From Eunapius fragilis (taxonomy: Eukaryota > Porifera > Demospongiae > Spongillida > Spongillidae): DNA of 64,000 bases. The stretch lies in contig OY811972.1 in NCBI GenBank assembly GCA_963681505.1, forward strand, positions 9,132,775 to 9,196,774, in the 5' to 3' direction. Of this stretch, positions 1-64,000 are shown piece by piece. Position 1 is the stretch's first letter. Each line of letters begins with the position of its first letter. The notes below the pieces were generated by a model. That model had not been told where the DNA came from and did no database searches. It saw nothing but the letters and a program-made list of their open reading frames with translations. The translations under genes were made by a program, and so were the position numbers.

Positions 1-800
1 ACATGTACATGTATATACTGTACGTGTAGTTTGACACAATTTAGTGAAAATAATATTGTACAGCAGATCTGAGTAGTGTTCAATAATTGTGTAAAGTACG
101 TGTGTTACTGGTCAGTGTGTTAGACAATATGTCACATTACATGTGCACAAGGATAAGACTGGTGTTCATCATTTTAAACATTTTTCACCAATTAGACATA
201 GTATATGGCAAAGTGGACTGGTTATTAATTGTGTTCTCTGCTATAAAAGCACAGATGTGAATAAATACATGTCCTGTGTAGTGCATAATGGAACTTTACC
301 TTAAGATTTGGAATTGGATAGAACATTCATATCTTATCACATTGTTCGTCACTTTGATGTGTGTGACTACAGTGAAAAAAAAATGAACACAATAGTCAAA
401 AAAATAATAATGGCTCTATACCAGATTAAACTTTATCCCAAATACAGCACATAGAAATCATGATTTCAACACTGTATCATAATAATTGTACACAACTCCT
501 TTACATACACGTATATATACATTAATAACAACATTACAGGGAATACAAAAATGAATGTACTATGTAATATTAATTAAAATAATATTTTGTTCTTTGGATA
601 GTGTTACTGATGTACATGTACATGTAAACACCAACACATAAATTTAATTACCCAATCCTACTGTGTTTACCAATTATCAACTACTATTAGACATACGCAT
701 GCACACTTGTACAATAGTATACAATGTACCACATTGTTAAGCTTATAAATTACTGTGGCCATTTGTGTAAAATACAATTATTAAAGGCTCATCCATTATG

Positions 801-849
801 AATGTAAATTTAATGTGTCAATGTTATTTGACACATTAAATTTTACATT
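801..849. repeat. Hairpin, about 22-bp stem
   Basis: Positions 801-821 pair with 827-849 with one bulged base around a 5-base loop (TGTTA). The stem core is TTTAATGTGTCAA. It lies inside the AT-rich repeat field. Confidence 0.6.
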
Positions 850-1737
850 ATTAGTTCAATTATTAGTTCACAAATTAATGTGTGTAAATTTCAATCTTCA
901 CCAGTTTACCAGTTGTCAAACTATTGGGTCAATGTTCACAAATTACATGTACATGTACTGTAAGAAGCATATTAACACCTCACACTACTAGACTATAAAC
1001 AAATAAACAAATGTGAAATTATTTACCAATTTTTACCAGTTGTGTACAGGTAGATGTAGATGTGTACAATCGTTAGGTTTAGCTCACATTGGCCAATGTC
1101 TAGGCCAAATACAGTGACATTCATAAAATTGTATTATAAGTAAATGCCACCCTGGTGCTTGGAATTGTGTTCCTCAATTGTATCAACTATAACGTGCTTG
1201 GGTTCACCACTAATTATGTAAAATTATTGGGTCAAATTATGTGGAATTGTAAACTACATGCATTAACATGTATGTACACAAATACATGTACAAATGGCTC
1301 ACAAATTGTGTGTACATGTACATGTACATGTATGGTTGTGTTCAGTACATATACATATATTGTGTGGTTCACCAAGATGCTTAAGGCTAAGGTCATCAAT
1401 TATTGGTTCTATCTTTACAAATTATATGTATTATATGGGCAGCACAAAGTGACCTACATGTACATGTATCTAATTATTTCATATTCTAAGAGACACTTAT
1501 GTCCTCTACAATTCTTTCTTATGCACTGGAAATTAGTTTGTCCATCATGGAGTTTGGCCTAATTACTTGGACATTTTTATTGCGTCAATTTAGATGCTCC
1601 TTCCTAGAAAATGTTTATAATATGCGCTAGGTCCCTTTTCACTGCCATGACCCCATATATTGGTAACACACACTTTGCACAATTCTTTACCACAGCACAA
1701 ATTAACCCAATAGGTTTTAACTACTTGTTCAGTAGTG

Positions 1738-1779
1738 AAATTTACCATACATGTGTCTAAACACATGTATGGTAAATTT
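1738..1779. repeat. Perfect 19-bp hairpin
   Basis: AAATTTACCATACATGTGT (1738-1756) is followed by CTAA and then its exact reverse complement (1761-1779). A shorter related hairpin is at about 1848-1872 and others lie in the later copies of the field. Confidence 0.8.
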
Positions 1780-4700
1780 TAAATAGGTTCTTTAACTATT
1801 TTTAACTACATGTACTTGTTCACAGTTGTGAAATTTACCATATATCAAACATACATGTGTCCAAACACATGTATGTTCAATATCAATATCTACACAATTT
1901 ACTAAGTGTCCATACATGTACTTGGTGAACACACACAAATACAATTATTACTGAAATATGGTGAACACAAATATTCCACTTGTGAGCGTTCACCAATTAT
2001 GAAATAGGCTGTGCTCACATGTGTATATGTGCTACATGTATGTATGTATACATGTAGCACAATTGAATTATCTGGCCAATGCTCAAAAATTGTAACATTA
2101 TTAGGCTGTTAGAAGAATTATTAAGTTGGCCGCCTTAATTTGACTCTTGTGCGAGCCAATGCCCGAGCCCTCCTCTTAAGATGTGGCTGTTCCCTTCAGG
2201 AGGGGGATAGTTCCTCATTGTCACTTTCATAGCCAGTGTGTCTCAGTGTGTCTGGATATGTATGTATGTATTAATAATAGCATTCATTATTTAGTGCATT
2301 TATTCTGATTAGTGTATTCTGCTGCATCTTGTATTCCTGTTCATGTTTTCTTCTATTCTATTAAATTAAGTTGGAGTAATTATTAAACCTACAGGTGTAA
2401 AAGTCAGGTGCATCATTTGTGTTAATGTCAGTTATGTACATTTGTACAATTATTAACTACTATACTGTGTTCAACAATTGTGTAACATAACTGAAGTCCA
2501 TATGTTCACAGAGCTAATTATTAGGCTGTGTATCCCAATAATTAAATCTACAAGTCTTCTAAGTACAGCAGTTGTGGACAATTATTATCAGGCTGTTTTG
2601 CATGTGTTCATCAATTATAACAACTATAATGTGCTTGGGTTCACCAATTAGGGAGACTTCACTGATTGTGTAAAATTATTGGGCCAATGTTCACAAATTG
2701 TGTGTATGTAATTATTAGGCTGTGTTCACCAACAGTGTATTGTACAATTATTACAATAAATTATGTGGTTCACCAGTTGTGTTAATGCTAAGTCTACCAG
2801 TTGTGGAAAATTATTGCTTCTACATGTATATGGTGTGTTTACAAATTATATGCTATTGGTGAACACACAGTTTACATAATTGTTGACCACAAGTACAGGT
2901 TAGTTAACCCAATAGGTTTTCAACTGAATAGTGAATTCAGCCTCATCATTTAACATACATGTACCTGGTGAACACTCACAAATACAACTTGTGAACTATG
3001 GACATGTATTGGTGAACAGGGCCTAAAAATAAATTCTTTTGCCTATAACAATTGTACACACAATTTGTAAGTGTTCACCAATTGCTTATGAATTGTAACA
3101 AATTATTAGGTTCCGTTAATCAATTGTGACTATAATTAAGCCTACACATAAAATATTGTATGTAGACCAGACTTGTGTACAGTTACTGTGTTCAATAAAT
3201 GTGTACAATACATGTGTTCTCCAAATACATGTGTATGACAATGTGTACAATTACAGGTTCCAATTAACTTCAGAGACAGATAGTAAGATTCTCATGATGT
3301 TTGTAAATAGATCACTAATTTTCATAAGCATATACATGTACTGTAGCTGAGTTCCAGAGTGGATTACACATTTGAGACATTAGTATCCAATATCCAAGGT
3401 TTGCTGGCTAGCTACATGTACATGTAGTTCAAATGTTACTTTGTGTCGTATGTGTACAAAATAATAAAGATGTAATGATGTAAAGGAGTTGTGTACAATT
3501 ATTATGATACAGTGTTGAAATCATGATTTCTGTATGCTGTATTTGGGATAAAGTTTAATCTGGTATAGAGCCATTATTATTCTTTTGACTATTGTGTTCA
3601 TTTTTTTTTCACTGTAGTCACACACATCAAAGTGACGAACAATGTGATAAGATATGAATGTTCTATCCAATTCCAAATCTTAAGGTAAAGTTCCATTATG
3701 CACTACACTGTGCTTTTATAGCAGAGAACACTATTAATAACCAGACCACTTTCCCGTATACTATTGTCTAATATATATATATATATTGGTAAGCTTCACA
3801 CAATTGCTGACCATAGTAAACATTACACAATAGGTTTTCAACTGAATTAGCTTACACACACACACACAGTAATAGTAATGTTCACTATAGTGAAATTAAA
3901 ATGATGTAACTACATGTATATACTGTACTGACACAATAGTATTGAGCATTGACTGTTGAATATTGTATGTACGCAGATCTGAGTAGGTTCAATAATTGTG
4001 TAAAGTACGTGTGTTACTGGTCAATGTGTTAGACAATATGTCAAATTACATGTGTACAAGGATAAGACTGGTGTTCATCATTTTAAACATTTTTCACCAA
4101 TCAGACTATAGTATATGGCAAAGTGGTCTGGTTATTAATAGTGTTCTCTGCTATAAAAGCACAGATGTGAATAAATACATGTCCTGTGTAGTGCATAATG
4201 GAACTTTACCTTAAGATTTGGAATTGGATAAAAGATTCATATCTTATCACATTGTTCGTCACCTTGATGTGTGTGACTACATTGAAAAAAAAATGAACAC
4301 AATAATACACCATAAATTGTGGCTTTAAACAGATTAAACTTTATCCCAATACAGTACATACATGTACTGTAGAAATCATTACTGTGTTTACCAATTATCA
4401 GCTATTATTAGACATACACATGCACACTTGTACAATAGTACACAATGTACCACATTGTTAAGCTTATAAATTACTGTGGCCATTTGTGTAAAATACAATT
4501 CTTAAATGCTCATCCATTATGAAATGTGTCGATGTTAGCAATTATTAAATTACTGTGTGTAAAATTATTTAGATAATCTTCACCAGTTGTTAAATTATTG
4601 GGTCAATGTTAGTCCATTTTTTTACAAGATATATTAACATGCACAAACATTAGGGCAAACAAACAAGACATTAATCATTTCTGCCTGCTGAACAGGACAG

Positions 4701-6999
4701 ATCAATGGCAGAGTCTAGTGGGGAGCATGTGCCCTCGATGGTATGACCATCTAGAGCCACAAAGACACATGATTGCAGAACGTACACAAATTACATGTAC
4801 ATGTACTGTAAGAAGCATATTAACACCTCACACAACTAGACTATATAAGCAAATAAACAATTTGGCCAATATTTACCAGTTGTGTACAGGTAGATGTACC
4901 TGTGTACAGTCGTTAGGTTTAGCTCACATTGGCCAATGTCTAGGCCAAAAAACCAAGGTATTAAGTGACATTTATAACATAAGCATTGCTAAACATCTGG
5001 TCAATGTGCTTGGAATCATGTTCATCAATTGTACCAACTATAGCGTGCTTGGGTTCACCACTGATTATGTAAAACTATTGGGTCAAATTGGTGTGGAATT
5101 ATAAAGTACATGGTTATAATGTACACAAATACATGTACAAATGGCTCACCAATGTTCACAAATTGTGTGTACATGTACAGTTGTGTTCAGTGACCAATAC
5201 ATATATTGTGTGGTTCACCAAGATACTTAAGGCTAAGTTCATCAATTACACAAAATTATTGGTTCTATCTTTACAAATTATATGCATTATATGGGCAGTG
5301 AAAAGTGACCTACATGTACATGTTGGGCATATTTTTTAAAGTTTTCAAATTATTTCAAATTCTAAGAGACACTTACATGTACATGTATGTCCTCTACAAC
5401 TTTATTCTTACGCACTGGAAATTAGTGTACTGTCTCTTCACCAAGTATCAGACATACACCTGTATACAGTAGTTGTGTATAACATTAATTACCAATAACG
5501 TTCCCCAATTCATCAATAATTTTTGTGTTCACCATTTGTGTTACACAATTATTAAGAGCTCATTAATAATGAATGTATGGTTAAATAATAGGGTCTACAT
5601 GTATGTTCACCAATTGTGTAGCAGTTTAATACATGTGTAGTTCCACAAATTACTGTAATAGCCAATGTTGACCAGTTACCAGGTGCGTACAATTATTAAG
5701 CTTAGTCCACACGGGCCTATAGAAAGCCATGGTATTAAATGACATTCATAACACCACCCTGGTCATATGCATCATTTGTGTTAATGTCAGTTATATACAT
5801 GTATACAATTATTAATTAGTATACTGTGTTAAAATAAATGCAGTCCATGTATGTCCAATAGTGTATTGTACAATTAAATGTGTTGAATGTTACTTAATGC
5901 TAAGTTCACCTCAACATGTACATTACATGTACATGGGTGCATTATATGCTATTGGTGAACACACAGTTTACATAATTATTGACCACAAGTACAAGTTACT
6001 TAACTCAATAAGTTTTCACAATTGTGGCAAAATGATGAACCTATACATGTAGTACAGTTTAGTGAATTCAGCCTCATCATTTAACATACATGTACTTGGT
6101 GAACACTCATACACAAATATATAATTTTTGAGCTATGGACATGTATTGGTGAACACGGCCTAATAAAATGCACACACAATTTATGGATTAATTTACATAA
6201 CAATAATACACTACCTAAACCCAAACACGCTAAGAGTCAGTAGCCACACAATTTGTAAATTCACTAATTGTTTATGAATTGTTACAAATTATTAGGCCCA
6301 GTTAATCAATTGTGAGCAATAATTAAGCCGATACATAAAATATTGTATGTAGACCAAGACTTGTGTACAGTTACTGTGTTCAATAACTGTGTACAATACA
6401 TGTGTTCTCCAAATAGTGTACATGTGTACGACAATTTGTACAATTACAGGTTCCAATTAACTTAAGAGACAGATAGTAATTGTAGTGCCTTTTAGTTGTG
6501 AGTATGTATCTGCTGCTGTGTGTCATATTATAACTTTATTTGATTATCGAACAAACTAATTATGTGGGTGTGTTCACCAAATACAATACATCACATGTAG
6601 ACTGTGCTAATCATTTGAAAACTGTTTTCCCAAATTCTGTAAAATAGCATTAACCCTTCACTACAATGTAGGGTCACCAAATCTGCATAATAAAGACACA
6701 TGTACATGTATGTTTATCAATTGCAGGTAATATTAGTTGGCCAATATTTATCCAACCATGGGATGTGTTATCACTAATATGCTAAATGTAACCACCAGAG
6801 CACAAAGGAATGCTTATCAAAAAACTGACATTTAGACAATTATATTAATTAGGTATATGGGGGTGAATATCTCTCTAGTGAGGATGGTAGCTAGGGTCAT
6901 CGAAAGTAGAAGAATTGTTCCAGGTTTAAACTTAATAATCAATATTAAAACAACCATCATTTGATTTTGATGAGTTATCATTTATTTCTGAATTGTACT

Positions 7000-7986
7000 C
7001 ACCAAAATAGTATCGTAGACCAGACAGACCTACATCGTAATTCAATGATGAAGTTGGGTGTGGCCCGACTAGGCACAGCGATCGATATACTTTACTGGCT
7101 CAGCTCACCAAGTGTGTAGCGTTATTGGGCCTACAGTATGTTTACCAAATGTGTACAACTATTAGTCCCGTGTTCTCCAATGAGTTGCGTGAAAAAATCA
7201 GACACTTGACTCAAACTCAATCCTTTATAGCTATAACAATACCCGGCGGATGTACCAGGATTTATTACGGGCTGGAAGCATGCAGGAAGACAGGCACAAA
7301 AAACACACAATACTAGCGCCAAGAGGTCTTACCTGCAATGGAATCCCGTCTTTTAGGAAGCACTCCCGCTGTTAAACAGCTCCATCAATAGAGTAAACAG
7401 CTGCAGATCCCTGTCTAATTAATTTTGATACTATTAACTGCAAGACAAAAATTATTCAGCATTTAGCATTTTATGTAACTGCGTGCATGTACCTTATAAT
7501 TCTTTGTGGCAAGCTTAAGCCATGCAGTAACTCATGAATTCGAAGTGAGTTGTTGATGGCCTGGTTCGTTATCTTTTACGCTAACGTAAATGCGTTGAGA
7601 CTTAATTCTGAGTCATCGTTCTGATACACACTTCAGCATAAGTGTGTGCATAGCTAGATTATAGTCAATGGAGTCATGGTCTCACTGTCTTCACTAGAGA
7701 AGTGAATCACGCTATATATTAATTGCTGGATCAATAGAACATCAACAGAACATCTTTAATAGCCATCCTGGCCACGAAGCTTCTGCCTAGTTGGGCGTAG
7801 CCCGACCTTCGCGTGTTGGCGTATTTCAGCCAATACGCGATGGTGGGGCTACGCCCAACTATATCTAGCTCCTGTCTTCATGACCGCTTTTAATATACGT
7901 CTTTAAAATTTGTTTATTAAAGTGTTAATTACCGTCATCAACACTAAATGAATTTGGGATCACAATCTGTTTTTTTTTTCAATTAT
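7000..7986. other. Non-coding segment present in four copies in the window
   Basis: No gene recognised. The part from about 7,000 to 7,410, which contains ACCAAATGTGTACAACTATTAG and GCGCCAAGAGGTCTTACCTGCA, recurs at about 39,940-40,300, 41,690-42,240 and 42,500-43,000 with small indels. The rest to 7,986 recurs once, up to 40,855. The left end of the nested transposon insertion follows directly. Confidence 0.75.
7789..7860. repeat. Stem-loop element (GTAGCCC hairpin)
   Basis: AGTTGGGCGTAGCCC at the left pairs with GGGCTACGCCCAACT at the right, with an inner TCGCGT/ACGCGA pairing. The copy at 40,675-40,746 has a longer 22-bp perfect stem, so this copy has decayed slightly. It is probably a small foldback MITE; no coding capacity. 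Confidence 0.6.
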
Positions 7987-7991
7987 ATGAT
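7987..7991. repeat. Target-site duplication (left) of the gypsy element
   Basis: ATGAT directly precedes the left LTR and is repeated at 19,516-19,520 directly after the last LTR base. The paralogous unoccupied site has a single ATGAT at 40,856-40,860. Confidence 0.9.
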
Positions 7992-8126
7992 TGTACTATT
8001 CTTATTTGTCAACAGACCACTGCCAATTACACGATGCACACTGATTTCAATGGCTACCTCCTAAATCACACACTAGACCAAAAATCCCAGTCCTCACGTG
8101 ATCAGATCACGTGTCATATGATTACA
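7992..8126 (-). repeat. 3' LTR of gypsy element (135 bp)
   Basis: It begins TGTACT and ends ATTACA on the plus strand. It matches 12,102-12,185 plus 19,465-19,515 nearly base for base. It is short for an LTR but has correct termini. Confidence 0.9.
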
Positions 8127-8127
8127 A

Positions 8128-8135
8128 CCCCTCCT
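8128..8135 (-). promoter_or_regulatory. Polypurine tract
   Basis: On the minus strand AGGAGGGG lies one base outside the 3' LTR and directly after the pol stop codon (8,137-8,139). This is the place expected for the plus-strand primer of reverse transcription. Confidence 0.7.
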
Positions 8136-8136
8136 G

Positions 8137-10998
8137 TCAAAGAGCTACAAAGTCCTTGTAGCGTTGTGGCTTCCTCACAAGTCTTCCACTTGATGTCCTG
8201 ACCTCTGCCTGTTGTCTGTTCTGGACTTCCACTTCCTGAGCTCGTTTGGGAACTTCTTCCAGTGATGCAGGAGGCACACCTGGTTGTCCTTGCAGCCCAC
8301 TGTTATCATCATCAGGCATCTGATTGTTCACATGTTCCTGTCCACTCTCTGAATCCACTTCCAAATCTGATTCAGATTGATCTTCAGGATCATCAGCTCT
8401 GGGAGGTCGTAGATGCTTCCTGTTACGTCTGTAAACTTTGCCACTAGCTGACTTAACAAGGTATGATGCAGGTACTTCTGCTGTGTCCAACACCTTAACA
8501 GGTTTCCACTCGCCTTGGACCTGCATCCACGCATTTTCACCTTTTTGCAGAGGTATCATTGGTTTGGATCCTTCATCATAGTAGAGCTTCCGTTTCTGTT
8601 GTTCTTGTTGTAGGTGTGACTTCACACAATCAGGGTTAATTGTTCTGGGCTCCAGTTGAGTTGCCTTTACTGGGAGTGAGGTGCGCAGTCGTCTGCCCAT
8701 AAGCAGTTGCGCAGGAGAGCCAATGTCACCCACTCTTGTGTTTCTTAGCTCTAACAGGCTCAGGTAAGAGTCTTGTCCATCCCTTTTCGACTTATTCAAC
8801 ATTCGCTTAATAATCTGCACCGACTTTTCAGCTAGTCCATTAGATTGAGGGTGGTAAGGGCTAGAAGTGATATGGGCAAAACCCCATTCCTCGGCAAATT
8901 TGCTGTATTCCATTGCTGAGAATTGTGGACCATTATCGCTTCGTACTGACTTGGGTATCCCATGTCTGGCAAAAATGGATTTTGTGTGGATTATCACTAT
9001 GCTGCTGGATGTGTTTGGTAGTCTGCAGAACTCGATGAACCTGGAGTAATAATCCACACTCAATAGATAATCAGCACCATCCCACTGGAACAGGTCTGTA
9101 GCCACCATGTCCCAAGGTCCTTCAGGGATCTATCCTTGTACCATTGGTTCCTTCTGGTTTGAATACTGGTAGTTCTGACATGCATCACACTTTTCCACCA
9201 TTTCTGTGATTTCCTTGTTCATGCCAGGCCAAAACACAACTTCTCTGGCTCGTTGAGTGCACTTGGTGATACCCATGTGACCCATGTGGATACGCTGCAG
9301 GATGTCCTGTTGCAGACATGATGGTATTATGAGCCTCTCTCCCTTTAGCAAAACTCCATCCGCTTCGGATAGCTCATCCCTGAAATTCCAGTACGGACGC
9401 ACCTCCTCTGGAATCTGTGAGTGGCTGTCTGGCCAACCATTCAAGATCATTCTCTGCAGGATGCGTAGGGATTTATCATTCTTTGTTCCATCTCTTATTT
9501 CTTGCATTCTTTTGTCAGTAACTGGAATGTTACTAATAACCAGATTAACAGCACAGGTCAACTCTTCTTCCATCCGATCTGAACTACAGTCTGGTATATA
9601 CGCCCTCGAAAGTGTGTCTGCTATGTTCAAATCCTTTCCTGGTTTGTATCGCAAAATGAAGTCATATTTCTGGAGACGAAGTAGCATACGTTGTAGTCTT
9701 GGTGGGGCATGACATAATGCTTTCTGAGTGATTGCTTCCAGAGGTTTGTGGTCCGATTCCACATCAACTGTTTTGCCATATGTGTACTGGTGAAATCGTT
9801 CCAGTGCAAAGACAACTGCTAATAGTTCTTTCTCTATTTGCGCATATCTTGTCTCAGTGCTTGTGAGTGCGCGAGATACATAGGCGATGGGCCGTCCTTC
9901 CTGTAGCAGCACTGCACCAAGGCCTGACTGTGACGCATCGCAGCTAACTGTGACCTTTTTTTGCACATCAAAGAAAGCAAGTACAAGAGCAGTTGATAGT
10001 CGTGTCTTGATCGCCTCAAATGCTGCTTCCTGTTCATATTCCCATATAAATTGTGTGTCCTGTTTAAGAAGCTCACGAATAGGTTGGGTAATCCTTGACA
10101 TGTCTGGAACAAACTTTGCCACGTAGTTGAGAGTTCCTAGTATTCGTTCCACACCCTTCCTGTCTGTGGGAGGTGGCATCTCACTTATGGCTTTCACTCG
10201 ATCCTTGTCCAGAGATATTCCCGCTGCACTTATGATGTGGCCTAAGTAGGTGACTTGGGGTGCACCAAATTTACACTTCTCCATGTTCAAAGTGAGATGT
10301 ATATCCTGACACCTTTGGAGTACTGCTTTCAATCTTTTGTGGTGCTCTTCTTCTGTTTTACCCCATACCAGGATGTCATCAATGTCCGTCTCGACACCCT
10401 CCAAATCACCAAAGTTCTGTGTCATACGTTTCTGGAAGATTTCCTGTGCCGACTTGATGCCAAAAGGCATCCGTGTGAAGCAGTACCGGCCAAAAGGACT
10501 GTTAAATGTTGTCAATTGTTGACTTTCATCATCAAGAGGAATTTGCCAATAGCCATGATTTGCGTCTAGCTTGGAGAATATTCTGGCCCCAGACAGACGA
10601 GTGGCAATGTCCTCCAGAGTCGGCAGTTGAAAGTGTTCTCTCAGGATGGCTTTGTTCAATGGTCTTGGGTCCAGGCAGATGCGAAGCTTCTTGCTTTTGG
10701 GTTTTTCCACCACTACCAGGGAATTCACCCAGTCTGTTGGCTCCTCCACTTTCTTGATGACTCCTAAAGATTCGATATTGTCCAGCTCGTGTTTCAACCT
10801 GTCCCTAATTGCTACTGGTTGGTTTCTTGGAGGACAGATTACTGGTGTCACATCCGGATCCACTTTGATGTGGTAAGATTTGTTTAGGCATCCTAAACCC
10901 TCAAACACCTTGCTATATTGACCGATGATACTTTGCCAATCAACGTTCATTATCACCTTAATGACATGAAGATCCTGGGATGCTTTCAGCCCCAAAAT
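8137..10998 (-). pseudogene. gypsy pol: protease end, RT, RNase H, integrase; one in-frame stop
   Basis: One minus-strand reading frame codes for the retropepsin C-terminus (PILGL), then RT with FSKLDANHGYWQIPL and the catalytic IDDILVWG. RNase H follows (CDAS, ESDHKPLEA), then the integrase HHCC finger (ending CDACQ) and integrase core with DLF, SDNGPQF and the Glu of NGLAEKS. The frame is open for about 950 codons except for one TAG at 9,130-9,132, between the finger and the core. I infer this is a recent nonsense change, because the same frame resumes at once. Pol lies in -1 relative to gag-protease, overlapping at about 10,986-10,998. No canonical slippery heptamer is evident, so either programmed shifting or a small mutation is possible. 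Reverse-strand frames here are shadows. Confidence 0.9.
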
Positions 10999-12076
10999 TG
11001 GGTGGTCCTCACTATGTAGAACTCTAATGGGTGACCCTGTACTATCAGCTCACATCGTCCTATTACTGATAGTGCATCCCCAGTGTAGCCTATGAGCCTA
11101 ATCTTTGCAGTGTCAAGGTGAGGTCTTTTACTCATTTGTTTGAAAATGTTCAAGGGCAGTACATTCACTTGTGATCCTGTATCAATTTTGAACTTGATAC
11201 AAACTCCATTTACTTGGAATGTACTGAAGCATTCATTATTGCTGACCACCACACCATTCTCCTTGATAGTCCCAACCATGTATTGCTGTTTGCCATCGCT
11301 TGTTTCTTCATCTTTGCCTATGGTTGATACCTGTCCAGATCTACATAGTTTCGCAAAATGATTCATCCTGTGGCATTTATGACATTTCCTTCCCCGTGCT
11401 GGACAACTATCCCTGCCATGCTGGAGTCCACAGTTCCGACACCTGTCTATTTTCCCATGTGGTATGCTTGATTTTTCCTCTGAACCTGCAGGCACTGGTT
11501 TGACTGCATGAACCTTGGGGTCTGCCTTCTCTTCACTCATGGACTCTAACTGTTTCTTTGACTCCTCAGTACTGCGACAGATGTTAATGGCTTTGTCCAG
11601 AGTGAGGTCGTGTTCCCGCAGTAGACGTTCCTTCACCCTATCTGAGTTTGTTCCGCAGACGATCCTGTCACGGATAAGGTCATCCTCGAGTAGCTTGAAA
11701 TCACAGTCCTTTGCAATTAGTCTTAGAGCAGTAACAAACTGGTCAATGCTTTCCTCGGCTGCCTGCATCCGAGTATTAAACTTGTACCTCTCCACTGTTA
11801 CATTGCGCTTTGGTTTGCAGTAGCTTTCAAACTTCGCAAAAAGGACGTTTATCTTATCTCGCTCCTCGGCTATTAGGACAAAACCGTTAAATATGTCCCG
11901 TCCCGCCTGACCGATGATATATAAAAACGCACTGCATTTTTCCTTTTCGGACTTGTCGGACATACTTAGCTCAATAAATAGTTCCATCGTCATCCGCCAC
12001 CGTCGCCATTTCTCCGCTACCGAGGTGCCGTCCACTGTTGAGAAGTCCATCTCGTTTGGAGGTTTGATGTGTTCCA
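10986..12076 (-). CDS. gypsy Gag with zinc knuckles and aspartic protease
   Basis: The start chosen is the first ATG after the primer-binding site (MEHIKPP...). An upstream Met lies inside the LTR and is unlikely. An N-terminal capsid-like region rich in charged residues is followed by two CCHC knuckles. The first is CRNCGLQHGRDSC and the second CHKCHRMNHFAKLC, and both should bind the RNA genome. A retropepsin active site FKIDTGSQVN follows. The frame ends at TGA before the last protease motif, which is found in the -1 frame at the start of pol. About 363 residues, intact. Confidence 0.88.
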
Positions 12077-12084
12077 TTTGAAAA

Positions 12085-12101
12085 TCCCACTTCTGACACC
12101 A
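12085..12101 (-). promoter_or_regulatory. Primer-binding site, tRNA-Leu type
   Basis: The minus-strand sequence TGGTGTCAGAAGTGGGA abuts the 5' LTR. Its complement ends ...CTTCTGACACCA, which fits the 3' end of animal tRNA-Leu (acceptor strand plus CCA). The tRNA identity comes from recalled tRNA sequence and was not searched. Confidence 0.75.
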
Positions 12102-12185
12102 TGTACTGCTCTTATTTGTCAACAGACCACTGCCAATTACACGATGCACACTGATTTCAATGGCTACCTCCTAAATCACACACTA
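12102..12185 (-). repeat. 5' LTR of gypsy element, proximal part
   Basis: This matches 7,992-8,075. It is cut at TA (12,184-12,185), where a 7.3-kb element has inserted. The LTR resumes at 19,463-19,465 and ends at 19,515. Confidence 0.9.
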
Positions 12186-12319
12186 CACAGCCAAAAACTA
12201 ACGATTGGACCAATATTGACGCAGTATTGGGTCAGGATGACATCATTATTGGCCCAATAAATCGTAACATTATTGCATCAACGTTTTTGGGGAAGTTGGA
12301 GCATGCATGATACATCATT

Positions 12320-15013
12320 CAGTGGCGTAGCCAGGAATTGTACGGGGGGGTTTCCGGCAGGACGGGTGGGTGCGGGAGGGGGCGTAGCCAGCTCCCCCAT
12401 CGGGGTCTGGGGCGGAGCCCCAGAAGCTTTGCAACTTTATCATTATGAAGTCATGAAATCCTTTGATTTTGTCACGCAGGTAGTGTTATAATTATATAAT
12501 TAATATGCATGCCGGCATATCGTGGCAATTTATTGCTATATCTATTTTGTGTATAGTAGCAGTCAAGAAGCACCGACAATGATGCATGAGCGCATGCAAT
12601 GTAAGGTACATTTTCTGTATATATGATGAATAATGCATGATGTTTTACAGTTTCCAAGAGAATGACTATGATCCATTAAACTAACAGACAGGTGATACAC
12701 AACATTTACAATTCATCACTGAGATTCAGTAGCATCCTACGAGGATGTTGCCTTGCAAAAATATCTATAATTTCTTCCACGTTTAAATCCATATCATAAT
12801 GGATATGCATCAATGCCAAACCGGATAGTCTCTCTTCTCCCATAGTTGCACGTAAATATGTTTTCAGACGTCTAATAACACTGATGCTTCTTTCGCACTC
12901 ACAGGTAGTGACAGGTAGAGTACAAATCACCCGGAGTAGGCAATTAATGTTAGGAAACATCCTTTCTGATGCATGCTGCAAACTCTTTGATGGAGTGTTT
13001 GGCAACTCATAAGGATAACTGCTCCACTTGCAGTGCCATAAACGTAGTTCTTGCTCAAGATAAGACACATTAGGAATATATTCATTGTAAAATTCCAAAT
13101 CTTTCTTCAATGATTCTAAATGATTTTTTTGCAGAAGTGCATTCCTCATAAACTCAGATGGTACAATCTCCATTGCTCTTATAGCTTTTATTTGCATCTC
13201 ATGCAGAAAATCTGCTATTAAGATGTGACAGCAATTCATCGAAAAATGGGATAGAAATAGTCCTCCTATAATACTCCTCTGCTGTTTCAGCTGGTGTATT
13301 GCATCTATGAATCTGGTGCTTACACAATCTGGGCATTGATGGTGGTGATGCATTTATAGTATCGCCAAGAGCTACAGCACAATCATACCACTTTTTATGT
13401 TCGACATCAATACCACCACGAATTTGCAAAAGAGCTTCTTTAACTGCAGCCACCTCCTTGTAAGCATTACAGATATCTTGCAGGGGACTCTGCAATGACA
13501 CTGTTAGCCCTTTTATAAATCCAAATCCATGCTTAACCACAACAAATGATATGAGAAACTCAAATTGAGTGATTGCTCTCAAAAGAGTAGCAGCCTTTTG
13601 TGAAGATTCAGTATTCCAACCTGGTTCAGTACTAATAACTTCCATGCTGCTAATAACTGCTGGTAGGAGTTCATAAAATGTTTCATATGCAGTGATTCTA
13701 GCAACCCAGCGGGTTTTACATAGATTCACGAGCTTCAATCTGGTACTATCAGTCTTGGATTTTATTTGTATCTCAAGCTCTCCTTGCCTCTTGGGAGATG
13801 AGTTGTAAAATATTGAGATTTCTTGGAGTGTTCCATGCATATTTCTGATCGATTGAACACTGCAAGCTGCAACAACACAAAGATTTTAAGCATGAGCTGC
13901 ACTATGAAAATAAAGAGCCATTGGGTATACTTGCTGGATGATAGCAGCTGCACCTTGATACTTACCAGCCATGTTCCCTGCACCGTCATAACCCTGTCCA
14001 CATAGATATTTCAGGTCCAGCCCATATTTTCTCAGAGCATTTGTAATTAAATTCGATACTGCCTCCCCAGTGGTACCATATTCACACAAAAAAATGATAT
14101 AAATTCTTCTCTGACCAACCCAGCTTGATCAACAAATCTGAGAATGAGTGACAGTTGCTCTTTATTTGCCACATCTGACACTTCATCAGCACACACAGAA
14201 AAATATTTAGCTGCTCTTACTTCCTGTAGAATTTTTTCTTGCATCCATTCACCTGTAGCATTAATTAGGTCATTTTGAATTGTAGGTGACTGATATTTAG
14301 CATTCTTTGGTGCAGAAGAAAGGTGATCCTTCAGAACCATATCACCAGACTCTACTAATAGCCTCAATAATGCCAAGAAATTTCCAGGATTACCTTCAGA
14401 AGAAACACTGCTTTGCATGCTCTCATCATTCTTGAATGACATGATCTCATGATGGCCTCTTAGTGCTATATTTTGCCTACCACAAAAGAATATAACTTTG
14501 AGAATACCTTTTAGAAACTCACGATTTTTTCTAACCTTAGCATTCGCTTGATGTTCAAGTTGGTTTTGTACCGACAACAGACCTGTCTGTAGCATTGCTA
14601 CAAACTGACAAGTATCACTCATAGAGGTGTTATGTGACAGCTGCAGACTATGTTCTGTTAATGTTTGTTTGGCACGTGTAAAATTGGTCATTGGAGTTGT
14701 ACAAAGCTGACCAGTAATAGACTTTGTTTTACCAAATATGACACAATTGATGCAAAATCCACCATCACAAGATATCGAGTATGAAAGCCAGGGGAACGTT
14801 TCCAACCAAATATGTTGAAATTTTCTTTGTTTTGTGTACTCTAACTTAGATGGAAACTTAAAGTGAGATGCAGGCCGAAATGCATTTTTCAATAGCCAAT
14901 TCTTTTGCTCATTACTGAGCTGTATTACATCTGTATTACATACCGTATATAAGAGGGGGGGGGGGGGGGGGGGGTTTCCGGGCAACGCGGAAACAATGCT
15001 GGCTACGCCACTG
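12320..15013 (-). mobile_element. hAT DNA transposon (2.7 kb)
   Basis: The terminal inverted repeats CAGTGGCGTAGCCAG (12,320-12,334) and CTGGCTACGCCACTG (14,999-15,013) match 15 of 15. TCATT directly flanks both sides (12,315-12,319 and 15,014-15,018). That gives a 5-bp duplication, not the usual 8. A poly-G tract of about 20 bases at about 14,955-14,975 lies near the right end. It contains a broken transposase. Confidence 0.88.
12706..14985 (-). pseudogene. hAT transposase (TTF finger, DUF4371, hAT dimerisation), frameshifted
   Basis: Read on the minus strand, a TTF-type zinc-finger region with CDGGFCINCVIFGK comes first. A catalytic-core stretch (CADEVSDVANKEQL), a second acidic motif (GQGYDGAGNMAG) and a C-terminal dimerisation region (TCECERSISVIRRLKT, GEERLSGLALMHIHYD) follow. 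The frame shifts near 14,090, has a TAA at about 13,886 at a Leu-like position, and shifts again near 13,205. So this copy cannot make full transposase. Relatives are often annotated as ZMYM- or THAP0-like proteins in animal genomes. Confidence 0.85.
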
Positions 15014-15018
15014 TCATT

Positions 15019-15980
15019 ATCCGATCGGTAGATGATAACAAGATGGCCCGTTCATGAGTCATCCTTGGGCCAATCATGATACATGTGCAATATTGACCCA
15101 AGGATGGGCTGGCATTATTGGATCAAGAATGATAGCTATGAATTCGTTAAATAGCGTGGCTTTGGCTAACCGTGCACTACCGTATAACCATCACCTTTCC
15201 TCCCCCCCCCGGCCCCCATCCCCTCCCTTGTATCAGGTTGATAATTTTGTAAACTTCTTTTCATCAAACATACACGAACAAACACAAGCAATGGTGATGC
15301 AAACTGTACGCCTCTGTAGTCCTTTCGACTGGTAGACGGCAGCGGTATCTCGTAACTGATCATGATACGCAACCTGTTTAAAAACGAACACGATATGATA
15401 ACACCGTTCAATTGGTCATGTACTTACCTCTATGGACTTGTGCAAAGCGATAGAGAGTATGCTTACACGTTGCAATGCTGTAATGGATGCTACGTAGCGA
15501 GTTAAGCTATGCACAACTTACCTAACCACTTGTGAGAGCTGGATTGAGACAAACACCAATAAAGATAATACACAAACGGGAGTTAACCATATCCGTGTTC
15601 GAGAATGGCCGGTCTCAGATCGACGTACAGTAGGCATCTCGTACTACATCGTACACTCTCCAACAGAGAACATGTACTCACACACATTGATAGGCAAAAG
15701 TAAGCTACCTTCGAATTTGTAGTTAATCTGCCGCCATCCACTTTCAAGTGTCTCGCGGCAAAGTTAGCAGGAAACTCGATCGCGGCTCCTATAATAAAAA
15801 AATAATGGAATTGAAGAGCAGTACCTTTTGGAAGCCCAAGTTTTTCTTTGCTTCTTTCCCCCTTTTCATGATTAATACACCTCAGGAAAGAGAAATGTGA
15901 TTCGTAGCGCGGAGCATTTTTGAAAAACATCACGCGCGTATTATATTCTAATTGATGCTCATTTTTGTACAATATTAATG
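15019..15980. other. Unassigned part of composite element
   Basis: No recognised gene. A 129-codon minus-strand frame at 15,583-15,972 has no motif I know. A C-rich tract lies at about 15,203-15,225. Confidence 0.4.
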
Positions 15981-16279
15981 TGTGCTTAACTCTAATGCAA
16001 TTTCAATTGTTTTTGCCCGTAAGGGGGCAGGTGACAATCGGCCAGTCAGGTGTGCTGCATGACCCCTCCCACCACTGAGCCTGACAGGGACCAAGGGTTA
16101 ACATGGTTACCATTGGGTCACCAGTTTGCCACACCATGACGCTGGTCAGCTGGTCACGTTAAGGCGGCTAGGTTAGGGTAGAAACCCAAAGTGTGCTGTC
16201 CAAGTGAAACCGAAATTCCCAAATGAATTGATTCTTGGATGATTGGTTCCAGGTGGTAGTACAAAATGAAAATACAGCT

Positions 16280-16280
<1 letters not shown>

Positions 16281-16343
<63 letters not shown>

Positions 16344-16360
16344 ATGCGTGTGTGTGTGTA
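16281..16360. repeat. (TG)n microsatellite
   Basis: About 60 bp of uninterrupted TG dinucleotides, then an interrupted TG stretch ending near 16,360. It accounts for the poly-His/Thr frames on the opposite strand. Confidence 0.95.
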
Positions 16361-16539
16361 CAGGGGGTGGTCATTGTGCTGATGCTACCATAGCTGTGTC
16401 TGAAGGACTTGTCAGTGGGCACCAGGTATAGGTGGTGTTGGTGGTACTACTCCACACCACACCCCAGCCGCTGGATGGTGGAGAGCCCTGGGTGTGCAGC
16501 TGTTGCTGCTCTGATCCTGAGGCTGCTGTGAGTGTTATA

Positions 16540-17240
16540 CTTTGGAGGTATCCTGATCAGTGGGTCTTGCAGGATAGCTCTCATTGCTCTTGAGGTGGGT
16601 GGGCAACCAGTGTGAAAGTGAAAAAGGGGGTGCTGGTGCTGCCATGCTCACAGTAGGCTTGCAGCACAGCGCAATGACTGGGCAAGATGCCCCAGTGAGT
16701 GTAGCCCATGGATACGATAGCACCTCGTCCAATTTGGTCAGCCATTGACTTCTTGATGAGAAAATGCACACCATTCTTGACCCAGGTGATATCGCTTCTC
16801 ATGGGGTGTGGGGTCGAATCCGCCTCTGGTAGCCAAGGTGTATTCGCTGACCCTCAGGAACCCAAAGAAACCAAATGTGAGGGCTGCTCTCTGTTGTGCC
16901 TTCTCAGGGGATCGGTCTCTAGTGTCTCCAGACATCTCAACTGTGAGAGGCAGGGCCTGAGATGTGCTGGGCACTGAGAGTGTTGCATGCCTTTGATGGC
17001 TAGGTTCAATGTTGGGTTGCTGTGCGCTGGACTGCTAAACCCACGAGCAAGGTGGAGGTGGGTGACAGCTGCCAAGTACACCAGGATAGTGTTGGTCTGA
17101 AGCATTTGACTGAGATATGCAGCAAAAAGGTTGATGGAGTGCTTGGTTACTGGCAGAGTGGTCAGGTTAAATTTGTGACAGAAGGCATAGTACTTCCTGA
17201 TCCCTGCCCTGTAGGAGGTGGACATTGGAGGGGCCACAGC
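16540..17240 (-). pseudogene. DIRS-type tyrosine recombinase, broken
   Basis: On the minus strand an N-terminal recombinase-like stretch (STSYRAGIRKYYAFC, INLFAAYLSQM) runs into FGFFGFLRVSEYT, the first-Arg box of tyrosine recombinases. A later frame reads MADQIGRGAIVSMGYTHWG. The pieces lie in different frames, so the enzyme is not intact. It follows RNase H-like sequence, which is the DIRS gene order. Confidence 0.7.
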
Positions 17241-17459
17241 TCTGTGGAGGAGGTCTCAGGCGACCTTCTAGAGCTCTGCCAGCTCTTGAGGCTCTGGTGT
17301 GGGGAGCTGGTTTGCCTGAGGGGCGAGGGAAATGAAACGTGATATCTGGTTGAATTCTGTCTGCCTTGGAGGTGCACCAGGGAGACTGTGAAGCTGTTTG
17401 GCCGCAATGAAGAACAGGGTCCTTAAGAGTTTCATTACTCCTGGGTTCTTAGAGAACTG

Positions 17460-18150
17460 GTTGGTCCATGCGTGGACAATGGGCAGATTGTCACAGTTGA
17501 ATCTGATGTACCGTCCTGCCAGGAGTTAGCCCAAAGTGTGGGCTGCTGCCACTATGGTAAATAGCTCCTGCCACTGTACAAACCGTTTGGGTAGTTGCTG
17601 GTGTGGCTGCCAGTTGCCTCTGAACCAGGCCCCATCCAAGTAGGCCCATAACCACAGGTGCCGGATCCGTGTACAACTGGATGGACTCTGCACAGTTCCA
17701 CTTTGGGGAGGAACATAGAAATGCCATTCCAAGATGGTAGGAAGCTGTTCCACCATCATATGTCAGCTCTGGCTTCAGAATTAAGATGGATATGGTGGTG
17801 GAGCCTCCTCACTGTGGTCGAGAGGTGGATAAGGCAATGTAGGAGCAGGCGTCCTGCTAGCAAAGTTTTTGAAGATGCTGGGAGCCGAGCAAAGACCAAA
17901 GGGGAGGCAGGTGTCAATGTAGTACTGCTCTCACCACATTCAGAGGCCTGGATTGAAACCATTCTGAACGCAGATTATAGGTCAACCTTGGCCATCATGG
18001 GCTTCTTTTTCAAATCTGCTAAGGGGCCCCACCACATTGTCAATTGTGGAGTAATGGACAGCGAAATCTTCTTTAGCGATAAAATCATTTTTGCCATTTT
18101 CTTTGGAACTGCGGATGTGGGGAGGTGCTCTAGGGTGTGTTGGGAAAATG
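17460..18150 (-). pseudogene. DIRS-type reverse transcriptase/RNase H remnants
   Basis: Fragments on the minus strand include DFIAKEDFAVHYSTIDNVV, MAKVDL-stop-SAFRMVSIQ and a CLPFGL-like stretch. An RNase H part follows (WAYLDGAWFRGNW, LFTIVAAAHTLG). These fit the DIRS reverse transcriptase and RNase H in order. The RT part is only about 350 bp, so it has a large internal loss as well as frameshifts and stops. Confidence 0.7.
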
Positions 18151-18153
18151 GGC

Positions 18154-19116
18154 CTAGGATGCACCCAGGTCCACCTCAATAATCTCTGGGTGTGGTAGTG
18201 CAGAGGTGGACCGTGCAGTGAAAGGAATGTGAGGTCCATTGTAGACGGTGACACACCATTGTTGATACCATTGAGCAGCCAGGAGACGCACGCTTTGTCG
18301 GGATGATCCTTCAGTTATCGCTCTAAGGCTGAGCTCGCGTTGTAGTGGAGTGTGTGCTTGCTGGAGCTCACCTAGTCCCAGGAGTGGCACGGGGGCAGGC
18401 CTTGGCGGGGTGCTCCACACCACAGCCTGTGACCCAGCATATACAAGTAGCAGAAGGCACGTTCTGTTCTCTTGATGCACTGTCCAATGGTTGAACCTCT
18501 GGCAGACCTCCTCATCTGATGGTGTGTGGGTTGTGTGCTCAACATGGTGATGACTGCCACTTGTAGCTTCGGAGTGTGTTGCAGATGTTCCAGTTGAAGT
18601 CCCAATCTGTGGGTTGGCAGAGGGTTGTTGTCTGGTCCGAAATGGAAGATTCCTGACACACCAAACCAGCAGGTCCTCCTTCACTGCATCCAAGCGAAGA
18701 GTCTGTTGCTTGTTCTTGGCTTCAGCTTGCCTGAAGAGCTTGTCGTACTTCAGGGATGCCGCGACGGAGTACACTGAGAACAGCTGGTAGATGATGGACT
18801 GGTAATTCACCAGCTCCAGTGGAATCTGGACCCGGATGGCGACAAAGATATGCCACGCCTCCAGCCAGCTGCCGAGGTCAGAGACTTGGCGTCTGTGCTT
18901 GCCCTTCTTTGCTTCCCGCCGGGGAGTGAGGAACCTGGATCGTCTATGGGAGAGAGAAGTTTCAAAGTGGGCATACGTTCCCTTCTTGATCCTCTTGACT
19001 TCGCGCCTCGAGGGGGTAGGGACCATGGTAGTGAAGGGGGCGTCGAGGAAGCTGCTGTCTCGCGCGACCTGGAGTGGTGGGTCCTTTTTCGCCGCTTGAA
19101 CTTCTTCTTCTTGCAT
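18154..19116 (-). CDS. DIRS-type Gag-like ORF (320 aa)
   Basis: The open frame begins MQEEEVQAA. It holds the DIRS Gag block: a basic VKRIKKGTYAHF motif, then SWLEAWHIFVAIR, YQSIIYQLF and KYDKLFRQ. A degenerate zinc-knuckle-like region starting CQRFNHWTVHQ follows. It is the longest intact part of this element, and the RT, RNase H and recombinase remnants follow it on the same strand. The tail after about residue 230 may be read through a frameshift. Confidence 0.7.
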   Translation of the reverse strand: MQEEEVQAAKKDPPLQVARDSSFLDAPFTTMVPTPSRREVKRIKKGTYAHFETSLSHRRSRFLTPRREAKKGKHRRQVSDLGSWLEAWHIFVAIRVQIPLELVNYQSIIYQLFSVYSVAASLKYDKLFRQAEAKNKQQTLRLDAVKEDLLVWCVRNLPFRTRQQPSANPQIGTSTGTSATHSEATSGSHHHVEHTTHTPSDEEVCQRFNHWTVHQENRTCLLLLVYAGSQAVVWSTPPRPAPVPLLGLGELQQAHTPLQRELSLRAITEGSSRQSVRLLAAQWYQQWCVTVYNGPHIPFTARSTSALPHPEIIEVDLGAS

Positions 19117-19462
19117 GCGTCAGAGTCGCTGGACGACGAGCTGCTTGAGCTGCTTGACAGTTAGTGGCGGGAGCACTGAGCGCTGACGCTCGTTCTTTCT
19201 CTCCCTCCCGCGCTTTCCTAACAGTGATGCGGTGCTATTATGTAATATGTGTATCATTATTGAAGCAATATTGATGTCATGGTTGATGTACAAATGATAC
19301 TCAAATACTGCTCCAGGATGTTATCAACCTGTTCCAAGTTACTATGTCAACATTGATCCAATACAGATATTATATCAGTATTGGGTCATGTTTGATATCA
19401 TTATTGTACCAAGGTTATTGTGTCTATCATCATTGAGCCAATATCGGTAACGATTGGCTGTG

Positions 19463-19515
19463 TAGACCAAAAATCCAGGTCCTCACGTGATCAGATCACG
19501 TGTCATATTATTACA
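19463..19515 (-). repeat. 5' LTR of gypsy element, distal part
   Basis: It resumes the LTR after the TA duplication and matches 8,074-8,126 with three mismatches by eye. It ends ATTACA, followed by the target duplication ATGAT (19,516-19,520). Confidence 0.9.
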
Positions 19516-19520
19516 ATGAT

Positions 19521-20394
19521 GAATCATTCTAAATTCAACACGGCATACCATTTTTGTATGGTGCGTCACCATGCATGCTGAGAGGTGGTTACATGGTGAC
19601 CAGAAGATCTGGAACTATGTGGAGCCAGTTAACTTATGTTAGTAGTTGTAGATAGCAAGGGTGTAAAATGGAAGGGAACATGGTTGCGAGAATCATAAAT
19701 GAGTATGTAGCACGTGTAAATGATATTTTATCATCCAAATAATGCTAGTAGTCTTTTATCTTTAAAGTTTGGCCCCCCTGTCCTGTACTTTAAAAGGGGG
19801 TCATCCATTTATGAGGTCAATGTTTCAGTGCAGGAAAGCATGTTCTTTAACAACAAAGTGAATTTAACACTCATCTTGCCAATAGAGAAACCCACAAGTG
19901 CATCATTGTTGGCCGCAGTACCTTTACATACAAAAGTCTTGAGAGATTGGTTGACCTCAGTCCTGGTCTTGAGAAATTGGTCATGGTTTTACGGATGTGC
20001 TGTTGTATTAACTGCATGAGCACATCCACTTCAGAAAGGTATATAATTGAGCACTAATACACATAGTGTATAATGGCTCATGACAGGTAGCAGCCTCATG
20101 AGGTAATTATCAGATGAGGATGGGAGGCAGTGATGAGGGAAGCTGACCAATGATGTTATGTGTGCAAGTGTTCTGGTAGGGAAAAGGGAGTAGTTCCAAG
20201 CATGTGGACGTGCACACTACACAGGACTATACGTATTTATATATTGTTTTGTATTTATCTAAGTATTAATTATCAACCTGCATGTGGATGCATACATGAA
20301 TTTTCTCCCCTAGCTTGGCATTGGAGCTGTGTGCTCAAATGACTATAGAGGCAGGCACACGGCCCATATGCTTCAAGGAGCAGCTAGGATAGGT
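19521..20394. other. No gene recognised
   Basis: 19,521-19,556 continues the segment interrupted by the gypsy insertion. A 99-codon plus frame at 19,720-20,019 has no motif I recognise. Confidence 0.5.
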
Positions 20395-20409
20395 TTAGTC
20401 ATATTTGAA

Positions 20410-20637
20410 TGGGCAGATGAAAAAACAATGCTTACTTGACATATCTATGCTCTCATGATTAGCTGGAGATAATGTTGGCTCCAGTATAGAATGCTCCAGT
20501 AGGTAGTCTGGTAGCACACAGATGACATTATAAATCCTGGTAGGTAATTCCCATATATTGGCACCATGGTTACATCCCACAGACCACACTTTTGCCCATG
20601 GTGTACAAAACATCATTATATGTAAATACATGCACAT
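20410..20637 (-). other. ORF conserved downstream of both Death exons
   Basis: The minus-strand frame contains FCTPWAKVWSVGCNHGAN and a following ELPTRIY. A relative lies in the same place after the second gene copy (43,260-43,414), with in-frame differences (SVACNHGAS). It could be an extra 3' exon, 3' UTR or a neighbouring gene; not recognised. Confidence 0.3.
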
Positions 20638-20785
20638 TGTAATACATCATCATCATACATACATGTACATTCATCAGTTGAACTATTTATAGCTACAAAT
20701 GTACTAACAGTCTAAGCTAGAACAGCATATCACACAACACTCCAACACTACACTACCTTCATGCTACAAACACACTATAAATATG

Positions 20786-21054
20786 CTAAAGTCTATACAA
20801 TGTCTTTAATTGTTCAGCCAGGACCACATGGTCACAGGATGAGAGGGCATCAATCAGCTTCTTCCAGGAGCATGACGTGTCTGATTCCAACCAGAACTGA
20901 ACCAGGTCATATCTGCAATCTGCAACTTGTCCACGATTATTAATATCAATTTCTTTTATCTTTGAAGGGCTAATTTGTAATTGGATTCCCAGTGACTTCC
21001 AATCCACCATGTTTTTAAGAGCACTGAGTATATTTTTATGAGTAAAAGTATCAT
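20786..21054 (-). CDS. Death-domain exon of Roc-COR-Death gene, copy 1
   Basis: Final exon. The acceptor TTTCTTCAG is followed by ATGATACT, and the split codon (g plus at, Asp) keeps frame with the upstream exon. The Death domain shows ILSALKNMVDWKSLGIQL, then RYDLVQFWLES, SWKKLIDALSS and the end LAEQLK. Death domains make homotypic contacts in apoptosis and innate immune signalling. The stop follows ...TLYRL. The copy 2 Death domain differs at only a few positions. Confidence 0.88.
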
Positions 21055-21115
21055 CTGAAGAAACACAGAAATAAACATGTGAGATATATTTAAGAAATTG
21101 TAACAATCATCTTAC
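21055..21115 (-). other. 61-bp intron
   Basis: It has the GTAAGA donor and a CTTCAG acceptor. Phase 1 matches on both sides. Confidence 0.85.
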
Positions 21116-22826
21116 CATTAATACGACCTCCTTTCTCCCCAATCCAGACACTGTGCTGAGGTGTAAGTACAGCAACAGTGGAGCAGGAGTTACATGCAGC
21201 TAGGTTTGGTTCTTCTTCAAAGGGTGTCACTATACCTTTGCATGAATCATTGGAACAGACAAATCCATCTTTGATATTTCCCCATCCTTTGTAAGCGAGA
21301 ATACTACCACATCTCCTGATGGCTTCATGAATTAACTTTCTAATTTTGGGACATGCTTTAGAATTATCCCATGCAGAATCAAGATGCACCTTTATGTGAG
21401 CTGTTGAATCAACAATAGTGAATTCAGCTGGAAATTTTCTACATTTAAAGGAAACGCAGTTCCTATAAAGACAAACTGGTACTTTATTCACCTCTAAAAC
21501 TGAACATTCTGTCTGAATGGAAGAAACTAAGCAACTGAACAATCCAAATGGAACAAGATCATTTTGGAGGTGCAATAGGAGAGGTTGTGCTGATGCATTA
21601 TGTCGTCTGATGCTCTCAGGACTAAGAGGGTCCAAAAGAGCAGGCATCAAGTAGTCACCACCTTCCAATGGAACCATAATGAAGAGGTGGCACATGAGGG
21701 CAGTGAAATGCTCTACATTAAATGCATCATCCAAAAAATGCTTCTCGAAGCGATTAACATAAAGAAAATCTGTGCTGACAATACCATGGTCCCTGAACTT
21801 AGAGCACCATGCATTCTTTACACCAGCAATGCCCAACACTTCACCTCCAGCCAGCTCATGTTTACACTGGACTAGGTCTGAGATGATGTTTAGGATAACT
21901 TGGGGATCACAGAACACTATGTTGCGAAGAGAGGGTACATTATGGTACCATAGCAACAGGTTATATTTGACCATGTGCAGGAGAGCTGCTTCTAGGGCTT
22001 GCTCATCCATACCTAAGCTCCGTGCCAGCTGAAGACATCTATGAAGGCTGATAACACCTCTTACAGCTGTATGCTTTATCTGCATCTCTAGACCAAACCA
22101 CTTTATAGGCAGGGAAGGAGTGGCTTCATCATTGCAGTGATCTACTATTGCATGCCTTAGCTCACCAGCTACCTTTTGGTCATAGGAATCAGGGTTTGCA
22201 CCATTCATATCCCAGATGACGTCCACACCATTCTTGCATATCAGGTACTCTGAATTCACCATTTGCTTGATGACATCACCTTTTCCCCCCTTCGTCTCAG
22301 AACACTTATCCTCCTCATCGTGGTGAGTTCCTACTACAAACAAATGAGGACGGAAATCTCTGGCATGTGCAGCTCTCACACACTGCTCCAACACCTGCTT
22401 GTGGGAAGATGGAGACTTGTACGGATTTCCTACTGGTTGACTGTCCTTTCCGTAGAAATAGATCATAGGGCAGTGGTTGAGACTTTCAGAAAGGTTTATA
22501 GCATAGAGAACAACAGAAACATCTTGGATAAAGGCAGGTAAGAGTTCAAGAAACTGGGGCTGACCACCACTGTCAATGAACTGGACCAATCTAACGTTTA
22601 ACACTTTCTTACAGCTTATGTTTTTGAATGCTTCTATGAATCGACTATCTACTTCTCCAGTAGCTGGGTTATCAAACATGTCACGGTCACTAAGATGCTC
22701 TGCTTCCAATGGTTCTAGGGTAGATGGTTTAGGAGCTGTCTTAGCTGGTTGAGAACTTTTATTAGTGAGGTTCTCTGAAGCCATTGGAAGTGATAGAGGT
22801 TGAGGTATCTGGGTTTTTGTAGGTGT
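21116..22826 (-). pseudogene. Roc-COR exon, copy 1, 5'-truncated
   Basis: The open frame begins at the repeat junction. It has the Roc switch II region FIDSGGQPQF, the G4-like box VVGTHHDEEDKC, a COR-like helical region and a C-terminal Cys cluster (CSNDSC, CNSC). The Walker A loop and upstream Roc part found in copy 2 are absent, because AT-rich repeat replaces the gene at 22,826/22,827. A Met in MASENL near 22,785 could serve as start, but the product would lack nucleotide binding. I call it a truncated gene, or a gene whose 5' exons were displaced. The part at 21,454-22,826 is about 98% identical to copy 2; the part before the intron is much less so. Confidence 0.75.
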
Positions 22827-22829
22827 AAA

Positions 22830-24510
22830 AAGTGACCTACAGTACATGTACATGTACATGTTGCGCATATTTTTAATTAAAGTTTTCATATTCTAAGAGA
22901 CACTTATGGCCTCTACAACTTTTTTCTTATGCACTGGAAATTAGTCTGTCCATCATGGAGTTACAGTGGCCTGAATTACTTGGACATTTTAATTGCATGC
23001 ATCAATTTAGACGCTCCTTCCTAGAAAATGTTTATAATATGCACTAGGTCCCTTTTCACTGCCATGACCCCATATATTGGTAACACACACTTTGCACAAT
23101 TCTTAACCACGACACAAATTAACCCAATAGGTTTGTAACTACTTGTTCACAGTTGTGAAATTTACCATATATCAAACATACATGTGTCTAAACACATGTA
23201 TGTTCAATATCAATATCTACACAATTTACTAAGTGTCCATACATGTACTTGGTGAACACACACAAATACAATTATTGCTGAAATATGGTGAACACAAATA
23301 TTCCATTTGTGAGCCTTCACCAATTATGAAATAGGCTGTGTTCACATGTGTACATGTGCTACATGCATGTGTATACATGTACATGCAGCACAAATGAATT
23401 ATTATCAGGCTGTTTTTGCATGTGTTCATCAATTGTAACAACGGGAGACTTCACTGATTATTAGGCAAATTGTGTGTATGCAATTATTAGGCTGTGTTCA
23501 GGTCCAACAGTGCATTTCAATTACAATAATTCTGTGGTTCATAATTATTAGGCTGTTTGAGGAATTATTAAATTGGAGTAATTATCACGCCTACAGGTGT
23601 AAAAGTCAGGTGCATCATTTGTGTTAATGTCAGTTATGTACATTTGTACAATTATTAATTAATAGGCAGTATTCAACAATTGTGTAACATCACCACAGTC
23701 CATGTGTTCACTAATTATTAGGCTGTGGACCCCAATAATTAAATCTACCAGTTTTCTATGTACAGCAGTTATGGACAATTATTATCAGACTGTTTTGCAT
23801 GTGTTCATCAATTGTAACAACTATAATGTACTTGGGTTCACCAATTAGGGTGACTTCACTGATTGTGTAAAATTATTGGGCCAATGTTCACAAATTGTGT
23901 GTATGTAATAATTAAGCTATGTTCACCAACAGTGTATTGTACAATTTTATTACAATAAATTGTGTTAATGCTAAGTTCACCAATTGTTGCTTCTACATGT
24001 ACATGGTATATTGTACAAATATTGTGTGGTTCGCCAATTGTGTTAATGCTAAGTTCTCCAGTTGTGGAACATTATTGCTTCTACATGTGTACATGGTGTG
24101 AGTACCAATTATATGCTATTGTGTTTACTATACAATTGTGTAAAACTATTTCACGTGTGCTCTCCAATGTTTACCAATTATATGCTATTGGTGAACACAC
24201 AGTTTACATAATTGTTGACCACAAGTTAGTTAACCCAATAAGTTATCAACTGAATATGCTAAATGGTAAAATGATGAACCTATACATGTAGTACAGTTTA
24301 GTGAATTCAGCCTCATCATTTAACATACATGTACTTGGTGAACACACACAAATACAATTTGTGAAAGTAGTACAGTAACTCAGTAGCATGGGAAAAAACT
24401 CTACATACATGTACAATAGTACATGTGTAGAATTATGAGTACACATGTGTACATGTAGTGTACCAATGATGCAGATACAGAGAATATCTTCAGAAACATG
24501 TATGTACATT
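22830..24510. repeat. AT-rich repeat field, middle block
   Basis: It opens with AAAAGTGACCTACA...TTCTAAGAGACACTTA, which also occurs at about 5,300 and 32,250. It is composed of the same CAATTGTG/AATTATTAGG motifs as the left block. No gene. Confidence 0.8.
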
Positions 24511-24657
24511 AATCATTTGCTGGGGTTGGAGCAGTGAGCCTCATCAAATGGAGAAGTGGGCTGGGATTAGATGATGGTGCTCCCCTGGCCTCATTAATGG
24601 AATAAAATATTATGTCTCTAGGCTGAACAAATGTGATTACGTTTTTAAAATAATATA

Positions 24658-25771
24658 CAGGGTGATTGAAAAGTCGTGCAAAATTTTTGAATTGGTATAA
24701 CTCCAGAACTGAAAAATGAAAGATGTTGCTGTTTAAACCAAAAAATATACCAATGACCAGCTTAACCTTAATTCTCCAGGTTCAAGTCCTACGTGTAGGA
24801 CCAATATTTGAAAATTCATTATAAATACATGTAGATATGCAGTTTTTGGCATCCATTTCTCTACTGCTGTTTGATGTGTCTATCGTGCTACATTTACCAA
24901 TTGTCAGTCTATTTTTTTAATCACACCCTTGGTTACACGATGCTAATAATACGGTTCTTTAAAATGCATTATGTAGAGAATTTAATTGTCACAGAAAAAA
25001 TTACGAATAGTATAACATTTTTTGAATATTTTTTTAAAGCATGTGTGTGCTTTTATATACATTATATGGCAGTGTTTTTACTCTAATTGGTTTTGCCATT
25101 TTTACCGAAAACACACTGTACGTTTTCAAAATTTTGCCCATTCACTTGGCTATTCCTGCGCAACATGCGTCTGACAAATACCTATCATTCATAAGCTTGT
25201 GGAGTTAGCAATTTCCAAATCGACAATGTACTTTTTTATATGCTTAGTGCAAAAGACCTGTCTTACTTTTAACATGTTGCTCTGATCTTCCCAACATTAC
25301 TTCTTAGTACTTTAAGTTGCTTTGCGATTTACCGCAAATACATCTTTTAGCAATGCAGTATTGATTGTATTTGACAATCTTTTAAGAATTGCACGAAAGT
25401 AAAAATATTTTCTGAATTAATAACCATTTCTACAGTACAATGAGATTTTGGTTTGTTCTTTGATCATATGAGTTTGCTAAAAAATTAACTTTAACTTGCG
25501 TCCTACGCGTAGGACAATGCGTGGGATAACGTGAGATTAAAGGTTAAATTGATGAGTAGTTATTATAATTATTGCTCAGTTTATTAACACCTTGACAATA
25601 ACAACATTCAACACGACACAGCTTGGTGGTGTGTTGATCAATAAACTGAGCAATAATTTCTCATCAATAACTTTAAGCTGGTCATTGGTGGTTTAAACAG
25701 CAAAATTTTTTATTGTTCAGTTCTGGAGTTATACCAATTCAAAGATTTTGCATGACTTTTCAATCACCCTG
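24658..25771. mobile_element. TA-flanked inverted-repeat DNA transposon, no transposase
   Basis: CAGGGTGATTGAAAAGT at the left and ACTTTTCAATCACCCTG at the right are inverted. The similarity runs about 110 bp inward and TA flanks both sides. This fits a Tc1/mariner-type non-autonomous element. Inside are the palindromes TCCTACGTGTAGGA and TCCTACGCGTAGGA and an 18-bp inverted pair at 25,569-25,586/25,640-25,657. No long frame. Confidence 0.8.
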
Positions 25772-26148
25772 TATAATTTGTTTTATAGCCTTAAAAAAAA
25801 AAAAAAATAGAAGTACCATTTACATGTACACTGTAATTGTGTCTCATGATGTTTATAAATAGATCGGTAATTTTCATAAGCATATACTACTGTAGCTGAG
25901 TTCTAGAGTGGATTACAAAATTGTGAAATGAGCATCCAATATCCAAGGTTTACAGGCTAGCTGGTTCAAATGTTACATTATCCATGCATGTATTGTATTA
26001 AAGTTTACAAAATAAAGATGAACAATTTTATTCTAAAATCTATCACCAATTCCCAACAAGGATTTATTCCTAAGATCCAACAGAAACTAATAATATAGTG
26101 GATAATACAAATGTAAGAAACTGCAATAACAGGTGAACATCAACAATG
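25309..26148. repeat. 840-bp direct repeat, left copy
   Basis: It is nearly identical to 28,509-29,351. It covers the right half of the TA-flanked transposon and about 375 bp beyond. The two copies bracket the 2A-Death gene. Confidence 0.85.
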
Positions 26149-26187
26149 TCTGTTCGCGCAACTGCAGGTAGGTACAGATTTGTACGC
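26147..26187 (+). repeat. 41-bp inverted fragment of the 2A gene's exon 1/intron 1 junction
   Basis: It is the exact reverse complement of 28,073-28,113, which spans the first splice donor (CAACTGCAG then GTAGGTAC) of the minus-strand gene. Here it lies on the plus strand behind an ATG, as a small first-exon-like piece. Confidence 0.85.
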
Positions 26188-27525
26188 ATTTGTTCTCTTA
26201 ATCAGCACCTACTAATGTAACTTATGTGAATCAGTTGGTTGTTACATTGTGATGGTGAACCCTGATTTCAAGATGAAAAAGCCATCATTGCATCACTAAA
26301 GAAAATCTGGGACTCCACAGATAATTACTACACAGGTGTGGCTCCAATATAAGTTGTCAGGGTGCAGTAAGCCACACTGAGGTAGTCTGTTTCAAATCAT
26401 CTATGACAATGCGTAGTCTAAACCACATCCCTAATCTTAGCCGACAATGCATGGTCTAAATCAAGAAAACTAGATATAGGTTTGCTTTGTTCTTTCCCCA
26501 CTCATCTTTGTTCCTTTCCTTTTTACACCACAACCTTGTAATCTGCGCCCTTATTTCTATAATACCCAAACTTTCACGCTTTCATAAAGTTAATAACGGT
26601 ATGCAGTACCAGCTGCAAGCTCAGAAACAGGACAAAATCTGGTCCCCGAGCACATGCAGCTGATAGTAAAGAGATATGTTGTATAAAACTTGGACAAACA
26701 ACTAACCTTCACAATGCTTTTCCACCAAGGTAGACCCCTGATTGGTTAGTGCTGATTGTGATGGACCTTCCGAAACAGAGAATGATAAAGAAAGTAATCA
26801 ACATAATCACATTCATCATTCAAAGTGCCAATGCTAGCCAAATACAGCAACTGTCACTAAATCAATAACATGGCTAAGAAGCTGTATCGGGTGTTTTATA
26901 CCAAATAACTCCTTGAAGACCACTTAAAGTTGCCAGTGAGAAGGCTCACTTTTTCTCCAACTCAAGCATTGTGGTGACATTGAAGTATGGTTTTCTGATC
27001 ATGGCTATTAGCAAAGGGGTTTTAAAGACTCTGCTTGTTAAATTTATTGCAGATACATCAAGGTGAGCATCACCTGCAGAGTTAGAGGTTTATATACTTT
27101 GTCGCCATTGTACATCAACACTAATTCAATGTTCTGGTTGAAATTATAGAACCAGACCCAGACCCATGACAATACAGCCCTGAGTATGAGAAGCTTTTAT
27201 GTATTAGGGAGCGACTACTGAAGACCTCGTTGTACAATGATTTACTGCTGGTGCACCCTGGTTGCGTGAAGCTGAACTGGATAAAATGGCTCAGGGGAGG
27301 GTGGGGGAATTTCACAGGCATCGAGAGATGAAGGGGGGGGGACCCCTAAGATCCTGGATTGTTCAAATAATATATATGTATACATTGTCGAGTGGTAAAA
27401 GAGGTCCACACGACTCAACATACCCTAACACACATTTTATCTCCTATTCTCATTACTTATCCATCATCACTCCTATTGACGTAAGTAAGCTTAGTTACAG
27501 TAGTGTACACAATGATGATGCTTAC
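26188..27525. other. Possible 3' part of 2A-Death gene; no exon recognised
   Basis: No confident coding exon. Small frames at 27,121-27,321 (minus) and 27,190-27,330 (plus) have no known motif. A G-run lies at about 27,332-27,341. Confidence 0.4.
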
Positions 27526-27810
27526 TTTTAACAGACACTTGTGATACCAATTCCTGCACTGCCTCGGCAGCCTGAGCATTTTGTACACCTTTTAGTACTT
27601 CAATCAACACTCTGTATGTGGCTTTACTGCCTTTCATTTCCACCCACTTCTCAAGCATTTTATCTCTTCTATTCTGTTCACTGTCTTCATCTCGTTTTAT
27701 GTCTTTAGTGGCCTGGGCACCCACCAGACGTTTTCCTACCACCTCCCAGTCAAAGGCAAACGTTGCTATTTTATACATATCCTCTTCACTGCACTGCGAG
27801 TCCAGTGGGT
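27526..27810 (-). CDS. Death-domain exon of 2A-Death gene
   Basis: The acceptor CTCCTCATAG is followed by ACCCACTGG, and the split codon (g plus ac, Asp) keeps frame with the 2A exon. The Death-like domain runs IATFAFDWEVVGKRL, then DKMLEKWVEMKG, TYRVLIEVLKG and AAEAVQELVSQV, about 90 residues with the usual Trp positions. A donor (AAAA then GTAAGC) ends the exon. If it is not spliced, a stop comes at 27,491 after 12 more residues. No next exon is found. Confidence 0.8.
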
Positions 27811-27871
27811 CTATGAGGAGAGTAAAGGCACATCAGTTATGGCGGTAATGAATATGGCATACTCATGTCAC

Positions 27872-28019
27872 CTTTGCAGTCCTGCCCTAGAGGTCCAGGG
27901 TTCTCTTCAATATCTCCAGACATTACTAACAGCAAGTGTACTATCGCCATAACCGAGGTGACCACCACCATCAATAGCACCTTCCCCGCTTTTCCGATCA
28001 TTGCATGAACCACGCCTAT
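27872..28019 (-). CDS. Signal/2A-peptide exon of 2A-Death gene
   Basis: The acceptor GTGGACCACAG precedes ATAGGCG and the donor after TGCAAAG is GTGACA. It codes 49 residues plus one base. An internal Met begins a hydrophobic stretch (VLLMVVVTSVMAIVHLLLV) that runs directly into SGDIEENPGP, which fits the 2A consensus D-x-E-x-N-P-G-P. In 2A peptides the ribosome skips the bond between the last Gly and Pro, giving two products from one frame. A hydrophobic signal fused to 2A is known at the N-terminus of some marine invertebrate immune-type proteins, where skipping decides whether the downstream part enters the secretory route. Frame with both neighbouring exons is consistent. Confidence 0.85.
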
Positions 28020-28092
28020 CTGTGGTCCACGTCAGAAACTATGTCAGCAACAGACAACTACCTGCAACTAACGCGTACAAATCTGTACCTAC

Positions 28093-28341
28093 CTGCAGTT
28101 GCGCGAACAGACAACGACTCCATCTTGTTTTTAATCCGGAGCGTTCTGAGTGCCAGGACACCTTCAAGGTATTGCAACACGACGACCTTTCAGTTACTAG
28201 TACTCGACTGCTCCCGTATTTCCTTATCCACAGCTTTCTCAGTTTCAGCTTCACTAATTCGGTATTATTTTTATTTCTATTCGCATTTCGACTGTTGAAA
28301 GTTCCGATGCGAACTCGATAAGTTTCCACATCGACACCCAT
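28093..28341 (-). CDS. First coding exon of 2A-Death gene
   Basis: ATG at 28,341, then 83 codons in phase 0 to the donor CTGCAG/GTAGGT. It begins MGVDVETYRVRIGTF and is very basic (many Arg, Lys, Asn). It joins the 2A exon in frame (FAQLQ then IGVVHAM). Translation could instead begin at the Met just before the hydrophobic stretch, making this exon leader only; I cannot tell which. Upstream sequence to about 28,508 may hold the promoter. Confidence 0.6.
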
Positions 28342-28508
28342 GGGTTGGAAGAGCGTCGCGTGAGTTTAAAAGCGCTACTGATAACAATATGAATACGTAA
28401 TTAACGCATGGTGTAAACAACTGATTAGTGCGTTGGTATATAATACATGTTATCTCTGGTCTAGCTATAACAGCCAGTTTTTAACGGTCCGACGTTACGC
28501 CTGCTACA

Positions 28509-29351
28509 ACTTTAAGTTGCTTTGCGATTTACCGCAAATACATCTTTTAGCAATGCAGTATTGATTGTATTTGACAATCTTTTAAGAATTGCACGAAAGT
28601 AAAAATATTTTCTGAATTAATAACCATTTCTACAGTACAATGAGATTTTGGTTTGTTCTTTGATCATATGAGTTTGCTAAAAAATTAACTTTAACTTGCG
28701 TCCTACGCGTAGGACAATGCGTGGGATAACGTGAGATTAAAGGTTAAATTGATGAGTAGTTATTATAATTATTGCTCAGTTTATTAACACCTTGACAATG
28801 CTTTGATCAACATTCAACACGACACAGCTTGGTGGTGTGTTGATCAATAAACTGAGCAATAATTTCTCATCAATAACTTTAAGCTGGTCATTGGTGGTTT
28901 AAACAGCAAAATTTTTTATTGTTCAGTTCTGGAGTTATACCAATTCAAAGATTTTGCATGACTTTTCAATCACCCTGTATAATTTGTTTTATAGCATTAA
29001 AAAAAAAAAATAGAAGTACCATTTACATGTACACTGTAATTGTGTCTCATGATGTTTATAAATAGATCGGTAATTTTCATAAGCATATACTACTGTAGCT
29101 GAGTTCTAGAGTGGATTACAAAATTGTGAAATGAGCATCCAATATCCAAGGTTTACAGGCTAGCTGGTTCAAATGTTACTTTATCCATGCATGTATTGTA
29201 TTAAAGTTTACAAAATAAAGATGAACAATTTTATTCTAAAATCTATCACCAATTCCCAACAAGGATTTATTCCTAAGATCCAACAGAAACTAATAATATA
29301 GTGGATAATACAAATGTAAGAAACTGCAATAACAGGTGAACATCAACAATG
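28509..29351. repeat. 840-bp direct repeat, right copy
   Basis: It matches 25,309-26,148 with a few indels, for example GCTTTGATC in place of ACAACA near 28,800. It includes the right terminus of the TA-flanked transposon (ending 28,977). Confidence 0.85.
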
Positions 29352-29493
29352 AGTCCTTATGGTTGAACAGGATGAGAGACACTGTGCACACTCTATAAAT
29401 ACACTGATCCATGATAGAAACCAGTACACTTATCTGTTATCTCATGTGATGTCATTGTAGACCACAAAAAGTACGAAAGAGCAAGTGACTCAC

Positions 29494-29576
29494 AATGCTG
29501 AACACATGTCTTGTTGATTGCAAACATTCATAGCTAGTTGCCAGCAATGTTTTGTATTGTTCCACTTCTTTAGATA
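29494..29576 (-). CDS. Putative exon, unknown protein (part 2)
   Basis: The acceptor ACCTGCAG and donor GTGAGT bound 83 bases. The frame reads SKEVEQYKTLLATSYECLQ. The entry phase (2 bases, ta) fits the exit phase of the exon at 30,315-30,430 (g), giving Val. No family recognised. It lies upstream of the 2A gene on the same strand. Confidence 0.45.
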
Positions 29577-30314
29577 CTGCAGGTATATAATTATTAACAT
29601 GAAATCAATGAACACATAGAATCAAACTATCAATATTAATGTAAGGCTGCTGGTAATCATATTCATTAGGTGGTTTGTACTGTATAAATAACATGTTTCT
29701 AAGAAACTAGTTATGATAGTTGTACATGAACAGAAGTGTAAATGACAGGAAAGCTTTACATCAACCACTAATTTAAATGGAGTATAACTTTATTGAAAAT
29801 AAACTGTACATGTAAAACATTGCACATGTGCATGTACAGTACATACCCTGACCAGACAAGCCAATAGCACTTGAATAACACTACATTGTGTTAAATGTGT
29901 TTTCATATTGTAGAATTACAGTGTGTGTATACATATACAAATTTAGTTGTGTGCGTAAATTGTGTAATCAGAAATTGAATTATTCAGCCAATGTGTACTG
30001 TGGTGTACCGTTGTGTAAGGAGTGTGTTCACCAGTTATGGAATGGGCTGAGGTCACAATTATTGGGCCACTCTGAGACAATTGTGTTCAATCATTAAATT
30101 AAGGTGAACAACTGTGTTTGTTACACAACCTAATAATCATACATTCCTGCCCACAGTTTGTGAATAATTTACTAACACATCTACAGACATTAAAATTTTA
30201 TTTAGCCAATGTTCACAAACTGTGTGTAGTTCATACATTCGTATGCACATGATTAATTAATTAAATCTTGTAATGTAGCTGGAACAAAAATTTAGACAGA
30301 GGATGGTATCTTAC

Positions 30315-30430
30315 CCTCAACAGTGGTGAGGGTAAGGTCATGTTCATAAATAGGGTGATGTGATGACCTTCCACTAATGCACAGGACAGCAGCACGAAGG
30401 GAAGCACATGAGAGCGGAGTGCATAGCTCA
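30315..30430 (-). CDS. Putative exon, unknown protein (part 1)
   Basis: The acceptor CCTTTGTAG and donor GTAAGA bound 116 bases. The open frame includes LCTPLSCASLRAAVLCISG and HDLTLTTVE. Its phases match the exon at 29,494-29,576. No family recognised; support is only splice sites, open frame and phase. Confidence 0.45.
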
Positions 30431-33400
30431 CTACAAAGGAATAAGGTTTGACAATTATTGTCATGTTGTGTTGATACCATTGGACGTGTTCATCAATTAT
30501 AACAACTACATGTATAATGTGCTTGGGTTCACCAATTATATACATGTAGGGTGACTTTAATGATTATGTAAATTATTGGGCCACTGCTTACTGTGTGTAA
30601 TTACAAAGTATTGTCATAACGTATGCACATAAATACAAATGGCTCATATGTATTGGTCCATCCTTCCCAAAAGTGTACAGTACATGTACTGTATGCAATT
30701 ATTAGGCTGTGTTCACCAATAGTGTATTGCACAATCATTGTGTGCTTCACTTGCACTCAAGTGTATTGAACAATACTTACATGTAAAGCTAAGTTCAACC
30801 ATTTATCACTGCTACATGTCTGTTATGATATACATTATACCTGTACATATATATATATATTGGTAAGCACACACTTCACACAATCGCTGACCATGGTAAA
30901 CATTACACAATAGGATTCAACTGAATTAGCGTACACACACACACACCGTAAAAGTAATATTCACTATTACAAAATTACCTACATGTATACATGCATATAC
31001 CTACATGTACATGTATATACTGTATATGTAGTTTGACAAATCAGATCTGAGTAGGTTCAATAATTGTGTAAAGAACATGTGTTACTGGTCAATGTGTTAG
31101 ACAATATGTCACATTACATGTGCACAAGGATAAGACTGGTGTTCATCATTTAAAACATTTTTCATCAATTAGACAATAGTATATGGGAAAGTGGTCTGGT
31201 TATTAATAGTGTTCTCTGCTATAAACACACAGATGTGAATAAATACATGTCCTGTGTAGTGCATAAAGGAACTTTACCTTAAGATTTGGAATTGGATAGA
31301 AGATTCATATCTTATCACATTGTTCATCACTTTGATGTGTGTGACTACAGTGAAATAAAAAAGTCAAAAAAAATAATAAACCATTTATAACTAGAAAAAT
31401 TGTGGCACAATAGTCAAAAAAAGGCTCTAAACCAGATTAAACTTTATCCCAAATACAGCATACAGAAATCATGATTTCAACACAGTATCATAATAATTGT
31501 ACACAACTCCTTTACATACATGTACATATATTATATAAATACATTAATAACAACAATACAGGGAATACAAAAATGAATGTACTATGTAATAGTAAGTTTA
31601 CATTATTACTACGTACAACATTATTAGTTCAATTATTAGTTCACAAATTACTGTGTGTAAAATTCAATCTCCACCAGTTTACCAGTTGTCAAACTATTGG
31701 GTCAATGTTCACAAATTACATGTACATGTACATACTGTAAGAAGCATATTAACAACTCACACTACTAGACTACATGTATAAACAAATAAACAAATGTAAA
31801 ATTATTTAGCCAATTTTTACCAGTTTTTGTACAGGTAGATAGATGTACATGTGTACAGTCGTTAGGTTTAGCTCACATTGACCAATGTCTAGGCCAAATA
31901 CAGTGACATTCATAAAATTGTATTATAAGTAAATGCCACCCTGGTGCTTGGAATTGTATTCCTCAATTGTATCAACTACATGTATAACGTGCTTGGGTTC
32001 ACCACTAATTATGTAAAATTATTGGGTCAAATTGTGTGGAATTGTAAACTACATGCATTAACATGTATGTACACAAATACATGTACAAATGGTTCACAAA
32101 TTGTGTGTACATGTACATGTACATGTATGGCTGTGTTCAGAACATATACATATATTGTGTGGTTCACCAAGATGCTTAAGGCTAAGGTCATCAATTGCAC
32201 AAAATTATTAGTTCTATCTTTACAAATTATTAGTACTATATGAGCAGCACAAAGTGACCTACATGTACATGCTTTAAAGTTTTCTAATTGTTTCATATTC
32301 TAAGAGACACCTATGTCCTCTACAACTTCTTTCTTACGCACTGGAAATTAGTCTGTCCATCATGGAGTTACAGTGGTCTGAATTTTTAATTACTTGGACA
32401 TTTTTATTGCATGCATCAATTTAGACGCTCCTTCCTAGAAAATGTTTATAATATGCACTAGGTCCCTTTTCACTGCCATGACCCCATATATTGGTAACAC
32501 ACACTTTGCACAATTCTTAACCACGGCACAAATTAACCCAATAGGTTTTTAACTACTTGTTCACAGTTGTGAAATTTACCATATATCAAACATACAGTGT
32601 ACATGTGTCTAAACATATGTATGTTCAATATCAATATCTACACAATTTACTAAGTGTCCATACATGTACTTGGTGAACACACACAAATACAACTTGTGAA
32701 CTATGGACATGTATTGGTGAACATGGCCTAAAAATAAATTCTTTTGCCTATTAAAATTGCACACACAATCTGTAAGTGTTCACCAATTGTTTATGAATTG
32801 TAACAAATTATTAGGCTTAGTTAATCAATTGCGAGCTATAATTAAGCCTACACGTAGAATATTGTATGTACACCAGACTTGTGTACAGTTACTGTGTTCA
32901 ATAATTGTGTATAATAAATGTGCTCTCCAAATAGTGTACATGTGTACGACAGTTTGTACAATTACAGGTACCAATTAAGTTCAGAGACAGATAGTAAGAA
33001 GCTTTCTCATGATGTTTATAAATAGATCGCTAATTTTCATAAGCATATACTGTAGCTGAGTTCCCGAGTGGATTACACATTTGAGACATTAATATCCAAT
33101 ATCCAAGGTTCACCAATTATGAAATAGGCTGTGTTCACATGTGTATATGTGCTACATGTATGTATGTATACATGTAGCACAATTGAATTATCTGGCCAAT
33201 GCTCAAACATTGTAACATTATTAGGCTTTTTGAGGAATTAATAAGTTGGAGTAATTATTAAGCCTTCAGGTGTAAAAGTCAGGTGCATCATTTGTGTTAA
33301 TGTCAGTAATGTACATATACATTTGTACAATTATTAATTACTAGACTGTGTTCAACAATTGTGTAACATCACCACAGTCCATATGTTCACAGCTAATTAA

Positions 33401-34379
33401 TACCAATAATTAAATCTACAAGTCTTCTAAGTACAGCAGTTGTGGACAATTATAATCAGACTGTTTTGTATGTGTTCATCAATTGTAACAACTATAATGT
33501 GCTTGGGTTCACCAATTAGGGAGACTTCACTGATTGTGTAAAATTACTGGGCCAATGGTCACAAATTGTGTGTATGTAATTATTAGGCTGTGTTCACCAA
33601 CAGTGTATTGTACAATTATTACAATAAATTATGTTCACCAGTTGTGTTAATGCTAAGTTCACCAATTGATTGATTGCTTCTACATGTACATGGTGTGTTT
33701 ACAAATTATATGCTATTGGTGAACACAGAGTTCACATAATTATTGACCACAAGTACAAGATACATGTAGTAATGAACATGGCCTAAACATAAATTCTTTT
33801 GCCTATAACAATTACAATTTGTAAGTGTTCACCAATTGCTTATGGAGCAGGGTTACCTAGTATCTCTGCCTGAACGTCATGCTTAAATACATGTAGTTCT
33901 TGTCATTATCATTTTTATTTAATGTGTAATATTATCACTGTTTTTGCCCCATATGTCTAAATGTATTATGTATTCTATACTTTTAAAAAAAAAATTGCTT
34001 ATGAATTGTAACAAATTATTAGGTTCAGTTAATCAATTGTGAGCTATAAATAAGCCTACACGTAAAATATTGTATGTACACCAGACTTGTGTACAGATAC
34101 TGTGTTCAATAATTGTGTATAATACATGTGTTCTCCAAATAGTGCACATGTGTTCGACAATTTGTACAATTACAGGTTCCAATTAACTTCAGAGACAGAT
34201 AGCAAGAAACTTTCTCATGATGTTTATAAATAGATCGCTAATTTTCATAAGCATATACTGTAGCTGAGTTCTAGAGTGGATTACACATTGAGACATTGAT
34301 ATCCAATATCCAAGGTTTGCTGGCTAGCTACGATTACACATTGAGACATTAATATCCAATATCCAAGGTTTGCTGGCTA

Positions 34380-37300
34380 GCTACATGTACATGTAGTTCA
34401 AATGTTACTTTGTGTCGTATGTGTAAAAAATAATAAAGATGTAATGATGTAAAGGAGTTGTGTACAATTATTATGATACAGTATTGAAATCATGATTTCT
34501 GTATGCTGTATTGGGATAAAGTTTGATCTGATTTAATCAATGTTTAGAGCCACAATTTTTCTAGTTATAAATGGTTTATTATTATTTTTGACTTTTTAGT
34601 ACTTTTTTATTTCACTGCAGTCCCACACATCAAAGTGATGAACAATGTGATAAGATAATTACCCAATCCTACTGTGTTCACCAATTATCAGCTATTACAT
34701 GTTATTAAGTTTCATCAATTATAAATTACCGGGGCAGTGCTCACTATTTGTGATAAACAATTCTTAAAGGCCCATCCATTATGGATGTAAATTTAAAATG
34801 TCAATGTTAAGCAATTATTAGTTCACACACTTAACATGTGCAAAATTATTTAGACAATCTTCACCAGTTTACCAGTTGTTAAACTATTGGGTCAATGTTA
34901 GTTCACAAATTACATGTACTGTTATTGTATGAAGCATTTTAACACCCCACACTACTAGACTTAAACAAATAAACAAATGTAAAATTATTTAGCCAATTAT
35001 TACTGTACAGGTAGATGTACCTGAGTACAGTCGTTAGGTTTAGCTCACATTGACCAATAATGTCTAGGCCAAAAAACCAGGGTATTAAGTGACATTCATA
35101 ACATTGTATTATAAGTATTGCTAAACACCACCCTGGTCAATGTGCTTGGGTTCACGTAAGATTATTGGGTCAAATTGTGTGGCATGTATGTATGTTATAA
35201 TGTATGTACATAAATACATGTACAAATGGCTCACATGTGTTGGGCCAAAGTTCACAAATTGTGTGTACAATTATTAGGTTGTGTTCAGTGACCAATACAT
35301 GTAGTATTGTATGATTATTACAATACATTGTGTGGTTCACCAAGTGTGTTGAATGATTCATGCACTTAAGGCTAAGTTCACCAATTGCACAAAATTATTG
35401 GCTCAATGGGGTTACAAATAATATATATTGGTAAGACACACTTCGCACAATTTTTAACCACGGCAAAAATTAATCCTAACTACTTGTTCACAGTTGTGAA
35501 ATTATTGACCACACAATGGTGTCTAGACATGTATGTTCAATATCTAGACATTTTTTAAATAAGCCTCCATACATGTACTTGGTGAACATACACAAATACA
35601 ATTATTGGTGAACACAACCTAAATATTCCATTCTGAGCGTTCACCAATTATGGAATAGGCTGTGCTCCCAATATGAAGACAATGATATTTTAATTTAACT
35701 GTGGACTATGGTTCAAACATTGTGTGAAAACATTGTGTGTGTGTGTATGTTAATGTCAGTTATGTTCATTTGTACAATTATTAATTACAAGGCAGTACAT
35801 GTATTCAACAATTGTGTAACATCACCACAGTCCATGTGTTCACTAATTATTAGGCTGTGGACCCCAATAATTAAATCTACAAGTCTTCTACGTACAGCAG
35901 TTATGGACAATTATTATCAGACTGTTTTGCATGTGTTCATCAATTGTAACAACTATAATGTGCTTGGGTTCACCAATTAGGGAGACTTCACTGATTGTGT
36001 AAAATTATTGGGCCAATGTTCACAAATTGTGTGTATGTAATTATTAGGCTGTGTTCACCAACAGTGTATTGTACAATTATTACAATAAATTATGTGGTTC
36101 ACCAATTGTGTTAATGCTAAGTTCACCAATTGATTTATTGCTTCTACATGTACATGGTGTGTTTACAAATTATATGCTATTGGTGAACACACAGTTTACA
36201 TAATTGTTGACCACAAGTACAAGTTTGTTAACCCAATAGGTAATCAACTGAATATGCTAAAAATGATGAACCTATACATGTAGTACAGTTTAGTGAATTC
36301 AGCGTCATCATTTAACATACATGTACTTGGTGAACATTCACACAAATATAACTTGTGAACTATGGACTTGTATTGGTGAACATGGCCTAAAAATAAATTC
36401 TTTTGCCTATTAAAATTACACACATAATTTGCAAGTGTTCACCAATTGTTTATGAATTGTTACAAATTATTAGGCTCAGTTAATCAATTGTGAGCTATAA
36501 TTAAGCCTACACATAAAATATTGTATGTACACCAGACTTGTGTACAGTTACTGTGTTCAATAATTGTGTATAATACATGTGTTCTCCAAATTGTGTAACT
36601 GTGTTAGACAGTTTGTACAATTACAGGTACCAATTAACTTCAGAGACAGATAGTAAGAAACTTTTTCATGATGTTTATTAATTTTCATAAGCATATACTG
36701 TAGCTGAGTTCCAGAGTGGATAACACATTGTGACATTAATATCCAATATCCAGGTTTGCTGGCTAGCTACATGTACATGTAGTTCAAATGTTACTTTGTG
36801 TCGTATGTGTAAAAAATAATAAAGATGTAATGATGTAAAGGAGTTGTGTACAATTATTATGATACAGTGTTGAAATCATGATTTCCATATGCTGTATTGG
36901 GATAAAGTTTAATCACTGTTTAGAGCCACAATTTTTCTAGTTATAAATGGTTTATTATTATTTTTGACTATTTTGTTCTTTTTTATTTCACTGCAGTCCC
37001 ACACATCAAAGTGATGAACAATGTGATAAGATAATTACCCAATCCTACTGTGTTCACCAATTATCAGCTATTATTGGAAATACATGTTATTAAGTTTCAT
37101 CAATTATAAATTACCGGGGCAGTGTTCACTATTTGTAATAAACAATTCTTAAAGGCCTATCCATTATGAATGTAAAATTAATATGTCAATGATAAGCAAT
37201 TATTAGTTCACACACTTAACGTGTGCAAAATTATTTAGACAATCTTCACCAGTTTACCAGTTGTTAAATTATTGGGTCAATGTTAGTTCACAAATGACAT

Positions 37301-39000
37301 GTACTGTTATTGTATAATACACGTCACACTACTAGACTATAAACAAATAAACAAATGTAAAATTATTTAGCCAATTTTTACCAGTTGTGTACAGGTAAAT
37401 TGTACATGTGTACAATCGTTAGGTTTAGCTCACATTGGCCAATAATGTCTAGGACAAAAACCAGGGTATTAAGTGACATTCATAATGTAACATTGTATTA
37501 TAAGTATTGCTAAACACCACCCTGGTCAATGTGCTTGGGTTCATGTAAGATTATTGGGTCAAATTGTGTGGCATGTAAGTATGTTATAATGTATGTACAT
37601 AAAATACATGTACAAATGGCTCACATGTGTTGGGCCAAAGTTCACAAATTGTGTGTACAATTATTAGGTTGTGTTCAGTGATCAATACATGTAGTATTGT
37701 ATGATTATTACAATATATCGTGTGGTTCACCAAGTGTGTTGAATGATTCATGCACTTAAGGCTAAGTTCACCAATTGCACAAAATCATTGGCTCAATGGG
37801 GTTACAAATAATATATATTGGTAACACACAATTCTTAACCACGGCAAAAATTAACCCAATAGGTTTTTAACTACTTGTTCACAGTTGTGAAATTATTTGT
37901 AAATATTGAACACACAATGGTGTCTAGACATGTATGTTCAATATCTAGACAATTTTTAAATAAGCCTCCATACATGTACTTGGTGAACATACACAAATAC
38001 ATGTACAATTATTGGTGAACACAGCCTAAATATTCCATTCTGAGCGTTCACCAATTATGGAATAGGCAGTGTTCACAATTTGAAGATCATGATATTTTAA
38101 TTTGACTGCGGACTATGGTTCAAACATTGTGTTAAATCATTGTGTGTGTGTATGTGTGTGTGTGTGTGTGTGTGTGTTAATGTCAGTTATGTACATTTGT
38201 TTATTAATTACTCGGCAGTATTCAACAATTGTGTAACATCACCACAGTCCATGTGTTCACTAATTATTAGGCTGTGGAAAATAATAATAAGTCTTCTATG
38301 TACAGCAGTTGTGGACAATTATTATCAGACTGTTTTGCATGTGTTCATCAATTGTAATTAATGTACTAGTGAAAAGGTTTATCACAAACTACATGTATCT
38401 ACATGTACTAGTGCATGGACCATGGTATTTTAATTTGAGCGTGGACTATGGTTCAACCATTGTGTTAAATCATTGTGTGTGTGTATGTGTGTGTGTGTGT
38501 TAATGTCAGTTATGTACATTTGTACAATTATAAATTACTAGGCAGCATTCAACAATTGTGTAACATCACCACAGTCCATGTGTTCACTAATTGTTAGGCT
38601 GTGGACCCCAATAATTAAATCTACAAGTCTTCTATGTACAGCAGTTGTGGACAATTATTATCAGGCTGTTTTGCATGTGTTCATCAATTGTAACAACTAT
38701 AATGTGCTTGGGTTCACCAATTAGGGTGACTTCACTGATTGTGTAAAATTATTGGGCCAATGTTCACAAATTGTGTGTATGTAATTATTAGGCTATGTTC
38801 ACCAACAGTGTATTGTACCATTATTACAATAAAATTATGTGGTTCACCAGTTGTGTTAATGCTAAGTTCTCCAGTTGTGGAAAATTATTGCTTCTACATG
38901 TACATGGTGTGTTTACAAATTATATGCTATTGGTGAACACACAGTTTACATAATTGTTGACCACAAGTACAAGTTTGTTAACCCAATAGGTTTTGAAATG
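34380..39000. repeat. About 2.4-kb tandem duplication in the AT-rich field
   Basis: Landmarks at 34,385, 34,658 and 35,820 recur at about 36,770, 37,035 and 38,240 (offset about 2,380-2,420). The second copy has a further internal repeat of about 345 bp at 38,100-38,680. Confidence 0.65.
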
Positions 39001-40674
39001 AATATGCTTAATGGAAAATGATGAACCTATACATGTAATACAGTTTAGTGAATTCAGTCTCATCATTTAATATACATGTACTTGGTGAACACACACAAAC
39101 ACAACTTGTGAACTATGGACATGTATTGGTGAACATGGTCTAAAAATAAATTCTTTTGCCTACTAAAATTGCACACACAATTCGTAAGTGTTCACCAATT
39201 GTTTATGAATTGTAACAAATTATTAGGCTTAGTTAATCAATTGTGAGCTATAATTAAGCCTACACATAAAATATTGTATGTAGACCAGACTTGTGTACAG
39301 TTACTGTGTTCAATAATTGTGTATAATACGTGTGTTCTCCAAATTGTGCACATGTGTTTGACAATTTGTACAATTACAGGTTCCAATTAACTTAAGAGAC
39401 AGATAGTAATTGTAGTGCCTTTTAGTTGTGAGTATGTATCTGCTGCTATGTATCGTATAATAACTTTGGAATTTGATTATCGAACAAACTAATTATTTGG
39501 GTGTGTTCACCAATTCCAATACATCACATGTAGACTGTGCTAATCATTTGAAAACTGTTTTCCCAAATTCTGTAAAATAGCATTAACCCTTCACTACAAT
39601 GTAGGGTCACCAAATCTGCATAATAAAGACACATGTACATGTATGTTTATCAATTGCACGTAATATTAGTTGGCCAATATTTATCCAACCATGGGATGTG
39701 TTATCACTAATATGCTAAATGTAACGATCAGAGCACAAAGGGATGCTTATAAAAAAACTGACATTTCGACAATTATATTAATTAGGTACATGGGGTGAAT
39801 ATCTCTCTAGTGAGGATGGTAGCTAGGGTCATCAAAAGTAGAAGAATCGTTCCAGGTTTAAACTTAATAATCAATATTAAAACAAAAATCATTTGATTTT
39901 GATGAGTTATCATTTATTTCTGAATTGTACTCACCAAAATAGTCTCGTAGACCAGACAGACCTACATCGTAATTCAGTGATGAAGTTGGGTGTGGCCCGA
40001 CTAGGCACAGCGATCGATATACTTTACTGGCTCAGCTCACCAAGTGTGTAGCGTTATTGGGCCTACAGTATGTTTACCAAATGTGTACAACTATTAGTCC
40101 CGTGTTCTCCAGTGAGTTGCGTGAAAATATCAGAAACTAAATCCTTTATAGCTATAACAATACCCGGCGGATGTACCAGGAAGCATGCAGGAAGACAGGC
40201 ACAAACAACACACATTATTAGCGCCAAGAGGTCTTACCTGCAATGGAATCCCGTCCTTTAGGAAGCTGTTAAAGAGCTCCATCAATAGAGTAAACAGCTG
40301 CAGATCCCTGTCTAATTAATTTTTTTAAATAATGATATTATTAATAGCAAGACAAACATTTAGCATTTTATGTAACTGCATGCATGTACCTTATAACTCT
40401 TTGTGGCAAGCTTAAGCCATGCAGTAACTCGTGAATTCGAAGTGAGTTATTGATGGTCTGGTTCGTTATCTTTTACGCTAACGTAAATGCGTTGAGACTT
40501 AATTCTGAGTCATCGTTTTGATACACACTTCAGCATAAGTGTGTACATAGCTAGATTATAATCAATGGAGTCACGGTCTCACTGTCTTCACTAGAGAAGT
40601 GAACCACGCCCTATAATAATTGCTGGATCAACAGAACATCTTTAATAGCCATCCTGGCCACGAAGCTCCTGCCT

Positions 40675-40746
40675 AGTTGGGCGTAGCCCGACCTTCACGT
40701 GTTGGCGTATTTCAGCCAATACTCGAAGGTCGGGCTACGCCCAACT
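40675..40746. repeat. GTAGCCC hairpin, second copy
   Basis: A 22-bp perfect stem (AGTTGGGCGTAGCCCGACC and inward) around a GC-poor loop. Same element as 7,789-7,860. Confidence 0.65.
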
Positions 40747-40855
40747 ATATCTAGCTCCTGTCTTCATGACCGCTTTTAATATAGGCCTACGTCTATAAAA
40801 GTGTAAAGTTAATTTTACCGTCATCAACACAAGATTCACAATCTGTTCAATTATA

Positions 40856-40860
40856 ATGAT
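40856..40860. other. Unoccupied gypsy target site
   Basis: A single ATGAT sits between flanks matching those of the gypsy insertion (left CAATTATA, right GAATCATTCTAAATTC). It shows the pre-insertion state. Confidence 0.9.
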
Positions 40861-41787
40861 GAATCATTCTAAATTCAACACGGCATACCATTTTTAATTA
40901 AATTAGTCTGTCCATCATGGAGTTACAGTGGTCTGAATTTTTATTACACGTACATTTTTATTGCATGCGCCAATTTAGATGCTCCTTCCTAGAAAATGTT
41001 TATAATATGCGCTAGGTCCCTTTTCACTGCCATGACCTCATGTATTGGTAACACACACTTGGCACAATTCTTAACCACGGCACAAATTAACCCGATACGT
41101 TTGTAACTACTTGTTCACAATTGTGAAATTTACCATACATCAGGCTGTTTTGCATGTGTTCATAAATTGTAACAACTATAATGTGCTTGGGTTCACCAAT
41201 TAGGGAGATTTCACCATGTAATTATTGTAAAAATTGTGTGTATGTAATTATTAGGCTGTGTTCAGGTCCAACAGTGTATTGCAATTATTACAAAATCTGC
41301 ATAATAAAGACACATGTACATGTATGTTTATCAATTGCACGTAATATTAGTTGACCAATATTTAATCCAACCATGGGATGTGTTATCACTAATATGCCTA
41401 ATGTAAATGTAATGATCAGAGCACAAAACAAATGCTTATCAAGAACTGACATTTCAAAGGATTTTTTTAAACTTAGAAACAATTTACATAACACAGGCAT
41501 GAAAAACACATCAAACACGGACAGGTAAGGCTTCGGAGAATGGCTCTGGCATTCGCTCTAATTTTATAAAACATATGAGGGTGAATATCTCTCTAGTGAG
41601 GTCGGTAGCTAGGGTCATCAAAAGTAGAAGAATTATTCCAGGTTTAAACTTAATAATGTTAAAACATAATGGAGCTTTTTGTTATTTCTGAATTGTAAAT
41701 AGTCTCGTAAACCAGACCAATACATCGTAATTCAGTGGAAGTTGGATGTGGCTCGACTAGGCACAGCGATCGATATACTGGCTCAGC

Positions 41788-41976
41788 CAGGCCCGTTAAG
41801 AGCGGCACGGAGGCCCGGGGTATTTACATTAATGAGGCCCCTCACCGATGCCAAGCATCAAATTTTTTGACGATGATTCCCCCAACCCCCCAATTGTAGG
41901 AATAGTATTTTCTGGACCCGGAGGCCGCTTTACACCCGGAGGCCTGGGGTATCTTCCCCACCTGTGTACGGCACTG
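41788..41976. mobile_element. 189-bp hAT-type MITE
   Basis: GGCTCAGC (8 bp) is duplicated at 41,780-41,787 and 41,977-41,984. The ends CAGGCCCGT and ...GTACGGCACTG are imperfectly inverted, with inner GGAGGCC(C/T)GGGGTAT blocks. The other copies of this segment (7,098 and 40,027) have one GGCTCAGC-like site and no insert. Confidence 0.8.
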
Positions 41977-43162
41977 GGCTCAGCTCACCAAGTGTGTATC
42001 GTTATTGGGTCTACAGTATGTTTACCAAATGTGTACAACTATTAGTCCCGTGTTCTCCAGTGAGTTGCGTGAGAATATAAGACACTTGGCTTAAATTGAT
42101 AGTTATAACAATACAGGGCGGATGTACATGTATCAGAAGCATGCGCAAGTCAGGCACAAACAACAACCTATATTAGCGCCAAGAGGTCTTACCTGCAATG
42201 GAATGGAAGCACTCCCACTGTAAAAGAGCTCCATCAATGTAAACAGATCCAACCGCTGCCTTATTTGCACTTTACAACGTGCAAATTTTAAATTAAAAAA
42301 AATAAAATAATTGCAAGACATAGCATACTATAATAATATAACACTCTTCGGAGAATGGCTCTGGCATTCGCTCTAATAAAATATCAATCAGGTATATGTG
42401 GGTGAATATCTCTCTAATGATGATGGTAGCTATAGATTTAAAGTTAATTGATCAATATTAAACAATCATCATTCACGAGTTTTTGTTTTATATTTCGTAT
42501 GCCAAAATAGTCTCGTAGACCAGACCTATACATCGTAATTCAGTGTAAAGAACAGCGAAATTGGGTGTGGCCCGACTAGGCACAGCGATCGATCGATATA
42601 CTTTGTGTAGCGTCATTGGGCCACAGTATGTTTACCAAATGTGTACAACTATTATAGTCCCGTACGCGTGTCTCTTAAGAGTTGCGTGAAAATTTAAGAC
42701 ATTTGACTCAAACTCAATCCTTTATTGGTTATTGTACATTCATAAATTCATTTACATGTAGATTGACAATCCTATGAAGGATTTATATTAATTCAAAAGT
42801 GTTTAAAGTTACAATACTCGGCAGATTTACCAGGAAGCATGCAGGAAGTCAGGCACAAACAACGTTAATTAACAACCTATATTAGCGCCAAGAGGTCTTA
42901 CCTGCAAATTATGGAATCCCGTCCTTTAGGAAGCACTCCGGAGTCCCACTGTAATAGAGCTCCATCAATCGAGTTAAACCGCTGCCTAATTTGCATTTTA
43001 CAACGTGCAAACTATTTTACGGCCGGTCAAAAAGGATTAATAACTGCAAGACAACTTATTTCACATAATCAGAGATCATATAAAAGAGGGATTGCATGGA
43101 AACGAAGCCAATCAACATCTATTAACGCGGACCCTCGGCACTGTACCTATGACTTTTAAGGT
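41977..43162. repeat. Third and fourth copies of the 7.0-kb segment
   Basis: No gene. TTTACCAAATGTGTACAACTATTA and the AAGAGGTCTTACCTGCA landmark recur at about 42,010/42,180 and 42,630/42,890. To the left of this stretch, the third copy begins near 41,690. Confidence 0.6.
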
Positions 43163-43558
43163 TTAACGTGCAGCTACTATTCTATACCAGAGATCATAGG
43201 AGACCTGCATCTTGGTGACAGAGAGGTAATTACCCAGGATGGAGGAAGAGATATCATTTGTAATCTTCTTAGTCAGTAGGTAGTCTAGTAGAGCACAGGT
43301 GACATAAATCCTGGTAGGTAATTCCAATACACTGGCACCATGGTTACATGCCACAGACCACACTTTTGCCCATGGTGTACAAAACATCATTGCATGTAAA
43401 TACATGTACATCACAATACATATAATGTATAAATGTCTACTTATAAACTAAAAATGCACCTATATACAGTCTCAGCTAGAACACCATGTCATACACCACA
43501 CCAACATTACACAAGATAGACCCATGCTACTAACACACTATTGCTACCTGTAAATATG

Positions 43559-43839
43559 CTATGGTACAGGAGTACACAATGTCTTTGTCTTTAATTGTTC
43601 AGCCAGGACCACATGGTCACAGGATGAGAGGGCATCAATCAGCTTCTTCCAGGAGCATGACATGTCTGATTCCAACCAGAACTGAACCAGGTCATATCTG
43701 CAATCTGCAACTTGTCCACGATTATTAATATCAATTTCTTTTATCTTTGAAGAGCTAATATGTAGTTGGATTCCCAGTGACTTCCATTCCACCACTTCTT
43801 TAAGAGCATTGAGTATATTTTTAAGATTAAAAGCGAGAT
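43559..43839 (-). CDS. Death-domain exon of ANK-NHR-Roc-COR-Death gene (copy 2)
   Basis: Last exon. The acceptor CTTTCTTTAG precedes ATCTCGC, and the split Asp codon matches the preceding exon. The Death domain reads ILNALKEVVEWKSLGIQLH, then RYDLVQFWLES and SWKKLIDALSS. The C-terminus (KTKTLCTPVP) differs from copy 1. As the C-terminal module after Roc-COR it matches the position of the Death domain in DAPK1. Confidence 0.88.
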
Positions 43840-43956
43840 CTAAAGAAAGGAAAATCCAAATTAACTACATGTAATAATGTGTTACAACATCATACACCAA
43901 CCAAGGTAAATACCAAACACATAAGTAACCACGGTATATAATGTGAGGCAACGCAC

Positions 43957-45970
43957 CATTTGAATATTTTCTTTCCTCTGTAATCCATATAGTGTGATTA
44001 GAGGTAAGGTCCATGTCGGTAGAACAGCTGGTACATGATGCCAGGTTAGGGTCACTATCATATGGTGTGGAAACGCTTTTGCAAGATTTATTAGAACAGG
44101 CAAAGCCATCTTTGAGGAGCTTCAAACTATGATAACGGAGAACATCACTACATTTTTTAATACCATCATATATCAGCTTTCGTATTCTGGGACAGGCTGT
44201 GGGAACGTCTCGTTCAGAATCAAGGTGCACCTCTATGAATAATGAGGAATCAATAATGGTGAATTGGGCTGGAAACTTTCTACATTTGAAAGACACGCAG
44301 TTCCTATAAAGACAAACTGGTACTTTATTCACCTCTAAAACTGAACATTCTGTCTGAATGGAAGAAACTAAGCAACTGAACAATCCAAATGGAACAAGAT
44401 CATTTTGGAGGTGCAATAGGAGAGGTTGTGCTGATGCATTATGTCGTCTGATGCTCTCAGGACTAAGAGGGTCCAAAAGAGCTGGCATCAAGTAATCCCC
44501 ACCTTCCAATGGAACCATAATGAAGAGGTGGCACATGAGGGCAGTGAAATGCTCTACATTAAATACATCATCCAAAAAATGCTTCTCGAAGCGATTAAAA
44601 TAAAGAAAATCTGTGCTGACAATACCATGGTCCCTGAACTTAGAGCACCATGCATTCTTTACACCAGCAATGCCCAACACTTCACCTCCAGCCAGCTCAT
44701 GTTTACACTGGACTAGGTCTGAGATGATGTTTAGGATAACTTGGGGATCACAGAACACTATGTTGCGAAGAGAGGGTACATTATGGTACCATAGCAACAG
44801 GTTATATTTGACCATGTGCAGGAGAGCTGCTTCTAGGGCTTGCTCATCCACCTAAGCTCCGTGCCAGCTGAAGACATCTATGAAGGCTGATAACACCTCT
44901 TACAGCTGTGTGCTTTATCTGCATCTCTAGACCAAACCACTTTATAGGCAGGGAAGGAGTGGCTTCATCATTGCAGTGATCTACTATTGCATGCCTTAGC
45001 TCACCAGCTACCTTTTGGTCATAGGAATCAGGGTTTGCACCATTTATATCCCAGATTACGTCCACACCATTCTTGCATATCAGGTACTCTGAATTCACCA
45101 TTTGCTTGATGACATCACCTTTTCCCCCCTTCGTCTCAGAACACTTATCCTCCTCATCGCGGTGAGTTCCTACTACAAACAAATGAGGACGGAAATCTCT
45201 GGCATGTGCAGCTCTCACACACTGCTCCAACACCTGCTTGTGGGAAGATGGAGACTTGTACGGATTTCCTACTGGTCGACTGTCCTTTCCGTAGAAATAG
45301 ATCATAGGGCAGTGGTTGAGACTTTCAGAAAGGTTTATAGCATAGAGAACAACAGAAACATCTTGAACAAAGACTGGTAAGAGCTCAAGAAACTGGGGCT
45401 GACCACCACTGTCAATGAACTGGACCAATCTAACGTTTAACACTTTCTTACTGCTTATATTTTTGAATGCTTCTATGAATAGACTATCTACTTCTCCAGT
45501 AGCTGGGTTATCAAACACGTCACGGTCACTATGATGCTCTGCTTCCAGTGGTTCTAGGGTAGATGGTTTAGGAGCTGTCTTAGCTGGTTGAGAACTTTTA
45601 TTAGTGAGGTTCTCTGAAGCCATTCGAAGTGATGGAGGTTGAGGTATCTGGATTTTGGTAGGTGTAGGCTTCAAATGGTATGCACTTGCAAGGACCTGCA
45701 TCAGCTTAGCCTCATCAATAACCTCCCACCTACCTGGATCATTCTCATCCACACCTGCTAGTATGGACTTGACAGAGCCGACAAATGCCTGTACTGGGTT
45801 ATCTGCCAGTCCTGTGCTAACACGACCGGTGGATTTATCATTACCATCTGGTAGGAGGAGCCTCTTGAGGTGGGTCTTCCCCACACCTGCTATCCCAAGC
45901 ACCAGGCATTTGATAATCGATATACTTACTGAACCTTCCTTCATAGCTTCTTCATACAATTTTGCTGCGT
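43957..45970 (-). CDS. Roc-COR exon of copy 2, with P-loop; 2-bp frameshift
   Basis: A single large exon from acceptor CTCTATCAG to a GTGCGT donor. It starts DAAKLYEEAMKEG, then the Walker A loop GIAGVGKTH and a linker rich in Ser, Pro and Thr. Switch II (FIDSGGQPQF), the G4-like box (VVGTHRDEEDKC) and the COR-like region follow, ending in a Cys cluster (CSNKSC, CTSC) and HTIWITEE. Roc is a Ras-like GTPase that in ROCO proteins always precedes COR, the dimerisation module. Compared with copy 1, two bases (TA) are missing at 44,850/44,851, so the frame breaks after RSLG. That is a real lesion or an assembly error. Entry phase (g plus ac) matches the NHR exon upstream. Confidence 0.85.
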
Positions 45971-46677
45971 CTGATAGAGATAGAGATAGAAAATCATATT
46001 TACGCAAAAGCAACACACTTGAAGATCATCATCACTGCATGGGATTATGTGTCTCTTTTCATCAGATCTTAAGTGTGTTTGGCCCAATAATACCTCACAG
46101 TTGCCACTTCATAAGGGTGGTAAGGGTTGTTATATTTTATGTACTTCATATTACATCATCATTTAGAAAGTGCTCATTAAATTACCATATATTAGACAAC
46201 AGTTAGAATTGTAGCCACCCCACCAGCCCAATGACGAATGCACATGTAGGGAGATGGTCATCACACTGGTTGGTTGTCATCATTGCAACAATAAAAATTA
46301 ATGAATCTTAGCTAATGATACTGTGCTCAAATTTTTTTAAATTTCATCCCACTAAGTGTACCAGTCATGGTCCTCCGTATTAAGTGTGAAATGGTACACT
46401 TCCCTCTAAATTTATTGTTACATTACCCAAACTAGGCAGAGTTACAAACAAATAACTCAAAGGTAAAATCCAAAGACAACTGGTCTGACCCATCAGAAGC
46501 CAACATATTTAGAGTCAGCTGAGTCACTTCTCAATGCAATAGAAAAAAGAAGTGTTTACTATAAGTACATGTACTGTACAAGTAACAGGACTACAGTGTA
46601 CATATACATAAAACTAAGCTCCAATGCAATATACAGGTCTAAACAACAGGTGACATGGACAGCTTACCAGCAAGCTG
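45971..46677 (-). other. Intron between NHR and Roc exons
   Basis: GTAAGC donor, polypyrimidine CTCTATCTCTATCAG acceptor. Nothing else recognised. Confidence 0.7.
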
Positions 46678-46950
46678 CTTTCTCTGCTGATCAAGAGCAA
46701 TTTTATCAGCCATGACATGAAGGGGACTTCCCCCACTCCAAGGTGTCAGTGGTGTTAGGGATACCTTCACACATTGACCATACAGGTCCACCAAACCATA
46801 CACACCCATGGGGACAGTGCAGGGAAGTGTGACCATGTGGGCACCATTAATGAAGAGGTGCAAGGTACCAGAGTTTGTGTACAGCAGTCCAACTGTGTCC
46901 CCAACCTTTAGGTCATGGAAATTGATTTCATCAGGCAGTTGATCCACTTC
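46678..46950 (-). CDS. NHR domain exon 3 (C-terminal half)
   Basis: Phase 0 start (EVDQLPDEINF). It holds the NHR hallmarks VGDTVGLLYTNSGTLHLFI and VPMGVYGLVDLYGQC, then a short helix-rich linker to QQRKQLA before the Roc exon. Neuralized homology repeats are protein-interaction folds, best known in the E3 ligase Neuralized. No RING finger is seen here, so a ligase role is not implied. Confidence 0.88.
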
Positions 46951-47451
46951 CTGGTGATATTAATACATATGTAAGTGTTGGCATGAGGTGCATGTATTTA
47001 TATGAACCAGTTCATTCACTGCAGATGTACTATTGATGTACATCTAATGCATGTCAATAAACATTTCTTAATTGTACAGGTACAAGCCCATGTGGAATAA
47101 TTGGTGATTAAGTACATAGTATCACTACATGCTCAATTTAACATGTATTTTGTGCCCTGTAGCAATACAAGGTGTTTCTCGATCCCTCCCTCTCCCTAAA
47201 GAACATGTCAAGAGGATCACACTCAGAATGCTACTGAATATATTTGGCAGCATCTTTCTATTGCTATCCAGAGGGAGCCTCATATTGACCAGCTAGTGAA
47301 TAGTTTGATTCACATACACGTACATATACATACATACAATAATCAATGAGACGTACATGTACAATTGTCTGTTTAATACAATGGCAGCATGGACTACTCT
47401 ATAGCACACACAACAGATGTACACATGTACATGAACTAAACAGTGTCATAC
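46951..47451 (-). other. Intron within NHR
   Basis: GTATGA donor, ATATCACCAG acceptor; phase 0. No other signal. Confidence 0.75.
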
Positions 47452-47628
47452 CTGCCCTCCAGCATACAGAGCTAAGGATGGTTTGCCATTAACTGATGAT
47501 GTCACAATAAAACTTTGTCCCAACAACTGCTTTACATTGTCCACAGAAACCACCTGTGCTGTACTTTGTGAAGTGACTCCAATGGACAGAGAGCCACTCC
47601 ATTTGGAGTCCACCTCCATAATCTCCAC
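47452..47628 (-). CDS. NHR domain exon 2
   Basis: Phase 0 to 0, 177 bases. It contains VEIMEVDSKWSGSLSIGVTS, the typical NHR W-x-G-S-L-x-I-G-V-T core, and continues to LALYAGGQ. Splice sites CATCAATAG and GTATGA. Confidence 0.88.
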
Positions 47629-48065
47629 CTATTGATGTGTAATCAGTATGCATTGTACAATATCAACTGCATGAAATATGCATGCATTCAAATGCACTTG
47701 CAATTTTATCAATTGCCAGAATTGCATGTATGCATCTGTATACATGATGTACTAGAAAGGCACCAACAGGATGAAATAAAGCCATACAAAATCAGATATA
47801 CTGTACCAACAAATAAGATATTTTACCCCACAAACCAAGAATATAAACATAGATGAGTGCAGATATATTTATACAGGTATGTGAAATGAACACTGTAATA
47901 TGTACAGTATATTCAATGTCATCCCAAGGTCAATTGTATACCCGGGTGTATAATCTAAAGCAGCCAAGATAACATGCACGAAAGTCACAACACTCACAAC
48001 TGAGGCACCACATGTCAGTGAGGGACAACAGTATGTGGTGACAATGTCTAAACCTGTCGTCTCAC
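47629..48065 (-). other. Intron within NHR
   Basis: GTGAGA donor, ATCAATAG acceptor. No other signal. Confidence 0.7.
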
Positions 48066-48201
48066 CTGAAAGATGACATCACTAGGAAGAGGAGCAGAAG
48101 TAATCACAATGCCTCTCGAGTTGTTATTAAATCTGCAGGCCACTTGTCCTCCATGTTCAAGTCTGATATTGTCACCATGTGTGGAGGCAAATGTGACCAA
48201 C
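48066..48201 (-). CDS. NHR domain exon 1 (N-terminal strand)
   Basis: A strong CT-rich tract and CTCAATAG acceptor precede it. It reads LVTFASTHGDNIRLEHGG then RGIVITSAPLPSDVIFQ, the start of an NHR fold. Entry phase needs two bases from the preceding exon. Confidence 0.85.
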
Positions 48202-48645
48202 CTATTGAGAGGGAATATTGGAGGGAAGAGAGAGGGGAGGAGATAGAGTGGAGTGTGAAGGATCATGAATACATTTGGTGGTACAAATGTTTACTCTTTG
48301 TGTTCCACTGGCTGCTTTATCTGTAAACAGACAAATATACATTTCATAATGACATGTACTCCAGACCAAACACATAAAAATCATAAGCATACATCTCCTA
48401 ATTCAAAAGCAACAACAGTGCTCCTCCCCATACTTGTAGTATCCTGACCTCTTATCAAGCTCCAACCACTATTACCCTTGTTATGTAACAGTAGTGCAAT
48501 TGATTGTCTGTACATGTGTACATGTAAATGTACGTATTGTGCTGCAAGGTGGCTCATTTGTCCTCTTGTGTTGCCTTGGTAACCTACATGCAATTACTAC
48601 ATCGATTACCTCATCCCCAGACCACACATAACCTAGACTACTCAC

Positions 48646-48750
48646 CTCTGAAGGCTTCAGGTTATTCTGTTCAGTTAGGCCATCATCCAGAAGTAGTACA
48701 TGGGAATATACATCATTGATGGTATACAACAACACATGCAACATTTGGTG
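48646..48750 (-). CDS. Candidate linker exon before the NHR
   Basis: 105 bases between a weak acceptor (TTTCCATGAG) and a GTGAGT donor; the frame includes LLLDDGLTEQNNLKPSE. Its phase 0 end does not match the phase required by the NHR exon at 48,066-48,201, so an exon is missing or this one is wrong. Confidence 0.3.
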
Positions 48751-49391
48751 CTCATGGAAACACTACATGTATATCATCAGATGTCTTTATTTTATCTTTA
48801 GTGCCTATTGACAAAACTCAGATTTAATAGTACACGATTTCAAAATGGATTTTATTTTCTTATGTCTCTGCGTTTAATCATAGCCAAATACATAATTACG
48901 TACACACCATACAAATAACACACATACACTATAATTCACTGGCTACGGAAGCCAAATCATGGGCCTGCAAAGTCTGAGCATTTTGCCTCATTAACATAAC
49001 CAACAAATGGCAATTTACAGCTCATGTAATGAAGTTAATGAAGGTTGATGGTTGTCTGCAGCAGACAACTAGTACTTTTCAGACAATCAGTTATGTTAGA
49101 CGTACATTACGTGGAGGTCACAAGTGAGTCACACAAGCAAGTAATTACATGTAAACAAGGGTTATGCAAAAGCACCTCACAGTACAATGTGGTCAACAGT
49201 GATACAGTTATAGATGATACATGTTGGTCTGGCAAAATGTACATAGCAAATTATCAAACATAGTTACGGATTTATAAATCATAAAACGGTTGATATTGCA
49301 GGGATTACAGCTTAACACACCTGAGATCCAAACATCACACCAGCACACACATTAGGTGTCTATGTACATGTACATGCACATCTAACCTAAC
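48751..49391 (-). other. Intronic, nothing recognised
   Basis: AT-rich, no conserved frame. Confidence 0.5.
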
Positions 49392-49472
49392 CTTGCTCAT
49401 GTTAAGCTTCAGTAGTTCAATTATTTCCTTGTGACCCTTCTTCACTGCTATGTCCAGGGGTGTGCTCCCATC
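49392..49472 (-). CDS. Ankyrin exon 1 (closest to NHR; short, 27 codons)
   Basis: Phase 0 at both ends. DGSTPLDIAVKKGHKEIIELL is followed by KLNMSK, so it is a capping half-repeat with no GADVN end. It looks older than the uniform exons further upstream in the gene. Confidence 0.8.
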
Positions 49473-49771
49473 CTGAAGACCATACATGTACATGTACAGT
49501 ACATGAGTGATATACATGTACTTATGCATGCCATCATGTGAGAATGGATATCAATACACCTGCCTTTCTGCTAATACTAATACACTGTAGGCAATGAACA
49601 AAAAGTTGAATTACTTGATACTCTTTTTCTTGAATTCATACATGTACATGTACATGTACATGTACAATAACATATTTTGGTACTTTAAGAATAATAAAAA
49701 AATGCAGGAGCTCGCAACACCAAACACATCCTATCATATCTCTCCACAACTACATTTGTAACATCATTTAC

Positions 49772-49873
49772 ATTAGATCTTGCTATATTCACATCAGCAC
49801 CAGCTCCCAACAAGGTCTGTACTACATCATGATGACCCTTCTGACTTGCCATAAACAGTGGAGTTTTATTTAG
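49772..49873 (-). CDS. Ankyrin exon 2
   Basis: 34 codons, phase 0. NKTPLFMASQKGHHDVVQTL and GAGADVNIARSN. The donor is GTAAAT, weaker than GTAAGT in the others. Confidence 0.85.
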
Positions 49874-50464
49874 CTGGTAAGGAGAGAAGGAACAAAAGCA
49901 TCAACATTGTGGTGTAATACATACATGTACATGTACATAGTTGGGGACATGGGGTGGGTGGTATGACCTCCTGGGCTTTATAGAAAATGATGTGACAGTG
50001 TCTGGAGATTATTATTTACACTCCCCAACCACACCCATACATGTACTCAAACCAGATACAGTGACCTTCATAGGAATAGTTACATCAGCAATACAAAGAT
50101 GGAAGGTACATGTAGTAGCACAACATGTACATGTAACAATGGCGATTTATTAAGATGATAAAATAAGTGTATTGTAGTTATTAAGCTGAAAGGTATGATT
50201 TTTAATTAACTAATTTTAATTAAAACATAAGCACGACTTTGAAAGCTTTCCCAATTAGTATGTGGTAGATTATAGGCTCAAAGAAATTGATGCTATTGTA
50301 AATGTACATGGAAACGCTGAGCAATATGGAACACTGAAGCATTGGGTTATGTTTACCACATGCATACATTGAGGTATGTTTGCTGAAAGGTGCCAGGAAT
50401 CATAAAACATTTGCTAATATTATTGTAATCAGCATTACATTTTCTTAGATCTGTCACGGAGCAA
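49874..50464 (-). other. Intronic, nothing recognised
   Basis: No conserved frame or repeat unit apart from scattered TACATGTA. Confidence 0.5.
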
Positions 50465-51060
50465 ACGGTCCGCTGAGTAAAGTGTCCGCTCGGACCATTT
50501 ACTCCGGAGTAAGTTGTCCTAGAACACCTTACTCTGAAGCAACCTGTCCCTCTAGGACAAGTTACTTCGGAGTAAGCTGTCCCCATCTGGAGTAAACTGT
50601 CCCTACCCCAACTCTCTTCCCGCAAACAATTTACTCCTGAGTAAGATGTCCTAGGACAACTTACTCCGGAATAATCTGTCTAAGACTGTCCTAGGACAAT
50701 TTATTCCGTAATAATATATCCTAGGATAGTTTGCTTTTCGCTGGATGGATGCATGCATGTGCCCTGAGTTCAACTGACATTAGCAAACTCTCGTTCCTTG
50801 TTTTCATCTGTCCTCATGAGTTTCATCTATTTACATCAGCTATAATGTAGTAGAAGTCACATGCAACCTCTGAAAGCCAGCGGGCAGCTACGCTCCTTAT
50901 CGGTAGTGATTAACAACTTACACCACGTGGCTGCACACTAGTTTGAATTGCAATTTACACGATATATATGACGGACCACTTACTCCGTCGGGGGACAATT
51001 TACTCCGGAGTAAAATGTCCGGTAGGATAATTTACTCCGACGGACACTTTCCTCTGAGAC
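50465..51060. repeat. Element with TTACTCCGGAGTAA sub-palindromes
   Basis: The palindromes ACTCCGGAGT and TCCTAGGACA alternate, on average about every 25-30 bp, at both ends (50,465-50,730 and 50,970-51,060), in largely inverted arrangement (left GTAAAGTGTCCG, right CGGACACTTTCC). The middle is unrelated. Probably a non-autonomous element whose arms are short-repeat arrays. Confidence 0.6.
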
Positions 51061-53010
51061 ACCAACAGTGTTAAAGACTGAATAGCCTGCCTGCATGAGT
51101 CAAGGAAGTACATGTAGGTTATTCATTAATAGGACAGACAGGCATGTTTTGTGAGCTAAGACTGGAAAATTGCTTGAGCCTTGATGTTATGGTCCATAGC
51201 AACAATGAATTGTGCATCCCATAGTGGGGTTAAACCTGAAAATTAGGGGCCATCCCTAGCTGTTTGGATGTCTTAATTTCTGCAAAGTACCTATTGGTAG
51301 ATCAACCTGTCAACCTGTGAGGTACTTATTATTGAACCATTATGGATGGTTAAAATTTGTATTGTTGAGAAGGTGCTCTGTTGTTGTAAGCAGAAAACAT
51401 TATGAGAATGGCATCACAGTAAATTAAAAAATTCGCTTCAAGGATTTATGATGTACATGCTTATACATGTACATGGGGTGATTAAATTGCGACTCATTTT
51501 TCCCGTGAATGCATTCCCATCAAGATACTATTCACCAGCTAACATAAAAAATATACTTTTCCTAGCAATTCCTTGTTTTCCGGGGCATTGGAAGCCCCCG
51601 AAACATTTGGGCCAGCATTTTTACACGAATACATAGAAAGCACATGACATACATGTACCATCACAAAGCTTATATGTGGTATTAGTGATGCCAGAAATGG
51701 CAAATTAAAACAATATTACAAACTGTCCGTCAATTAGAGTGGAAATGTGGGGTCAATCGTATTGGTCACGTGTTGATGACAATTAGAAAGAATGTCACAA
51801 AGCTACAGCCTTAATTCATAATTTGGAATGATCTTCCCACTTCAGACCATTATCCTGCGTTTAGACTGGGCCAAGTGCCAGTCAAATATCATCAAGCAAC
51901 AGCCTCATATCATGTCCACCAGCTCGATATAGCTTCCAGTCTCCACTATTATGCCGCAACTGGATAGCACTTAGTCCTGAGATGCAGAGTGCCTAGTACA
52001 TGTACATGTTGTAGTAGTGCCAGTCATTTACCATCAAGTAGCACTCCAGCATCATGTCTCTCAGTCATACATGTACATTTGTTTAATACATGCTCACAAT
52101 GTACATTTAAGTGTCCTGCTTCGCTGCACATGATTAGTTATCCTTGTTTCATAAATATAAGCACTCCCAAATCTTTATAAAAGACTATGGCCATGATTTT
52201 AGACCAGCCAGAGGGAGTTGCAGTTTATGTACAATGTACTTACAAGTAGCCATTTAAAAAATCAGGCACATTTAAACTTCAAGCCACAGTTTTTACAATC
52301 AATTTACTTGTAAGTTCAAGCCAAGAAACAGTGTCCCACAGAGAATGTTAAAATGGGGCTATAGGGAAGGTAAAGGTCGTATAAGTAGCAGAACTAGTTC
52401 TAGTGAATTTTTCAGGCCATCAGGTGAATGATCATTATATTACACACTAGCACAAGCAAAGCACACACGCAGTATTACTTTTCAAAGAGGTATTTCGTTA
52501 AAAGGGGGTACATTTGGCTATACCCACATACATGTACATAGTTTGTTACGAAATTCAGAACTCCACTTATAGGCAGAGGTACATGTACAGCTGTAGATAA
52601 ATGTTGACATGTTCAACTTATTTTTAATTTGGTGTTAACCCTGTAATCGTCTGGTAAACCCCTGACCACAAGACATTACAAATGGAATTTAATATTATTC
52701 TACGAATGAGTTGCTTATAAAATTCAGCCTCTCATATCACTTGTTTAAAGCATAATAGTGTCATGTACATGCATGATGATAGTTACTTTACTTAGTCCAG
52801 TATGGAAATGTATCACCTACATTAATTATGTACACATACATGTACTACTAGTCAACTGCATGGAATGTACTTGGAAAATCATGAGTAATCTAAAAATAAG
52901 AGCTCTACGTCAAAACAGCATGTCACCTAACTCCCTTACCATACACTGATTAGTCCACATCCCATCACTCCCTTCACCAATTCATCTCACCACAACTAAA
53001 CATCACTTAC

Positions 53011-53109
53011 ATTAGATGTTTTATTCACTCCAGCACCAGCTCCCAACAAGGTCTGTACTACATCATGATGACCCTTCCCACTTGCCACGTGCAGTGGAGT
53101 TGAATTGCT
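53011..53109 (-). CDS. Ankyrin exon 3
   Basis: 33 codons, phase 0. STPLHVASGKGHHDVVQTL then GAGAGVNKTSN; canonical GTAAGT donor and TTACCAG acceptor. Confidence 0.85.
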
Positions 53110-53623
53110 CTGGTAAGGAGAAAAAGAACAAATGTATCCAAGCTACAAACCAAGGGAAAAATGTTTTCACTCCATCACAATCGCTCCATGCAGCCTCCTA
53201 TATTCTTCAACGAACAAATAACCCATAGACAGCCCCCGCAGAGGGCCACAGCCCTCCCCCCTCCTCTCCTCCCAGTCCCTATAACTGTAGCATTGCAATA
53301 AAATTACTGCATGTAGTTATGTGTTTCTAAAGTAAAATAACACTCATCTACGCATACAAATAACGATGAACAAATGACTAAGATACTGTAGCAAAGTCAA
53401 TGATGCCCATTCCTCTTTTGGCGCCCTTCGAGGGGTTGGCAAGCACTGGGGCCACATATGATTACACCAATAAAATGTACCAAGCCACGGCAAACGGTAA
53501 GCGTCACTCACAATGATAGAAAAGAACTACACATGTGCATATTTAACATCATAAAATTATGTTATAGTGAATACCATCCACTTTAACAACAGATGAATGA
53601 GATAATGTACATGTACCACTTAC

Positions 53624-53725
53624 AACAGATCTTGCAATATTGACATCAGCACCAGCTCCCAACAAGGTCTGTACTACATCATGATGACCCTGCTGACTTG
53701 CGATAAACAGTGGAGTTACATTGTT
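53624..53725 (-). CDS. Ankyrin exon 4
   Basis: 34 codons, phase 0. NNVTPLFIASQQGHHDVV and GADVNIARSV. Confidence 0.88.
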
Positions 53726-54371
53726 CTGGTAAGGAGAGAAGGAACAAAGGCATCACAGGTGCACATGCATGTAAGAAAGGACAGAAATTTGAAAGTGAAT
53801 ATGAAGAGGAGTGAATGAAAATAGTACTGTGGTAAAAGGTGCATGTTGGGAGGGTGTACAGTACATGTGTAAAAAACATCAAAATCAGTCTAATAGAACA
53901 GTGATGTATGTACATGTACATGCATATTGCCATTAAAACCAAAACCTCCAAGGCCACACAAGAAAGATTACATAGGATCACATAATAAAACTACATGATG
54001 TATGTGTACATACATGTACATGTACATGTAAATACATTCACTAATGAGAACACTGGTGGAATGTACATACTTGTAGGAATTAAGGATACATGAAGCAATA
54101 CTACTGCATGTACACAAATTGAGTGATAAGGTATTGCAAAGGTATCTACACCCCACACCATCTATCTGCTTTGATGCCACCACCTCTTCAGTTCCCTCCA
54201 CTGATTATTTAACCTAAAACACGACAACGTTGAATATATAAATGTATGTGTTGTGGGGTGGGCAGCATTTTTATTAATGGTACATGTAGCCCTCTGCCAC
54301 TGCATCCTTATAACATCCCTCCATACCCTCATTAGTCCATATACATCTCTCCACAACTAAACATCACTTAC

Positions 54372-54473
54372 ATCAGATGTTGCTATATTCACACCAGCAC
54401 CAGCTCCCAACAAGGTCTGTACTACATCATGATGACCATTCTCACTTGCCGCATACAGTGGAGTTGCATTGTC
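54372..54473 (-). CDS. Ankyrin exon 5
   Basis: 34 codons, phase 0. DNATPLYAASENGHHDVV and GAGVNIATSD. Confidence 0.88.
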
Positions 54474-54676
54474 CTGGTAAGGAGAGAAGGAACAAAGGCA
54501 TCACAGATGCACATGCATGTAAGAAAGGAGAGAAATTTGAAAGTGAATATGAAGAGGAGTGAATGAGAATAGTACTGTGGTAAAAGGTGCATGTTGGGAG
54601 GGTGTACATGTGTAAAGAACATCAAAATCAGTCTAATGTGTACTCATGTAGTGATCCAATCAAATGTCAAACCAAC

Positions 54677-54775
54677 CTTATTAGCCTGATTGATATCAGC
54701 TCCTGCATCAATGAGTTTCATTACTATATCAAGGTGTCCATTGCAACTTGCTATCAACAACGAACTCTGATTATC
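54677..54775 (-). CDS. Ankyrin exon 6 (divergent type)
   Basis: 33 codons, phase 0. DNQSSLLIASCNGHLDIV then KLIDAGADINQANK; donor GTTGGT is atypical. Its sequence differs clearly from the HHDVVQTLLGAGA type, so it is a separate lineage of the repeat. Confidence 0.75.
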
Positions 54776-55261
54776 CTAATAGAACAGTGATGTATGTACA
54801 GGTACATGCATATGGTTAGTTGAATGCCTTTAAAACCAAAACCTCCAAGGCCACACAAGAAAGATTACATAGGATCACATAATAAAACTACATGATGTAT
54901 GTGTACATACATGTACATGTAAATACATTCACTAATGAGAACACTGGTGGAATGTACATACTTGTAGGAATTAAGGATACATGAAGCAATACTACTGCAT
55001 GTACACAAATTGAGTGATAAGGTATTGCAAAGGTATCTACACCCCACACCATTATCTGCTTTGATGCCACCACCTCTTCAGTTCCCTCCACTGATTATTT
55101 AAACTAAAACACGACAACGTTGAATATATAAATGTATGTGTTGTGGGGTGGGCAGCATTTTTATTAATGGTACATGTAGCCCTCTGCCACTGCATCCTTA
55201 TAACATCCCTCCATACCCTCATTAGTCCATATACATCTCTCCACAACTAAACATCACTTAC

Positions 55262-55363
55262 ATCAGATCTTGCTATATTCACACCAGCACCAGCTCCCAA
55301 CAAGGTCTGTACTACATCATGATGACCATTCTCACTTGCCGCATACAGTGGAGTTGCATTGTC
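55262..55363 (-). CDS. Ankyrin exon 7
   Basis: Copy of exon 5 with NIARSD at the end; part of the 890-bp duplication. Confidence 0.88.
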
Positions 55364-55566
55364 CTGGTAAGGAGAGAAGGAACAAAGGCATCACAGATGC
55401 ACATGCATGTAAGAAAGGAGAGAAATTTGAAAGTGAATATGAAGAGGAGTGAATGAGAATAGTACTGTGGTAAAAGGTGCATGTTGGGAGGGTGTACATG
55501 TGTAAAGAACATCAAAATCAGTCTAATGTGTACTCATGTAGTGATCCAATCAAATGTCAAACCAAC

Positions 55567-55582
55567 CTTATCAGCCTGATTG
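55567..55582 (-). pseudogene. Truncated copy of ankyrin exon 6
   Basis: Only the last 16 bases of the exon remain; at 55,582 the sequence switches to the unit start (TTTTGTGAGCTA, as at 51,147). The tandem-duplication breakpoint lies inside an exon. Confidence 0.75.
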
Positions 55583-57455
55583 TTTTGTGAGCTACATGTA
55601 CACGTAAGACTGAAAATTCCTAGAGCCTTGATATTACGGTCCATAGCAACAATGAATTGTGCATCCCATAGTGGGGTTAAACCTGAAAATTAGGGGCCAT
55701 CCCTAGTTGTTTGGAGGTCTTAATTTCTGCAAAGTACCTATTGGTAGATCAACCTGTCAACATGTGAGGTACTTATTATTGAACCATTATGGATGGTTAA
55801 AATTTGTATTGTTGAGAAGGTGCTCCGATGTTGTAAACAGAAAACATTATGAGAATGACATCACAGTAAATTAAAAAGTTCGCTTCAAGGATGTATGACG
55901 TACATGCTTATACATGTACATGGGGTGATTAAATTGCAACTCATTATCCCCAGAATGCATTCCCATCATGATACTATTCACCGGCTTACATAGAAAATAT
56001 AATTTTCCAAGCAATTCCCTGTTTTCCAGAGCATTGGAAGCCCACCAAATATTTGGGCCAGCATTTTTACGTGATTACATAGAAAGCACATGACATACCA
56101 TCACAAAGCTTATATGTGGTATTAGTGGTGCCAGAAATGGCAAATTAAAACCAATATTACAAACTGTCCGTCACTTAGAGTGGAAAGGTGGGGTCAATCG
56201 TAGTGGTCACGTGTTGATGATAATTAGAAAGAATGTCACAAAGCTACAGCCTTAATTCATAATTTGGAATCATCTTCCCACTTCAGACCATTCTTCCTGC
56301 ATTTAGACTGGGCCAAGTGCCAGTCAAATATCATCAAGCAACAGCCTTGTATCATGTCCACCAGCTCGATATAGCTTCCAGTCTCCACTATTATGCCGCA
56401 ACTGGATAGCACTTAGTCCTGAGATGCAGAGTGCCTAGTACATGTACATGTTGTAGTAGTGCCAGTCATTTACCATCAAGCAGCACTCCAGCATCATGTC
56501 TCTCAGTCATACATGTACATTTGTTTAATACATGCTCACAATGTACATTTAAGTGTCCTACTTCGCTCAAGTATAGTAGAGGTCATTCCTGTTTCATGAA
56601 TATAAGAACTTCCAAATCTTTATAAATGACTATGGCCATGATTTTAGACCAGCCAGAGGGAGTTGCAGTTTATGTACAATGTACTTACAAGTAGCCATTT
56701 AAAAAATCAGGCACATTTAAACTTCAAGCCACAGTTTTTACAATCAATTTACTTGTAAGTTCAAGCCAAGAAACAGTGTCCCACAGAGAATGTTAAAATG
56801 GGGCTATAGGGAAGGTAAAGGTCGTATAAGTAGCAGAACTAGTTCTAGTGAATTTTTCAGGCCATCAGGTGAATGATCATTATATTACACACTAGCACAA
56901 GCAAAGCACACACGCAGTATTACTTTTCAAAGAGGTATTTCGTTAAAAGGGGGTACATTTGGCTATACCCACATACATGTACATAGTTTGTTACGAAATT
57001 CAGAACTCCACTTATAGGCAGAGGTACATGTACAGCTGTAGATAAATGTTGACATGTTCAACTTATTTTTAATTTGGTGTTAACCCTGTAATCGTCTGGT
57101 AAACCCCTGACCACAAGACATTACAAATGGAATTTAATATTATTCTACGAATGAGTTGCTTATAAAATTCAGCCTCTCATATCACTTGTTTAAAGCATAA
57201 TAGTGTCATGTACATGCATGATGATAGTTACTTTACTTAGTCCAGTATGGAAATGTATCACCTACATTAATTATGTACACATACATGTACTACTAGTCAA
57301 CTGCATGGAATGTACTTGGAAAATCATGAGTAATCTAAAAATAAGAGCTCTACGTCAAAACAGCATGTCACCTAACTCCCTTACCATACACTGATTAGTC
57401 CACATCCCATCACTCCCTTCACCAATTCATCTCACCACAACTAAACATCACTTAC

Positions 57456-57554
57456 ATTAGATGTTTTATTCACTCCAGCACCAGCTCCCAACAAGGTCTG
57501 TACTACATCATGATGACCCTTCCCACTTGCCACGTGCAGTGGAGTTGAATTGCT
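57456..57554 (-). CDS. Ankyrin exon 8 (copy of exon 3)
   Basis: Same sequence as 53,011-53,109. Confidence 0.85.
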
Positions 57555-58068
57555 CTGGTAAGGAGAAAAAGAACAAATGTATCCAAGCTACAAACCAAGG
57601 GAAAAATGTTTTCACTCCATCACAATCGCTCCATGCAGCCTCCTATATTCTTCAACGAACAAATAACCCATAGACAGCCCCCGCAGAGGGCCACAGCCCT
57701 CCCCCCTCCTCTCCTCCCAGTCCCTATAACTGTAGCATTGCAATAAAATTACTGCATGTAGTTATGTGTTTCTAAAGTAAAATAACACTCATCTACGCAT
57801 ACAAATAACGATGAACAAATGACTAAGATACTGTAGCAAAGTCAATGATGCCCATTCCTCTTTTGGCGCCCTTCGAGGGGTTGGCAAGCACTGGGGCCAC
57901 ATATGATTACACCAATAAAATGTACCAAGCCACGGCAAACGGTAAGCGTCACTCACAATGATAGAAAAGAACTACACATGTGCATATTTAACATCATAAA
58001 ATTATGTTATAGTGAATACCATCCACTTTAACAACAGATGAATGAGATAATGTACATGTACCACTTAC

Positions 58069-58170
58069 AACAGATCTTGCAATATTGACATCAGCACCAG
58101 CTCCCAACAAGGTCTGTACTACATCATGATGACCCTGCTGACTTGCGATAAACAGTGGAGTTACATTGTT
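58069..58170 (-). CDS. Ankyrin exon 9 (copy of exon 4)
   Basis: Same sequence as 53,624-53,725. Confidence 0.87.
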
Positions 58171-58816
58171 CTGGTAAGGAGAGAAGGAACAAAGGCATCA
58201 CAGGTGCACATGCATGTAAGAAAGGACAGAAATTTGAAAGTGAATATGAAGAGGAGTGAATGAAAATAGTACTGTGGTAAAAGGTGCATGTTGGGAGGGT
58301 GTACAGTACATGTGTAAAAAACATCAAAATCAGTCTAATAGAACAGTGATGTATGTACATGTACATGCATATTGCCATTAAAACCAAAACCTCCAAGGCC
58401 ACACAAGAAAGATTACATAGGATCACATAATAAAACTACATGATGTATGTGTACATACATGTACATGTACATGTAAATACATTCACTAATGAGAACACTG
58501 GTGGAATGTACATACTTGTAGGAATTAAGGATACATGAAGCAATACTACTGCATGTACACAAATTGAGTGATAAGGTATTGCAAAGGTATCTACACCCCA
58601 CACCATCTATCTGCTTTGATGCCACCACCTCTTCAGTTCCCTCCACTGATTATTTAACCTAAAACACGACAACGTTGAATATATAAATGTATGTGTTGTG
58701 GGGTGGGCAGCATTTTTATTAATGGTACATGTAGCCCTCTGCCACTGCATCCTTATAACATCCCTCCATACCCTCATTAGTCCATATACATCTCTCCACA
58801 ACTAAACATCACTTAC

Positions 58817-58918
58817 ATCAGATGTTGCTATATTCACACCAGCACCAGCTCCCAACAAGGTCTGTACTACATCATGATGACCATTCTCACTTGCCGCATA
58901 CAGTGGAGTTGCATTGTC
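58817..58918 (-). CDS. Ankyrin exon 10 (copy of exon 5)
   Basis: Same sequence as 54,372-54,473. Confidence 0.87.
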
Positions 58919-59121
58919 CTGGTAAGGAGAGAAGGAACAAAGGCATCACAGATGCACATGCATGTAAGAAAGGAGAGAAATTTGAAAGTGAATATGAAGA
59001 GGAGTGAATGAGAATAGTACTGTGGTAAAAGGTGCATGTTGGGAGGGTGTACATGTGTAAAGAACATCAAAATCAGTCTAATGTGTACTCATGTAGTGAT
59101 CCAATCAAATGTCAAACCAAC

Positions 59122-59220
59122 CTTATTAGCCTGATTGATATCAGCTCCTGCATCAATGAGTTTCATTACTATATCAAGGTGTCCATTGCAACTTGCTATC
59201 AACAACGAACTCTGATTATC
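59122..59220 (-). CDS. Ankyrin exon 11 (copy of exon 6)
   Basis: Same sequence as 54,677-54,775, including the GTTGGT donor. Confidence 0.75.
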
Positions 59221-59706
59221 CTAATAGAACAGTGATGTATGTACAGGTACATGCATATGGTTAGTTGAATGCCTTTAAAACCAAAACCTCCAAGGCCACA
59301 CAAGAAAGATTACATAGGATCACATAATAAAACTACATGATGTATGTGTACATACATGTACATGTAAATACATTCACTAATGAGAACACTGGTGGAATGT
59401 ACATACTTGTAGGAATTAAGGATACATGAAGCAATACTACTGCATGTACACAAATTGAGTGATAAGGTATTGCAAAGGTATCTACACCCCACACCATTAT
59501 CTGCTTTGATGCCACCACCTCTTCAGTTCCCTCCACTGATTATTTAAACTAAAACACGACAACGTTGAATATATAAATGTATGTGTTGTGGGGTGGGCAG
59601 CATTTTTATTAATGGTACATGTAGCCCTCTGCCACTGCATCCTTATAACATCCCTCCATACCCTCATTAGTCCATATACATCTCTCCACAACTAAACATC
59701 ACTTAC

Positions 59707-59808
59707 ATCAGATCTTGCTATATTCACACCAGCACCAGCTCCCAACAAGGTCTGTACTACATCATGATGACCATTCTCACTTGCCGCATACAGTGGAGTT
59801 GCATTGTC
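59707..59808 (-). CDS. Ankyrin exon 12 (copy of exon 7)
   Basis: Same sequence as 55,262-55,363. Confidence 0.87.
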
Positions 59809-60011
59809 CTGGTAAGGAGAGAAGGAACAAAGGCATCACAGATGCACATGCATGTAAGAAAGGAGAGAAATTTGAAAGTGAATATGAAGAGGAGTGAATG
59901 AGAATAGTACTGTGGTAAAAGGTGCATGTTGGGAGGGTGTACATGTGTAAAGAACATCAAAATCAGTCTAATGTGTACTCATGTAGTGATCCAATCAAAT
60001 GTCAAACCAAC

Positions 60012-60027
60012 CTTATCAGCCTGATTG
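60012..60027 (-). pseudogene. Second truncated ankyrin exon at unit junction
   Basis: Identical to 55,567-55,582, marking the B/C boundary. Confidence 0.75.
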
Positions 60028-61916
60028 TTTTGTGAGCTACATGTACACGTAAGACTGAAAATTCCTAGAGCCTTGATATTACGGTCCATAGCAACAATGA
60101 ATTGTGCATCCCATAGTGGGGTTAAACCTGAAAATTAGGGGCCATCCCTAGTTGTTTGGAGGTCTTAATTTCTGCAAAGTACCTATTGGTAGATCAACCT
60201 GTCAACATGTGAGGTACTTATTATTGAACCATTATGGATGGTTAAAATTTGTATTGTTGAGAAGGTGCTCCGATGTTGTAAACAGAAAACATTATGAGAA
60301 TGACATCACAGTAAATTAAAAAGTTCGCTTCAAGGATGTATGACGTACATGCTTATACATGTACATGGGGTGATTAAATTGCAACTCATTATCCCCAGAA
60401 TGCATTCCCATCATGATACTATTCACCGGCTTACATAGAAAATATAATTTTCCAAGCAATTCCCTGTTTTCCAGAGCATTGGAAGCCCACCAAATATTTG
60501 GGCCAGCATTTTTACGTGATTACATAGAAAGCACATGACATACCATCACAAAGCTTATATGTGGTATTAGTGGTGCCAGAAATGGCAAATTAAAACCAAT
60601 ATTACAAACTGTCCGTCACTTAGAGTGGAAAGGTGGGGTCAATCGTAGTGGTCACGTGTTGATGATAATTAGAAAGAATGTCACAAAGCTACAGCCTTAA
60701 TTCATAATTTGGAATCATCTTCCCACTTCAGACCATTCTTCCTGCATTTAGACTGGGCCAAGTGCCAGTCAAATATCATCAAGCAACAGCCTTGTATCAT
60801 GTCCACCAGCTCGATATAGCTTCCAGTCTCCACTATTATGCCGCAACTGGATAGCACTTAGTCCTGAGATGCAGAGTGCCTAGTACATGTACATGTTGTA
60901 GTAGTGCCAGTCATTTACCATCAAGCAGCACTCCAGCATCATGTCTCTCAGTCATACATGTACATTTGTTTAATACATGCTCACAATGTACATTTAAGTG
61001 TCCTACTTCGCTCAAGTATAGTAGAGGTCATTCCTGTTTCATGAATATAAGAACTTCCAAATCTTTATAAATGACTATGGCCATGATTTTAGACCAGCCA
61101 GAGGGAGTTGCAATTTATGTACAATGTACTTACAAGTAGCCATTTAAAAAATCAGGCACATTTTAAACTTCAAGCCACAGTTTTTACAATCAATTTCCAA
61201 TATATTTACTCCTACGTTCAAGCCAAGAAGCAGTGTCCCACAGAGAATGTTAAAATGGGGCTACAGGGAAGGTAAAGGTCGTATAAGTAGCAGAACTAGT
61301 TCTAATGAATTTTTTCAGGCCATCAGGTGAATGATCATTATATTACACACTAGCACAAGCAAAGCAAACATGCAGTATTACTTTTCAAAGGGGTATTTCA
61401 TTAAAAGGGGGTACATTTGGCTATACCCACATACATACATGTAGTTTGTTACGAAATTCAGAACTCCACTTATAGGCAGAGGTACATGCACAGTTGTAGA
61501 TAAATGTTGACATGTTCAACTTATTTTTAATTTGGTGTTAACCCTGTAATCGTCTGGTAAGCCCCTGACCGCAAGACATTACAAATGGAATTTAATATTA
61601 TTCTACAAATGAGTTATTAGTAAACCGTATATAATTCAGCCTCTCATATCACTTGTTTAAAGCATAATAGTGTCATGTACATGCATGATGATAGTCAATT
61701 TACTTAGTCCAGTATGGAAATGTATCACCTACATTAATTATGTACACATAATACTAGTCAACTGCATGGAATGTACTTGGGGAATCATGAGTAATCCAAA
61801 AATAAGAGCACTACGTCAAAACAGCATGTCACCTAACTCCCTTACCATACACTGATTAGTCCACATCCCATCACTCCCTTCACCAACTCATCTCTCCACA
61901 ACTAAACATCACTTAC

Positions 61917-62018
61917 AATAGATGTTGTTTTATTCACACCAGCACCAGCTCCCAACAAGGTCTGTACTACATCATGATGACCCTTCCCACTTGCCACGTG
62001 CAGTGCAGTTGCATTGCT
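61917..62018 (-). CDS. Ankyrin exon 13
   Basis: 34 codons, phase 0. SNATALHVASGKGHHDVV and GAGVNKTTSI; relative of exon 3. Confidence 0.85.
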
Positions 62019-62699
62019 CTGGTAAGAAGAAAAAGAACAAATGTATCCAGACTACAAACCAAGGAAGAAATGTTTTCACTGTCCATCACAATCTCTCCAT
62101 GCAGCCTCCTATACTCTTCAATCCACTAGCCATGTCTGTTCTGATAGCTTTCATGAGATGTTGGATCTTTATTTAATCCAATGTTCACGCAATGATCGAT
62201 TAGTGGGCAGTAATGGCAAATTGTTTTATGTTGGCCCATGTGTATAAACTACAGAAATGCCATCTTTAGTTATTACATGTAAGGCAACAAATTGATGGTC
62301 CTTCCAGTACCTATGCTTGATCCACATAACTAATGAATATTACTATTGGCGGCCCGCCCCTGCCATCCCAGCTCCTATAAATAAATTTAACTGTAGGATT
62401 ACTGCATGTAGTTAAAATAGCTAATAACACTCATCTGTGAGTACAAATAGTGACTATCAAGTGACTATGATTGATATTGCCACTCCCCGTTTGGCGCCTG
62501 TCGTGGGGTTGGCCCCTCCCTTTGGTCAGCGGTGGGGCCACATATGATTACACCAATAAATTGTTACAAGCGTCACTGGCAATGATAGAAAAACACCTAC
62601 ATGTACATGAACACATGTGTATATTTAGCATGCATCAATTATCTTTAACAACAGATGAATGAGATACAAATGTAATGTACATGTACATGTAACACTTAC

Positions 62700-62801
62700 A
62701 ACAGATCTTGCAATATTGATATCAGCACCAGCTCCCAACAAGGTCTGTACTACATCATGATGACCCTGCTGACTTGCGATAAACAGAGGAGTTGTATTGT
62801 C
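62700..62801 (-). CDS. Ankyrin exon 14
   Basis: 34 codons, phase 0. DNTTPLFIASQQGHHDVV and GADINIARSV; relative of exon 4. It is the most upstream ankyrin exon in the window; the gene start lies outside. Confidence 0.87.
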
Positions 62802-63336
62802 CTGGTAAGGAGAGAAGGAACAAAGGCATCACAGATGCACATAAGAAGGGAGAACAGTTTGAAAGTGAATATGAAGAAGAGAAGTGAATAAGTGAAGTAC
62901 AGAGGGAGAAGGTGCATGTTGGGAGGGTGTAGAAATGACAACATCATCAGATTAATTTGTATATGCATATTGTTAGTTTGAATGTCCATGTACATGTACA
63001 TGTACTTGTACCTCAAACCTCACAAGAAGGATTACATACATGTGTAGGATTACAAATACATTACCATGCAGTCAGAAAAACGTTTCTGTAACTTAGCGCA
63101 GTTTTAACTAATGTAGCATAGCATCATGGCATAATACCGTAGCTACGAGTACTTAGTACCAAGTTCGCTCTGCTACTATGTGTAGTAGTTGCATTAAAAC
63201 ATGCGTCATCATTGTAACATGTACATGTAGCTGATGGGTGTAGGGTGATATGATGGCATTCTAATTCCTTCAATTGCCAAACTGAAAGTATATGTAACAA
63301 GTACATTGCATTGACATTTAATGAGTATGCCAGAAG
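62802..63336 (-). other. Intronic, nothing recognised
   Basis: The first 130 bases resemble the intron after exon 4; the rest has no recognised content. Confidence 0.5.
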
Positions 63337-63645
63337 ATGGGACACCTTCAGTCAGTATGCCTAAAGAAGAACAAGGAAGATGGGGGGTCTGTCAAGATCA
63401 TCTCTAAGCGTGCAATGAGAAGAGTAAAGATCATCAACTCCACTGGGACAGTCTGTAGGGTTAATGGACAGCAATTCACATACAAAGTTGACACTGGTGC
63501 TGGGGATAACTTCTGCTCTAAGGATATTGGGAACAAACGTGGAGAACCTGCACTCACAAAAGTCTCCAGTCACTGTCAAGTGGCTAATGGGCAACTTCTC
63601 CCAATCACCGACATTCCAAACCTCATGGTGGCGCATAAACTATAG
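63337..63645 (+). pseudogene. Gag-protease fragment of an LTR retroelement
   Basis: The 102-codon frame begins with the tail of a zinc knuckle (GHLQSVC) and then has a retropepsin active site YKVDTGAGDNFC. No capsid, RT or LTR is attached. It lies opposite in strand to the host gene, within its intron or upstream region. It is a different family from the gypsy element at 8-12 kb. Flank 63,630-63,700 resembles 62,240-62,320. Confidence 0.7.
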
Positions 63646-64000
63646 AAATGCCGTTTTTAGTGATTAAGGCAATGAATTGATGGCCCTTCATGTTATGGTG
63701 CCTGCTAGCTAATAACTAATACATTGTACCTTCAGAATTGGTCACCACACATGTACATGTTTCAGTGGTCTAAAGCTACAGGTGTTTAATGTGCACACCA
63801 TGTGTTGTTCATTTTAACTGTAATGAGATTGATCCTTAGCTCTGGAAGAGCACCTTTATGTGTGAGCAGGATACATGTACATGTATCAAGGTTTTTTATT
63901 GCTATGTACATGTACTGATAAGTTATTACAAAGGATGAGTGGTGTATCTACACCCCACACCATCTATCTGCTTTGATGCCACCACCTCTTCAGTTCCCTC
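63646..64000. other. Repeat-derived DNA to window end
   Basis: No gene; re-enters the ankyrin array unit near 63,930. Confidence 0.5.

Follow-up and report, generated by a model that had tools for sequence, protein, structure and literature searches.

Analysis of the window, that is, the whole 64,000-nucleotide stretch of Eunapius fragilis DNA studied here, revealed three minus-strand exons of 249, 148 and 285 nt (Table 1). Their phases agree (0, then 1), and the concatenated reading frame contains no stop. The two introns begin with GTAGGT and GTGACA and end with CACAG and CATAG, respectively. Three minus-strand exons with matching phases had been described in an earlier note on this DNA, and our analysis recovered the same arrangement. 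The exon 2 product is MIGKAGKVLLMVVVTSVMAIVHLLLVMSGDIEENPGP. It includes the sequence SGDIEENPGP, whose core DIEENPGP is in phase with the exon for a Death domain.

Table 1. Features of the gene model and of its flanks. Positions are those of the window, and the features are ordered in the direction of transcription, except for the CpG-rich stretch.
Feature	Position	Strand	Details
CpG-rich stretch, putative unmethylated promoter	27901..28850	.	CpG observed/expected 1.64
Exon 1 (earlier drawing)	28093..28341	-	Donor CAG/GTAGGT, 8/9 consensus positions; coding frame uncertain
Alternative start codon	28121..28123	-	Best context of the three, strong: AACAAGATGG
Intron 1	28020..28092	-	73 nt, GT-AG
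Exon 2, leader and 2A	27872..28019	-	Joins exons 1 and 3 in phase
Start codon within exon 2	27999..28001	-	2A frame with all 6 listed intron 1 acceptors
19-residue hydrophobic segment VLLMVVVTSVMAIVHLLLV, signal-sequence-like	27924..27980	-	Preceded by two lysines
2A core DIEENPGP	27891..27914	-	Motif scan
Intron 2	27811..27871	-	61 nt, GT-AG; donor AAGGTGACA, 7/9 consensus positions
Exon 3, Death domain	27526..27810	-	Codon score, Pfam, structural model
Stop codon if intron 3 is retained	27491..27493	-	Reading frame
Candidate exon 4	26950..27073	-	Acceptor CTAACTCTGCAG, donor AAAAA/GTGAGC; right phase, open frame

According to the motif, ribosomes are predicted to skip the bond that joins Gly (27896-27894) to Pro (27893-27891). 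DIEENPGP was the sole match to [DGCN][VI]ExNPGP in the six frames of the 64 kb, and one other NPGP, near 19472 on the plus strand, was bare and without the core. By base composition, 3.3e-5 occurrences of the canonical motif and 1.6e-4 of the expanded motif are expected in the window, and 0.16 of the canonical motif per 300 Mb. The hydrophobic segment stands directly ahead of MSG and has a mean Kyte-Doolittle value of 2.83; values of 2.83 or more were found in 38 of the 44,361 stop-free 19-mers of the six frames, the segment itself counted. The hydrophobic stretch and the SGDIEENPGP that the earlier note had seen are real, and their occurrence is beyond chance. Judged from its length, the hydrophobic stretch could be an anchor rather than a cleaved signal.

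Exon 3 encodes a predicted Death fold. Pfam placed PF00531 (Death) at about 27757-27551 with an E-value of 4.8e-7 and 30.3 bits, against a gathering cut-off of 22.6. The AlphaFold model of the exon, whose alignment comprised two other Death domains from the window, showed six helices with a pLDDT of 86.1. Pfam and the six-helix model confirm the Death domain that had been proposed from the letters. Upon Foldseek search, the top 28 rows were all Death-domain entries by description (FADD, TRADD, Fas/FADD, RAIDD and others). The best match was 3ezq_B of the Fas/FADD complex with a TM of 0.80, a chain which we take to be FADD, and 0 of the 73 matches were below an E-value of 0.001. A comparison of sequence only ranked Fas first among PDB entries (E 0.035). 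Identity to the Death domains of two COR-like blocks in the same window was 17-19%. To our knowledge, no metazoan Death adaptor among the matches has a 2A leader.

The Roc-COR-like and Death exons at 22.8-20.8 kb served to train the codon scores; as this set is small, the scores are weak tests. The own frame of exon 3 topped the six frames with 0.31 bits per codon (0.39 for the paralogue control). Downstream of its own ATG, exon 2 scored 0.10 bits per codon, the fourth of six frames, so that this exon rests on its motif and phases. The frame of exon 1 was likewise fourth of six, with 0.01 bits per codon. By themselves, therefore, the codon scores do not support exons 1 and 2. At the exon 1 locus, two frames of the plus strand likewise lack stops over more than 100 codons. 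Among 2000 Markov copies made from the 651-bp exon 1 region, 1.7% had an open stretch of at least 108 codons on one strand. Exon 1 had been drawn earlier as the coding sequence of a basic leader. With a codon score of about zero, open frames on the plus strand and other starts that fit, it is unproven as an established coding sequence, and part or all of it may be 5′ UTR.

Three ATGs are candidates for the start of the leader, at 28341, 28123 and 28001. The first has a poor context (CAACCCATGG) and yields an 83-residue basic product from exon 1. The second is in the 2A frame if exon 2 begins at 28015, where the tandem acceptor CAGATAG offers a site four bases downstream of 28019, and the product then begins with MESLSVRATAGVVHAMIGK; together with the 28019 acceptor, the same ATG would open an out-of-frame upstream frame. 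Counted up to the 2A glycine, the leaders from the three ATGs are 125, 51 and 36 residues long, respectively, and the two compact ones are closer than the 125-residue one to the 26-residue leaders of sea urchin proteins. At the tandem acceptor (28015-28020, minus strand), each choice brings a different upstream ATG into the 2A frame. Since the acceptor selects the in-frame upstream ATG in this way, a change of splice site could be enough to alter the leader.

The CpG content was scanned in 400-bp windows, each of which had to contain 10 CpG or more. The mean observed/expected ratio of the whole 64 kb was 0.35, and seven peaks reached 1.0 or more, of which the one spanning the 5′ end of the gene model was the highest. 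In animal genomes depleted of CpG, peaks of this kind are usually the sign of an unmethylated promoter. On its composition and position, this peak is probably the promoter of the gene.

The locus is repeat-rich and rearranged. The gene is flanked on both sides by an 840-bp direct repeat (25309-26148 and 28509-29351, 98.6% identical). An inverted piece of 48 bp terminates the far copy (26147-26194 versus 28113-28066, 95.8% identical). It matches the last part of exon 1, splice donor included, as template switching might produce. On the minus strand, 8140-12170 holds an LTR-type retroelement with reverse transcriptase, RNase H and integrase domains, and 12709-15051 holds hAT-like transposase remnants, with DUF4371 and the hAT dimerisation region in separate ORFs.

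Non-LTR retrotransposons, including those of sea urchin, are known to carry 2A sequences (PMC4981915). Given this and the repeats on both sides, the 2A at this locus might have been inherited from such an element or from another mobile element, and it would then be a recent capture or lie outside any functional protein. We consider this origin very unlikely. Reverse transcriptase was found in one of the 30 Pfam queries, which were a subset of the ORFs, and it belongs to the LTR-type element at 8-12 kb. Moreover, exon 2 has no second copy within the window, it is in phase with the Death exon, and it sits at the promoter-like CpG peak.

Since exon 3 stops in phase 1, one base into a codon, the gene extends past 27526. 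It must either splice onward or run to the stop at 27491. The earlier note had drawn the gene only as far as 27526 and had called the product an adaptor; as the gene runs past exon 3, its end needs correcting, and the name of adaptor is not supported. Candidate exon 4, if unspliced, is followed immediately by a TGA (26948-26946), and its frame was the top of six by codon score, weakly (0.10). Against this candidate, an AATAAA is located inside it at 27048. No Pfam family matched its product at E-values up to 1. An ankyrin repeat in exon 4, suggested by eye, was not supported: Pfam gave no match, and a profile built from 7 of the window's ankyrin units gave an E-value of 5. If the 2A skips, the product downstream of it would count 102 residues up to where exon 3 stops, 144 when ending with exon 4, and 113 with intron 3 retained. 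No NACHT or LRR was found among the 30 Pfam queries, which represent part of the ORFs of the window, and the 3′ exons are provisional.

A block with COR-like and Death parts is located at 20789-22892 on the minus strand. Pfam gave it a Death match of 23.2 bits, above the cut-off, and a COR-A match with an E-value of 8.9e-7 and 29.3 bits versus a cut-off of 35.3. Its paralogue at 43.6-46.0 kb has an extra P-loop part, with a Roc match of 14.6 bits that is under the cut-off. Neuralized and ankyrin exons, which extend to 62.8 kb, precede this paralogue. The whole region 43562-62828 (minus strand) appears as a large gene or a gene cluster, in which the window profile picked out no fewer than 12 ankyrin-repeat exons, followed by Neuralized, P-loop, COR-like and Death parts. 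Five out of the five ankyrin exons given to Pfam exceeded the Ank cut-off. Part of this region consists of 4.4-kb near-identical tandem blocks. Its order of domains suggests the architecture of a ROCO-like receptor, in which Roc and COR-A are under the Pfam cut-offs.

The 2A-Death exons could be the 5′ end of the block at 22892-20789, and the leader would then target a ROCO-type receptor with Death domains at both ends. Both are on the same strand, exon 3 needs a continuation, and the block lies downstream and has acceptors in phase for a direct splice from exon 3. Nevertheless, we regard this connection as unlikely. The block is without the P-loop part of the paralogue (44847-46025), and its homology to the paralogue ends near 22826 at repeat sequence. 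Nor did the window ankyrin profile find any same-strand ankyrin exon between exon 3 and the block, where candidate exon 4 had the E-value of 5 given above; the Neuralized scan covered some of the ORFs in this interval.

Relatives were searched by pattern in bacterial, archaeal and viral contigs. For the protein of exons 2 and 3, none was confirmed out of 33 matches in bacterial and archaeal contigs or out of 3 in viral contigs. None was confirmed for the Roc-COR-like exon (7 matches in bacterial and archaeal contigs) or for exon 1 (60 matches in viral contigs). A degenerate pattern, G-D-(I/V)-E-x-N-P-G-P, occurred in 2 stretches of viral contigs. Because the searched collections are bacterial, archaeal and viral, the missing relatives say little on animals. 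Rfam gave no matches at the gathering score, and no tRNA was found. In the open-licence literature, a sponge 2A leader was not named in the titles or abstract beginnings among the matches listed, and no paper was found on ribosome skipping together with Porifera. Rao et al., in Cell Reports in 2025, reportedly treated eukaryotic and viral 2A sequences and may already list sponge genes, including this case. Odon et al., in 2013, may list sponge genes as well.

Taken at about two chances in three, our main reading is that this is a cellular animal gene with a dual-purpose N-terminal leader, both signal-like and StopGo/2A, before a Death domain, the skipped product being cytosolic and the unskipped one ER-directed. 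After the proposed splicing, most ribosomes would skip the Gly-Pro bond and release the leader. The Death-domain product would then start with proline, its expected N-terminus being PLGQDCK, carry no signal and be cytosolic. When the bond is formed, the hydrophobic segment of the fusion would be exposed and direct it to the ER. By that route its Death domain, whether lumenal, secreted or anchored, would have no access to cytosolic partners. The gene may function in immune or death signalling.

The ribosome exit tunnel has been described to hold 30-40 residues (PMC2978324). Counted back from the P-site glycine, the hydrophobic segment takes up residues 11 to 29, inside the tunnel, with any of the three starts. 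If the leader is compact, its signal would not yet have emerged at the moment of bond or skip. The choice would therefore probably precede targeting, and the ratio would depend on the leader sequence and on the ribosome's state rather than on targeting. As the hydrophobic segment would not have left the tunnel at the skipping decision, we hold a splitter of fixed ratio to be more probable than a regulated switch. The translational switch proposed in the earlier note is not upheld on this ground, and no sign of regulation was seen. In other constructs, a chain that is already translocating can inhibit 2A (PMC2978324). By analogy, this could be applicable here if the long exon-1 leader is real and is itself targeted.

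Signal-plus-2A leaders had been mentioned in the earlier note for some marine invertebrate immune-type proteins, and the sea urchin NLRs bear this out. According to Roulston et al. 2016 (PMC4981915), these proteins have a signal plus 2A before the DEATH domain, and both skipping and dual targeting were tested. The SpNLR2A leaders are 26 residues long and form the N-terminus of DEATH-NACHT-LRR proteins. In vitro, the wild-type leader skipped at about 80%, a qualitative estimate of the authors. In HeLa cells, the wild-type product was located in the cytosol and a skipping-dead mutant mainly in the Golgi. Substitution R11A caused a substantial drop in skipping and L21V a lesser one, and changing L13 or L14 also lowered it. 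The authors proposed that stress on eEF2 might alter the outcome (PMC4981915). The reading of a cytosolic product upon skipping and a secretory one without it thus gains a tested precedent by analogy, but the key residues of the sea urchin leader are kept only partly in E. fragilis.

The sea urchin results could also mean that skipping is near-complete here, in which case the leader would be removed, the secreted form would be irrelevant and the hydrophobic segment would be merely an L-rich context of the 2A. This is a possible reading, although we lean against it. It is in line with the skipping and the cytosolic product of the wild-type sea urchin leader, and also with a 2026 survey (PMC12846837), in which L-rich upstream hexapeptides ending in (A/S/C)G, paired with D at p12, are a StopGo upstream motif. 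However, the 19-residue run after the lysines exceeds the six positions of this motif. Furthermore, the Arg that is important in sea urchin is absent, which would favour some read-through.

The mechanism of our main reading is known in kind, and the variant is in a different gene and probably in a different phylum. Among the literature examined, signal-plus-2A leaders had been tested only in sea urchin NLRs, and the sponge gene would be a putative second case. It would also provide a natural leader with a different residue, Met11, at a position known to tune skipping. If true, this suggests that splitting one death-fold protein between the cytosol and the secretory route is ancient or has been invented repeatedly. 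More tentatively, and we hold this to be rather doubtful, the order of leader, 2A and Death might be an old animal device beyond bilaterians, or a cassette spreading among immune and cell-death genes, with its sequence setting the cytosolic and secretory shares.

Compared with known Death adaptors (FADD, Fas, RAIDD and TRADD), exon 3 has the six-helix Death fold in common at about 20% identity. The 2A itself resembles the L-rich StopGo classes 2 and 6 of the survey (PMC12846837) in its core D(V/I)ExNPGP, in the hexapeptide LLVMSG ahead of it, and in having G at p11 and D at p12. LLVMSG was assigned to the L-rich class by eye. The 2A differs from these classes by an E in place of the associated S at p15, where E is among the preferred residues of the variable core position, and by its place in a cellular gene, as StopGo is mostly viral and rare in cellular genes (PMC12846837).

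A further close likeness is to the SpNLR2A leaders: in both cases a hydrophobic and signal-like leader, here putatively at the N-terminus, runs up to SGD(V/I)ExNPGP and is followed by DEATH in an immune-type protein. The leader of SpNLR2A6, which we translated from a primer printed in PMC4981915, is MDGFCLLYLLLILLMRSGDVETNPGP. In an alignment anchored at the C-terminus, 10 of the 26 residues are identical, with L13 and L14 kept. V12 of the sponge leader matches a natural sea urchin variant reported to be as active as the wild type (PMC4981915). Position 11 is Met here versus Arg in SpNLR2A6, and position 21 is Val. Because Met11 and Val21 sit where change lowered skipping in sea urchin, skipping may be weaker here; by analogy we expect this 2A to skip, perhaps less completely than in the sea urchin case. 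Unlike SpNLR2A, the leader is in another organism, has a longer hydrophobic run, is separated from the Death domain by an intron, and is accompanied by no NACHT or LRR match among the scanned ORFs. On a Death-domain gene with no detected NACHT, it would most likely be the same device as that of the sea urchin NLRs.
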